Assembly: GCF_003473485.1 (NCBI RefSeq)
Contig: NC_053047.1
Coordinates: 32,660,972 to 32,724,971, forward strand
Reading direction: 5' to 3'
DNA length: 64,000 nucleotides
Source of the DNA: Medicago truncatula
Lineage: Eukaryota > Streptophyta > Magnoliopsida > Fabales > Fabaceae
The notes under the pieces are model-generated. The model was not told the origin of the DNA. It saw nothing but the letters and a program-made list of their open reading frames with translations, and searched no databases. Position numbers and translations under genes: made by a program. This document shows, piece by piece, positions 1 to 64,000 of this stretch (position 1 is the first letter of the stretch; every line of letters starts with the position of its first letter).

Positions 1-6
1 AACCTA

Positions 7-2952
7 TTGAGCATAAGTCAATTTTGTGACAATGGGTATGATGTAACGTTCAGTAAGACCAACTGCACACTAGTTAACAAGGATGACAAATCCATTACAT
101 TCAAGGGAAAGAGAGTTGAGAATGTCTATAAAATAAATTTCTCTGATCTGGCTGATCAGAAGGTAGTTTGCCTTCTGTCAATGAATGATAAAAAATGGGT
201 ATGGCATAAAAGGTTGGGACATGCTAATTGGAGATTAATTTCTAAAATTAGCAAGTTACAACTGGTCAAAGGATTGCCTAACATTGATTATCATTCAGAT
301 GCACTTTGTGGTGCATGTCAGAAAGGGAAAATTGTGAAAAGTTCGTTCAAATCTAAAGACATTGTATCAACCTCCAGACCCTTAGAATTACTCCATATTG
401 ATCTTTTTGGTCCAGTTAACACTGCATCCTTATATGGAAGTAAATATGGATTAGTCATTGTTGATGATTACAGCAGATGGACTTGGGTAAAATTCATTAA
501 AAGTAAAGACTATGCATGTGAAGTGTTTAGCAGCTTCTGCACTCAAATACAATCTGAAAAAGAATTGAAAATTTTGAAAGTCAGAAGTGATCATGGTGGA
601 GAATTTGAAAATGAGCCATTTGAACTTTTTTGTGAAAAACATGGGATTCTCCATGAGTTTTCTTCTCCTAGAACTCCACAACAAAATGGGGTTGTAGAGA
701 GAAAGAACAGAACCTTACAAGAAATGGCCAGAACCATGATCCATGAAAACAACTTAGCTAAACATTTTTGGGCAGAAGCAGTCAATACTTCATGTTATAT
801 TCAAAATAGGATCTATATCAGACCTATGTTGGAGAAAACAGCATATGAACTCTTTAAAGGAAGAAGACCCAATATCTCTTACTTTCATCAGTTTGGATGT
901 ACTTGTTACATCTTAAACACTAAAGACTATCTGAAGAAATTTGATGCCAAGGCTCAAAGAGGAATCTTTTTAGGTTACTCTGAAAGGTCAAAGGCATACA
1001 GAGTGTATAATTCAGAAACACAATGTGTTGAAGAATCTATGCATGTAAAATTTGATGATAGAGAGCCTGGAAGTAAAACTTCAGAGCAAAGTGAAAGTAA
1101 TGCAGGTACAACTGATTCTGAAGATGCATCAGAATCTGATCAACCTTCTGATTCTGAAAAGTATACAGAAGTTGAATCTAGTCCAGAAACTGAAATCACT
1201 CCAGAAGCTGAGTCTAATTCAGAAGCAGAACCTAGCCCAAAAGCACAGAATGAAATTGCTTCTGAGGACTTTCAAGATAACACTCAGCAGGTTATTCAAC
1301 CTAAATTCAAGCACAAATCTTCACATCCTGAGGAGTTAATCATTGGAAGCAAAGATAGTCCTAGAAGAACAAGATCACATTTTAGACAAGAAGAGTCTTT
1401 AATAGGACTGCTTTCAATAATTGAGCCCAAAACTGTTGAAGAAGCTCTCTCAGATGATGGATGGATATTAGCTATGCAAGAAGAGCTAAATCAATTCCAA
1501 AGGAATGATGTGTGGGATCTGGTACCCAAACCTTCTCAGAAGAACATTATTGGAACAAAATGGGTATTCAGAAACAAGCTGAATGAACAAGGAGAAGTAA
1601 CCAGAAACAAAGCCAGACTTGTTGCTCAAGGCTACAGTCAACAAGAAGGCATTGATTACACTGAAACATTTGCTCCAGTTGCAAGATTGGAAGCAATCAG
1701 GTTACTTCTATCCTACGCAATTAATCATGGCATAATATTATATCAAATGGATGTCAAAAGTGCCTTTCTTAATGGTATCATTGAAGAAGAAGTGTATGTT
1801 AAACAACCTCCTGGGTTTGAGGATCTTAAGCATCCTGACCATGTTTATAAACTTAAGAAATCACTATATGGCTTGAAACAAGCTCCCAGAGCTTGGTATG
1901 ATAGACTAAGTAATTTCTTAATTAAAAATGATTTTGAAAGAGGACAAGTTGACACAACACTCTTCAGAAAGACTCTTAAGAAAGATATTTTGATTGTGCA
2001 AATATATGTTGATGATATAATATTTGGTTCTACTAATGCATCTCTTTGCAAAGAATTTTCTAAGTTAATGCAGGATGAATTTGAAATGAGTATGATGGGA
2101 GAATTGAAATTCTTTCTGGGAATTCAAATCAACCAAAGTAAAGAAGGAGTATATGTTCATCAAACAAAATATACAAAGGAGCTTCTGAAGAAGTTCAAGC
2201 TAGAAGACTGTAAAATGATGAACACTCCAATGCATCCAACCTGCACCTTAAGCAAAGAAGATACTGGAACAGTAGTAGACCAGAAGCTTTACAGAGGTAT
2301 GATTGGTTCTCTGTTATACCTCACTGCATCTAGACCTGATATTTTATTCAGTGTATGCTTGTGTGCAAGATTTCAATCAGATCCTAGAGAATCTCATTTA
2401 ACTGCAGTTAAGAGAATCTTCAGGTATCTGAAAGGAACAACTAATCTTGGACTCCTGTATAGGAAATCCCTAGATTATAAGTTGATTGGATTCTGTGATG
2501 CTGATTATGCTGGTGATAGGATTGAAAGAAAATCAACCAGTGGAAATTGTCAATTCCTGGGAGAGAATCTGATATCCTGGGCAAGCAAAAGACAAGCAAC
2601 TATTGCTATGTCTACAGCGGAAGCAGAGTACATTTCAGCTGCAAGTTGTTGCACACAACTACTTTGGATGAAACATCAGTTGGAAGACTATCAGATCAAT
2701 GCTAACAGTATTCCCATTTATTGTGATAATACTGCTGCTATTTGTTTGTCAAAGAATCCAATTCTACATTCAAGAGCCAAGCATATTGAAATCAAACACC
2801 ATTTTATCAGAGACTATGTTCAAAAAGGAATTTTAGATATACAATTCATTGATACTGAACATCAATGGGCTGACATATTTACAAAACCTTTGTCTGTTGA
2901 AAGATTTGATTTTATTAAGAAAAATTTGAACATGCATTTTGTGTCTGATTGA
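7..2952 (+). CDS. Copia pol polyprotein (integrase-RT-RNase H), partial
   Basis: Open frame of 981 codons from near the window edge; the first in-frame ATG is probably not the true start, since the polyprotein continues upstream. GAG-pre-integrase motif ([17 protein letters not shown]) lies at residues about 65-107. The integrase core has D132 (HIDLFGP), D195 (RSDHGGEF) and E231 (NGVVERKN), a DD35E arrangement. A Ser/Glu/Pro-rich linker fills about 350-450. RT spans about 480-735 with TKWVFRNK, the [11 protein letters not shown] motif and the catalytic YVDD near residue 667. RNase H follows with [16 protein letters not shown] and DIFTKPL near the C-terminus. All key catalytic residues are present, so this part looks functional. 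It copies and integrates the element's own RNA. Confidence 0.93.
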
Positions 2953-3467
2953 AAAATTGCTTGCCTCTGAATAAGAAGTTTGGTTCTGAAGTTTATTCAG
3001 AAGCATTTTGGTTCATCAGAAGCTCTTAATTGAGGTTCTGAGGAAAATGTGCTTCTGAAGATGACGTCAGCACTAAAACTTCAGAAGTGTTATTCTTTGC
3101 TTCTGAATAGCTTGGTTAGTGGGAACGGTGGAAGTTACTTTATGTAACAGCTGTCTCATTACCCAAAAGGTAGTTTTCTGAAGAGTCTCTGACGTGGTTT
3201 ATTTGTATTGGAGTATAACAAAAAGGGCAATGATGTTTTTATTCGCTTTTTGACGTACTTACACGCGCCCCCAATTTGTCATTAATGCTGTGTTTGTTTG
3301 TCCCCTCTGAATTACAAACGTTTTAATAAAAAAAACACTAAGTCATTTCACACACTTCTCACTTCACAACAAACACTTTCTATTTTTCTTCTCAACCCTC
3401 TGCGAACGTAAGCGCATTCTCTCATCCTCTCAAAAACTCCTTAGAACCCTAAAACCACTTCATATCA
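2953..3467 (+). other. Untranslated linker between pol and the extra ORF
   Basis: About 500 bases without a credible ORF. It contains several TTCTGAAG/CAGAAGC-type words that recur in the LTR and in the following ORF. A leader-like stretch rich in C and T (3350-3467) precedes the ATG at 3468. It may hold a splice acceptor or leader for the 3' ORF; no specific signal was identified. Confidence 0.5.
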
Positions 3468-6467
3468 ATGGCTTCTTCAAGTTCTGCATCTGGTTCATCA
3501 TCAAACGAACAACAAGGAGAAGCTCCTGCTTATGAGATAAAGGGAAGAACCATGTCCTTGGAGGAATGGGAATTAAACATTCAATCAGAAAGTCCGGTGG
3601 ATTTTGATTCTTTGGCCGCTCACGACTGTGACATTGGCAAGTACTACGAGAAACAAGGTCTGGGAAGGTACTTCAATCTTCTAAATGGACCAACTTATCA
3701 AACACTGGTTCGTCATTTCTGGGTTAGAGCCAGCATCTACGACAGGGAAGCCGCCAAGATTGAAGAAGATGAAAAAGTTCTTCTCAATCCTGAACTCAAA
3801 GGGAAGTCTAGAGCGGAAATGGGCTTGGAAACTTTCTCCAAAACCCAGATAAGATCAAGCATCATGGGAATCCGTGTCTGGATCACTGAGGACACTATTG
3901 CCTTTGTCATCAGAAGACCAGCAGAAGGAGAACATGAGGCTGGGATTTCAAAGCCAAAGGACAGCCCCTGGAATGCTATTGTTAACAGAACTCTCTACAA
4001 CAAGGTAAAGGACTTTGCCTATTCTGACATGAACACCAAGACAAAGGTTATGTTGAAGATTCAGAATGAAAACCTACTACCAAAAGGTGGTGGTGGTGAT
4101 CAGCCCTCTCTGGAACATAAAATCCTCTTACACTTTGTCATAAAGGGTGTAGAGGCAAATATTCCCAGATACATATTCAGACATATGGTTCATCAACTCA
4201 GAGAGAGTCAACTGAATAAAAGGTCTTGGGTACCTTATGGAAGACTATTCTCTGAGATTTTCTATCAGGGAGGAATTATTGAGATGCTGAAAGAAGCTCA
4301 GATCTTCACAGATGAACAGTTGGGAACTGTTAGAGGGAAGATTATCAATGGGGAGACTCTAAGGGCTATGCATCTGATTAAAGCAAAAGATGTGAAGAAG
4401 AGTCCTACTGACTTGAAACCTTCTGATGCCAAATCAGATCTTATCCCAGACTTTCCTCCCATCTGTAAACAAGATCCCTTGGAGGTTCAAAGGGCATATA
4501 TCATGGATCACTACAAAACCTATAATCAGAAAATCAGCTTGAAGGATGTTCCTGACCAAATGTATGGTGGTGAGCTGCCTGTGGCCAAAAGCAGAAAATC
4601 TAAAAAGAAGCAGATCACCAAGGAAGAATACCTTGCTGAAAATGCTACTGAGGTGGGTGCTCAGAAGCATAAGAAAGCTAAGAAGGTAAAATCTGCTATG
4701 TCCACCATTCTTGAGGAAGTGGAGGATTTGGATGATGTCCCTCTTATCAAGAAAAGGACAAGGAGTACTCAAGAAACAGCAGAACAGCCTGCTTCTGAAC
4801 AAACTGGTTCTGAACAAGCTGCTTCTGATCAAGCTGCTTCTGAAAAGCCTCCAAGTCCCAAAAATAAAAGAGAAGCTGCTCTTCAGACCATCAAAAGGAA
4901 GAGGTCTAATTTAACAAGAAATCTGAAGACAGGTGAAGGAAGAAGGGCACAAATGTTGGAAGAACTGGAAGAGAACTGGGATGAAGACTCAAGCCCTAAG
5001 AAAGCAAAAAGGACTGCAACTTCTGAGCCCATAGTCATGCCCAGCTTCGAAATGACTGCAGAAATGGAGCAGTATACTAGGGAGGTTGCTGCATCCAAGA
5101 TAGCAGAGAAGAAAAGGATGAAGATTTTGTATGAAGAAGAAAGGGATGAACGTCTCAAGGCTGCAGGGTATGTGCCTACTCCTGACATTGCTGCTTTAGC
5201 ATCGGAGTTAGAAACTGTTAAGTATGGAGCAACTCTGCTTTCTCAAGCCTTGAAGAATAAGCAAGCTTCAGGAGCAACTTCATCAGAACCAGCTTCAGAA
5301 GCTCCAGAAGCAGTTCATCCAGAAGCTCAGTCTTCAGGTAATCCATCTAATGCTCCAACTAATACTCAGATTCCATCTCTACCCTCTTCACCCTCTTCAT
5401 CATCAACAGAATCAGATGACAAACCCCTTAGCCAACACATAGACAAGCTTCTTAAAACCAAACCTACCAAACTAACAGATTTAGGAACACTTGACTGGGA
5501 GCAAACTCAAATAGAATTTTCTAAGAATAGAATTAAACTTTGTGAGAAATTCAATTTGCCTCCTACTCATCCACTCTATCCAGATAATCCTGAACCTGTT
5601 AGTGTACAACAACCTCAACCCAACCCTGAACCTACAACAAACTCACCACATAACTCAACCACACAAAAAGCCTCTGAAGTAGCTTCAGATGCAACTACTT
5701 CAGAAACTCCCCAACACCAAGAATCCTCAACCCTTCACAACTTAGAAAAACATCTAGGTGGTGAAATGCAACCAACACCCACTAAGGCCTCTAAGACAGT
5801 TCCTGAAAAGACTGTTTTGGAAACCCAAACAGAAACCCAAACCATCCCTGAGCAAACTGTTCAGGAGCAAACTGCCTCTGAACAAGTTGCTTCTGACCAA
5901 ACAGCTCCTGACCATCAAACAATACCCTCTGACCATCAAACAACAGAACAACAACAACCAGACTCACCCACTATAATAGACTTAACCTCTGACCAACCAA
6001 CCACATCAAATACAACTCAAACTGAACCTTCACCCATCCCTGACCATATCCTAGAGTCTGAGTATATAGAGGAACAGCTGATCAGACTTAGTGATGAGAT
6101 TCAGGCACTGATTCTTCGCAGAACAGTTCCTGCACCTCCTATTCACTATTATGATCAGTGGATGGATCTTCAGAAGAGCTTTGATGAGTTGCTGGATCAA
6201 CTCAGAACCAAATGTGTGTCATCTCACTCTGCAATGCTGAAGAAGCTTTTGGATGATATGCATGAAGCAGCTAAGGACAAAGAGCTGAATTATGTACCTC
6301 TTCTGGACATCACTCCTTTCTATCCTGAAGAAGAGTATATCACAAGAGCTGCAAGAATTCATGCTGGGCATGTAAGAAGAATGAGGGAAAAGGATGAGCT
6401 ACTTAAGAAGAAAGATGAACAGATCAAGTATCTCTTAGAACAGCTGTATAAGCAAGCCCAACCTTAG
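3468..6467 (+). CDS. Sirevirus 3' ORF (env-like position), 999 aa
   Basis: Intact ORF between pol and the 3' LTR, where SIRE1-like elements carry an 'envelope-like' ORF. Its start is the first ATG after the leader and is followed by a Ser/Ala-rich N-terminus. Residues about 55-330 look globular and resemble the plant 'putative plant transposon protein' segment found in such ORFs (LNGPTYQTLVRHFW near 74). Residues about 370-560 are basic and rich in KKAKK clusters. Residues about 440-470 and 770-860 carry degenerate SEQ(T/A)AS-type repeats. The C-terminal 40 residues (KKKDEQIKYLLEQL) look like a coiled coil. I see no convincing signal peptide or transmembrane segment, so a true envelope function is doubtful. 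The role of these ORFs is not established. Confidence 0.8.
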   Translation: MASSSSASGSSSNEQQGEAPAYEIKGRTMSLEEWELNIQSESPVDFDSLAAHDCDIGKYYEKQGLGRYFNLLNGPTYQTLVRHFWVRASIYDREAAKIEEDEKVLLNPELKGKSRAEMGLETFSKTQIRSSIMGIRVWITEDTIAFVIRRPAEGEHEAGISKPKDSPWNAIVNRTLYNKVKDFAYSDMNTKTKVMLKIQNENLLPKGGGGDQPSLEHKILLHFVIKGVEANIPRYIFRHMVHQLRESQLNKRSWVPYGRLFSEIFYQGGIIEMLKEAQIFTDEQLGTVRGKIINGETLRAMHLIKAKDVKKSPTDLKPSDAKSDLIPDFPPICKQDPLEVQRAYIMDHYKTYNQKISLKDVPDQMYGGELPVAKSRKSKKKQITKEEYLAENATEVGAQKHKKAKKVKSAMSTILEEVEDLDDVPLIKKRTRSTQETAEQPASEQTGSEQAASDQAASEKPPSPKNKREAALQTIKRKRSNLTRNLKTGEGRRAQMLEELEENWDEDSSPKKAKRTATSEPIVMPSFEMTAEMEQYTREVAASKIAEKKRMKILYEEERDERLKAAGYVPTPDIAALASELETVKYGATLLSQALKNKQASGATSSEPASEAPEAVHPEAQSSGNPSNAPTNTQIPSLPSSPSSSSTESDDKPLSQHIDKLLKTKPTKLTDLGTLDWEQTQIEFSKNRIKLCEKFNLPPTHPLYPDNPEPVSVQQPQPNPEPTTNSPHNSTTQKASEVASDATTSETPQHQESSTLHNLEKHLGGEMQPTPTKASKTVPEKTVLETQTETQTIPEQTVQEQTASEQVASDQTAPDHQTIPSDHQTTEQQQPDSPTIIDLTSDQPTTSNTTQTEPSPIPDHILESEYIEEQLIRLSDEIQALILRRTVPAPPIHYYDQWMDLQKSFDELLDQLRTKCVSSHSAMLKKLLDDMHEAAKDKELNYVPLLDITPFYPEEEYITRAARIHAGHVRRMREKDELLKKKDEQIKYLLEQLYKQAQP

Positions 6468-6710
6468 TTGCACACCCAACTCTAGCTTGTTTTTACTTTT
6501 GTTCTGTGTAGTCTTATCTTTGTACCTTAACCTTCATTTATAAATATTATCATTGTTTCTGAAATATTATGTTCTATTTTTTTTAACTCTAATGATATTT
6601 ATTGATTTTAATGTCATATGCTCTGATACTTCTTGCTCTGATACTTATTATGTTTTTATTTGGTTATATGCTCTGCTACTCTGTCTTTTGTTCTTATTCT
6701 TTTTGTTGAT

Positions 6711-6993
6711 GACAAAAGGGGGAGTAAATGTATAGTATTTTTAAGGCACTGAGCCCCACTACAACCACTTCTAAATTTCTTTTAAATACTTCTGATTTGA
6801 TTTTATGAGTATTTTATTGAAATTTAATTAATAAGAATAGAACTTAGGGGGAGCTTACAAACCTCACCTTAAGGATCTATTAGACTCAGGGGGAGCTTAC
6901 AAACCTCTATCCCAGTGGTCAACTTATTAATTAGATCAACAACAATTGAACATTTTAAATACTATTGTTTGTCATCATCAAAAAGGGGGAGAT
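6711..6993 (+). promoter_or_regulatory. Cluster of polypurine tracts upstream of the 3' LTR
   Basis: AAAAGGGGGAG occurs at 6714-6724 and again at about 6981-6991, immediately before the LTR. Two further AGGGGGAGCTTACAAACCTC copies start at 6846 and 6888. Only the last one abuts the LTR and can act as the normal primer for plus-strand synthesis. Repeated purine tracts upstream of the 3' LTR are a described trait of sireviruses. Confidence 0.8.
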
Positions 6994-8289
6994 TGTTGGA
7001 ACAAAATGTGTTTCACAATGAACCTTATTAAGTTTTGATGATAACAAGGTATTAAAAATTGTCAATTGGTTATTACTAATAATTGTTCAAGTGTACAGGA
7101 CCAAAGGCTACTCAAGTTATTTCAATAGGTCTTGGAAGAACAATGGAAAGAAAAAGAAATTCTGAGCATCTGAAGAAAACTGCTCCTGAAGCTAAACTGC
7201 TCCTGAAGAGATGACGTCATCAGAAGCAGAAAGTCATCAGAAGCAATATTTTCATCAGAAGCAAAAGTTTTCATCAGAAGCAATATTTTCACCAGAAGCT
7301 ACATTTGATCCTTTAATCAAACTGAAGATTCAAAGTTGCTGATTCTCAATTCAGTCTTATCAAAGAAGAACGAAGAACTGAAAGGGAGGTATCAACGGAT
7401 ATATGGATAACACTGAGCACTTGTCTCTCATTAATAGAGTTGACAAAGTACAAGTGTACAACCACTACCTCCACTACTCTGTTTTCTGTCTACGCTACAA
7501 GACAAAACAACAGCCATGCCTGCAGAATTTGTACAACTCAAGATGGGAATGAATTTGAAGTTTATTCTTCAAAGGACTACACCCAAATCAGGCAAAGGAT
7601 CACTGGTGGATAATCAAAGGATTTCAAACGACTCTTTAGACGTGCTGATTATCTCAACGTCTCTTTCACGCCTCTATATAAAGGAGTGAAGACTTGAAGA
7701 TAAAACAGAGATATACATAAGTTCAAAAGCGCCAAAACTCTGTCAATTTGATACTACAAAGCACACTGAATTTCTGCACTGATTTGATACATCTTAGAAA
7801 TTCATAGTCTAGAGTCTTTTCTGTATTGTATTGTGAACACCACTGATTGTATATCAAGTGTTCAATTCAAACTCAATTCTCTGTATTTTTGTTTGATTAG
7901 AAGTCTCTTGCCTGCGTGCTTGAGCATTAGAAGTCTCTTGCTTAGTGCTTGAGCATTGGAAGACTCTTGCGTGTGTGCTTGAGCATAGTTTTGTGAAGTC
8001 TCATACTTAGAAAGTATTGAGCAGTTGTAATCTTGTGATTATAGTGAAATCTCCTTGGAAGTGCAAGGGGGACTGGACTACTTCCGTGTTGTGGAAGGAA
8101 CCAGGATAACTGCTTGTGTCTTTGTCTTTCTTTTCTCTGCTCTGTTCTTTCCGCTGCATATCTGATTCTGATCATTTCATCAGAAGCACTCTCAAACTGC
8201 TTCTGAAGTTTTATCAGAAGAAGAATTTTTTTTAGACAGAAAAAGAAAACACAATTCAACCCCCCCTTCTTGTGTTTTTCTCACCTTCA
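6994..8289 (+). repeat. 3' LTR of the sirevirus element (1296 bp)
   Basis: Begins TGTTGGAACAAAATG directly after a purine tract and ends TTTTTCTCACCTTCA. The U3 part holds about six (T)CATCAGAAGCA words (7217-7300). A TATATAAAG box lies at 7675-7683 and is followed by a putative transcript start. Three to four imperfect 30-bp repeats (GAAGTCTCTTGC...GCTTGAGCAT) lie at about 7900-7990. The same family recurs at 56735-56848 and 57493-58730. The five bases after the LTR are GTATG; the matching copy lies outside the window. Confidence 0.93.
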
Positions 8290-8650
8290 GTATGCCCTTA
8301 ACAAACAGTGGATAGGCAAACAAAGCAAAGTAAAGCAGTAAAGGAAGAAGGTATTGCATTGGAAGAATGCCCGGGCCTTGACTTACCTTTACTTTAGGCA
8401 TAGCATTCGCCTATTTCCGCGAAAGCCTGATCCGTGCGCTGATCCTTCTTTCTATAGTAGGAAGAAAAGATCGCAAGGGAATCATAAGTTCCATGGGTAA
8501 ACCGAATCCGGGTATACCCATTTTTAGATCATGCCTCCGTAGTTTTTGGTATTTAAGCCTTCCATTTCTCTGCGACTTCTGGAACGGATGTGAACGTAAG
8601 AAATATAGAAAATTTATTCATTCCCATTTGGGCAAATCAGGCATGTCACA
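8290..8650. other. Possible mitochondrial-DNA insertion (NUMT-like)
   Basis: This stretch directly follows the LTR and is visibly richer in GC than the surroundings, with words such as TATTTCCGCGAAAGCCTGAT and GGAAGAAAAGATCGCAAGGG that look like plant mitochondrial intergenic DNA. No gene is seen. Assignment rests on sequence style only. Confidence 0.35.
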
Positions 8651-8751
8651 ATCACGAGGAGGATGAACTTGATCCTCACATTTCTATCACTATCACAACA
8701 AATACCTTTCAACTCGAGTAGGCTAAGTTTTTTTTATTGAAAAAATTCAAT

Positions 8752-9100
8752 CAAAAGCTTGTAAGTCTTTACTGTTAATTGAGGCAATTGGTCGACCTGT
8801 AGTAGGCAAATGTGTCAAAAACAAAACATCCTCCAATGCGACGTTCATGTTTTGACCACTGACTCGAAAATAAGAAACATTTTCTATATAGTTATAAAAT
8901 TACATGAACATTCTTAATAAAGATGTTGGTATTTCCACCGGTTGATTGGGGATAAGCCTTAGGAGTCTCAACAAAGAACTACCCTCATCATTATTTTCAA
9001 TTCTATCGTTGATTTTGGTTTTAAACGGTTCATCTAATGTTGACCATAATGTGTACATAGTTGTCAATTTAGAAGTTCCTTTTGTTTCCATTTCCTGCAT
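8752..9100 (-). pseudogene. Plant-mobile-domain (PMD/MAIN-like) relic
   Basis: On the minus strand two pieces can be read. One (9100-8900) contains LLRLLRLIPNQPVEIPTSLL. The other (about 8853-8752) reads MNVALEDVLFLTHLPTTGRP. The latter strongly resembles the 'ITLEDVLFLTGLPIDGRPV' type core of the plant mobile domain, found in MAIN-like proteins and in MULE/LTR-carried 'phosphatase 7 long form' genes. Stops separate and end the pieces, and the remainder of the domain is missing. The N-terminal piece is not securely assigned. A non-functional transposon-derived fragment is most likely. Confidence 0.55.
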
Positions 9101-9160
9101 TCATATAGTCACATATAATATTAATTTAACATCAAGCATGCCGTACCGAACCATTATATA

Positions 9161-9537
9161 AAGTCATCTGAACCAAACTGAACCGTTACAATTTTTTTAG
9201 AACCGAACTGAACCAAAAGTTTTGGTTTGATATAACTGTTCGGGATTCCGAACCATACGAAACCATTAGAAGACAATTTTTTTCAAACCGAACCATTTAT
9301 TAAAGAACCGGACCTTTATATTTGTTTTTGATTTTTTTTAATAAAAAACTATTTTTCCCTTACTATCTTATACAAACTCAATACTAAAGTCACTTGAATA
9401 ACTTGTCTTTTTTACCTTACCGTCTTATACAATTAATATAGCCACCCACCAACTCTTGAATTAATACAGGCAGTTACCATGCATTTTCTCCCAACATTTC
9501 CTCTAATTCCAATACATATGAAGAAATTGTCCGCTAT
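9161..9537. other. Intergenic, no gene; GAACCGAACTGAACC-type repeats
   Basis: Contains degenerate runs of (GAACCRAACTGAACC) words from about 9145 to 9310, a simple degenerate repeat common in plant intergenic DNA. Nothing coding was seen. It borders the CACTA terminus at 9538. Confidence 0.5.
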
Positions 9538-9900
9538 CACTACAAGAAATATTGAATTTTCCTACAAAGATTTTCGACGAAATTTCCTAGGAAAGGGTTT
9601 CCTACGAATTACCTACGAAACTTTCGTAGGAAAGCACATGTCAGTAAAAAAGGACCAGAAAAGTGGGGCGTGCCAGCTTGTGATTGGCTGCTTTTACCGA
9701 GGAATACTTTCCTAGGAAAGCAGCGGCCCCACATGCAGAAAAAGGGCGCGTGGGAGTATGTGATTGGCCTACGTTACCGACGAATATTTTCCTAGGAAAG
9801 CTGCGGCCCCACATGCAGAAAGCCGTTGGATATAGGGTGTGTGGCTGGTTGTGATTGGTGGAAATTACCTACGAAAATTTCGTCGGAAAACACGGGACCC
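9538..9900 (+). repeat. CACTA terminus and subterminal repeats, left
   Basis: CACTACAAGAAAT terminus followed by at least six palindromic or near-palindromic words such as CCTAGGAAAG, CCTACGAA and CGACGAAA in both orientations. The outer end of the right arm repeats this region at 27940-28306 in reverse complement with a few mismatches. Confidence 0.9.
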
Positions 9901-9935
9901 ACATTCTAACTAGCCGTTTGTTACCGTTGCAGCAT

Positions 9936-9943
9936 TATAAATA
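9936..9943 (+). promoter_or_regulatory. TATA box of the left TNP2 gene
   Basis: TATAAATA lies about 1.3 kb upstream of the putative TNP2 start and just downstream of the subterminal repeats, as expected for a CACTA promoter. It is followed by CT-rich leader sequence and by leader segments ending at GT-containing junctions that look like 5'-UTR introns. Confidence 0.6.
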
Positions 9944-11264
9944 TACAACTCTTCACTCTATTTTCTTCCTTACAATTTTCACTCTATTCTCACTCAATTT
10001 TTTTTTAATATCACTCAAATTTTATTCTCCATAATATTATTATCATTGTTGAAGTTTCTAACAAAGGTAATTATTGATATTTTCTTATAATTGATTTCAA
10101 TTTTACATGTGTTTGAATTTATAAATATTTAATATTGTTATATTTTAAAATAAGTTACATTTTTTTTTATAGTTATGTTGGTTCTGATTCATTTTGAGGT
10201 TGGTGTTGTTGTTCGTTGCCGTTGATTTTGCTGCCTCCGCTTAGTTCGTCGACTTATTATTTGAGGTTGGTACATTTCTAACTATTGCTACAATGGTATT
10301 AGTACTAAATATTAATTATTAGAAAAATAGTTACTAAAATTATTATATTGTAATTAATAAAAACGTTAGCGGGATTTTTCTAAAAAAAAATGTTAGTTGG
10401 ATTAACTTCTTTAAAAAAATATTTAGTGGGATTAAATTAAATTTCAACTTATTAGTGTTAGAGAGAGTATAATGAAAAAAGTGTTAGCTTGTAGAAAAAC
10501 TTGTAGTTTAGTTAAAAATGTTTACTTTTAAAAATGTGTGTATTTATATATATTGTTAATTTAGTTATTAAAATATGTTGCATTATTTTTCGTAGTTTCC
10601 TTGTTTTCGATCCATTTTAAAGTTGGTGTTGCTGCTAGCTGGTTGTTGGTTTTTTTTTTTTGGATCCACTTGTTCATTGGCTTGTTATTTGAGGTTAGTA
10701 TCTTTTATTTATTTAAAATTTATTCAATGGATTAGTATTAAAAATATTAGATATTAGAAACATAGTTAGTAAAATTAAATTGTAGTAAATATGTTATTTA
10801 GATCAAATTTGTTTTATGTAAAATAGATGTAGCTAGTAAAAATGTTACCGTAGTTCTTTAAAAAAAAGTTAAGTTAGTAAAGAAATATGTATAATTAAGT
10901 TTGTTAGAAAAATAATGTAAAGTAGCAAAAAAATTATGAAGTTAATTAATATGACATATGTGAATTATTTTGTGGGAACCAATTCTGGCGTCCGCGCTTA
11001 ACATTTATTTGTGGTTCGTAATTTGTATATGCACGCAATGTTTATTTCATACAAATTTTAGAAAATTTGATATAGATTAGAAAATGTTATATATTTTAGT
11101 CATAAAATATAAAATCTTATATAATTTTTATGCGATAGCATGTTTATTTTGTACAAATTTCTAAATATTTAGGTGATTAGAAAAAAATTGTTATTTATAT
11201 TAAAAAAATATTTACGTATAAAAATATATGGTACTAATTTGAGTCAACTGCAGCGACGCGAAAA

Positions 11265-14200
11265 ATGGATCAACATATTTTCCATCGTAGTTGGATGTAC
11301 GATAGAAAATATCCGGGGAAAAGGAAACTTAAGGCGGCTTTTGTGGATGGAGTTCGTGATTTTGTTGCTTACGCCATGGCGCAAGATGCCTTTCAATTGG
11401 AGGGAGGGATAAGATGTCCGTGTGTTAAATGTACGTGTAGGTTGATTCGGAGCCCAAAAGATGTTCTAAACCATTTAAAGGACCTTGGTTTTATGGAGAA
11501 TTATTATGTGTGGATTTATCACGATGAACAAGAGCCTACAAATAATACCGAGTCTGATGTTAATATGCACGCTTCAAGCAGCGAGGCGCGTATGGAGTGT
11601 GAAAACTTTGGCGTGATGGAAGATATGGTCGGTGATGCACTTGGGGTGAACCTGTCTTACAACGAGGGTGGTTAAGACGAAACAATCCCGAATGAGAAAG
11701 CGTTGAAGTTTTACAAGATGATGGAAGAAGTAAACAAGCCGTTGTTTGAAGGGTCGTCTGATTCTAAGTTATCAATGAGTGTGAGGCTTTTAGCTGCCGC
11801 GTCAGATTGGAGTGTAGCCGAAGAAGGCTCAGAGTGTTATACAGATATCATGAGGGACGCAACTCCTGTAAAGGACAATTTGCCCTTGAGTTTTTATGAG
11901 GCTCAAAAGTTGGTGGAGAAGTTGGGATTGGAAGTTAAAATTATTGATTGTTGCGTTAATGGGTGCATGTTGTTTTACGACAACGAATTTGGTAAAAATG
12001 ATGGGGCGTTGGTGGCGTGTAAATTTTGCAATGCACTGAGGTATGAAGTATGTGATGATGTCGGTTCTCAGAAGAAGAAACGAGTCTCAATCAAGTCAAT
12101 GTTTTATCTGCCAATAATACCAAGATTACAGAGATTGTTTGCATCAACTCACACGGCTGATAAAATGACATGGCATTATTACAATAAAACTAATTCAGGT
12201 GTGATGCGACATCCTTGTGACAGGGTGGCATGGAAGCACTTTGATCAAGTACATCGTGATTTTGCAGAAGATCCACGTAATGTGAGGCTTGGATTATGCT
12301 CTGATGGATTTATTCCATATATCCAAGCATCATCAACGCCTTATTCTTGTTGGCCAATTCTTCTTACCCCGTATAATCTTCCTCCTGAGATGTGCATGTC
12401 AAAGCCTTATTTGTTTTTGAGTTGTATTGTACCAGGACCTACGAGCCCATTAGATGGTATAGATGTGTATCTACAACCCTTAATTGATGATTTGAATAGA
12501 TTGTGGAACGGTGTATCGACATATGATATTGCAAGGAAGAAATTTTTTAGAATGAGGGCAGCTCTGATGTGGACTATTAACGACTTTCCTGCATATGGAA
12601 TGTTGTCTGGATGGTCGACTCATGGAAGATTGGCTTGTCCACATTGCTTGGAACAAACAAAGGCCATATGGTTGCATCACGGAAGAAAGCATTCGTGGTT
12701 TGACTGTCATCGTCCGTTTTTACCCGCGACACATGAATTTCGTAAGAAGAAGAATTTGTTTACTAAAGGAAAAACAGAAAAAGATGGCCCGCCTCCTAGG
12801 ACGACATCAGAGGAAGTATACCGTAGAGTCAATGAACTAGGACTTTTGAAATTCACAGATGTTGGCAAAAGAGTCAGACACCCATAATACGGTAACGAGC
12901 ACCATTGGACCAAAAGAAGTATCTTCTGGGATCTCCCTTACTGGAAAGATAATTTACTGAGACATAATCTTGATGTTATGCACATTGAAAAGAACTTTTG
13001 TGACAATATAATTCACACAGTGATGAATGTCTCTGGTAAAACAAAAGATAATGAGAAGGCTAGAATGGACTTGCCATTGCATTGTAAGAGACCAGAAATG
13101 GAGCTACAACTTCTTCAAAATGGAAAATATCTAAAACCCAAGGCTGTTTATAGTCTTACTGCTGATGAAGCAAAATCTGTTTGTCAATGGTTGAAAGAGT
13201 TGAGGATGCCAGACGGATATTGTTCTAACTTGTCGAGGTGTGCCGACGTCAACTCAGGAAGACTGCATAGAATGAAAAGTCATGATTCCCACGTTTTCTT
13301 GGAACGCTTACTTCCAATTGCGTTTAGCTCATTGCCAAACAATGTCTTAAACCCCTTGACTGAAATTAGCCTTTTTTTTAAAGACTTGTGCGCTTCAACC
13401 TTGAGGATGGATGAACTTGTTAAAATGGATCAAAATATGCCTATCACTCTTTGTAAACTAGAGCAAGTTTTTCCCCCGGGTTTCTTTGATTCTATGGAAC
13501 ATCTTCCTGTGCATCTCGCATACGAAGCTTGGCTCGGTGGACCTGTTCAATATAGGTGGATGTATCCTTTTGAAAGGTTCATGGGTTATGCAAAGCAAAT
13601 GGTGAGAAATAAAGCAAGGGTTGAGGGATCAATAGTTGCAGCTTATGTGCGTCGGGAAACAAACTATTTCATCTCTCATTACTTCAACCCGTTGATGTTG
13701 ACCCCAAGAAATACACGAAATGAATTTATTGTTGAAAGTGAAGGGTTTCAGTCTGCCTTATCAGTTTTTCGTCACCAAGGACGTCCTTGTCATCCAGGGA
13801 AATATTACTGGATGAACGACACAGAGTTGCAGTCAGCGACAATTCATGTGATGATTAATTGTAGCGAAGTTGGACCATACATTGAGATATTTCAAGGATT
13901 AAATATCGGCAACATATATACAAGTTTTCAAGGATGGTTTAAGCATCAATTGTTAAATTCTCATCCGACTACACAAATATATCATTTGAGGGGATTAGCC
14001 GAAGGTCCGGGAAGAAAAGTCAAACAATGGGACACTTACTTTGTCAATGGGTTTAAATTTCATACTCAATCACGGTCAGTGGGCAAAAAAACAATTAACA
14101 GTGGTGTTTACGTCAAAGGAATCAGTGATGGAGGTGAAGATGACTTCTATGGTGTGATCAAACACATATTTGAAGTAACTTACCTATATGTAGATCAACC

Positions 14201-14693
14201 TAACAAAGTTGTATTGTTTTATTGTGACTGGTTTGACCCTGCAAATGGGATGAAAATTGATCCAAAGCATAAAACTGTTGATGTACGAATGAACAGGATG
14301 TATAATGCATTTGACCCTTTCATTTTGGCAAGTAAAGTTAGTCAAGTGTATTATGTACCCTATCCTTCTCATCACCAGCGTAAACATGGATGGTGTGCTG
14401 CTATCAAGTGTAAACCAAGAGGTAAATTTGAGACAGAAGTTCCAGATAAAGAAATACCTTACCAAGATGATGAAATATCACAAGTTCCAGATGTGATTGA
14501 AGTTGATCCTGTTACAAATTTGGTTGACAGAGATGTTGACGGTCAACAACTTGATGCTGAAACGTTAGCTCAAATGTTACTTATTGACACTGATAGTGGG
14601 GAGGAGTCAAGTAACTCTAGAGACAATGAGGAAGATGCAAATAACCCTGACAACAACAATGTGGATGATTTTTATTGTGACGATGATGAATAA
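11265..14693 (+). pseudogene. CACTA transposase TNP2, left copy, two nonsense codons
   Basis: A single 1143-codon frame interrupted by TAA at 11673-11675 and TAA at 12885-12887, with no frameshift. The N-terminus (RSWMYDRKYPGKRK; GGIRCPCVKC) is a transposase-associated domain. Transposase_21/TNP2 follows, with LGLCSDGF near residue 345 and MHIEKNFCDN at 572-581. A DUF4218-like block (LPNNVLNPLTEISLFFKDLC through LGGPVQYRWMYPFERFMGY) and a DUF4216-like block (VLFYCDWFDP; YYVPYP) lie in the C-terminal half. The second stop falls before the HIEKN motif that holds a presumed catalytic Glu, so the product would be inactive. The first stop is private to this arm; the second is shared with the right arm. 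Start at 11265 chosen because the domain begins immediately after it. Confidence 0.9.
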
Positions 14694-14763
14694 CCCTTCA
14701 TAAAACACATGATGTTTTTAATGTAATTATTTTATCATAATAATGAAACATTTATGTTTAATA

Positions 14764-14910
14764 CTCCCTCCGGTCTTATTTACAAGAGAAAATTGACTTT
14801 TTAGATACATTGAATAATGTATGTATCTAGTCAAGAACCTAAACCAAATACATAAATTATTTAATGTATCTAAAAAGTAAATTGTCTCTTGTAAATAGGA
14901 CCGAAGGGAG
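14764..14910. mobile_element. Stowaway-like MITE, left CACTA arm
   Basis: 147-bp element with inverted ends CTCCCTCCGGTC...GACCGAAGGGAG and a TA duplication on both sides (14762-14763, 14911-14912). It lies just downstream of the TNP2 stop codon. An equivalent copy occupies the same place in the right arm, so it inserted before the palindrome formed. Confidence 0.85.
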
Positions 14911-16215
14911 TATTAATTATCTACCTAATGTATTTTTTATATCATTTATTATCTAACTCATATATTAAAAAATTATTTATAAGATATTGTAAAATAAATA
15001 AAATAAAATGTTGTGAAAATGAAAGAAAGGGTCTCGTAGCTTACTTTTCCATTCCAATTTCAATCTCCCTCCCACCTCTTTTCCCCAATTTCAATCTCCC
15101 TCCAACACCTCCAAAACCCTAAAATCTCAAACTCACTCACTCATCAATCTCAATTTTCGCTCCGTCGCTCAGTCGCCATTCACCAACTCAGTCGCTCAGT
15201 CGCCGTTCACCAACTCAGTCGCTCCTCACTCCTTCCTCCTTCCTTTTCCTCGTTATGGCTTCACACGCTCTCGCTCTCACACTCCCAACCTAGCCTACAC
15301 ACTCGATTCAGATTCTTGTCACTTCCAAACCTAGCTTCTCACAATCGGTCCAATAGTTCCAATCGGTGCTACAATTGCTCAGTTTCCAACTCACTCAGTC
15401 CACAATCCATCACCGTTGATTTTATTGCTCTAAAAGGTTAGTGAATCACCTTTGCTAAATTGATTTTATTGCTGCTAATTTGTGATTTAAAATATTAGGG
15501 TTTTCTGATTTGGTCTGGGTTCTTTTGATAAGTTAACACGTTTGGGTTCTTTTGGTTTGTATACACATAAAATTTGATTTGGGTTCCCTAATGTTCTTTT
15601 GGTTTTCATAACATGTTGTTTGAAAAATAAATCTTTGGATGTATGGTTTATGTAATTACAAGGTTGATCAAATGGTGTTTATGGTGTTGATATCTGTTGC
15701 ATTCATGCTATAAAGTATGGAGCTGAACAATGCATTCAACTTTTATAAGTTGTTTTCTAATTCATTTATTCAAATTCCATTGTGAATGTATTTTTTTTGC
15801 TTATAAGACCTGTGCTAATTTGACTCATATTGCATTTATCTATGCTATGATAATTGCAGCCTGTGTGGTCGTTTTTTATTCTTCTTCTAGAAGCCGTGTC
15901 CGCCGTGTTCTCAATCGCTCAAGAAACCACTGTCGCCGTCCTTCCTTCCTTCCTTCACTGTATACCGCTGCCGCCGTTCATCAGGTTAGTTACTTCTTAA
16001 AATTTTTAAAGTCTATTTGATATAGTGACCTTCGCATAACTAGCATTCATTTTAATATTGAGTGTCAGTACTGCATATGTTTTAGAATTAATTTTGTATG
16101 AGTATCATTTTAATTAAAAGTTTGGTTTATGTTAACTTGGTGATGATATCTCCAAGTTGAATTCCACTAAATTCTTGAGGTAGTGTTTTCGCTGCTCCCT
16201 TTTCCACCATGATAT

Positions 16216-16305
16216 AGCCGTGTCGGTGTCCTAAGTTTTTTTAGATTAGCCGTGTCCCGTGTCCGTGTCGTGTCCCGTGTCCGTGTCCGAGTTCGTGCTT
16301 CATAG
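16216..16305 (+). repeat. CGTGTC-rich tandem repeat, left CACTA arm
   Basis: Irregular tandem array of GTGTCC/CGTGTC units ending in GAGTTCGTGCTTCATAG. The reverse complement lies in the right arm (about 21516-21606). A related end (CTATGAAGCACGGACAC) is found upstream of the MATE gene near 45042. Confidence 0.7.
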
Positions 16306-16954
16306 GGTTTTCAGTGTAATTCTACAAAACCAATCCAAAAGTTCAGTTTTGTTCGTAAACAGACTTAAACTTCCTCTATTTAATTAAAATATCAAACGGT
16401 GTCCGAATTGAGTAAACGAACATTCCCTGGAAAACTTAGAATGTCAAGAATATAAATATAATTTTACTTTTGGTGTTTAAATATCCAATTTGTACAGTTT
16501 TACTAATGAACGTGTACAGGTACAGAAACATGTTAGCAGTTTTACCAATTTGCTGCAAAAGTCAGAATTTCAATCTATTCCTCTTTTTTCTTTTTTTCAC
16601 TTACTCAATTGATCATACTTCTACATTTCTTAATCTATGACATTATTACCATAACATAATAGTATAAAAGTAACTTTATGCTGATTCAAATCTGTTAGTG
16701 TGCATTTAGGTTTCGTCATTAGGTGTCGCCGTCGTGGTTAGGTAAGAGCTATGAATTGTGGGTTGAGAGTTAACATGTGTTTACCTTTTTGAATACCATG
16801 CGTACTACCCATCCATCTTTCTGAATTACTGATACAGTGTAGTTGAATTGAATGTATCATTGCATTTTTTCTTGATGTTAAACCTGTGCGTATTTTAGAG
16901 CATTAATCAACTCTTTTTATTTATGTTCCCGACTGTTTAGGCAAGCAGACAGGG

Positions 16955-18495
16955 ATGTCTGGACGAGACAAGGATAAGGGTAAGGCTCATGTTGTAGATC
17001 ATGGGAAGCCAAAGAAAAAGAAGAATGGAAGAATAGATGTTTCCTCAGACCCTACCAGACAGTGGGTTCGGCCGACGGGGATTACCTTCCGTAACATTGA
17101 TGAACGGACTGGTACTCCTATTCCTACTGGTACTCCTATTCCTACTGCTACTACTCCACCTCCTTACCCCACTCCATTCCCGACTATTCCTCCCGCACCA
17201 TTCCCGCCTATTCTTCCCGCATCATTTCCAGCAGCTACTACTAGCCAGCCCCCTTCCGCACCATTCTCACCTATTCTTCCCGCATCATTTCCAGCAGCTA
17301 CTACTAGCCAGCCCCCCATATATTCTAGTCCTGGTTTTGCCATGCCTGGATTTACTCCGCCATCGACACACTCGCCAAATTACAACACCACCCGATCTAA
17401 TGTCCGACAAGGCTTTAACACATCCGTTCCATCACAATCATCAACGGAACTGATGCAAGATCTTATGCAAACTGGAAATTTCCTAGCCTTACTTGCTGAT
17501 CAACGACCTCCACAACAACAGCAACAACAACAACAAAACAACCAAAATGAAGAGGTACCGTATGAAGAGGTACCGTCTGGGGCTGATCAAAGACGACGAC
17601 AACGACGTCAAATCATTGAAGACTGGGAGTATGTGGATAACCTTGTTGTGGTTACACCAACACCTGAAACGTAAGTAATAAAAATTTAATTTGTTACCTA
17701 TGTTTGACTTAATTCTTATCAGTTTTTTAAATAAATAATTTAATTAACAATTCAAATTTGTAGGTTAGAGCCATCCCACGGAGTATCAGAACATATTAGA
17801 ATGGCGATCCAGACGTTTTACCCTAAAGATAGGCGTTGGGCCGTATATTCAGATCTTACTACCAATGACAGGAACGACCTTTTTAAATACTTTTCGGTAA
17901 ACACATTTTATTGAATATTAAATAATTGTATTTACTTTATAATATGGTTTATTTTTTACATTACTAAATGTCTAATAATTTTTTTTATTGTAGGATTTTT
18001 GTAGATGGGAACCTCATCATCACACTCTTGTAGAGAGAAACTTTCATAGGGTAGCTGCAAGACGTTTATCAGATTTGTTATATGATGAACGACAGGAATT
18101 GAAAAAACGTAAGGGCAATTATCGTACACAATGGATCGGAGAGAAAAGCTGGGAGTTATTGCTGAAGTATTGGAATGAAGATCCACATTTTAAGAATCGG
18201 TCCAAAGCTAACAAGGTGAATAGGGCATCTATTGTAGGAGGGCAGTTGCACGCACAAGGTTCTGTCAGTACCGCTACCTATGCTAGAGATTTGGTAAAAA
18301 AAATATATTTAACTATTTATATTTCTATATATATGTATATATTCAATTTTCCAAATGTTCTAATTGGTTAATATTTGTGTGTACAATTAGCGAAATAGAT
18401 TGGGTAGAGTTCCTTATCCGGAAGAGATCCATGATGTAACTCGTTTCAGTCAGAATCTTGGTCGGTATGTTGATGCTCGAGCTAGCAATACCCAG
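16955..18495 (+). pseudogene. CACTA second gene (Transposase_24, Ptta/En/Spm), left, 3'-truncated
   Basis: Four exons with canonical splice sites can be joined in frame: 16955-17670, 17764-17896, 17994-18293 and 18391-18495. Exon 1 encodes a basic N-terminus (RDKDKGKAHVVDHGKPKKKK), a Pro-rich repeat segment and a poly-Gln stretch. Exons 2-4 encode a plant En/Spm Transposase_24-type domain (FYPKDRRWAVYSD; RVAARRLSDLLYDERQELKK; NRASIVGGQLHAQGSVS). The reading ends at the donor site after 18495; the following exons are lost at the palindrome junction. In intact elements this second gene likely encodes the DNA-binding partner of TNP2; that role is inferred from the family. Confidence 0.82.
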
Positions 18496-18890
18496 GTAAA
18501 TTCTTAATAATTTTATGTTCTCTGCTGTGTTCAAAGGATGTGGGTCGTGTGTCGGTCATATGGTTTATAGCTTGATCTTTAGTGAATTGAATTGTACTAG
18601 CTGGATCTTTAGTTTATACATCAAAAGGTCTTCTACAACTTCTGTTACATATATAGTATCATGCTAACAATGCCAAAGTACCTACCTGCTAAGAGCCTAA
18701 TAAGTATGTTAGTTATCAAAATATTATTGCATTTCATGCTGATATCAATGGTTTATGAAAAAAGGAAATGACTATTATTACGTGTACTAGCCGAAAGACG
18801 AACACAACATCAATGGCATGCTGTTTTGTTACTGACAGTGGTTAGGGAGTGAGTTTTTTAGGTGATCCATTTTTTGTATGTGGCTTTTCT

Positions 18891-18948
18891 GTTTTGGTGT
18901 TGATAGCTTGCTGCTGCTGTGTAACAAAACACTAAAGATGGATCACCT
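18891..18948. other. 58-bp spacer at the centre of the CACTA palindrome
   Basis: Unmatched sequence between the two arms. It begins GTTTTGGTGTTGATAG and ends ATGGATCACCT. The 12-mer ATGGATCACCTA at 18938-18949 is repeated at 18969-18980 inside the right arm, a hint of template switching at short homology. No gene is seen. Confidence 0.85.
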
Positions 18949-19343
18949 AGAAAAGCCACATACAAAAAATGGATCACCTAAAAAACTCACTCACTAACCA
19001 CTGTCAGTAACAAAACAGCATGCCATTGATGTTGTGTTCGTCTTTCGGCTAGTACACGTAATAATAGTCATTTCCTTTTTTCATAAACCATTGATATCAG
19101 CATGAAATGCAATAATATTTTGATAACTAACATACTTATTAGGCTCTTAGCAGGTAGGTACTTTGACATTGTTAGCATGATACTATATATGTAACAGAAG
19201 CTGTAGAAGACCTTTTGATGTATAAACTAAAGATCCAGCTAGTACAATTCAATTCACTAAAGATCAAGCTATAAACCATATGACCGACACACGACCCACA
19301 TCCTTTGAACACAGCAGAGAACATAAAATTATTAAGAATTTAC

Positions 19344-20866
19344 CTGGGTATTGCTAGCTCGAGCATCAACATACCGACCAAGATTCTGACTGAAACGAGT
19401 TACATCATGGATCTCTTCCGGATAAGGAACTCTACCCAATCTATTTCGCTAATTGTACACACAAATATTAACCAATTAGAACATTTGGAAAATTGAATAT
19501 ATACATATATATAGAAATATAAATAGTTAAATATATTTTTTTTACCAAATCTCTAGCATAGGTAGCGGTACTGACAGAACCTTGTGCGTGCAACTGCCCT
19601 CCTACAATAGATGCCCTATTCACCTTGTTAGCTTTGGACCGATTCTTAAAATGTGGATCTTCATTCCAATACTTCAGCAATAACTCCCAGCTTTTCTCTC
19701 CGATCCATTGTGTAAGATAATTGCCCTTACGTTTTTTCAATTCCTGTCGTTCATCATATAACAAATCTGATAAACGTCTTGCAGCTACCCTATGAAAGTT
19801 TCTCTCTACAAGAGTGTGATGATGAGGTTCCCATCTACAAAAATCCTACAATAAAAAAAATTATTAGACATTTAGTAATGTAAAAAATAAACCATATTAT
19901 AAAGTAAATACAATTATTTAATATTCAATAAAATGTGTTTACCGAAAAGTATTTAAAAAGGTCGTTCCTGTCATCGGTAGTAAGATCTGAATATACGGCC
20001 CAACGCCTATCTTTAGGGTAAAACGTCTGGATCGCCATTCTAATATGTTCTGATACTCCGTGGGATGGCTCTAACCTACAAATTTGAATTGTTAATTAAA
20101 TTATTTATTTAAAAAACTGATAAGAATTAAGTCAAACATAGGTAACAAATTAAATTTTTATTACTTACGTTTCAGGTGTTGGTGTAACCACAACAAGGTT
20201 ATCCACATACTCCCAGTCTTCAATGATTTGACGTCGTTGTCGTCGTCTTTGATCAGCCCCAGACGGTACCTCTTCATACGGTACCTCTTCATTTTGGTTG
20301 TTTTGTTGTTGTTGTTGCTGTTGTTGTGGAGGTCGTTGATCAGCAAGTAAGGCTAGGAAATTTCCAGTTTGCATAAGATCTTGCATCAGTTCCGTTGATG
20401 ATTGTGATGGAACGGATGTGTTAAAGCCTTGTCGGACATTAGATCGGGTGGTGTTGTAATTTGGCGAGTGTGTCGATGGCGGAGTAAATCCAGGCATGGC
20501 AAAACCAGGACTAGAATATATGGGGGGCTGGCTAGTAGTAGCTGCTGGAAATGATGCGGGAAGAATAGGTGAGAATGGTGCGGAAGGGGGCTGGCTAGTA
20601 GTAGCTGCTGGAAATGATGCGGGAAGAATAGGCGGGAATGGTGCGGGAGGAATAGTCGGGAATGGAGTGGGGTAAGGAGGTGGAGTAGTAGCAGTAGGAA
20701 TAGGAGTACCAGTCCGTTCATCAATGTTACGGAAGGTAATCCCCGTCGGCCGAACCCACTGTCTGGTAGGGTCTGAGGAAACATCTATTCTTCCATTCTT
20801 CTTTTTCTTTGGCTTCCCATGATCTACAACATGAGCCTTACCCTTATCCTTGTCTCGTCCAGACAT
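19344..20866 (-). pseudogene. CACTA second gene (Transposase_24), right, 3'-truncated
   Basis: Mirror of the left gene. Exons by symmetry: 20866-20169, 20075-19943, 19845-19546 and 19448-19344; the exon 2 outer edges and the inner edge of exon 4 were confirmed at the base level. Exon 1 lacks one 18-bp Pro-Thr repeat unit present in the left copy, giving 233 instead of 239 codons before the splice region. One visible substitution changes Arg to Leu (KGNYLTQW instead of KGNYRTQW). Truncated like its partner. Confidence 0.82.
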
Positions 20867-21515
20867 CCCTGTCTGCTTGCCTAAACAGTCGGGAACATAA
20901 ATAAAAAGAGTTGATTAATGCTCTAAAATATGCACAGGTTTAACATCAAGAAAAAATGCAATGATACATTCAATTCAACTACACTATATCAGTAATTCAG
21001 AAAGATGGATGGGTAGTACGCATGGTATTCAAAAAGGTAAACACATGTTAACTCTCAACCCACAATTCATAGCTCTTACCTAACCACGACGGCGACACCT
21101 AATGACGAAACCTAAATGCACACTAACAGATTTGAATCAGCATAAAGTTACTTTTATACTATTATGTTATGGTAATAATGTCATAGATTAAGAAATGTAG
21201 AAGTATGATCAATTGAGTAAGTGAAAAAAAGAAAAAAGAGGAATAGATTGAAATTCTGACTTTTGCAGCAAATTGGTAAAACTGCTAACATGTTTCTGTA
21301 CCTGTACACGTTCATTAGTAAAACTGTACAAATTGGATATTTAAACACCAAAAGTAAAATTATATTTATATTCTTGACATTCTAAGCTTTCCAGGGAATG
21401 TTCGTTTACTCAATTCGGACACCGTTTGATATTTTAATTAAATAGAGGAAGTTTAAGTCTGTTTACGAACAAAACTGAACTTTTGGATTGGTTTTGTAGA
21501 ATTACACTGAAAACC

Positions 21516-21606
21516 CTATGAAGCACGAACTCGGACACGGACACGGGACACGACACGGACACGGGACACGGCTAATCTAAAAAAACTTAGGACACCGACA
21601 CGGCTA
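21516..21606 (-). repeat. CGTGTC-rich tandem repeat, right CACTA arm
   Basis: Reverse complement of the left array (CTATGAAGCACGAACTCGG then GACACGGACACGG units). Confidence 0.7.
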
Positions 21607-22604
21607 TATCATGGTGGAAAAGGGAGCAGCGAAAACACTACCTCAAGAATTTAGTGGAATTCAACTTGGAGATATCATCACCAAGTTAACATAAACCAAA
21701 CTTTTAATTAAAATGATACTCATACAAAATTAATTCTAAAACATATGCAGTACTGACACTCAATATTAAAATGAATGCTAGTTATGCGAAGGTCACTATA
21801 TCAAACAGACTTTAAAAATTTTAAGAAGTAACTAACCTGATGAACGGCGGCAGCGGTATACAGTGAAGGAAGGAAGGAAGGACGGCAACAGTGGTTTCTT
21901 GAGCGATTGAGAACACGGCGGACACGGCTTCTAGAAGAAGAATAAAAAACGACCACACAGGCTGCAATTATCATAGCATAGATAAATGCAATATGAGTCA
22001 AATTAGCACATGTCTTATAAGCAAAAAAAATACATTCACAATGGAATTTGAATAAATGAATTAGAAAACAACTTATAAAAGTTGAATGCATTGTTCAGCT
22101 CCATACTTTATAGCATGAATGCAACAGATATCATCACCATAAACACCATTTGATCAACCTTGTAATTACATAAACCATACATCCAAAGATTTATTTTTCA
22201 AACAACATGTTATGAAAACCAAAAGAACATTAGGGAACCCAAATCAAATTTTATGTGTATACAAACCAAAAGAACCCAAACGTGTTAACTTATCAAAAGA
22301 ACCCAGACCAAATCAGAAAACCCTAATATTTTAAATCACAAATTAGCAGCAATAAAATCAATTTAGCAAAGGTGATTCACTAACCTTTTAGAGCAATAAA
22401 ATCAACGGTGATGGATTGTGGACTGAGTGAGTTGGAAACTGAGCAATTGTAGCACTGATTGGAACTATTGGACCGATTGTGAGAAGCTAGGTTTGGAAGT
22501 GACAAGAATCTAAATCGAGTGTGTAGGCTAGGTTGGGAGTGTGAGAACGAGAGCGTGTGAAGCCATAACGAGGAAAAGGAAGGAGGAAGGAGTGAGGAGC
22601 GACT

Positions 22605-22685
22605 GAGTTGGTGAACGGCGACTGAGCGACTGAGCGACTGAGTTGGTGAATGGCGACTGAGTTGGTGAATGGCGACTGAGCGACG
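22605..22685 (-). repeat. GAGTTGGTGAAYGGCGACT tandem repeat, expanded in right arm
   Basis: Tandem GGTGAACGGCGACTGAGCGACTGAG-type units just 5' (minus strand) of the second gene's leader. The right arm is 27 bp longer across this interval than the left arm (about 15165-15225), consistent with one extra unit. It supports real divergence of the arms. Confidence 0.7.
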
Positions 22686-22937
22686 GAGTGAAAATTGAGA
22701 TTGATGAGTGAGTGAGTTTGAGATTTTAGGGTTTTGGAGGTGTTGGAGGGAGATTGAAATTGGGGAAAAGAGGTGGGAGGGAGATTGAAATTGGAATGGA
22801 AAAGTAAGCTACGAGACCCTTTCTTTCATTTTCACAACATTTTATTTTATTTATTTTACAATATCTTATAAATAATTTTTTAATATATGAGTTAGATAAT
22901 AAATGATATAAAAAATACATTAGGTAGATAATTAATA

Positions 22938-23084
22938 CTCCCTTCGGTCCTATTTACAAGAGACAATTTACTTTTTAGATACATTAAATAATTTATGTAT
23001 TTGGTTTAGGTTCTTGACTAGATACATACATTATTCAATGTATCTAAAAAGTCAATTTTCTCTTGTAAATAAGACCGGAGGGAG
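22938..23084. mobile_element. Stowaway-like MITE, right CACTA arm
   Basis: Mirror of the left MITE, 147 bp with TA on both sides (22936-22937, 23085-23086). Confidence 0.85.
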
Positions 23085-23154
23085 TATTAAACATAAATGT
23101 TTCATTATTATGATAAAATAATTACATTAAAAACATCATGTGTTTTATGAAGGG

Positions 23155-26100
23155 TTATTCATCATCGTCACAATAAAAATCATCCACATTGTTGTTGTCA
23201 GGGTTATTTGCATCTTCCTCATTGTCTCTAGAGTTACTTGACTCCTCCCCACTATCAGTGTCAATAAGTAACATTTGAGCTAACGTTTCAGCATCAAGTT
23301 GTTGACCGTCAACATCTCTGTCAACCAAATTTGTAACAGGATCAACTTCAATCACATCTGGAACTTGTGATATTTCATCATCTTGGTAAGGTATTTCTTT
23401 ATCTGGAACTTCTGTCTCAAATTTACCTCTTGGTTTACACTTGATAGCAGCACACCATCCATGTTTGCGCCGGTGATGAGAAGGATAGGGTACATAATAC
23501 ACTTGACTAACTTTACTTGCCAAAATGAAAGGGTCAAATGCATTATACATCCTGTTCATTCGTACATCAACAGTTTTATGCTTTGGATCAATTTTCATCC
23601 CATTTGCAGGGTCAAACCAGTCACAATAAAACAATACAACTTTGTTAGGTTGATCTACATATAGGTAAGTTACTTCAAATATGTGTTTGATCACACCATA
23701 GAAGTCATCTTCACCTCCATCACTGATTCCTTTGACGTAAACACCACTGTTAATTGTTTTTTTGCCCACTGACCGTGATTGAGTATGAAATTTAAACCCA
23801 TTGACAAAGTAAGTGTCCCATTGTTTGACTTTTCTTCCCGGACCTTCGGCTAATCCCCTCAAATGATATATTTGTGTAGTCGGATGAGAATTTAACAATT
23901 GATGCTTAAACCATCCTTGAAAACTTGTATATATGTTGCCGATATTTAATCCTTGAAATATCTCAATGTATGGTCCAACTTCGCTACAATTAATCATCAC
24001 ATGAATTGTCGCTGACTGCAACTCTGCGTCGTTCATCCAGTAATATTTCCCTGGATGACAAGGACGTCCTTGGTGACGAAAAACTGATAAGGCAGACTGA
24101 AACCCTTCACTTTCAACAATAAATTCATTTCGTGTATTTCTTGGGGTCAACATCAACGGGTTGAAGTAATGAGAGATGAAATAGTTTGTTTCCCGACGCA
24201 CATAAGCTGCAACTATTGATCCCTCAACCCTTGCTTTATTTCTCACCATTTGCTTTGCATAACCCATGAACCTTTCAAAAGGATACATCCACCTATATTG
24301 AACAGGTCCACCGAGCCAAGCTTCGTATGCGAGATGCACAGGAAGATGTTCCATAGAATCAAAGAAACCCGGGGGAAAAACTTGCTCTAGTTTACAAAGA
24401 GTGATAGGCATATTTTGATCCATTTTAACAAGTTCATCCATCCTCAAGGTTGAAGCGCACAAGTCTTTAAAAAAAAGGCTAATTTCAGTCAAGGGGTTTA
24501 AGACATTGTTTGGCAATGAGCTAAACGCAATTGGAAGTAAGCGTTCCAAGAAAACGTGGGAATCATGACTTTTCATTCTATGCAGTCTTCCTGAGTTGAC
24601 GTCGGCACACCTCGACAAGTTAGAACAATATCCGTCTGGCATCCTCAACTCTTTCAACCATTGACAAACAGATTTTGCTTCATCAGCAGTAAGACTATAA
24701 ACAGCCTTGGGTTTTAGATATTTTCCATTTTGAAGAAGTTGTAGCTCCATTTCTGGTCTCTTACAATGCAATGGCAAGTCCATTCTAGCCTTCTCATTAT
24801 CTTTTGTTTTACCAGAGACATTCATCACTGTGTGAATTATATTGTCACAAAAGTTCTTTTCAATGTGCATAACATCAAGATTATGTCTCAGTAAATTATC
24901 TTTCCAGTAAGGGAGATCCCAGAAGATACTTCTTTTGGTCCAATGGTGCTCGTTACCGTATTATGGGTGTCTGACTCTTTTGCCAACATCTGTGAATTTC
25001 AAAAGTCCTAGTTCATTGACTCTACGGTATACTTCCTCTGATGTCGTCCTAGGAGGCGGGCCATCTTTTTCTGTTTTTCCTTTAGTAAACAAATTCTTCT
25101 TCTTACGAAATTCATGTGTCGCGGGTAAAAACGGACGATGACAGTCAAACCACGAATGCTTTCTTCCGTGATGCAACCATATGGCCTTTGTTTGTTCCAA
25201 GCAATGTGGACAAGCCAATCTTCCATGAGTCGACCATCCAGACAACATTCCATATGCAGGAAAGTCGTTAATAGTCCACATCAGAGCTGCCCTCATTCTA
25301 AAAAATTTCTTCCTTGCAATATCATATGTCGATACACCGTTCCACAATCTATTCAAATCATCAATTAAGGGTTGTAGATACACATCTATACCATCTAATG
25401 GGCTCGTAGGTCCTGGTACAATACAACTCAAAAACAAATAAGGCTTTGACATGCACATCTCAGGAGGAAGATTATACGGGGTAAGAAGAATTGGCCAACA
25501 AGAATAAGGCGTTGATGATGCTTGGATATATGGAATAAATCCATCAGAGCATAATCCAAGCCTCACATTACGTGGATCTTCTGCAAAATCACGATGTACT
25601 TGATCAAAGTGCTTCCATGCCACCCCGTCACAAGGATGTCGCATCACACCTGAATTAGTTTTATTGTAATAATGCCATGTCATTTTATCAGCCGTGTGAG
25701 TTGATGCAAACAATCTCTGTAATCTTGGTATTATTGGCAGATAAAACATTGACTTGATTGAGACTCGTTTCTTCTTCTGAGAACCGACATCATCACATAC
25801 TTCATACCTCAGTGCATTGCAAAATTTACACGCCACCAACGCCCCATCATTTTTACCAAATTCGTTGTCGTAAAACAACATGCACCCATTAACGCAACAA
25901 TCAATAATTTTAACTTCCAATCCCAACTTCTCCACCAACTTTTGAGCCTCATAAAAACTCAAGGGCAAATTGTCCTTTACAGGAGTTGCGTCCCTCATGA
26001 TATCTGTATAACACTCTGAGCCTTCTTCGGCTACACTCCAATCTGACGCGGCAGCTAAAAGCCTCACACTCATTGATAACTTAGAATCAGACGACCCTTC

Positions 26101-26583
26101 AAACAACGGCTTGTTTACTTCTTGCATCATCTTGTAAAACTTCAACGCTTTCTCATTCGGGATTGTTTCCTCTTCACCACCCTCGTTGTAAGACAGGTTC
26201 ACCCCAAGTGCATCACCGACCATATCTTCCATCACGCCAAAGTTTTCACACTCCATACGCGCCTCGCTGCTTGAAGCGTGCATATTAACATCAGACTCGG
26301 TATTATTTGTAGGCTCTTGTTCATCGTGATAAATCCACACATAATAATTCTCCATAAAACCAAGGTCCTTTAAATGGTTTAGAACATCTTTTGGGCTCCG
26401 AATCAACCTACACGTACATTTAACACACGGACATCTTATCCCTCCCTCCAATTGAAAGGCATCTTGCGCCATGGCGTAAGCAACAAAATCACGAACTCCA
26501 TCCACAAAAGCCGCCTTAAGTTTCCTTTTCCCCGGATATTTTCTATCGTACATCCAACTACGATGGAAAATATGTTGATCCAT
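23155..26583 (-). pseudogene. CACTA transposase TNP2, right copy, single nonsense codon
   Basis: 1143-codon frame with one in-frame TAA (24963-24961 on the minus strand), the same one seen in the left copy. The first 540 codons are uninterrupted here: where the left arm has TAA this arm has GAA (Glu). Domains are as in the left copy: transposase-associated N-terminus, Transposase_21/TNP2, then DUF4218-like and DUF4216-like blocks, ending in an acidic tail (SGEESSNSRDNEEDANN). Differences from the left copy include Glu/Gln, Arg/Gly and Thr/Ala changes. The shared stop precedes the MHIEKN motif, so the family member was already disabled before the palindrome formed unless the stop is read through. 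Confidence 0.9.
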
Positions 26584-27900
26584 TTTTCGCGTCGTTGCAG
26601 TTGACTCAAATTAGTACCATATATTTTTATACGTAAATATTTTTTTAATATAAATAACAATTTTTTTCTAATCACCTAAATATTTAGAAATTTGTACAAA
26701 ATAAACATGCTATCGCATAATAATTATATAAGATTTTATATTTTATGACTAAAATATATAACATTTTCTAATCTATATCAAATTTTCTAAAATTTGTATG
26801 AAATAAACATTGCGTGCATATACAAATTACGAACCACAAATAAATGTTAAGCGCGGACGCCAGAATTGGTTCCCACAAAATAATTCACATATGTCATATT
26901 AATTAACTTATTATTTGCTACTTTACATTATTTTTCTAACAAACTTAATTATACATATTTCTTTACTAACTTAACTTTTTTTTAAAGAACTACGGTAACA
27001 TTTTTACTAGCTACATTTATTTTACGTAAAACAAATTTGATCTAAATAACATATTTACTACAATTTAATTTTACTAACTATGTTTCTAATATCTAATATT
27101 TTTAATACTAATCCATTGAATAAATTTTAAATAAATAAAAGATACTAACCTCAAATAACAAGCCAATGAACAAGTGGATCCAAAAAAAAAAAAAACCAAC
27201 AACCAGCTAGCAGCAACACCAACTTTAAAATGGATCGAAAACAAGGAAACTACGAAAAATAATGCAACATATTTTAATAACTAAATTAACAATATATATA
27301 AATACACACATTTTTAAAAGTAAACATTTTTAACTAAACTACAAGTTTTTCTACAAGCTAACACTTTTTTCATTATACTCTCTCTAACACTAATAAGTTG
27401 AAATTTAATTTAATCCCACTAAATATTTTTTTAAAGAAGTTAATCCAACTAACATTTTTTTTTAGAAAAATCCCGCTAACGTTTTTATTAATTACAATAT
27501 AATAATTTTAGTAACTATTTTTCTAATAATTAATATTTAGTACTAATACCATTGTAGCAATAGTTAGAAATGTACCAACCTCAAATAATAAGTCGACGAA
27601 CTAAGCGGAGGCAGCAAAATCAACGGCAACGAACAACAACACCAACCTCAAAATGAATCAGAACCAACATAACTATAAAAAAAAATGTAACTTATTTTAA
27701 AATATAACAATATTAAATATTTATAAATTCAAACACATGTAAAATTGAAATCAATTATAAGAAAATATCAATAATTACCTTTGTTAGAAACTTCAACAAT
27801 GATAATAATATTATGGAGAATAAAATTTGAGTGATATTAAAAAAAATTGAGTGAGAATAGAGTGAAAATTGTAAGGAAGAAAATAGAGTGAAGAGTTGTA

Positions 27901-27908
27901 TATTTATA
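27901..27908 (-). promoter_or_regulatory. TATA box of the right TNP2 gene
   Basis: TATAAATA on the minus strand, mirror of 9936-9943. Confidence 0.6.
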
Positions 27909-27939
27909 ATGCTGCAACGGTAACAAACGGCTAGTTAGA

Positions 27940-28306
27940 ATGTGGGTCCCGTGTTTTCCGACGAAATTTTCGTAGGTAATTTCCACCAATCACAACCAGC
28001 CACACACCCTATATCCAACGGCTTTCTGCATGTGGGGCCGCAGCTTTCCTAGGAAAATATTCGTCGGTAACGTAGGTCAATCACATACTCCCACGCGCCC
28101 TTTTTCTGCATGTGGGGCCGCTGCTTTCCTAGGAAAGTATTCCTCGGTAAAAGCAGCCAATCACAAGCTGGCACGCCCCACTTTTCTGGTCCTTTTTTAC
28201 TGACATGTGCTTTCCTACGAAAGTTTCGTAGGTAATTCGTAGGAAACCCTTTCCTAGGAAATTTCGTCGGAAATCTTTGTAGGAAAATTCAATATTTCTT
28301 GTAGTG
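27940..28306 (-). repeat. CACTA terminus and subterminal repeats, right
   Basis: Reverse-complement copy of the left terminus; the final CACTACAAGAAATATTGAAT is identical to the left one and the first mismatch is about 37 bases in. Confidence 0.9.
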
Positions 28307-29418
28307 TCTTGAGCTCCTCAAAACTCCATCGGCTCCTCAGGTTGTCATTGTTGATTTATCTCATCCTACTTAATATTTGATTATTTCCTCTTTCTCCTCC
28401 GTCAATCAATGATTTCATTTTGGATTTTTGTTTTTAGTTTAGAGTTTCTTTGTGTTGCTATTGTGCAGAATCTGAGAAAGGAAATGAGACTATGCACATT
28501 AGAGACCATTTGATTCATAAAATTTGAGGTATTGGCCTCTTCTTTACTTACCCTTTTCATATTCTATTTGTGTGAGATTTTGTTTGTTTGTTTCCTCATT
28601 ATTGCGTGCAACATTTTTGTCGTGGTTCATTTCATCTGGACTATTTCATCATGTTTATCTCATAAATGGATTTGTGTCTGTTTCTATTTTAAGTTTTGTT
28701 GTTTCTATGTGATATTTACGTTTCACTATCAATGTTGTTACAGTTTTGTACTTTTGTTTCACACATTCTATTTTTAATTTTGCTATTTGTGTACTTTGTC
28801 ATAAGGAAGGCATTCATCCTTATCTTAACTAATTAAGTTTCTTGCGATGATTTTTCTTCTTCTTCTTCTTCTATTGAATTAGCTCATTTGTTAAAAGGAC
28901 CATTCTATTGTTACCATAATGCAGTTTACCATTTTACATATTGTTAAAGAGGCCAAGGATATACTTAATGATAAATTTTCTGTGTGTTTAAGGACATGGT
29001 TCATCTTTTAACAAATGCATTTAATTAATGTAGGACATCAGTTTTAACTTAAGGTTATTTCAGATGCATCCTATACATAAATTGCAAGTTAAGGTTTAAG
29101 TCTCTTGACATGTCTCTTGAAATAGTTTTATTTTCCCATCAAAATATTCAAATTACTACACTGTTGCAATGAAATTGCCTAGAATTTGAGTGGTTTTACA
29201 TTTTTTTTATTGAACAATTAGAGAAGGAATGATACATCTATATTGTTATTAGGTTACAACTGCCACCCTATATACCAATTTGACATTTCAAGTATTCTTT
29301 TGTTTATATAACTTATCTCTATCAATTGGTGTTTCATGGTAAGAGAGTGTTGATACATTTTTTTAGACCGGTTGTTTAGGTTATGAACTATTTCACCTCA
29401 CCTTCAATGGCACATTTG
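28307..29418. other. Intergenic, no gene recognised
   Basis: AT-rich with no credible coding frame. A possible splice-like TATTGTGCAG occurs near 28465, but no exon could be supported. A short CTT repeat lies at about 28856-28871. Confidence 0.5.
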
Positions 29419-29427
29419 TTTAATCTA

Positions 29428-29766
29428 GGCTTATTCAATCACCCGGTCTCTTAACTTAATTGATTGTCTCAATTTGGTCCCCTTACTATAATTTGTACCA
29501 ATTTGGTCCTCTATGTTTTGCTCTAGGTGTTACTAGTTTTAGCCATTTCTGTTATTTTCTCTCAAAAAAACGTTAACAGAAAGGACTAAAACTATTAATA
29601 GAGCAAAACATAGGAGACCAAATTGGTACATAAGTTAACGTTTTTTTGAGAGAAATTAATAGAAAGGACTAAAACTAGTATAGGGGACCAAATTGGTACA
29701 AATTATAGTTAGGGAACCAAATTAAAACAATCAATTAAGTTAAGGGATCGGGTGATTGAATAAGTC
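29428..29766. mobile_element. Mutator-type fold-back MITE with 9-bp TSD
   Basis: 339-bp element with long terminal inverted repeats (GGCTTATTCAATCACCCGG / its complement at the other end) of about 80 bp. It is flanked by perfect 9-bp duplications TTTAATCTA (29419-29427 and 29767-29775). The interior repeats AGAAAGGACTAAAACTA. A 9-bp duplication with long inverted ends fits a MULE-derived MITE. Confidence 0.88.
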
Positions 29767-30163
29767 TTTAATCTATTAGTTGTGAGGAATACTTAGAAGT
29801 GTTTGTTGGTTGGTATGAAGCATCACATTTGTTCTAATCCTACTAAGAATGTGGAGAGCTCTCGGTGCATCACCAAGATGGAAGAATTTAATGATTGCAG
29901 GGCTTCATATCTTCATCAATATATCTTTTGTTGAGCATGGTACTATTACTTATTTTGCTCTTCATTAAGTCATGATCATTTTAGTTTCCCTAATATATTA
30001 ATGGAAGTTTTTTAAGGGAAAGCCATACATACAATGACCATACAATTATGTCTGTTACAAAAATCATATCTAAGGTTATATGGTTACTTATGTTTTTATA
30101 AACTATTAATTTTACGAAAACATTTCTCCCTAGAAAATGTATTGGAGCATATGAAGTATTTTA

Positions 30164-30257
30164 GTTCACAGTGATCACATGTTTATATAGACAAAAATTC
30201 TCATCACATATACACACAATTGTCTATTGTCTATATAAACATGTGATCACTGTGAAC
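30164..30257. repeat. Perfect 31-bp inverted repeat (hairpin)
   Basis: Arms 30164-30194 and 30227-30257 are exact complements with a 32-base loop. The arm contains the internal palindrome TGATCA and starts GTTCACAGTGATCACATG. No flanking duplication was evident. It may be a short MITE or a small-RNA hairpin. Confidence 0.85.
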
Positions 30258-31259
30258 CAAAAACACACTTACAATCATAGCAAATCTATTAAAATCTGAA
30301 CCGTATATGAAACACAAACTTGATTAAGAAAACACAAAAGCCTTTCGTAGCCTATTGTATTCTATCCTTTTGATTTTGGCAGATACTTTTTTTAAATAAA
30401 AAAAAATTAAACCAATTTATGTCGGATGAGTGTATGTTTTCTTTTCAATTTTCCAATGGTTCATTAGTTGATTTTTGCCTCTGATTTTTCTTCTACATGG
30501 AATATGCATGTTTCACATACAAGACAAAGTAGACAACTTTCACTTAAAAGTGTATTATGTGGAATATTAGTCTTTCTTCATTTGTGTCAATAGTTATAGA
30601 GAGCAATTATGACTTAAAAGTGTGATGATTTTGTTATTGGTTCATTGTTCAACTTTCTTGCAAGTGGAGTCCAACTATCAACAAATGTAAAGGAGTTGAA
30701 TCAGAGAAGGTAGAAGGAAGTCCCCCCCGCATAAAATTAAACAATATCAATAAAAAAATTTGTATAAATGTTAGATATATATATTTTGTTGTTGGTATGG
30801 TTGTTGCAGAAGTGAACATGTTTTTAAATTTTTATATGACTTCTATTAACTATATATGTTCACATTGTTGCGACTTATTTGTTTAAGTTCTTTTTGGTAG
30901 GATCCGTGCGGTAGCACTGGTCAAGAGTCTAGTTATCACAAATCATACCTTCTTTAAAAGCTCATTCGGTCAAACAAATACTTGATAGTTTAAAGTGTGT
31001 TGGAAAGTGTGTGTTAAAATGTGTGTTGCTAACATTTCTATTGTAACTAATAGCAACTAACGATGTACCTAATGTAACCATGATCTGATTAATATAAAGT
31101 ATTTCACATCATATGAACTATCAAGTACATTGTTAAAGCTTAACAAATTGACTTATTCATATTAACATAGTATAAAACAAGTAACTTATTTGCGTATAAT
31201 TTTGCTGGTAGGACCAGTGTGGAGCATGGATCGATGGTCTTGAGGCAAAATTCCTAATT

Positions 31260-31790
31260 AATTTTAAAGATAACAAACCTTAATGATTAAGGAATTAACG
31301 AAATTTGATTAATTTGTTGGTATTTAACTTGTGCTCTTGAGTGGTTAACTAAGACATGAACAAGTTTCAATTCATACCAAGATACAAAGAATCAAAGGAC
31401 ATAAAGACTTAAAAACTCTGTCCAATCTTCTGAGCTCTTTTTAAAGATAAATCTCTCCCTCCATTCATCTATTGTCTGATCTATATCATTCAAACTCCAC
31501 ACAAATTGTAATCAGTCTCATCTAGCTTTAGAGGTACTAAAGTGTTAGTTTGAGCAGAAAGGTGTAAATTCTAAGTAGGTAACTTAGCAAGAAAGGTGTA
31601 AGCCTGCTGAGGCTAAGAGAGTACAGTTGTTGTAATTGTTCAGGTGAACAAGGTTGTAAGGTGCATGATTTGAGAAGTTATCTCAAGCATCATAGTGGAA
31701 AATCTCACAAGATTGTGAGGAGTTGACTAACCCACATTGGGTGAACCACTATAAATTTATGTGTGTTCTTCTCTTCTCTTTACTCTTTAC
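31260..31790 (+). repeat. Probable LTR-retrotransposon LTR remnant
   Basis: Style resembles the R-U5 part of a plant copia LTR: repeated GAAAGGTGTAA words, ATCTCACAAGATTGTGAGGA, and ACCCACATTGGGTGAACCAC before CTATAAATTTATGTGTG. No internal domains or flanking duplication were found, so it is a guess from sequence style. Confidence 0.35.
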
Positions 31791-31799
31791 TTACGGTAA

Positions 31800-32060
31800 A
31801 CACAACACAAAATATTTTCAAAAACAAAAATTTTTGCAAGGACCTTTTTAAAAAACAAAATATTTTGCAGAGACCAAAAACTACAAAATTAGTTCAGTTA
31901 TAATGTGCCACGTATGCAAATCATCACAAAAGTGAGGTCAGGGACTATTTTCAAAAACAAAAAATTTTGCAGAGACCAAAAACAATTTTTTTTTGCAGGG
32001 ACTAAAAGCAAAACGAGACATATTTGCAGGGACTAAAACCATATTTTAGCCTAGTTGAAT
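31800..32060. repeat. GCAGGGACTAAAA-type repeat, half of a fold-back MITE
   Basis: Five to six copies of (T)TTTGCAG(A/G)GACYAAAA spaced 30-100 bp and ending in GGGACTAAAACCATATTTTA. This looks like one arm of a common legume MULE-type MITE; the partner arm is not visible. Confidence 0.45.
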
Positions 32061-32211
32061 TTCATTAAAAAAAATAAAGTTTTTATTCTGTTAAATTATT
32101 GTTATCATACAAATGAATTCGAATAAAGTAAACTCATTTTAGTTATAAACATTAAACTGAGATGAAGAATATGGTATGCCGTTAGAGTAAAAGACATTAA
32201 GATAAACGTTA

Positions 32212-32468
32212 CTCCCTCCGTCCCATATTAGACAACATAGTTGACAATGTGCAGTATTGATCAGATATATTTTGACCATATTTTTCTACTAATATACAAA
32301 GATAAATAATATCATATAAGATGTTTTTGGATTCATCTCGATGAATATTTTCAAAATATTAAATATTCATAACTTTTTCTAATAGATAATTAAATATATT
32401 AAAGATAAAAAATATGTATTGGTATATGTGATAAATCAACTGGGTCACTTAATATAGAACGGAGAGAG
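32212..32468. mobile_element. Stowaway-like MITE
   Basis: 257-bp AT-rich element with ends CTCCCTCCGTCCCATATTAG and TTAATATAGAACGGAGAGAG, flanked by TA on each side (32210-32211, 32469-32470). No coding capacity. Confidence 0.85.
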
Positions 32469-32470
32469 TA

Positions 32471-33100
32471 ATGTTAAAGAAGCAATAAGATGGATGTAAA
32501 TGAGAATAGGGTGAGGTGAGTTAAGAAATAGATAAGGTTAAAGATACTAATAGCGGTAAGGGTAAATGTCAAGAAATTTTTATTTGAATTTTTTTCAAAA
32601 AATGTTTAATGACCCATAACCCGCTCGTTATTGGGTTGGTTCGGCTCGGACTTAACATAAAAAATGCAGCTCTTTTACATAACCCAAATCAATTAGATTT
32701 AATCAGATCGGATAACAGATTTGGCCAAAATCGACCCAACCCAATCCGTGTACATCCGACATGTGTGCGCTCACGAATGCTTTTGTGGGCCCAGGTGTGC
32801 AGAGCAGTGCTGAAATTTCACTGTTTTACCTTATATGATTTCAGTTTTATTCAATTTACTGCTCCTATAACAACCATCTCTCGTTAAACCGCAGACAAAT
32901 ATTAAAGATAACCGTACTCCTTTCCTAAAAAAGAAAAGAAAGGATAACCGTACTCTTTATTGATTGATGTATAAAACAATGCATATTCTTCTACAGTTTC
33001 CACAATCTATCCAATCACTTTAATAAAATCAATAACGCAAAAGCCAATTTAATTCACACTACGTTTCAAGAACTAATATCAGTTCCTATCACTCTAATTT
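32471..33100. other. Intergenic; includes a GTTGGTTCGGCTCGGA repeat
   Basis: No gene. A segment at about 32610-32750 (TTGGGTTGGTTCGGCTCGG and GACCCAACCCAATCCG) looks like a dispersed repeat. The last part is the presumptive promoter region of the small peptide gene. Confidence 0.45.
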
Positions 33101-33107
33101 ATATTTC

Positions 33108-33115
33108 TATAAATT
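33108..33115 (+). promoter_or_regulatory. TATA-like box of the small secreted peptide gene
   Basis: TATAAATT about 70 bases upstream of the ATG at 33184, a plausible distance for a short leader. Confidence 0.45.
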
Positions 33116-33183
33116 GTGTTAATTAATTTGGAGGCAATTTCTTTCATACAAAAAAAAAAGGTAAAATAAAACAAGTTAATACT

Positions 33184-33417
33184 ATGGGAAAATCTACCAC
33201 TGTTTCTCTTCTATTAGTTCTCATTGTTATGACAATATTCAATGATACTGAGGCTGCACGTAGAGGTCTTCTGGGTTTCAACCTTGACCTTGAATGGTAC
33301 AAACCTGAAGATTGTCGAGATAACAAAAAAGTAAAGGGTGATAAGTTATTGATATTATATTGTGCTGTGACAGTACCTAGATTCTATTGTCAATTTTTTT
33401 ATTGCGATAAAATTTGA
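33184..33417 (+). CDS. Small secreted four-cysteine peptide, 77 aa
   Basis: Starts MGKSTTVSLLLVLIVMTIF, a clear signal peptide with probable cleavage after TEA at residue 24. The mature part of about 53 residues contains Cys at 44, 60, 69 and 74 (C-x15-C-x8-C-x4-C), a WYKPEDC motif and an aromatic C-terminus (FYCQFFYC). The layout recalls the large legume class of secreted cysteine-rich peptides, but the spacing does not match the standard nodule-specific (NCR) pattern and I do not assign it to that family. No intron is needed. A TATA-like box precedes it. A protein-coding gene is likely but unproven; function unknown. Confidence 0.6.
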   Translation: MGKSTTVSLLLVLIVMTIFNDTEAARRGLLGFNLDLEWYKPEDCRDNKKVKGDKLLILYCAVTVPRFYCQFFYCDKI

Positions 33418-33671
33418 CATCCCAACTAGTTCTATTATTTCGTAATCACAAACTTTAGTTTGACATCTAATCTCGACGGTCCATTGTACAAATATTCAAG
33501 TACCACGTATTTGATCCCACATCGCCCATATGAGACACAAGGCGTGGTTGAAGTCTACAGAAAAACAAGGTTTGTTGCGTAATTGAAACCATCTTTGCGC
33601 TTGGGGCAATGACGCAACTAATGAGGTTCTAACCGAGGCACGTCTATTGCTGGTTGAAAACTATTTTCAAA

Positions 33672-33899
33672 CAGGGGCGGTTCTAAGGCCCGGCAACCCT
33701 GGGCACTCGCCCGGGCTCCGGGCCAAATTTTTTGCAATTTCTTGTGTAAATCCCTATGAATTTCTTATATAAACTCCTATAAATTGGGCAATTTCTTTAC
33801 ATTTTTTATTATTTGCTTGCAATTTCTTATGTACGCCCTATAAATGTGTTGCAAATTTTTTTTTGCCCGGGCTTTACAATATTCCTGGCTCCGCCACTG
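33672..33899. mobile_element. hAT-type MITE with 8-bp TSD
   Basis: 228-bp element with ends CAGGGGCGGTTCTAAGGCCC and, on the complement, CAGTGGCGGAGCCAGGAATA. Flanked by perfect 8-bp duplications TTTTCAAA (33664-33671, 33900-33907). Ends and duplication length fit a non-autonomous hAT element. Confidence 0.88.
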
Positions 33900-34179
33900 T
33901 TTTCAAACCTCCTCTTAAACTTGGGGCAACTCAAGCCTTTGAGAATTTCTGAAAGGACTCCCTTTGAGGTAAAGTCCTACAATCTTAGTTTAAACATTAA
34001 TTTTTAAGGCTGTGCTATTAAGCCTATTCATTTTTGGAAAATATTATATTGGTTTGAAATCATTTCATAAATTAGTTATTTTTTCTTCAAATCTTGGTTT
34101 CCTAATAGCTTCTTCGACGTTTCAAAATTCTTCATCAATGGTGTGTTTACATGTGATTATTATTTTTTGAACTACCTGC

Positions 34180-34535
34180 TTTTATTAAACCAATGGTGAC
34201 ATTATCAAAAGCCTCAATAGCATAAATATATGAGGAGTTTCTTCAACCCAAACAAAATCAAAAGAAGACATAACAGCAAATTTAGCTAAGACAATGGCTT
34301 GATTCGCAACATGGCAAATCTGAAGGAAAAAAAATCTAAAGAATTGAAATTAGATGGGAGTCTTTTAATCTTTAGCTCTTGCTCCTAAAAAAGAGCTTGG
34401 GTGTTGGGACTCGTTGATAGCGGCAATGAGAATAAATGAGTCTGATACTACTTTAAGCTTGAGGAACAACAAATCCTTCGAAAGCTCTATCCCTTTTAAC
34501 ACTGGCATGCCATCTGCCACATTTGTTACTGGTCA
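34180..34535 (-). pseudogene. RNase H-like (RVT_3) relic of a LINE-type sequence
   Basis: The minus strand reads GMPVLKGIELSKDLLFLKLK followed by VVSDSFILIAAINESQ, and later VANQAIVLAKFAVMSS with FVWVEETPHI. This order matches the C-terminal RNase H domain of plant non-LTR retrotransposons and their domesticated relatives. A frame break lies between the two parts. It is cut by the hAT terminus at 34540, and the sequence beyond the hAT palindrome does not continue the domain. Confidence 0.55.
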
Positions 34536-34539
34536 TAGT

Positions 34540-35920
34540 CAATGGCGGTTTCACCGTCCGAGACCTCGGACACTCGCCCAGGCTAAATCGATCATTTTTT
34601 AACATTAGGCTCAACCCAAAAGCCCATTAACACACTTACAAAAACAAATTATTGGGCAAGCTCTTTCATGTTCACAAACAAACGCGCACTTACATTACAG
34701 GAAAAGAAAACACAAGTTTTTCTCTCCCATTCTCAGGCTCTCGCTCTCTCATTTGTCTCTTTTCTTCTTCAATAGCTATGGTTGCTAATCTCTTCTCATT
34801 CACTCTAAAGGTAATCTCTTCTCCTTCCTTGTTTAGTTGTTTTAGAAAAATTGATTATTCGTGATTTTGTAATTAAAAAATTGATTAATGATTGATGAAT
34901 TAGTGTTAATGGTTGATGAATTGAAAAATTGGTGTTAAGAAATGATTGCATCTCTCTGCTTGTACTCTGTTTTAATGTTATTGCAATTCAAGTTTGAAAT
35001 TCTTAGTAATGTCTGGTTTTTCAACAATACTATATTTTGATTTAACATTTTTGTTTATTTGTAGAGTTGTAGTCTGCTATTGAATACATATGTACTACAT
35101 TTAATTTTGTTATGTGAATTGAATATTAACTTTGAATGATTAAATCTCAGAGATGAGGAGGTTTTTGGTAAATAGAACAAGTATTGAGAATGTGAATGTT
35201 GTGCAACCGGAAGTTGAAGTAGAAGAACCACCGTCTATTGTGGCTAATAAGTTTAATTCAAATGAGATTGTGCGTGATCCAGGTCTTAGGAAACAAATTC
35301 ATTTGTATGCTCCGGATATTCGAGACGAAGTGAGGACGACATATGTATTGAAGGGTCCAATACAACCAAAATTAACAAGATTTCCTCGTACTCCACTTGG
35401 GAGTGCTACAAGAGCATTTTCTAAATCATGGTATAACAAGTATACATGGATTGAATATAGTGAGTTAAAGGATGGAGCTTATTTTTTTTCTCTTTAAGCA
35501 ACCTGGGAGAACCGAGCACTTTGATTATGAAGTTTTCACCAATGATGGATTTAAAGATTGAAAACATGCATCTAAAGGCTTGAAAGATCATATTGGTGGT
35601 CATGATAGTATGCACAACAGATGTATTAAGCACTATGATGATTATAAGAATCAAAGACAAAGTGTGATAAGTAAGTTTGCTAGAGCAATTAGGGAATCAG
35701 AATAATTGTATAAGATCCGTTTGAATTGTGCTCTAGATTGTACTAGATATCTCGTATCACAAGACATTACTTTTTGTGACCATGACGAAAAGTCTAATTC
35801 TCTAAACAAGGGCAATTTTAGAGAGATGATAGATTGAGTAAAATGAAATAATGAACAAGTGAGAGATGTTTTTGACCAAGGTAGAAAAAATTGCAAAATG
35901 ACTTCCGATGACATTGAAAA
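34540..35920 (+). mobile_element. hAT element (ZMYM1-like), left palindrome arm
   Basis: Starts CAATGGCGGTTTCACCG, a mutated hAT terminus (the right arm has CAGTGGCGG). A leader, an intron-like region and a transposase N-terminal part follow. The arm ends where the reverse-complement copy begins. It is more decayed than the right arm. It contains about 265 bases, mainly around 34870-35150, that the right arm lacks. Confidence 0.85.
35153..35720 (+). pseudogene. hAT transposase fragment (ZMYM1/TTF-type), left copy
   Basis: Opens at ATG 35153 and reads EIVRDPGLRKQIHLYAPDIR, then SWYNKYTWIEYSELKDGAY, the conserved N-terminal (TTF zinc-finger-like) part of 'zinc finger MYM-type protein 1-like' hAT transposases. 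The frame breaks at about 35480-35495, where a T-run replaces the CYCFFFK region present in the right copy. Further stops follow (for example at the KD* position near 35560). The DUF4371 and dimerisation parts are absent. Non-functional. Confidence 0.8.
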
Positions 35921-35960
35921 GTAGCGCAAAAATTGATTTTACCAAGGTCTTTGCAAGCTC
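35921..35960. other. 40-bp spacer at the centre of the hAT palindrome
   Basis: Sequence between the arms (GTAGCGCAAAAATTGATTTT then ACCAAGGTCTTTGCAAGCTC). On the minus strand it continues the right-arm transposase reading in frame (KELAKTLVKSIFAL), so it may be leftover right-copy DNA and not foreign filler. Confidence 0.7.
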
Positions 35961-37076
35961 TTTTTGAATGTCACTGGAAGTCATTTTGCAATTTTTTCCA
36001 CCACGGTCAAAAACATCTCTCACTTGTTCATTATTTGATTTTACCCAATCTATCATCTCTCTAAAATTTCCCTTGTTTTGAGAATTAACATTTCGTCATG
36101 GCCACGGAAAACAATGCCTTGTGATACGAGATATTTAGTATAATCTAGAGCACAAGTTAAACGGATCTTATACAATTCTTTTGATTCCTTAGTTGCTCTA
36201 GCAAACTTACTTGTCACACTTTGTATTTTATTCTTATAATCATCATAGTGCTTGATACATCTGTTGTGCATACTATCATGACCACCAATATGATCTTTCA
36301 AGCCTTGAGATGCATGCTTCCGATCTTTAAATCTTCCTTTGCTGAAAACTTCATAAGCAAAGTGCTTGGCCCTCCCGGGTTGCTTAAAGAAAAAGCAATA
36401 AAAACAATAAGATGCACCCTTTAACTCACTATATTCAATCCATGTATACTTGTTATACCATGATTTAGAAAATGATCTTGTAGCACTCCCAAATGGAGTA
36501 CGAGGAAAACTTGTTAATTTTGGTTGCATTAGACCCTTCAATACATATGCCGTCCTCACTTCGTCTCGAATATCCGGAGCATACAGATGAATTTGTTTCC
36601 TAAGACCTGGATCACGCACAATCTCATTTGAATTAAACTCATTGGCCACATTAGACGGTGATTCTTCTACTTCGGCTTCCGGTTGCACAACATTCACATT
36701 CTCAACATTCACAAATAATCAATTTTTCTAAAACCCTAAAACAACTAAACAAGGAATGAAGGAAGGAAGGAATGAAGGAGAAGATATTACCTTTAGAGTG
36801 AATGAGAATAGATTAGCAACCATAGCTAATGAAGAAGAAAAGAGATAGATGGGAGAGACAGAGAGCTGAGAGCGAGAGCCCGAAAACGGGAGAGAGAGAC
36901 TTGTGTTTTCTTTTCTTGTAATGTAAGCGCGTGTTTGTTTGTGAATATGAAAGAGTTTGCCCAATAATTTTTTTTGTAAGTGTGTTAATGGGCTTTTGGG
37001 TTGGGCCTAATGTGAAAAAATTATCGATTGAGCCCGGGCGAGTGTCCGGGGTCGCCGGGCGGTGAAACCGCCACTG
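35961..37076 (-). mobile_element. hAT element (ZMYM1-like), right palindrome arm
   Basis: Minus-strand copy whose outer end is CAGTGGCGGTTTCACCGCCC (ending at 37076). The eight bases outside the left end (GTCATAGT) and the right end (GATGGAAA) do not match, so no simple target duplication exists. Both outer ends are the same (5') terminus. Confidence 0.85.
36053..36712 (-). pseudogene. hAT transposase fragment (ZMYM1/TTF-type), right copy
   Basis: 219 codons open: VRDPGLRKQIHLYAPDIRDE, then WIEYSELKGASYCFYCFFFK with the paired cysteines of the zinc-binding region, KHASQGLKDHIGGHDSMHN and a KELYKIRLTCALDYTKYLVS stretch leading toward DUF4371. A one-base frame change near 36055 moves the continuation (EMIDWVKSNNEQVRDVFDRG...MTSSDIQKELAK) to another frame. 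The apparent start is fortuitous, since the deletion relative to the left arm removes the region of the original ATG. C-terminal half missing at the palindrome centre. Confidence 0.8.
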
Positions 37077-38478
37077 GATGGAAAACAGGAGAAAGGGAAA
37101 GAAAATGATAGAAAATATTGCAAGTTGAATCATAAATTTCTTGATTGAATATGAAAAAAGCCTGTTTACAAGTATTTATAGTTTTACAGTGAGGGATAAT
37201 GCTAAGCAATCATGTGTTCATTCTTACAAGATTATAACTAACTTTCTAGAATCAAGGGAGGTAGTTATATCTGTTCTCTCAACTAGAAACTAGCCTATAC
37301 AATAATATCTTGTGTTGCACGCAACTGTGGTCTATGGTGTTCTTACTTATCAGGCAGCAAGCTTGATTCTATCTCATCTATATTATTCTTCAATAAAATA
37401 AAAACAACCTTGAGAATTTTTATTTTTGAATGTTACCTTTTCTAGTTTCTTCCTAAATTTACGACATGTGGCTTATAAGTATCCCATGGGGTAAAAGGAA
37501 TAATAAGTTAAACATATCTTTAGAAGGGTTACATCGTTAGTGACAACATTGGAGAGTAGAAATAGGTTCTACAATGGCAGTGTAAATTCTGTGGGTAGTT
37601 CATGTTTAGGCTCCACAATAGTAACCAAATTTTCCCTGCTTTGTTGTTGAACTTGTGTTCTTGGTTGGTAAATTGTGTATGTTGGGTTTGAGGAGTTGAG
37701 CTATGTACAGGCCTCAGTGCTTCACTGGTGCGGATGTTTAAGGTACCACATGTTTTTTCTAGTTAAATGTGTATGTTTAAGCATGAACAGTTTCTTCTTT
37801 GAATGAAGGAATTATTAACAGAACCAGTTTGTAACCTTTGAGTATTTTAGATTGTCTCTTCGGATTAGTTTCTATGTTACTCAGATATTAAACATAGCAT
37901 CAATACTTTTAACCTTTTTTTGAAAGCAACAACAACAACCAAGCCTTATCCCACTAAATGGGATCGGCTTTTTTTTTTTCCTTTCCAAAAGCAACTTGTA
38001 AGAATATTACGTACATCTTGGATCTAGTTATTGTGTTTGACCCCTTGAAAACGTAGTTTATAAAAGAGCATAGATAAATGGAATAACGAAGATCAACTAG
38101 TAGAGTAAGGAAAAAAATGGTAAACTAAGAATAAATTAGAGGCGTTACCAGAAAGTAAATTATCACCAAAACAAAAATGTCAACTAGTTATGTGCACCGT
38201 TAAATAGTTATTTTTGTTTATAGTCGAAACATAAGGAGAGTTTAGTGTACCTTTGTTCAACTTCTAAATAGCCTGTATGATATTCCTTGATCGATGACTA
38301 CCATTCAAAATCCAACCATACATTGATCTTTTATAGAAAACACTTATCACATGATTCTATGTTCTTTCCCAATCTGTTTTCTTTCACAATTTCTGCTTCT
38401 ACTGTATTGCTAATTCAGTAAAGAGTAAAGTTAAGTTCTTTTAGAGTCTAATGAATATTGACTAACCTGGACCTGAAA
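37077..38478. other. Intergenic; possible minus-strand LTR remnant, short repeat tail
   Basis: The minus strand at about 37190-37077 (TATAAATACTTGTAAACAGG then CTTGCAATATTTTC) resembles the TATA-R-U5 part of a copia LTR; low confidence. At 37926-37975 lies CAACAACAACCAAGCCTTAT followed by CCCACTAAATGGGATCGGC, a copy of a repeat dispersed widely in plants. No gene was recognised. Confidence 0.35.
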
Positions 38479-40320
38479 TCAAGCACTGACCTGAACCTGA
38501 CTCCAGCCACATTCTTTAACCATTCCCTTACCATCTATCATGTTTCGCATAGTATTCGCCTCCTTCCACTTACCAACAGAGTTGTACAAATTAGCCACTC
38601 CTACATAACTTGAAGAACTTTTTGGACTAACGTCTAATAACTTGGCAGCTACAAGCTCTCCCAGCTCAATATTGCCATGGATCCGACAAGCACTAAGCAA
38701 TGGACTCAGAGCTTCGGCCTGGACATCTGTCGGCATTGCCTCAATTGTATCTAAAGCTAAGTCAAGTTGGCCGACTCGGGCGAGAAGATCCACCAAACAA
38801 GTATAATGTTCTTTTGTAGGAGTTATCCCGAAATCTGTTTGCATACTTTTAAAGTACTTTAATCCATCTTCTATCAATCCTGAATGGCTACAAGCAAACA
38901 AAAGACTAGTGTAAACAATGGCATCTGGTTTTATCCTTTCTGCGGTTGTCATTTTTTCGAAGAGACTGATAGCCTCATTCCCCATCCCATGGATACCATA
39001 GCTATTTATCATGGAAGACCAAAGAGTTAAATCTTTATTTTCGACCCTTTCAAATACTTCTCTTGCTTTGTTGATGTTACCACATTTAGAGTACATGTGT
39101 ACGAGAGATGTTTGGACTTGTAGGTCCGTTTCAAATCCATTTTCGAAAGCATATTGTTCAATCTCTTCTCCAATGCAAAGTGATCCCAAATCAGCACAAG
39201 CTGATAAAACAGTTGCAAGGGTTGCACGATTTGGTTTAATTTCTGTCATTACCATCCTTCTAAACAGATCTAATGCTTCCTTTGGACGACGTGAATGTGC
39301 ATATCCTGCAATCATAGACGTCCATGATAAAACACTCTTTCGAACGATCAGATCAAATATTATTCTAGCAGAGGTAAGGTTACCACAGCGTGCGTACATA
39401 GTTAGAAGCAAGTTTTTAATGGAATCTTCTTCATGACACCCACATTTGAGTACAAGAGAGTGAACAGATGAAGCTAACAATTGCTCCCTTAACTGTATGC
39501 AACCGGAAACAAGATTTACAAACACAATAAAGTCTAAACCAATATTTTGATGCTGCATTTCATTAAATAACTTAACCGCTTCCACGGAACTCCCAACCTT
39601 CACATAACCCCCCATGATAGTCGTCCACGAAACTATCGTTTTTTCATCCATAAAGTCGAAAACTTTCCTTGCTTCATCCATTTGTCCAAACTGAGCATAC
39701 ATACCCATCAACGAGTTATCCAGAGAAACCTCAAAACAAACAAGTCCAAGTTTAATAACAAAACAATGCATAGACATACCCTGCCAAAGAAACTCAAAAG
39801 AATTCAAATTCGAAGAATAACCCGATAAAATCGAAACAAACGTGGACGAACTCGGTTTAAAACCAAGAACCAACATCTCTTTAATCAAACTCAACGCCTT
39901 CTCCATCATAGACTCATGACAGTAAGCTGAAATCAACGAGTTCCAAGAAACAACACTTCTTTCCGGCATTTCATCAAACACCTTCCGTGCAGATTCAATA
40001 ACAGAACATTTTGAGTACATATCAACAAGTGAAGTTTGAACAAATGTATCAGCTTGAAACCCAAGTCGAAACACATGGCCATGAAGCATTGTACCGTGTG
40101 GAATCGAAAGGAGGTTGGCACATGATTTGAAGAGCAAAGGGTATGTGAAGGTGTTGCCATGAACAGAAGAATGGTGCATAAAAGAGTATATTTTTAGGGT
40201 TTTTGTGAAGAATCCGTTATTTGTAGAGTCTCGAATCATCAAGTTCCATAGATAAAGAGGTCTTTGGAATTTGGCGAAAGTTGAAGGCATTATTTTTGTT
40301 TTTGGGTTTGTCCATGTCAT
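38479..40320 (-). CDS. PLS-type pentatricopeptide repeat protein, E-class, 613 aa
   Basis: Single-exon ORF, as usual for plant PPR genes. Repeats of P, L and S type run from about residue 55 to 520, for example LVDMYSKCSVIESARKVFDE, VSWNSLISAYCHESMMEKAL and LVHMYSKCGNINKAREVFER. An E motif follows (LSPLLSACRIHGNIELGELV, then GVANLYNSVGKWKEA). The protein ends soon after KGMVKECGWSQ, so E+ and DYW domains are absent. Such proteins bind organellar RNA and usually guide C-to-U editing with a partner. An N-terminal targeting peptide is not obvious: the first residues are MTWTNPKTK, and a start at MPSTFAKF (residue 11) is equally possible. No stops or frameshifts were found. The specific RNA target cannot be predicted here. 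Confidence 0.9.
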   Translation of the reverse strand: MTWTNPKTKIMPSTFAKFQRPLYLWNLMIRDSTNNGFFTKTLKIYSFMHHSSVHGNTFTYPLLFKSCANLLSIPHGTMLHGHVFRLGFQADTFVQTSLVDMYSKCSVIESARKVFDEMPERSVVSWNSLISAYCHESMMEKALSLIKEMLVLGFKPSSSTFVSILSGYSSNLNSFEFLWQGMSMHCFVIKLGLVCFEVSLDNSLMGMYAQFGQMDEARKVFDFMDEKTIVSWTTIMGGYVKVGSSVEAVKLFNEMQHQNIGLDFIVFVNLVSGCIQLREQLLASSVHSLVLKCGCHEEDSIKNLLLTMYARCGNLTSARIIFDLIVRKSVLSWTSMIAGYAHSRRPKEALDLFRRMVMTEIKPNRATLATVLSACADLGSLCIGEEIEQYAFENGFETDLQVQTSLVHMYSKCGNINKAREVFERVENKDLTLWSSMINSYGIHGMGNEAISLFEKMTTAERIKPDAIVYTSLLFACSHSGLIEDGLKYFKSMQTDFGITPTKEHYTCLVDLLARVGQLDLALDTIEAMPTDVQAEALSPLLSACRIHGNIELGELVAAKLLDVSPKSSSSYVGVANLYNSVGKWKEANTMRNMIDGKGMVKECGWSQVQVSA

Positions 40321-40334
40321 TCTTGTAATTTAAA

Positions 40335-40832
40335 AGGATTTTTTGTTTTTATATTCGAATTTTTATCGTTATAAATATACTACATTTTTGTTTTAATTTT
40401 TTTAAAATTTTCCTTTAATTTTTTATCTCTATAAAATTTTCAATCACTATTTTTTATCCATATTTTTAAGTTCATTATTTTATTTTTTAACGAAATTGTG
40501 CAAAAATGTGTAGAATATTGTAAAAATTCATCCAAAAAAAATAATAAATTAACAAAATATAAATTTTTAACCGCAAAAAAAAAATATAAAAATAAAGATT
40601 TATTCATGTTTTGTTAAAAAAATTCTATTTTTTTAGAGATTCTTATAATATTATGATTTTTTCTGCAAAATTTTATTCAAAAATATGAATTCTACATATG
40701 AGTTTACTTTAAAGGAGGGACCAAAAGTGAAGGTGGAAAACTTTTGGGAGACCAAAAGTTGAAGAAATTTTTTAGAGACACTAAAATGAAAAGTTGGCAT
40801 ACTTATAGGAACAAAAAACATATTTAACCATC
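40335..40832. mobile_element. Degenerate MULE-like fold-back MITE
   Basis: The right part (GGGACCAAAAGTGAAGGTGG ... GGAACAAAAAACATATTTAA) is a typical legume fold-back MITE arm. The left part (TTTTGTTTTTATATTCG...) is a weak complement. AT-rich with no gene; it ends just before the LINE remnant. The flanking duplication is not clear. Confidence 0.4.
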
Positions 40833-41029
40833 TTCTTATAAAAGATATTTTTTTAAGGATTTATTAAAGGTTCTTAAAAATCTCTAAAGACACTCGTTAA
40901 TATTTCAGTATTTTTAGACTTTCTTGACATTAGATTGCACTCGTTATAATTTGTGGAATAATGACAGATGTATTGTAGATTACTTGCATACAGCTTTACC
41001 CCTTACAATTTCCCGCGACCATCAAAAGT

Positions 41030-42036
41030 TTAAATGGCGAGTATTCAACGCGTAGTGGTTATCATTGACTTCTCTCTCAACGAGAAATGGAATCCTCTCA
41101 AGAAACTTGGAATTGGATATGGAAATTACCTGTGGCAGCTAGCGTACAATTCTTTATTAGGCAAACTTGCCACTCTTCTATTCCAACCAAATCAGTTTTG
41201 CCACTCAGAGGCATCAATGTCTCTCCCACCTGCCCATTTTGCCTGAATGAAGATGAGACTATTCTTCATTGTCTCCTTTCTTGCTCGAGATCCGCAGTAG
41301 TTTGGCACAGATGTGGTTTCCCAAACTCTCTTTCTTTGTGCTCGGTGATAGACATGAATAATATAGTTAAGATCATGCACAAAATAGTAAGTGATATCGG
41401 GATTCTTGCAGCTTTGATTATGTGGAATATTTGGTGTACAAGAAACAAATTAGTTTTTGATAATATCCAACCAAACATGCATTCGACAGTCGTAACTATT
41501 TTTTCCCAGCATCATCTTGCTCACCAGGCTTTTGGTACTAACTCCCTGGAGACTCAAACTCATACTCCAAGGATGGTGAGTTGGCGGCATGGGGACGAGG
41601 ACACCATGGTTCTCAATGTTGATGGAAGCGCGTTGACAAATCCAGGAAAGGCAGGTTATTGTGGTCTCGTAAGCACGATGGAAGTTTTCAACTTGGTTTC
41701 TTTGGTAGTGTAGGGATCTCAAATATCCTACATCTTCTATGATGGGAGCTATGGATTGGTCTCGTAAGCGCGTTGATGGTCTGAACTCATTCAGATGTAT
41801 CTTGCTATGGATTGGTCTATTTCGATTCATGATATCCTTCGAGAGGGGAGTTCTGTGCTGACATTCTTGCTAAGATGGGAGCTAACAGTTCAGACCATCT
41901 TATTACTTTCAATGAACCTCTTCATTGTTTAGCATCAGCTTTACTAGGCGATGCCTTAGGCGTGTCCTTTTCAAGGACTTAATTTATTTCCGTCTTTTTT
42001 TTTTTTTTTCTTCTTTTTCTCATGTAACCAAAAAAA
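41030..42036 (+). pseudogene. 3' end of a LINE (non-LTR) retrotransposon
   Basis: The plus strand first reads a zf-RVT-type segment (WKLPVAASVQFFIRQTCH, CPFCLNEDETILHCLLSC), then LAALIMWNIWCTRNKLVFDN and the RNase H start VLNVDGSALTNPGKAGYCG. After a frame break near 41700 the C-terminal part resumes (FREGNFCADILAKMGANSSD, GDALGVSFSRT). The copy ends in T-rich DNA and a short A-run (CATGTAACCAAAAAAAAG) near 42036, consistent with a LINE 3' tail. The RT domain is missing. Non-functional. Confidence 0.75.
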
Positions 42037-42439
42037 AGATTGCACAAAAAAGATAATGTGGCCATGGTAGACTAAAGAATGTGTTTGGTCTAGCTTATTT
42101 CTGGTTTAAAAACTAATTTAACCATAAAGTTAAACCATTTAAAGACTCGTTATTTTAAGTGGTATATTTCGAAAGAAAACGTATCTAAAAAGTTGGTTAA
42201 GAGTTTATGGTTAGGGATACATTTTTTCCATAAAAAATGAGCTTATAATTTAGGGCAGAAGTATCTTGTGCGATTACATGTATGAATTTTGGTAACAATC
42301 ACCTTGTTGGAGTTTATGGAACATAAAACTCAAGAAGGAAGTGGAATATAGCCAAGGAACTAAAGATTGGAGAGTTGGAAAACACTTGGAATAACATCAA
42401 AGTTCATCAATTTGAATGTGGGTTTCATTTCTTAGGCTT

Positions 42440-42860
42440 AAATTTAATTAGTTTGTGTTGAATTTTTAGTATAAGAGTGATAAGTATTATGTTTATGTAT
42501 GAGAAGATTAGGTTTCCATGCAATTCTCGTGAGAAGTTAGTTACTTTTTGATTTAGAGGATTTTAGGACTCTATTAAAATGAATGGTTAGATAGCCAAGC
42601 AAGATTCATTGCCTGTTTATTCATGCCATTAAGCATCCTAAGTCAGTGCCTTGGATTGTAAGGAACAGATGGAGCAACTGCATATCACATATTAGATCAA
42701 TGAACTTTTTTGCTACTCACATATACAGAGAAGGAAATACTTGTGTGCTTATAAGTTAGCCAATATAGGTTTAACTTTGAATACTTTTGTTTATTATAAT
42801 TTATAACCTTGTTCCTCTTGAGTTAAGGCAAGATTCTGTTAGGAACAGGCTAGGTTTGCC
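42440..42860 (+). pseudogene. Second RNase H (LINE-type) relic
   Basis: Reads PWIVRNRWSNCISHIRSMNF and HIYREGNTCAYKLANIGLTL, the C-terminal RNase H signature of plant non-LTR elements, with a frame change inside GNTC. Too short and broken to be functional. It may belong to a different element from the one ending at 42036. Confidence 0.55.
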
Positions 42861-43380
42861 TTCTTTTAGATTCTCTTATTTCTGAGAAGGTTTTTTTTTT
42901 TTTTTTTTAATTATGCCACACTATGCAATTTCATACATATAATAAAAAGAACCAAATTAAGTTGTTTGTTTAACCATACTAATTCTTAAATGTTATGATT
43001 TATATTACTTCGTGTTCATATAAATTGGGTTTATGTTTCCTTAATGTTGAAATGAATGGAAGAGATCAAGGCTATTCTTAAGAAGTAGAAACTATCTAAG
43101 GTTTAGTAGGAATCCACTGGAGACAAGTAGGTCTCATCCTAATCTTTTTATTTTTTTCAGATGAACATGTAAAGGTTTCTTTGGACTCAAGCTTTGGCTC
43201 TTAAAAGTGGATTCCAAGATTAATTTTAATGATCTTGCTTATGTCTACATGTCCTTAAAGATATTTTTTTTTTATTCTTTCTAATAGTTGGAGTCTGAAT
43301 CAATTATAGCCACAGTGTATTTTGTTTTGGGAATATCAGTCGGCTAATTTTACAATTCATTCAATTCTATTACATTAAAG

Positions 43381-43908
43381 GTTGAATAAGTAAATGGTTC
43401 CTCTAAATATACCAATATTTGATTTTAGTCTCCCTAAAATATTATTTATGCTTTTGGTCCCTCTAAAATTTTCCAACTATGAAATTAGTCCCTAATTTTT
43501 AGTAAACTCAAGTAAAAACATCATATTTTTTAATGAAATTTTTTCAAAAATGGGTACGACAATCTCTCCTAAAAGAAAATTATAATTTTTTAACAAAACA
43601 TGGATTAAATATAATTTTTTCATGTTTTTGGTGCTAAAAAATTCATATTAAATATATGTTTTGTTAAAAAATTCTTTTTTTTTTTTTTTAAATATTGTCA
43701 TAATTTGCTACCCATTTATGTATTTTAATTTGCTACCCATTTTTAAAAAATTTAATTAAAAAATATGATGGTTAGACATCAGTTTACTAAAAATTAGAGA
43801 CTAATTTTATAGTTGGAAAATTTTGGAGGGACTAAAAATTTAAAGAATATTTTAGGGGAACTAAAATCAAATATTGATATATTTAGGGGCCATTTACTTA
43901 TTTCTCCC
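43381..43908. mobile_element. Fold-back MITE, MULE-like, with 9-11-bp TSD
   Basis: 528-bp element with long inverted ends (GAATAAGTAAATGGTTCCTC... and, on the complement, AAATAAGTAAATGGCCCCTA...). The shared flank TTACATTAAAG occurs at 43370-43380 and 43909-43919. The arms carry the GGGACTAAAA/TTTTAGTCTCCC words. No coding capacity. Confidence 0.85.
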
Positions 43909-43919
43909 TTACATTAAAG

Positions 43920-45324
43920 TTAAAATGTCATCATCATTCTTATATTATAAACACAAACCTTGGATGTCAATTTTGATGACAACTATAGGTTAAAAATTAA
44001 AGTATGAAAAAGTGAACAATATAATGGATAGAGAATTCTCCTCAAAAAAAAAAAAAAATGGATAGAGAAGGGAAATGATTCAATTATCATAGTAAATTTG
44101 TAGTTTTCCTTCCTCAAAATTTGCAACTGTGCTCTTTGGATTGCATATCTACACAACAGACATGTTTAAACAGTCCACACCTACTTTGTCACATGGAGGC
44201 TCATGAAGGGCCAATATTACATTGGATCATATATTAAAAAATTCACTTATTATTTTTTTGACCGTAAAAATTCACTTACTATAATTTATTTTTTTTGGTG
44301 AAGACACTTACTATAATTTGATCCGTACAATTGTTTACTATTTGACAAGTAGTTTATTGAAAAAAATAAAAATGACAAGTAGTTGGGTTGATCATTGGTT
44401 TTTGTGTGGTATAATTAAAAATACATGCTTAATTATATCGAACACGTGTGATCTTTGTGGTATCAATTTGAGTCTATGGTATCAATTAAATTATGTAAGT
44501 TGCATGAGATTTGAGATACTTAAGTGGTTATAGATTCTAATTTTTTTACTCTTACGTATGAAGAAAGTCTGATTGAAAGGAGAGAATCTACGTTGCGTGT
44601 CTAACTGATTTCTCGATGTATATTAATTATTATAAAATAACCGTAGAAACAACAGTATATTCATTCTATTTTCATATGTTCTTTAAAAATTTGTATTAAC
44701 GAAATTTCAAAATTATGAAAATTTATGTTAACTAAACTTTAAAACTATTACTAAAAATATATTTAAATATGTAAATTTAACAAAGAGAGAGACAGTTGTA
44801 TGTAGAACCAAACATTCATCGTGATTTTATTCCCATAGAAAGGAGAAAACACAAATCATGAATTGCAATCCATTTTTGAAAACATTCATTGTGATTTTAT
44901 TCCCAATCCATTTTTAATTCTGGATACCCCAAAACAGCAAAAAAAACAGTAAAACACCTTTTCCCCGCTATATATATTTTTCCTCTTTTCTTATGCTTCT
45001 TAACTCTTCCATATTTTTTTTAATCAAAACCAAACTATGAAGCACGGACACTTCTCAGATTAGGCTGACATAACACAGACGTATATAATCACATAAAATT
45101 ATGTAATTTTCTAAAATTATTAGTAGTGTCAGTGTACATGTCGTATTTGATGTCTTTGTCCGTCCGTGCTTTTTTAACCAAACAATGTCGGAGATTTCAT
45201 TTGTGACAAGGTTTTAATAGTCACAACTCACAAACGATTCACTTTCTCTTTCTTCCCACTAATAATAGAAGAGAGAAGAAACAGTGTGAGAGAGAGAGGA
45301 GAAAACTAAACCCTAAACCAAAAC
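43920..45324. other. Intergenic, upstream of the MATE gene
   Basis: AT-rich with no credible gene. A small inverted-repeat segment at about 45042-45173 starts CTATGAAGCACGGACAC and ends GTCCGTCCGTGCTTTT. A CTATATATAT box at 44969-44978 is a possible but distant promoter. A CT-rich leader directly precedes the ATG at 45325. Confidence 0.45.
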
Positions 45325-48300
45325 ATGTCTCTTCATTCTCCATTGATTGTTGAAGAAACAAAACAGAAAAACAAGAAAGAAGAAGAAAGAAGAGAATTGG
45401 TTGAAGAAGTGAAGAAACAGTTATGGCTATCAGGGCCATTGATATCAGTTGCATTTTTAAATTTTGGTATCAATCTTATTTCAGTTATGTTTGTTGGTCA
45501 TCTTGGTGAGTTACCTCTCTCTGGTGCTTCCATGGCTACTTCTTTTGCTGCTGTCACTGGTTTCACTTTATTGGTTAGTTTTCTTCTGCTTCCTATCAAA
45601 CTTTTTCTCTTCATCATTATTGTTAATTGGATTTTTTTTTTTTTTTTTGTAGTTGTATGATTAAGTATTATTAATGTATGTTATATATATATATATATAT
45701 AGTGGAAGAATAGAGATAACAAAAATAGGGGAACGACAAAGAGACAGTGATTTTAATAATGCGAATAACATAACTTATGGACTGATCTTTCTACAAAGTT
45801 CCGAACAAGTCACTTAGTTGTAAGACCACTTTTCAACCTTGTGGTACTCGGTTCGAGACTGAACATTTGGAAATTTTCAACCAAGTTTATTAACTGCTGT
45901 CAAATCACTGTCTTTTGTGTGGTTGCATTGTGATTTTTTTCCTGCAGAAAATCACCCAGAAACTCAGCATCATCTCCAGATCACAAACACATTATAATAT
46001 AGTTAGTTTAGTTAGTTACAACCGGTAACTTGATGTACAAGTTAGCCAATTATCTTTTCATTCCTATATAAAGGATTAATGTTATTAACTTGATGTTAAA
46101 TCAATTCATTCAATAGATTCAGTTACATTGATTCTTCTCTAACCTCTGAGTCCTAAGACTAAACCTATTTACAAGAGGATTACATTCCTCAAACTTAAAT
46201 TTATGACCAGATAATGAATAACTATCTTTTGATTGTTAGCTAATTTGTTTTTACTTAAATTAATAGTCAAGTTTAAATAGGATACTATGTTGTAGGTCTT
46301 TCTGCCACGATTCACTGAGATTCAGCTCAGGTCGCTTCGTCCAAAATTAATGTGGTTTATTTTATTTTTTTATAGCAAGGAATGGCCAGTGCCTTGGACA
46401 CATTATGTGGACAATCATACGGCGCAAAACAATACCGCATGTTAGGCGTACACATGCAGAGAGCAATGTTCATTCTTATGATCGTTGCGATTCCCCTCGC
46501 GGTTATTTGGGCAAACACAAAATCTATTCTTATTTTACTTGGCCAAGATCCTGAAATATCTATAGAAGCTGGCAACTATGCTAGGTTAATGGTTCCATCC
46601 CTTTTTGCGTATGGTCTTCTACAATGCCTCAACAGATTCTTACAGGCTCAAAATATTGTATTTCCAATGATGTTAAGCTCTGTGGTGACAACTTTATTTC
46701 ATCTTCCTGTTTGTTGGTTTATGGTATACAAGTCAGGATTAGGTAGCGGAGGGGCCGCCATAGCAAATTCTATATCCTATTGGCTCAATGTTACCATACT
46801 CATACTCTATGTCAAGTTTTCTCCTTTATGTAAAAAAACATGGAATGGCTTTTCAAAGGAAGCACTTGCATTGACAAATATCCCAATTTTTATGAAGCTT
46901 GCCATTCCTTCGGCTATAATGGTTTGGTAATCATCTTCTCGAATACTTAAGTACTGTATAATAAACAAAATATAATGATAAAAAAAATTATTTACTATTT
47001 AGTTACTTTTCTAAACATTATTCTAGTTTCATTTCTTTTTAGAGATTCTAATGTTGTTTTCATTTTTTATTTTCGGGAACATGGCAAGCAGCTTGGAATT
47101 GTGGTCATTTGAATTGATGGTTCTTCTTTCCGGTCTTCTTCCAAATCCAAAGTTGGAAACATCAGTGCTTTCTATTTGGTTTGTTTCATATTCAAGATCC
47201 TTTTCGATATTATTTTGACGTTGTCGTTGTTGTTATGATTTTCAATATTCTTTTGTTGGTGACTTGGTTTTGTCAGTATGAATACAGCAGGAGCTATTTG
47301 GATGATCCCCCTTGGACTTAGTGGAGCTACAAGGTTAGTATTTCCCAATTCTTATTCAGTTTTGTATTCAATCGCAGCATCGTTCTTTTACTTAGGCCAA
47401 ATCTCTCAATAGTTTTGCTCTCTTTCTTATTTGCATGTTAAACAAAATCTATTGCTTTAGTTTGTGTGTGTATGTAGTTTGACTAGGGCTTGAATGATTC
47501 TTGCAGTATTCGTGTCTCAAATGAACTCGGGGCTGGTCATCCACGGGCTGTACGTTTGGCAGTGAATGTCGTTGTAGTGATTGCCATTATTGAGGGCATC
47601 TTAGTTGGAGCTGTGATTATACTAATTCGCAATATATTGGGATACGCTTATAGCAATGAAGAAGAAGTTGTCAAATATGTAGCAACTATGTTGCCTATTA
47701 TTGCAGTATCCAACTTTCTGGATGGACTTCAATGTGTTCTTTCAGGTTTCTCTTATTCCAAATAACGTTTAATTTATTGTCTTCATAGTGGCCGATTAAA
47801 AAACAATGATAGAGACATATGGGAGTTTCTAGTATATATCATAAAAAAGATGAAGTAGTAAGTAAGCAAATAATTTGAAGTATAATTTTGTAATTACACA
47901 TTGGATATGATCACAGTTACTGATAAGTGGGTAGGTCGCTCAATCGAAGTGAAACTTAAGCTTGATTAATAGAAAAATGTGATGTTCAAGGGTAATCTTG
48001 TAAACCAAACCTTAGTATTTGAATACAAGTTGTATTCTATAAACCCTAAGCTTGATTATTAGAAAGGTATTGCAGCCACCATGATAAAAAAAATCGTGTG
48101 TTATCTATTGGCGTTGTTTTCGTATCTTTTACTTCTAATCCAGTTTCTTGTTCTAACAATGCAAGTGATATCCTTGTTAACTACGATCCAGGCACTGTTA
48201 GAGGAGTTGGTAGGCAAAATATTGGCGCATATGTCAATCTCGGGTCTTACTATTTGGTAGGGACTCCAGCAGCCGTTGTATTAGCTTTCGTATTGCATAT

Positions 48301-48646
48301 TGGTGGGAAGGTAAATAAATGTTGTCCGGTTTTTAAAAAAATTGCTAACTTATGATTTGGTTCAACATGCTAATAATAATATTTCTAATGTAGGGACTAT
48401 ATCTGGGGTTCATATGTGCACTCATTGTTCAAGTATTTTCTCTAACAATCATTACAGTACGCACTGATTGGGAGAAAGAGGTGAAGGATTTCTTCATGTT
48501 TTCTAAAGATTCTCTTTCATCCTTTTGATTTATATTCATGTTTTTGATATTGATATGCCTTTATTTTTTCTGATTTTTTTTTTCAGGCAAAGAAGGCTAC
48601 CGATAGAGTTTATGATTCAATAACAACAGAGAGCTTAGTCTCATGA
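45325..48646 (+). CDS. MATE (DETOXIFICATION) transporter, eight exons, 482 aa
   Basis: Multidrug and toxic compound extrusion family: a 12-helix membrane antiporter expected to export organic compounds in exchange for H+. All exons join in frame with GT-AG borders: 45325-45573, 46376-46926, 47092-47178, 47277-47333, 47507-47745, 48192-48310, 48394-48480 and 48587-48646. The total of 1449 bases gives 482 residues, a normal family length. Signature segments are [86 protein letters not shown] and [20 protein letters not shown]. No stops or missing motifs. Start chosen for the charged cytosolic N-terminus preceding the first helix. The substrate and target membrane cannot be told. It resembles the large Arabidopsis DTX1-19 type subgroup. 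Confidence 0.9.
45690..45709. repeat. (TA)n microsatellite in MATE intron 1
   Basis: About ten AT dinucleotides in the first intron; likely length-polymorphic. Confidence 0.8.
45800..45960 (+). mobile_element. Possible tRNA-derived SINE in MATE intron 1
   Basis: Contains an A-box-like CACTTAGTTGTAAG (45811-45824) and a B-box GGTTCGAGACT (45850-45860) at pol III promoter spacing. The 3' border and the target duplication were not resolved. Confidence 0.4.
45970..46160 (+). repeat. TRIM/LTR-like fragment in MATE intron 1
   Basis: GTTAGTTACAACCGGTAACT, a TATATAAAG box near 46064 and a CATTCAATAGATTCAG downstream stretch resemble a short LTR. Only one copy is visible and no borders were defined. 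Confidence 0.3.
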
Positions 48647-49038
48647 AGAATGAGATTTTTTGTTTAGTTTTCTTACGTACTAGGATTTGAACGATCACAT
48701 TGTTTACCTTTCCCTTACGTACTTGTATCATGAGAAATATAAGATGCGTTGGAACCTGGAATCGTCCAAACTAATTGGCCATGCTAATCGGTTATGCTTC
48801 CTATTCTGTATATTGCAACAACACCATTTATTGTGAAGGCCACATTTGTACCCTCTACACTTCGTTTTAATTCTCATCTCTGTGCTTTTTATGGCTGCAC
48901 AATCACAATTGGAGGCCTCACATATAAATTAGACAACAGGATCCCACATGCTTTGATGCACTGGTATAGAAGATTTTCAAGTTATAGAAGAACATCCACG
49001 CAATGATGGCACATGTCAATGATGCTATATTGTTCCAC

Positions 49039-49240
49039 ATTTGAACATGCTATACTGTTTTATTGAACCAGCTGCAATATCGGTATGCTTCCACTGTGCA
49101 AGAACATAATGTTCTTGCATCGATAAAAAAAATTCTACATTAAATTTGAGCATGCTATATTGTTTTATTGATCCATATGCAATATTGCTTTTGTTCTATG
49201 CTTCAAGAACATTGTTGTTCCTTCGACAAAAATAATAATA
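49039..49240. repeat. Tandem duplication of about 102 bp
   Basis: Two diverged copies, about 49039-49140 and 49141-49240, both with CATGCTATAYTGTTTTATTG, a GCAATAT word and a CAAGAACA...GTTCTTGC/GTTCCTTC part. Lies downstream of the MATE gene; the rest of 48647-49724 shows no gene. Confidence 0.7.
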
Positions 49241-49724
49241 ATTGGTCGTCTAATTCTCCTCAGGAAGATTCATGTAGTCCTATCACTATAAGGTGCTTCT
49301 CTAAGTAAGTTTTTGAGGTGGAATGGAAAAATATTATGATTTCTCGGCTTCATTCTTAAAAGTTAAGTCCAAATATTATGTTGATTCAGTTTCCAAATTT
49401 TTAGTTATTTTTTCCACATTGTGAGAGTCTAGCCATGTGAGAGTTTATTAAATTTACCTTGTATTAATTCTATTTCACTCAACACAAATTATTTCAATTT
49501 TGGCATAAATTATTTAATCTTCATTTCTAACAAGAAAGAGCAAATTTAGAACAAGAAAGAGCACAGTAACCAACATCAAGATGTTTTCAAAGCTGATATT
49601 GCATTGCCTAAAAATGTGACTATATTTAAGTCTTGCTAACAAATCAAATAAACAACAAGTTTCCTTACTCCATTTCATTCATTCAACCCAAAAAGAAAAT
49701 GTCATTTTCAAAGTTAATTTAGAT

Positions 49725-50846
49725 ATGTTGCCGTCTCTAACTTTCACTCAAAAACCTAATTTCATTGGTTTATTCCCCTCTTCAGTAAGGCTCTACTCAC
49801 AACTACATCACCACCAAGATGAAGAAAACAATCTCATTTCATCATTCAGCAGCTTGCTTCATCACAAGAATCCTACCCCACCCATCTTCCAATTTAACAA
49901 GATTTTATCTTCCCTTGTCAAAGCTAAGCATCTCCCCACTGTTTCTTCTCTCCATTAACAAATGGAATTAAATGGAATTGAACAGGGCCGTCCCTGAGAA
50001 TTCGGAGGCTCAGCTCAGGGAATGAAAAGAGGTTAGTGATAAAATCAAAACGTTTTTTTTTTTTTTTAAAGAGTGATGTTCTATTTATATTTTTTAAAAG
50101 ATAAATACAAGGTGCCGTATATATGTGGTACACTCAGAGGTGAAAATGACTACCGTATACATGAGGAACCCCCACCTAACACCAAAATCAATCATGAGGA
50201 ACCCCCACTCTTGAGGCCCATCCTTGGGGGAGGCCCAGCTTGTTTGAGCTGTTTGCACCCCCTCAGGGACGCCCCTGGAATTGAATCAGATTTATTCACT
50301 TTCAATATCCTCATCAATTGCTTTTCTCAATTGGGACAAAACTCTCTTTCTTTTTCTATATTGGCCAAGATTCTCAAAAAGGGTTATCACCCAACTGCCA
50401 TAACATTCACTACACTCATCAAGCGTCTGTGTCTCAAAGGTCAGATCCATCAAGCATTGCACTTTCATAATAAGGTGGTAGCATTGGGTTTTCATTTGGA
50501 CCAAGTTAGCTATGGGACCTTGATTAATGGGTTGTGTAAAGTTGGTGCAACAAGAGCTGCGCAGGAATTGTTGAGACGGGTCAATGGGAAATTGGTTCAA
50601 CCTAATGTGGTAATGTACACCACAATTATTGATAGTTTATGCAAATATAAACTTGTTAATGATGCATTTGATTTATATTCTGAAATGGCTGCTAAGAGAA
50701 TTTGCCCTGATGTTGTCACTTATAGTGCTTTAATTAGTGGTGTTTGCATTGTTGGTAAATTGAATGATGCAATTTGGTTGTTCAATAAAATGACAGCAGA
50801 CAACATCAACCCAAATATTATTTGTATACCTTTAATATATTGGTAA
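49725..50846 (+). pseudogene. Restorer-like P-class PPR pseudogene, split by a MITE
   Basis: The N-terminal part (MLPSLTFTQKPNFIGLF, PPIFQFNKILSSLVKAKHL) ends at a TAA right after SSLH and is followed in frame by QMELNGIE. A hAT MITE (49983-50277) interrupts at that point. The reading then resumes with SDLFTFNILINCFSQLGQNS, P-type PPR repeats (ITFTTLIKRLCLKGQIHQAL, VSYGTLINGLCKVGATRAAQ, VVMYTTIIDSLCKYKLVNDA) and stops after NINPNI, where homology ends. About five repeats remain of the usual 12-18. Family members act in mitochondria and some restore male fertility; this one is disabled by a stop, an insertion and a 3' truncation. Confidence 0.85.
49983..50277. mobile_element. hAT-type MITE inserted in the PPR pseudogene
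   Basis: 295-bp element with ends CAGGGCCGTCCCTGAG and, on the complement, CAGGGGCGTCCCTGAG. Flanked by 8-bp duplications GAATTGAA (49975-49982, 50278-50285). Contains a long T-run and a repeated ATGAGGAACCCCCAC word. Confidence 0.9.
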
Positions 50847-52979
50847 TATCAGTTCAAAATATCAATGTAGAAATCAGTGAGGTTCAACCTGAGGGGAAGT
50901 TGAAGAATTAGAATGTAATAGTTAGCGTTGTCTTGGAAATATCAGTTGTGTTAGGATTTTACAAGTTGTACTACACTTGCTATAGCCAATTTCTTATTCT
51001 CAATAGCTAATATATAGAACAGATTATAAAAAAGGCCTAAAAGGATGACTCATAATAGTTAAAGGAAAGAGTTAGTTAGAGAAGAGCGACGTAAATAAAA
51101 AATTTTGTTTTTAGTTTTTGGAGTTGGAGTCTCATCGTCTTTGGTGTCGGTGCTGTTGTTCTGACATTTTCAATTTAATTTCTATACTATAATTTTAATA
51201 TTTCCATTAATACAATGGTGGATGCACAATAACACTTCCAAAAGACTTGATCCCTTAAATGGACTACATGTTTAGATGCACATCATTTTGATTCACGGAG
51301 GTGATATGATAAGAATTGAAGCTTGAATTATGTTTCTACTGCATAATTGGTTTTCCGAATCTTTTTAATTTTTAACAGATCTGAAATTGATGTCTTAAAA
51401 GAGCGTATGTAGTGAATATAGATTAGTACAGTTAGTCACTACCTGAGTATTTAATTTGAATTAATTCAACAAGTAGGATTCATCAAATCGGGATGAAATT
51501 GATGTGCTTTTATTTACTGCATTCGCTTGGGTTCGCTGAGGTTTTGGACTTTCATACCCAAATTAGGCTAAATATAGGTTAACTATTGATTCTTTAAATG
51601 TAAGCTTATGTTATATTCTATATTGCTACATTCATGGTAAGGCATGGAACCTTTATTGAGTAAAGGAAACTAAAATTGAACTGCAATTTTGTGCAACTTC
51701 TATGTCCTAAACCTCCTAAAGTAGTGATCTTGACTTTGGTATCTAAGCTCATTGCCCCTGTTATATCTGTGAGACTAACAAACAAGATGGTGACAAAGGC
51801 ATGTAGTTTTCTCTATAATTATTTCTAATGGGTTTATGTAATTTTTTTTAATACTTTACTTCCATATAATAAATAGTTTAACATGATACTTCCAATTTGA
51901 CAATGTTATTAATCTCACCACTCAATTAAGCATTAAAAAGTAGTCTAGTTTTTTATGTCCAGTCCCTTCATGTTGTAGATATGCATGTACTTAAGATAAA
52001 TCTTGAGCATGTATAGTTTTTTTTTTTTTTTTTTGGAGGGTTGAGCATGTATAGTTATTAAGTACCAAGACTTTGCAAGAGATTATGAATAACGTAATAC
52101 TTGTTCATATATTCTTCTTTAAGAAATCTTTAAGAATTAATTCTAAATACAAAAACAATTCTAATCAGAAACTTTCAAACATACAAACATTAATTTCAAG
52201 TCTTTATTCATTTTGGATTTTCAAAAGTGAATCTAAAAATGCACCGGTCATTTGAACTATAAGTTAGTATACATAGATTCTAACATTTACAAATTACAAA
52301 ACGCCAATTTTAAAGAGCAAATTTGATAAAAAAATATATATAAAATATTTCAGGAGAAGAGCAAATTTCATAGTTAATTAACAATCCACGTTTTTTTTTT
52401 GTGCAACGATCCACGTTATTTTGTTAAAAAATTCATGTTATATATTTATCAAAATTAAAAGTTTGTCTACCAAGTAGAGAATCAATCAAGGTGGAATGAG
52501 AGTGATCGTATTTTTACAAGTGGTTAGAATCTTGAACTTTATCAAGCATGATGTCACTGAAAATTTGGTGATGTTATGCAAAATTGTAGAGGTTTATTTT
52601 CTTGTGGTGAAACAAATTGTTATCAAACTGAAAAATTTCAAGAAACAAGAAAATTCATTAATAATAAACAAGCAAACAATTAAGGTTACTAAAAAAAATA
52701 GAATCAAACTCAGAACTGACATTTGACAAAGATAAGTTATTGAAAAAAATAAGAATTGATGTGGACTATGATTTTTTTTCTTTCTTTTTTTTTTTTCCAT
52801 CTTTTCACATTTTTTTTTCTCTTGTCTTTTTTTTTTACTGAATAGACCTGCAAAATAAACAAAATTAGAAAGAAAACAAAAAAAAGAGGATCGGTTGCCT
52901 CCCTCCAAGCGCTTTCTTTTACGTCATTGAGCTTGACGCTTCAACCACTATTAGGGTGGAAAAAATGACACAAAATATA
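50847..52979. other. Intergenic, no gene recognised
   Basis: AT-rich DNA with poly-T runs (about 52017-52034) and pyrimidine-rich stretches (52772-52835). The PPR homology does not continue. A short region at about 52885-52950 (GGTTGCCTCCCTCCAAGCGC) looks like retrotransposon-flanking sequence seen near copia 3' ends. Confidence 0.45.
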
Positions 52980-53822
52980 TCATCCTTCTTCTTCCTCTTG
53001 TGTTGTAGATAATGTCACCACGGATTGTTGATTTGCCTTCCAACTAATAGTCGTGCCATAAAGAGTAAACACAAAACTCGATAAGGATTTTCTTGTGTCC
53101 ACATTACCCGCATAGTCCGCATCTACATACCCCTCCAAAACGTCTTCCTCTTGAGCTGCTCTTGTGTACTTCAAACCTCCCTTCAAAGACCCATTCAAAT
53201 ACCTCAATACCCACTTCAAAGCTTGCCAATGCACAATACCTGTATTTGCCATAAATCGACTCACAATGCTAATCGGATAAGCTAAGTCCGGTCTACTACA
53301 AACCATTCCATACATGATGCTTCCAACCCCACTTGCATAGGGAGTACTTTCCATCTCTTGCTTCTCACCCTCGGATTGAGGACATTGTTTTATGGACAAC
53401 TTTGTGTGGTGCTCCAAGGGAGTGCACACAGTTTTAAAGTTTGACATTCTAAAACACTCCACCACCTTTTTCAAATAACTAAGTTGAGATAAGAAAAGTT
53501 CACCTTTGTCACGATTCCTAAAGATATCAATTCCAAGGACTCTCTTTGCCGGACCAAGATCCTTCATCTCAAATTCACCATTTAATTTTTCTTTGAGCTT
53601 CACAATCTCATCCTTGCTAGAGCTTGCCATCAAGATATCATACACATATAAAAGAAGGTAGAGAATGACTTTCTCACCCTTCTTCAACATGTACATACAA
53701 GAATCATAGCCGCTTCTCACAAAACCGGTCTTCAAAAGAAATTCATCAAACCGACGATGCCTAGGGCTTTGCTTCAATCCATACAAAGATTTCTTCAAAC
53801 TTATATAGCAGTCTCCAGCAGT
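52980..53822 (-). pseudogene. Copia RT-RNase H relic
   Basis: The minus strand reads [60 protein letters not shown] and EGYVDADYAGNVDTRKSLSS. The RT active-site motif is YVYD instead of YVDD, and the RNase H motif decays into TLSTTQEEEE at the end, so both activities are lost. It belongs to a copia lineage different from the sirevirus at the window start. Integrase and the RT N-terminus are missing; the frame runs on into unrelated DNA beyond 53822. Confidence 0.85.
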
Positions 53823-53823
53823 C

Positions 53824-54025
53824 AAAATTGTGTCACGATTGGCCATATCGTGACACGGTTGGATCGTATGACCCACAGTACGACCAATCTTATCCTGAAA
53901 ACGTGCCCAGCAAGTTGAAAATCGTGTCACGTTTTTCCAAATCGTGGCACGATTAAAGTTCCAAAAGACAAGCTCTCGACATTGCCTAAATCGTGACACA
54001 CTTATGAAATCGTGTCACGATTTCT
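53824..54025. repeat. Cluster of ATCGTGWCACGAT-like palindromic words
   Basis: Six variants of (A)ATCGTG(T/A/G)CACG(ATT) lie in 200 bases: near 53826, 53848, 53921, 53940, 53990 and 54009. The cluster abuts the truncated copia RT and is read through by the same open frame, which only reflects fortuitous openness. Confidence 0.75.
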
Positions 54026-54602
54026 CTGTTTTTCCAAACCACAAAATTTGAAGCCAATTTTCAACATTTATATCATTTTTCCCAATTTATAGGACACTTA
54101 AAACAAATAATACAAAACAAAAATGTTATAAATTAACTAGTGACATTCTAAATATCTGTCCATATTTCAAATATTATTATACTACTATATATATTTGAGT
54201 TTAATTGTGGTGCACCGACAGTGTAAAGAATCTTTGCACAATCATTCAATAGTATTGCAGTATTCTGTAAAGAAGCCGTGCTAACATTCTATTAATGAGG
54301 CCGTGCTAACATTCTATTAATGGGGTTAAGGTAGTAACATTCTATTGTCAAAGTGGTTAATGTCATACAATTTTTTGGTTAATGAAGCAGTGGAATTGGT
54401 TAATAACACAACCTAATATTACTTCTTCATAACAAAAAAAAACACAACCTTATATTTGTGTTACAAAAATATCTTCTACTAAAATAAGTTGAAAAAATAC
54501 CAAAAGTATTATTCTGTTTTTTAATCGGCAATAGGTAAACTCTGAAGATATTGCCAAGAAGTCACATGGAAGGAGGAAAAGATGTCTCGATGATATTACT
54601 GA

Positions 54603-55310
54603 GTGAGTGGTCCACACGGATATAGAAAAATGAGAAGAAGTGATGGTGGAAATAAGAGAGGTGATGAAATCACATCTTCGCTCCTCAAGAGCATCGAAGA
54701 CTCGAAAATTGCCATTATTGTCTTCTCTAAATTAGACTATGCTTCTTCTTCATTTTGTTTAGGCGAACTTTCCCACATCATCCATTGCTTCAATAACAAG
54801 GGTGGCATGGTTATTCCTGTTTTCTATGGCACGGAACCTTCTCATGTGCGAAAACTAAATGACAGTTATGGTGAAGCTCTTGCTAAGCATGAAGACGGGT
54901 TTCAAAATAACAAGGAACACATGGACCGGTTGCTGAAATAGAAGACAGCTCTTAAAAAAGCCGCTGACTTATGTGGCCACCATGTCAAGCTTGGGTACTC
55001 ATCTTCCCCCCACCGCCCAACCATCACACACACATGTGTTAAAGAGAAAAGATATATGTTTTCTATTTTATATTCATATTAAAAATATTAGGTCATTGTA
55101 TGGTGAAACAAATTGCAATAATATATTTCTCATCATATACATATATAAACACATACACACACACAACTCATATATATGTGATTGTTATTCTGATGCACGT
55201 ATTATAACATTTATGATTGGACAGAAATGAACATGAAGGCGATGTTATTGAAAAAATAGTTAGAGAGTATGCGAACAGTGTTGTTGCAAAATCTCATGAC
55301 ACCAGAATAT
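54603..55310 (+). pseudogene. TIR-domain (TIR-NLR) gene relic
   Basis: Reads KRGDEITSSLLKSIEDSKIA, IIVFSKLDYASSSFCLGELS, GGMVIPVFYGTEPSHVRKLN and SYGEALAKHEDGFQNNKEHM, the middle and C-terminal part of a plant TIR domain. TAG at 54939-54941 interrupts LLK*KTALKKAADLCGHHVK. A later piece near 55228-55290 (EHEGDVIEKIVREYANSV) matches the start of the usual second exon. The N-terminal FLSFRG motif, the NB-ARC domain and the LRRs are absent. Intact relatives are intracellular immune receptors. Confidence 0.75.
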
Positions 55311-56734
55311 AAAAATCTGCAACGAAAATGAAATCATGATGGGATGACGATGTTTCGATTAAATAAAAAAATTCAAAGAAACCAATTGCTTGTCTTTGTT
55401 AATGTGACTTGAGAATATGAAGCGGACTCCCCATTCTACATGCTGATTTAAAAAGAGATAAGTATCCAAGTTATATGGAAAGAACCGCATCAATAAAATA
55501 GAGGATCAAATTAAAGCATGAATGACCCGAAACTTCCTTTTTCATCGACGTTGAGGCATGAATGAACCGCAACCAGAAATGAACTTGAGGCATCCATAAA
55601 GACAGAAGAATAATATATGTGAGACATTGAGACAGTCCAATAGGACAGAATTTTGCAAATTCACATATACTAAAATGCCATGAAAGTTGCCATTTCTTCC
55701 TACTGTGCTCAACTTGTAATAACACTTCAATATCAAACCTTCCTAAAAAAAGCTTCAATATCAAATACCGAGGAAACGAGTCTAAATCAGCCCCAATACA
55801 TGTCTGTGGAGAATTTCCTAAATGACGTCTTCCATGGCAAAAACAAGTTCAGCTCTGTTAAACTACTTCAAATGGCAAACCGGAGGTTGCAACCTGTGTG
55901 AACATTGTTATAATTGTTAGTCAATCAACAGATGATACGCCATCATGGATGTATCTCATGTACATCCTATAGAGCCAACATAAGAAAAAGTGGACTTAAA
56001 AAAATAGAAACAGTGATCAAGGAACTTGATCTACCCATTATACTCAATAAAATATTCGAAATCGAAAAGTTATAAATAAAATAAAATATTTTATTTGTTT
56101 AAATAAAATAATATTAAAAATCATTCAAAAATAATTCAGATATCAAAAATAATTTTATAGAAAAGCTACTCAAAACAAACTTTCATTTTAAAAATTATTT
56201 ATTTATTTTTTATTCTCATTTACTAAAATCACTTGCAAACGGATGAGAAATTAGAAAAGCATTTGGTCTTGATTTATTTTTTTTTTTCAAAAGAATTTGG
56301 TCTTGATTTATGAAAAGTATCTGAAATGAACATGACTTAATTATAATCAATGTCGTATTTGGTCTTGAATATAAGTGGAAGTTAAATACATCCGATTTTT
56401 TGTCAAAAAAAAAAATGTATCCGATTTAAATTTGGACCAAATACATTTGATATTTGTCTATATTGAAGATCGAAGGAGTCTAAAAAAAATGGAGAGTTTT
56501 TTGTAAAAATCCTATAACTAGTAAAAGGGAAAAGTCGACATCTACATCAAATCAGACTCAACGATGATCAAATTAACACCATATGTAGTGTCTCCTGAAG
56601 ATGCAATAGTACAAACTAAAGAATAGTAGTGTGTTAAAACAAAGAATATCTAATTAACTCAACTTTAAGATAAAATAAAACCAAAGAAACTAAGATCCTC
56701 CTCCATAAATGGGTAGAATCAAAGAATATCACTT
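55311..56734. other. Intergenic, no gene recognised
   Basis: Only short accidental frames on both strands. AT-rich from 56060 onward with poly-A/T tracts. Confidence 0.45.
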
Positions 56735-56848
56735 CAGAAGTAGAACTCTATCTGCTTCTGATCAGTGTTTTCAGCTTAGGAGAAAAATTGAAGAAAAAGA
56801 AAACACAATTCAACCCCCCTCCCCCTTCTTGTGTTTTTCTCACCTTCA
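56735..56848 (+). repeat. 3'-terminal fragment of a sirevirus LTR
   Basis: Ends with AACACAATTCAACCCCCC and TTGTGTTTTTCTCACCTTCA, the same end as the LTR at 6994-8289, preceded by partly similar CTTCTGATCA sequence. The rest of that LTR is missing. Confidence 0.8.
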
Positions 56849-56971
56849 ATCTAAAGGTCGGGAGATATGGTGATGATGGTGGTTAGATTTGACCGCGATT
56901 GTGGTGGTAGTGAGATTTGAGGTCGATGACGGCGAATATGGTGGTGGTTGGTGGCCGATGAGGAGAAGGAA

Positions 56972-56973
<2 letters not shown>

Positions 56974-57050
<77 letters not shown>
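56974..57050. repeat. (GA)n microsatellite, about 38 units
   Basis: Nearly pure AG dinucleotide run of about 77 bases, inside G-rich TGGTGG sequence. Confidence 0.95.
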
Positions 57051-57052
<2 letters not shown>

Positions 57053-57370
57053 GAAATTGCTAAATTGCCCCTGCCACATCAGCAATGGCACAAAGTATGT
57101 ACAACATAGAGTTGTCAACCTATCATTTTCCTAAGTTTATTTTAGGGTTAAAAAATGTGAAAAAGTTGTACATTCAGCTTTTTGAAAGTAAAGATCTTTT
57201 GAATTTATTCACGGAGACAAATTCAACAACATCTTAGATGCTACTATTTGTCTTTATATAATAGTAGAAAAATATGATCGAAATTTGTTACCGAAAGAAT
57301 GCACATATTTTGGAGGAAATGAAGTATTATGTATTGAAAGTTATATGCCTTTTTAAAAAAATATTCAAAG

Positions 57371-58855
57371 TCCCTCGTCATAAATTATAAGTCGCTTTGG
57401 AAAAAATTGTCCTAAATTATATGTCATTTTACAATATCAATAAAACATTATTGTTACTTTTCTTATTATACCCTTAACTATTTACTACTCTCTCTTGGAA
57501 CAAAATGTATTTAACATTATCACCTTTAAGTTTTGATGATAATAAGGTATTAAAAAAGTCAATTGGATATGTTAATATTTCTTCAAGTGTGCAAGACCAT
57601 AGATAAGAAGTTAAATGTCTTTAATTCAAGTATAGGTTCTGGAAGAACAAATGAGAGCAATAAAATTTACAAAAAGGAAGCTTGTGTTGCAAGATAGAGT
57701 ATGAAGACAAACAACGTCAGAAAACCATCAGAAGTTGACGTCATCAGAGAGTCTGAAGAACCATTAGAAGCTGGAGTTCATCAGAGTCTGAAGACTGTAA
57801 GCTGAAGTTAGTTAAATGTTCTTTTTCTGAATGCATATGATTGCTGATGGAATGGAAGCCTAGTGCAGCGGCTATTTCAAAATAATTAGAAGGCATTGGA
57901 TGCTTATCCACTGAAGAGTGCAGGAAAAGGACATAGTACAATTGTACAGCCACTACCTCCACTACTCCACTCCTCATGTCTGCAATAGTACAAGACAACA
58001 GTTGTGACTACGCTGGTTGTTCTTTATACAAGGAATGGATTTGAAATTGGTGCTTCTTGGGACTATAACCAAATCAAGCAACAGATCATTGGTGATTATC
58101 AAGATTCAACAACGACTTTTTTTGATATGTTGGCAATCAACAACGTCTCTTTCAAACCTCAATATAAAGGAGTGAAGACTTGAAGATTGTAAGAGACTCA
58201 CAACAATTTTATAAGTGCCAAAACTCTGCTGAAATTGTTTCACATCAAAGTTCACTTAGAATTTCTTAACAACTTTCATATCTTAGAAACTCTAAAGTCT
58301 TAAGAGTATGTATATGATTTGTATTATGAACACCACTGATTGTACATCAAGTGTTCAACCTCAAACATATTTCTGTGTAATTGTGTTTTAGAAGTCTCTT
58401 GCTTTTGTGCTTGAGCATAGGAAGACTCTTGTGTGTGGGCTTGAGCATAGGAAACCTCTTGCTTTTGTGCTTGAGTAGTTTGAAGTCTCTTGCTTTTGTG
58501 CTTGAGCTTTTGTAATCTGATATTGATTTTAGTGAACTCTCCTTGGAAGTGCAAGGGGGACAGGACTACTTCTGGATTGTGGAAGGAACCTGTATAATTG
58601 CTTTGTGTCTTTCTCTTCTCTCTATCTCTTTACATTATCCGTTGCATAAGACTTTGAATTTTGTTCAAGACTCTGCTGCTTTTCGAAAGCTAACACAATT
58701 CAACCCCTTCTTGTGTTTTTCTCACGTTCACTCTCTTCTTTCAATTGTTTAATTTATGTCTTCGATACTATTTATTAAGGACGATTTTGTAAAACAATTT
58801 ATAATATTTTTTCTCACATAAAATGTAAAAAATGTTATATAATTTGAAACGTAGG
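57371..58855. mobile_element. Stowaway-like MITE interrupted by the solo LTR
   Basis: The left half starts CCCTCGTCATAAATTATAAG (about 57371). The right half resumes after the LTR with ATTTATTAAGGACGATTTTG and ends AATTTGAAACGTAGGAGTA. The halves are partly complementary (AAATTGTCCTAAATTATATG against GACGATTTTGTAAAACAATT), fitting a degenerate Stowaway-type MITE. Confidence 0.55.
57493..58730 (+). repeat. Solo LTR of the sirevirus family with 5-bp TSD
   Basis: 1238-bp copy of the LTR at 6994-8289: starts TCTTGGAACAAAATG (terminal TG mutated to TC), ends TTTCTCACGTTCA, with the CAGAAG words, the CCTCAATATAAAGGAGTGAA promoter segment and four CTCTTGC...GCTTGAG repeats (58388-58508). Perfect duplications CTCTC lie on both sides (57488-57492, 58731-58735). 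No internal domains remain, so it arose by LTR-LTR recombination. Confidence 0.93.
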
Positions 58856-59068
58856 AGTATAACTAGAAAGAAAAAAAAATTAATCAATGATATATTGAAA
58901 ATTTAAATAAAAAAAAACATTATTTGGAAATAAATTTTCTTTACAAAAATGATTAATATTTTGAGGATTGTTGTTGACACATTTGATTAGGCTGAGACAC
59001 ACGACTAATTTACCTAAATGTCCTTCGGCAGTTAACTGCCGAAGTTTGTGGAAATCGGCTGCAGTTAA

Positions 59069-61050
59069 TGTAACACCCCGCTATCCCAAAACAATTAAAT
59101 AACAAATAAACATCAGAGTATATCTCAAACGGGCATGTCACACTACTTTTTAAAATTTCTTAAATAGATTATAAAACTATTTAATAAACAACAACTTAAA
59201 CAGTTTCATCAAACTTTGCAGCGGAATATTTTCATTAAAAACAACAACATCAAATGTTTGATTCTCCACTAAACAGTCTTGGCATAAAAGCCTCATCAAA
59301 ATAAATCCATAATCAAATACAAGGGCTACATCAGCATGTTCCAAAATTGATACATAGGAATGAAAATAAGCAAATAAATTTCATCCCGTACGTATCAGAG
59401 CCCTAGACATTGAGCCACCACCTACTACTCAGGATCACCTGCAAGTTACCCATAGGAAGGGCAACATTTTCAAGCAGAAGGGGTGAGATTCACAACAATA
59501 AATATGGATAATAAATTCATCAATTGAATCTAACACCCTAACATAATAAAAATTATTCAATATAAATATATATTTCATAATCAACATATCAACAACAATG
59601 GTATTTACAAACAACAACAATGACTCATGCAACTACTCGACAACACCACTAAGACTCCTCGACAATGCAACGATGCGACAATGCATGTGGTACCAATTTA
59701 CAGGGCAGTAGCCCTCACCGGATATTGAATGGTTAAAGCATTCATCATGGCATAAGCCCTCACCGCTTTGAACAATTAAAGTGTTCCAGGACATGAGTCC
59801 TCCCGCTTTGAACGACAAGGCGTTCCAGGGCAAGAGCCCTCCCGCTTTATATGCTTATGCAACTGACTCCACTTGTGTATATCTACATACAACTTAACAA
59901 TGCATATATGTATATATGACTTACAACTCCATAATTAAACAACATGTATGATTTATTTAAATATAAACATACATCACAGTCATCAACAGACCATTAAAAT
60001 CAATCCAACAATTCCAGAAAAATACACCATTAATCATAATTATGCTCAGACATCAATACAATCCAACATTCACCAAGACAGAACAAACAACTCAAATACT
60101 GGGCAACTCGCCTCGCGAGTACATCTACTCACTATGGAGAACTCAAGGATTGGGTTGCTCGCCGTGGCGAACTCAAGGCGAATGAAAAAAAGGGTGCTCT
60201 CGGGAGTTTTAACATTTTTCTCACTAAATCTTCATTTTTAAGCTCCTTATTCATCTTTTTAATCTAAAAATTGTCCCAGTCCTCTCTAAAATCATCTAGG
60301 CACTCAAAACTATCCATCTTACACCTTATAACAACAATTCAAAAATCATGATCTCACAGGCACTTGCTCGCTATGGCGAGTGGTTCTGCTCGCGAGGCAA
60401 GCCATGAAGTTGTTCACTCGCGAGGCGAGACTAGCTACTCGCCGGGGCGAGCGATGAACATCAGTACGAGCAGAATGCAGGTTTTTTCCAAAAATCCCAT
60501 TTTCCTCAAATTCACTCCCCAAATTAGTTTACAGATGCAAAACTAAGTGTTGTATGCAACCAGAACCTAATTATAACATCAGAACAGCAATCTTTACACC
60601 CAAAACTCAATAATTCATCAATAACCTAAAATCCTCAATTCTACCAAAAGCTTGTTAAACCAAAATCAGAATTCAATAACTACACTATTGAAGCAAACCT
60701 CACCCTTACCTTAATTCAGAAGGAAAAATGCATAGCAATTCAGGTTCACTTGGTTCTTCTCCCTTTTCTCCCAAAACTCTGTTTTCACGTAAAACTGCTT
60801 CTGACTTCTCTTTTCCTAACTCACCAAAATATAACTCCCTTTTATTTCATTTACTCCCCCTTAATTCTATTAATTCCTAATTAACTTCCCTACCTCCAAA
60901 ATAATATTAATTCACACATAATTCTAATTAATATTAAAATAAACTATATAATAAAATAATACACACCACATAATCAATAATAATCATTTAAAATCATATA
61001 AAAGACTCTAAATAAATCAAAATAAATAAAATAACGACTAGGGCGTTACA
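59069..61050 (-). repeat. Solo LTR of about 2 kb with 5-bp TSD (TGTAACACC...GCGTTACA)
   Basis: Starts TGTAACACCCCG and ends GGGCGTTACA, flanked by perfect duplications GTTAA (59064-59068, 61051-61055). No protein domains inside. The minus strand looks like the transcribed sense, with AAAACAGAGTTTTGGGAGAA and a TTAAGGTAAGG donor-like word near 60715. Internal CTCGC...GCGAG words and a tandem array (59697-59850) are noted separately. Lineage uncertain; a Ty3/gypsy origin is plausible. Confidence 0.75.
59697..59850. repeat. Tandem repeat of about 50 bp inside the solo LTR
   Basis: Three to four diverged units containing (A)GAGCCCTCMCCGCTTTGAA, then AATTAAAGTGTTCCAGG or CGACAAGGCGTTCCAGG. Likely expanded within the LTR. 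Confidence 0.75.
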
Positions 61051-61089
61051 GTTAACTACCGAGGTTTTCCTCGGCAGTTAACTGCCGAT

Positions 61090-62235
61090 GCGTGCTGAAC
61101 ATAAACAGAAACAAAAACTCAGTTTTCTAGTTTCCTTCAATTGTTCAAAAACTACCAAACTTCTCTCAAATTCCTCCAATTTCCATTTTCACGATTTGCA
61201 AGCAATCATCTCCACATTACCACAGGTAAATAGCATTAATCAATGTAATGTTAATGTTAGTTTGTTTATGTTAAGTTTTTAAAAAAAATTGAGTAGTTTT
61301 CATGTGGTTAGGGTTGATGTAGGAATTGAATTTTTGATTATTGCATGTAGTTTATAATTGAATGTAGTGTCTTTAATTGATGTTTGAATGATGTTAGAGT
61401 ATAATGTGGTTTTGAACGGTGACAAAAGAACACATTTTGAGTATGTTTGATACTTTGCACACAAAGTGTTTGATAAAATGCGTCAATGACAATTTTATTG
61501 ATTATTTAGTTAGTTTAGGTTATGGATATGATGTTAATTGTAATTCGAAAAAGTGTATATTGAATTAGGTTGAATGTGGTTTTGATTTTTCACCGAAGAT
61601 GAATGTTTATGTTTAGTTTAGGTTATGTTTAGGTTGAATGTGTATGATATTGCATTTGATTATTTACGTTTGAATGTGAATGATAGTGTGTATGATAATG
61701 TTTAGGTTCAATGTGTTTATTTGATAAAGTGGTTAAATGTGAAAGTTTAGGTTATGTTTAGGTTTAGTGTGTTTGATAAAGTGGTTGAAAGTATAAGTTG
61801 AATGAAGTTAATTTTTAAATTTTTTGGGTAGATATGTCTGATCAGAACCCGGTTGATCCATCTAAGATGATTGGTGGTAGGCGTGCGATGACTCAAACCC
61901 ACCAGAAGGAGAGGCAAAGCGGGCACATTCCAAAGAGGGGAAGAGGTTAGAGAGGGGATGGTTCAGGGACTTCGCAGGAGGCTTCTCAGGCTACACAGCC
62001 TTAAGAGTCGCAGGTGGTTGATCTGAGCCAGGAGGTGGAGTACCTGAATTATCAAGATCAGGTACACCACGATGTGACTAATGGTGGGTATGACCAGGAT
62101 CATATACCAGAGTGACAGCATATAGCATATGACGATGACATTGCAGAAGCGGCTGCCCCAGCAGTGTTACCTTTGGAGCCTACCTTATCTAGCATTAGTT
62201 ATATAGAATTGGTCGAAACCTTATCTAAATTATAA
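61090..62235 (+). pseudogene. Plant-mobile-domain (MAIN-like) gene relic, N-terminal part
   Basis: A leader exon (about 61090-61226) ends at CCACAG|GTAAAT; the intron ends at GGGTAG near 61831. The ATG at 61834 then opens MSDQNPVDPSKMIGGRRAMT, QTHQKERQSGHIPKRGRG and, after stops, RGDGSGTSQEASQATQP, SQVVDLSQEVEYLNYQDQ and DDDIAEAAAPAVLPL. The layout (GGRR, basic RGRGxRGDGSGTSQ, acidic spacer) resembles the N-terminal part of MULE-borne plant-mobile-domain proteins. Several stops occur and the domain itself is missing. Confidence 0.45.
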
Positions 62236-62757
62236 AATTAATAGGCGCCATGTTTCCCATAGATAATCTCTCTCATATTTTTCACTTTTAATTGATCAAA
62301 AACAATGAAGAGAGAAAAAAGAAGAGAGAGAATAAACAAATGACGTGAGTATGAGAGAGAAAGTGGTTAAGAAGATGTCACAAACATCATTTTTTTAAGT
62401 AATTAATATCCATCCACTCAGTACTCATCATAGTGAATATATAATGAGCGGTGCTACTTATCAAGAAAGAATACATCTCGAATGTATATTGCGAAGAAAA
62501 CAAAGATGTTGAATCCTAAAATTGTTTAAAATACACATAGTAGATGAAAGGGAATAAAACCTGCGACATTACAATTACACCCGTCGCGATGCTGTCGTGA
62601 GAATACAATTCGCGATATTTTCCATCTATGTCTGATTTGCTGACGTGGGAAAGCTCAGGCCAGTCACCAGTATCCACATAGGCGCCACGTTTCTAATCAC
62701 AATCCATGGGGTTGAAACCTTATCTAGCATTAGTTATATATAATTGGTCGAAACCTT
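62182..62757. repeat. Direct repeats of 41 bp flanking about 500 bp
   Basis: ACCTTATCTAGCATTAGTTA plus TATA(G/T)AATTGGTCGAAACCTT occurs at 62182-62222 and 62717-62757 with one mismatch. GGCGCCAYGTTTC also occurs twice, near 62244 and 62680, in the opposite order. The intervening DNA has no gene. Confidence 0.8.
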
Positions 62758-63557
62758 TCTAAAAATGGGATTGATTGAGTGGAGGGAGAGGTTTAAGCCT
62801 TATCGTGTGTGACCACTCATAGATTAATTCATGGTCAAAATTCATTATCTAGATTAATCTTCTTTGTTTCCTCGTAAAGCTTTAATGAATCAAATCTGGC
62901 AACTGAAAATGTGATGATCTTTGATGGTGTGCGTTGAGAGATCACAAATTACATAAACTTTTCTTATGATCAAACAGTTTGCAAATTGCACCGTAAGGAT
63001 TGCAATTTAATTCTTTCAAAGCACTCGAAGTTTTTCGTGGAAACAGTCCTTGAAACAAGAACATTATATGCGATTAAACTTAGGGCTGACTTGATAGTCA
63101 GTGCTAGAAACCTAAGAGTGTGTTCATCTCTGATATCGGAATTGAATTCCATAAATGCCAACAATTATTGTGTTGGGTCGGTCCATCCAAAGCTTCTCTT
63201 TAGCCGATTACTGAGTTTTTTTTTTTTTTTTTGAAAAAAAAAAGAAGAACATCATATGCACTTTGATGTTAATTAGTTCAATATATTCATCAAAACGTAC
63301 ACTTACTTGGTTCTCCAGTTTTAGATTCTTGTTCCTTATGTTCTATTCCATGCATGTTTTACACTTTTATTAGATGAACACTAGTTTCTACTAAGAGAAG
63401 CAAAATCTTGCTCACTATTAAACAACAATAATGTGTATATATACCAGTAGCCCTATATTTTTTATTTATTTTTTAGGAACAGTACACATTAATTTGCTTT
63501 GCAGTAATTTATGCAAAATTCAGCAATGACCTCTGGATGGAATATCATATATATCGA
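62758..63557. other. Intergenic; one unassigned open segment
   Basis: The plus strand from about 62942 to 63234 and the minus strand from 63164 to 62970 are both open with reasonable composition (plus: VSARNLRVCSSLISELNS), but neither matches a family I know. A T-run followed by an A-run lies at 63217-63243. Otherwise AT-rich, the 3' flank of the EG45-like gene. Confidence 0.35.
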
Positions 63558-63945
63558 TCATATCCTGTATGAACAACATTAGATTAATTAGACAATGTGG
63601 TTGGATATTGTAAAAAATGATAAATGAATTAATAATTAATATATGTATAAACTTACTGAATGTATTCAACATTGATATTTGCATTAGGGAAGCGTGAGAT
63701 AGCAGCAAATGCTTCAGTTGACATGTGGAAAGTTTGGTGGCATGAAGATCTTGTACAAGTAATTTTATCAACAACTTTAACATCAATACTACTACCAACT
63801 TTGCATGGCTTATTGATTCCACTTATACACCTTATTCTGTATCTCCTTCCACATGCTGCCCCATTATCCCACAACCCTTCATTCACTGCCACAAATATAT
63901 TTCCTGGTGGAAACTGTTGTCTCCTATTCCCATCACAAGCTGTAG
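63558..63945 (-). CDS. EG45-like / plant natriuretic peptide-type protein, 3' exons
   Basis: Two exons on the minus strand; the first exon lies beyond the window. The internal exon (63945-63657) begins after a TTGTGCAG acceptor and reads TACDGNRRQQFPPGNIFVAV, NEGLWDNGAACGRRYRIRC, NKPCKVGSSIDVKVVDKITC and AFAAISRFPNANINVEYI. It ends at a canonical GTAAGT donor. The last exon contributes the final codons (63564-63558, ending QI then TGA) after a CATACAG acceptor. This is the double-psi beta-barrel domain shared by EG45, PNP-A and expansin-related proteins, usually secreted to the apoplast. The segment KITCTRSSC differs from the usual FCPxxPCP but keeps both cysteines. Signal peptide not visible. 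Confidence 0.88.
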
Positions 63946-64000
63946 CTGCACAATCAAACATTGTTTTATTATATATATCATATATACGTAGGAATAAGAA

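Follow-up and report, generated by a model that had tools for sequence, protein, structure and literature searches.

A CACTA transposon palindrome with two outward 5' ends in Medicago truncatula and the templated junction at its centre

Mu killer (Muk), a locus of the maize Mutator system, is described as an inverted duplication in which two like termini are brought together with two partial copies of the transposase gene (PMC3440606). Each half of Muk extends 1.298 kb into mudrA, its central portion is reported as one that could not be sequenced, and it silences MuDR in many of the plants tested (PMC3440606). A related arrangement is reported for the Drosophila mariner MITEs Dromar7, 11, 28 and 36, in which the 3' part has been replaced by 5' sequence to generate long inverted repeats; these elements are short, at about 460-1000 bp, and have transposed at least once, and the origin of such rearrangements is called elusive by the authors (PMC4161770). 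Microhomology-guided switching within a DNA transposon is also described for the formation of Pack-TIR elements, which capture non-transposon DNA (PMC8277862). With respect to the joining of broken ends, insertions templated by the flanking DNA are reported as products of polymerase theta, with snap-back copying forming a minor part of such events (PMC5068794).

The locus presented here may be regarded as a very large version of the form already known from Mu killer and the 5'-for-3' mariner MITEs, in which the junction that would mark its birth can be read. Its distinctive features are its size, its CACTA family and that readable junction. As with Mu killer, two copies of one terminus flank inverted partial transposase genes, although the element belongs to CACTA rather than to Mutator, its centre is fully legible and it is known here from sequence alone. 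Unlike the mariner elements it measures 18.8 kb and was found in one copy. Foldback MITEs are short, multi-copy elements that have moved as a unit, a description that does not fit a structure of this length whose centre occurs once among the genome-search matches returned. The likeness to Pack-TIR formation lies in the apparent switching at microhomology within a DNA transposon, whereas in this case the element would have copied itself. No CACTA 5'-5' palindrome was noticed in the titles and abstract openings of the papers searched, and no claim of a first description is made.

The window, which is the whole stretch of 64,000 nucleotides that was analysed (G000:C6:32660972-32724971), comes from a 429.9-Mb assembly of 42 contigs. 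Self-BLAST of the window gives a single inverted alignment of 9538-28306 with 28306-9538, an inverted duplication of 18.8 kb with arms of about 9.36 kb each. The left arm (9538..18923, + strand) carries the 5' part of a CACTA element with its 5' terminus outward and tracks the family sequence up to 18923, and the right arm (18950..28306, - strand) is an inverted copy of the same 5' part whose inner end corresponds to left-arm position 18889. With the centre left out, the alignment covers 9352 left-arm positions (24 are gapped on the right arm) and shows 31 substitutions between the arms together with a few indels. In the self-BLAST identity of 98.9% each difference enters twice and the centre is included, which means that the arms are more alike than the figure indicates. 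The near-perfect palindrome of 18.8 kb that had been claimed in a sequence-only reading of this DNA is therefore confirmed.

Both borders begin with CACTACAAGAAAT, at 9538..9550 on the + strand and at 28294..28306 on the - strand, and these are the sole two matches in the window to the terminus pattern used. The first 17 bases are common to the 5' and 3' ends of the family, and from base 18 onward both palindrome ends are of the 5' type. The mirror similarity ends at the termini, as a comparison of the flanks beyond them gives a score of 30, which was equalled or exceeded by 171 of 200 shuffles. When the 3' tails of four relatives were searched for in the window no full match was found, the only hits being to the subterminal motif, to the terminal 27 bp and to one stretch of 20 bp. 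The two identical, outward 5' termini and the missing 3' terminus of the sequence-only reading are both confirmed in this way. The structure thus has the CACTA terminal repeat of the CACTA (En/Spm) superfamily at each border, but instead of a 5' end and a 3' end that differ in their subterminal regions it has two 5' ends, and in place of a 3-bp target-site duplication it is flanked by unlike triplets, TAT on the left (9535..9537, + strand) and TCT on the right (28307..28309, + strand). It is a derivative of the CACTA family rather than a standard member.

Each arm contains a TNP2-type transposase frame of 1143 codon positions, at 11265..14693 (+) in the left arm and 23155..26583 (-) in the right, with matches to the TNP2 domains PF02992, PF13963, DUF4218 and DUF4216; the E-value for PF02992 is 1e-79 in the left arm and 2.4e-81 in the right. 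The left frame has two internal stops, at 11673 and 12885, of which the former is found in the left arm alone of the two and the latter is also the single internal stop of the right frame. This premature stop at 12885 is absent from the five copies, out of ten, that cover the site. For the right-arm frame the nearest named protein comes from Medicago truncatula, with 96% identity over 83% of the query. TNP2 is followed in each arm by a truncated Transposase_24 (TnpA-like) gene, as had been proposed, although the profile match is weak and partial, covering positions 2-47 of 138 and reaching 18.1 and 19.2 bits against a cutoff of 28.7. The left gene lies at 16955..18497 (+), with exon bounds set by eye and relatives that extend past the break, and the right gene at 19342..20866 (-), with an inner bound taken from the arm alignment.

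Ten related loci from the same genome were fetched and extended, and two more (C8b and C2c) were added later. The search for intact relatives that had been suggested recovered six copies (C1a, C6a, C2a, C2b, C1b and C4b) in which both termini were found by pattern and which, in contrast to the palindrome, have one 5' and one 3' end. In these relatives the 5' and 3' subterminal regions are unlike, as had been stated for a normal CACTA element. Five of the six are flanked by perfect 3-bp duplications (ATT, ACT, ATA, GGC and ACT), the exception being C4b with TTT and GAA. The first 12 terminal bases of the palindrome are common to all six, and the bases that follow are also found in C1a, C2b and C4b. 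Most aligned blocks between the palindrome and these relatives are 94-98% identical, with some at 76-92%. Their 3' ends lie 1.23-1.31 kb past the point at which the left arm stops, and what the palindrome lacks is this last part, which holds the final portion of the Transposase_24 gene together with the 3' terminus. As judged by eye, the tail of C1a has additional coding-like sequence and a different subterminal region.

Other copies are less complete. C4a, the fetched copy nearest to the palindrome, keeps a 5' end and has lost its last part; a loose 3' terminus pattern gave one match beyond it, which lacks the full terminal sequence and was not accepted as its 3' end. C8b and C2c also have a 5' end and no 3' end in the stretch examined, and the terminus patterns did not find both ends in C6b, C8a and C1c. 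The copies with a 5' end and no 3' end in the stretch examined lie at C4:25925353-25936079, C8:30970500-30978105 and C2:22208500-22214169. Since several copies keep the 5' end only, it is not uncommon for members of this family to have lost the 3' end. Among the 53 matches read, which concern one family, no other 5'-5' palindrome was noticed; apart from the palindrome treated here, the most closely spaced convergent 5' ends noticed are on C2, where 22168082 (+) and 22213707 (-) are separated by about 45 kb; the former is that of C2a, a copy with a 3' end of its own.

The arms share ancestry to the exclusion of the fetched copies. In 8038 alignment columns the two arms have the same state and three or more other copies are represented; 12 changes there, among them the one that creates the TNP2 stop, occur in both arms and in none of the copies that cover each site. 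The divergence between the arms is 0.33%, and that to C4a is 0.88-0.92%. When the 31 differences between the arms are polarised, 15 are derived in the right arm and 12 in the left (seven of the polarised sites depend on C4a alone), three are ambiguous because both states occur among other copies, and one is uncovered. A 5-bp deletion is private to the right arm, the bases being present in the nine other copies shown, and a 27-bp duplication in the right arm is absent from C4a, the sole copy covering that place. An 18-bp repeat has one unit fewer in the right arm than in the left, with the right-arm state in C1a, C1c, C1b and C8a and the left-arm state in C4a and C6a. From these comparisons it would appear that one element was duplicated and that the two arms then decayed independently, with some homoplasy or conversion. 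At an assumed substitution rate of 7e-9 per site per year, the 0.33% divergence would correspond to an age of about 0.24 million years if gene conversion between the arms is ignored.

The centre of the palindrome records where the element was broken. Of nine copies aligned over this region, seven (C4a, C1a, C6a, C2a, C2b, C1b and C4b) match the left arm, apart from a few differences, up to 18922 or 18923 and part from it beyond that point, and the more distant C6b and C1c diverge a few bases before the break. The order at the centre is the left arm to 18923, a filler of 26 bp (18924..18949, without assigned strand) and then the right arm from the mirror of 18889. Together with its left edge, the filler is tiled by three exact copies of the opposite strand, namely 18921-18931 (11 bp, from 19007), 18930-18939 (10 bp, from 19255) and 18938-18949 (12 bp, from 18969). 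Neighbouring pieces overlap by 2 bp, all three sources fall within the first 315 bp of the right arm, and the left break shows 3 bp of microhomology (18921-18923). The 27-bp string 18923-18949 can be built from three exact pieces of a 501-bp opposite-strand template at the centre, whereas shuffled versions of the string need a mean of 5.96 pieces and not one among 5000 can be built from three or fewer. The best of 72 control templates (36 half-overlapping arm stretches, each taken on both strands) needs five pieces, and the same-strand template needs six, a value matched by 46% of shuffles. Among the genome-search matches returned, none crosses the filler outside the palindrome and none is a second copy of the centre.

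Microhomology combined with an insert copied from flanking DNA is what is expected of polymerase theta or of template switching, and the scar looks like the kind left by polymerase-theta-like joining or by fold-back repair. It is from the scar that polymerase theta may be proposed as the enzyme. The sequence appears compatible both with joining to the broken end of a sister chromatid and with folding back of the element's own strand; the minor share of snap-back copying among the joining events of PMC5068794 leans towards two sister ends.

The reading preferred here, to which a probability of about 80% is given, is that one broken CACTA element was joined to its own inverted sequence by templated end joining and that the arms subsequently mutated independently. 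The process would have started from a single CACTA (En/Spm-type) element that already carried the TNP2 stop and that broke about 1.25 kb before its expected 3' end. The broken end would have gone through several short rounds of copying primed by microhomology, in the manner of polymerase-theta-type end joining, and would then have been joined to the same sequence in the opposite orientation, so that the 5' part was duplicated inversely and the 3' tail was lost, and each arm would then have gathered mutations of its own. For at least one 5' end, the border would have been fixed either by a transposase cut or by repair switching at the 17 terminal bases common to the 5' and 3' ends. Such a step is needed because the outer borders fall exactly on the terminal base, and because a fold-back in place would have mirrored the flank too. 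Against this reading it may be held that one filler piece has its template some 310 bp inside the arm. Moreover, with unlike triplets, no perfect target-site duplication and no empty site found, the joining of the right 5' end to its present flank is left unaccounted for.

Two alternatives concern the duplication itself. The sequence-only reading had built the palindrome from two CACTA transposons. In the corresponding alternative, near-identical copies inserted tail to tail in separate events and both 3' parts were then deleted. The unlike flanking triplets would suit such a history, and because three of the 31 sites and the 18-bp repeat show both states among other copies, there is room for homoplasy, gene conversion or two sources. 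Both copies would, however, have to be cut at corresponding places no more than 34 bp apart, and neither the 12 changes common to the arms nor a single junction with filler templated by the opposite strand would be expected. On the shared changes and the filler the idea of two independent insertions was dropped as very unlikely, and very probably one element was duplicated in inverted orientation. The other alternative is that a single-copy element was folded or chimerically joined during assembly. Palindromes are classic assembly traps, and the present conclusion is drawn from assembled sequence. An artefact is nevertheless highly improbable because each arm carries its own mutations: the 31 substitutions are polarised to both arms against other copies, and the right arm has a 5-bp deletion of its own as well as a 27-bp duplication for which only C4a gives the polarity. 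In addition, the flanks differ and the filler is ordered and templated.

Three further proposals are variants of the outer-border step only and leave the duplication as it is. In one, a break spared no more than 17 bp of the 3' terminus on the right side, and this remnant paired with the identical 5' terminus and primed copying of the 5' half inward until the copies met at the centre. This gap repair in place is a tentative possibility that requires no movement of the palindrome, makes use of the 17 identical terminal bases and of the template switching evident at the centre, and has a parallel in the 5'-for-3' replacement of mariner MITEs (PMC4161770). Yet it predicts equal triplets rather than TAT and TCT, and the nearest fetched copy is itself without a 3' end, such that the source may have had none. 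In another, the palindrome formed elsewhere and was excised by transposase acting on the two 5' ends before inserting at this site. The exact borders, at which the mirror similarity ends, agree with such a transposition, and movement is reported for rearranged mariner elements that have two 5' ends (PMC4161770). It is doubtful all the same, since the perfect 3-bp duplication seen in five of the six two-ended relatives is missing and no second copy is among the genome-search matches returned. A true duplication that had mutated, at about 0.16% change per arm, has an estimated chance of about 1%, as against 18% for exactly two of three bases matching by chance. The mobilisation as one unit that had been envisaged for the structure is, on these grounds, a possible but doubtful step. 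Equally doubtful is the third proposal, alternative transposition or capture by end joining, in which one 5' end kept its original position while the other became attached to new DNA, the flanks thus deriving from different places. Such an event accounts for both the unlike triplets and the exact termini, and it has been proposed for two head-to-head VANDAL21 elements, of a Mutator-type family, in Arabidopsis (PMC12312487). The rearrangement partner was not identified, however, and neither a close 3' tail starting at the break nor a displaced 3' half was present among 48 matches (40 of 55 candidates scored).

The search for an empty site compared the joined flanks with two paralogues, neither of which spans the site. 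The left flank (8591-9432) has an inverted paralogue of about 90% similarity at C6:32648040-32648879, which lies some 12 kb upstream of where the window starts; the similarity stops 105 bp short of the border. On the right, a weak paralogue on C3 starts 43 bp inside.

With regard to what the preferred reading implies, a legible whole centre points to one break and templated end joining as the source of such a structure, where the origin of the mariner rearrangements is called elusive (PMC4161770) and the Muk centre is reported as unsequenced (PMC3440606). The present effect of the palindrome is most likely none, or else a putative hairpin RNA if it is transcribed across the centre. It is rather improbable that it represents a CACTA counterpart of Mu killer, that is, a product of fold-back repair whose two 5' ends could be used by transposase as a pair and whose convergent arms would give rise to hairpin RNA silencing the family from which it derives. 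It does offer a naturally occurring site at which to ask whether a palindrome silences the CACTA family to which it belongs, and for specialists its value may lie in the junction and in this possible natural silencer.

Several other features were noted in the window. A second, more diverged inverted duplication, with arms about 80-90% alike, occupies 34540-37076 and ends in CAATGGCGG and CAGTGGCGG, which we take to be hAT-like ends; it has a DUF4371 match just under the cutoff, and its flanks, GTCATAGT and GATGGAAA, show no 8-bp duplication. Positions 6994-8289 of the window and C6:32651256-32652568 are direct copies, 98.7% alike, with a copia-type polymerase frame between them, and appear to represent a young LTR retrotransposon that reaches into the window. 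The stretch 8330-8590 has by eye the look of organelle-derived DNA and is a candidate for such an origin. Stretches similar to 32809-33270 are found upstream of the window. A small peptide frame at 33184-33417 has, by eye, a signal-like start and cysteines, and no Pfam match at 0.1. A match to U4 spliceosomal RNA (77.2 bits) lies at 33591-33749, and one to the MIR2617 precursor (64.5 bits) at 59064-59148 on the - strand.
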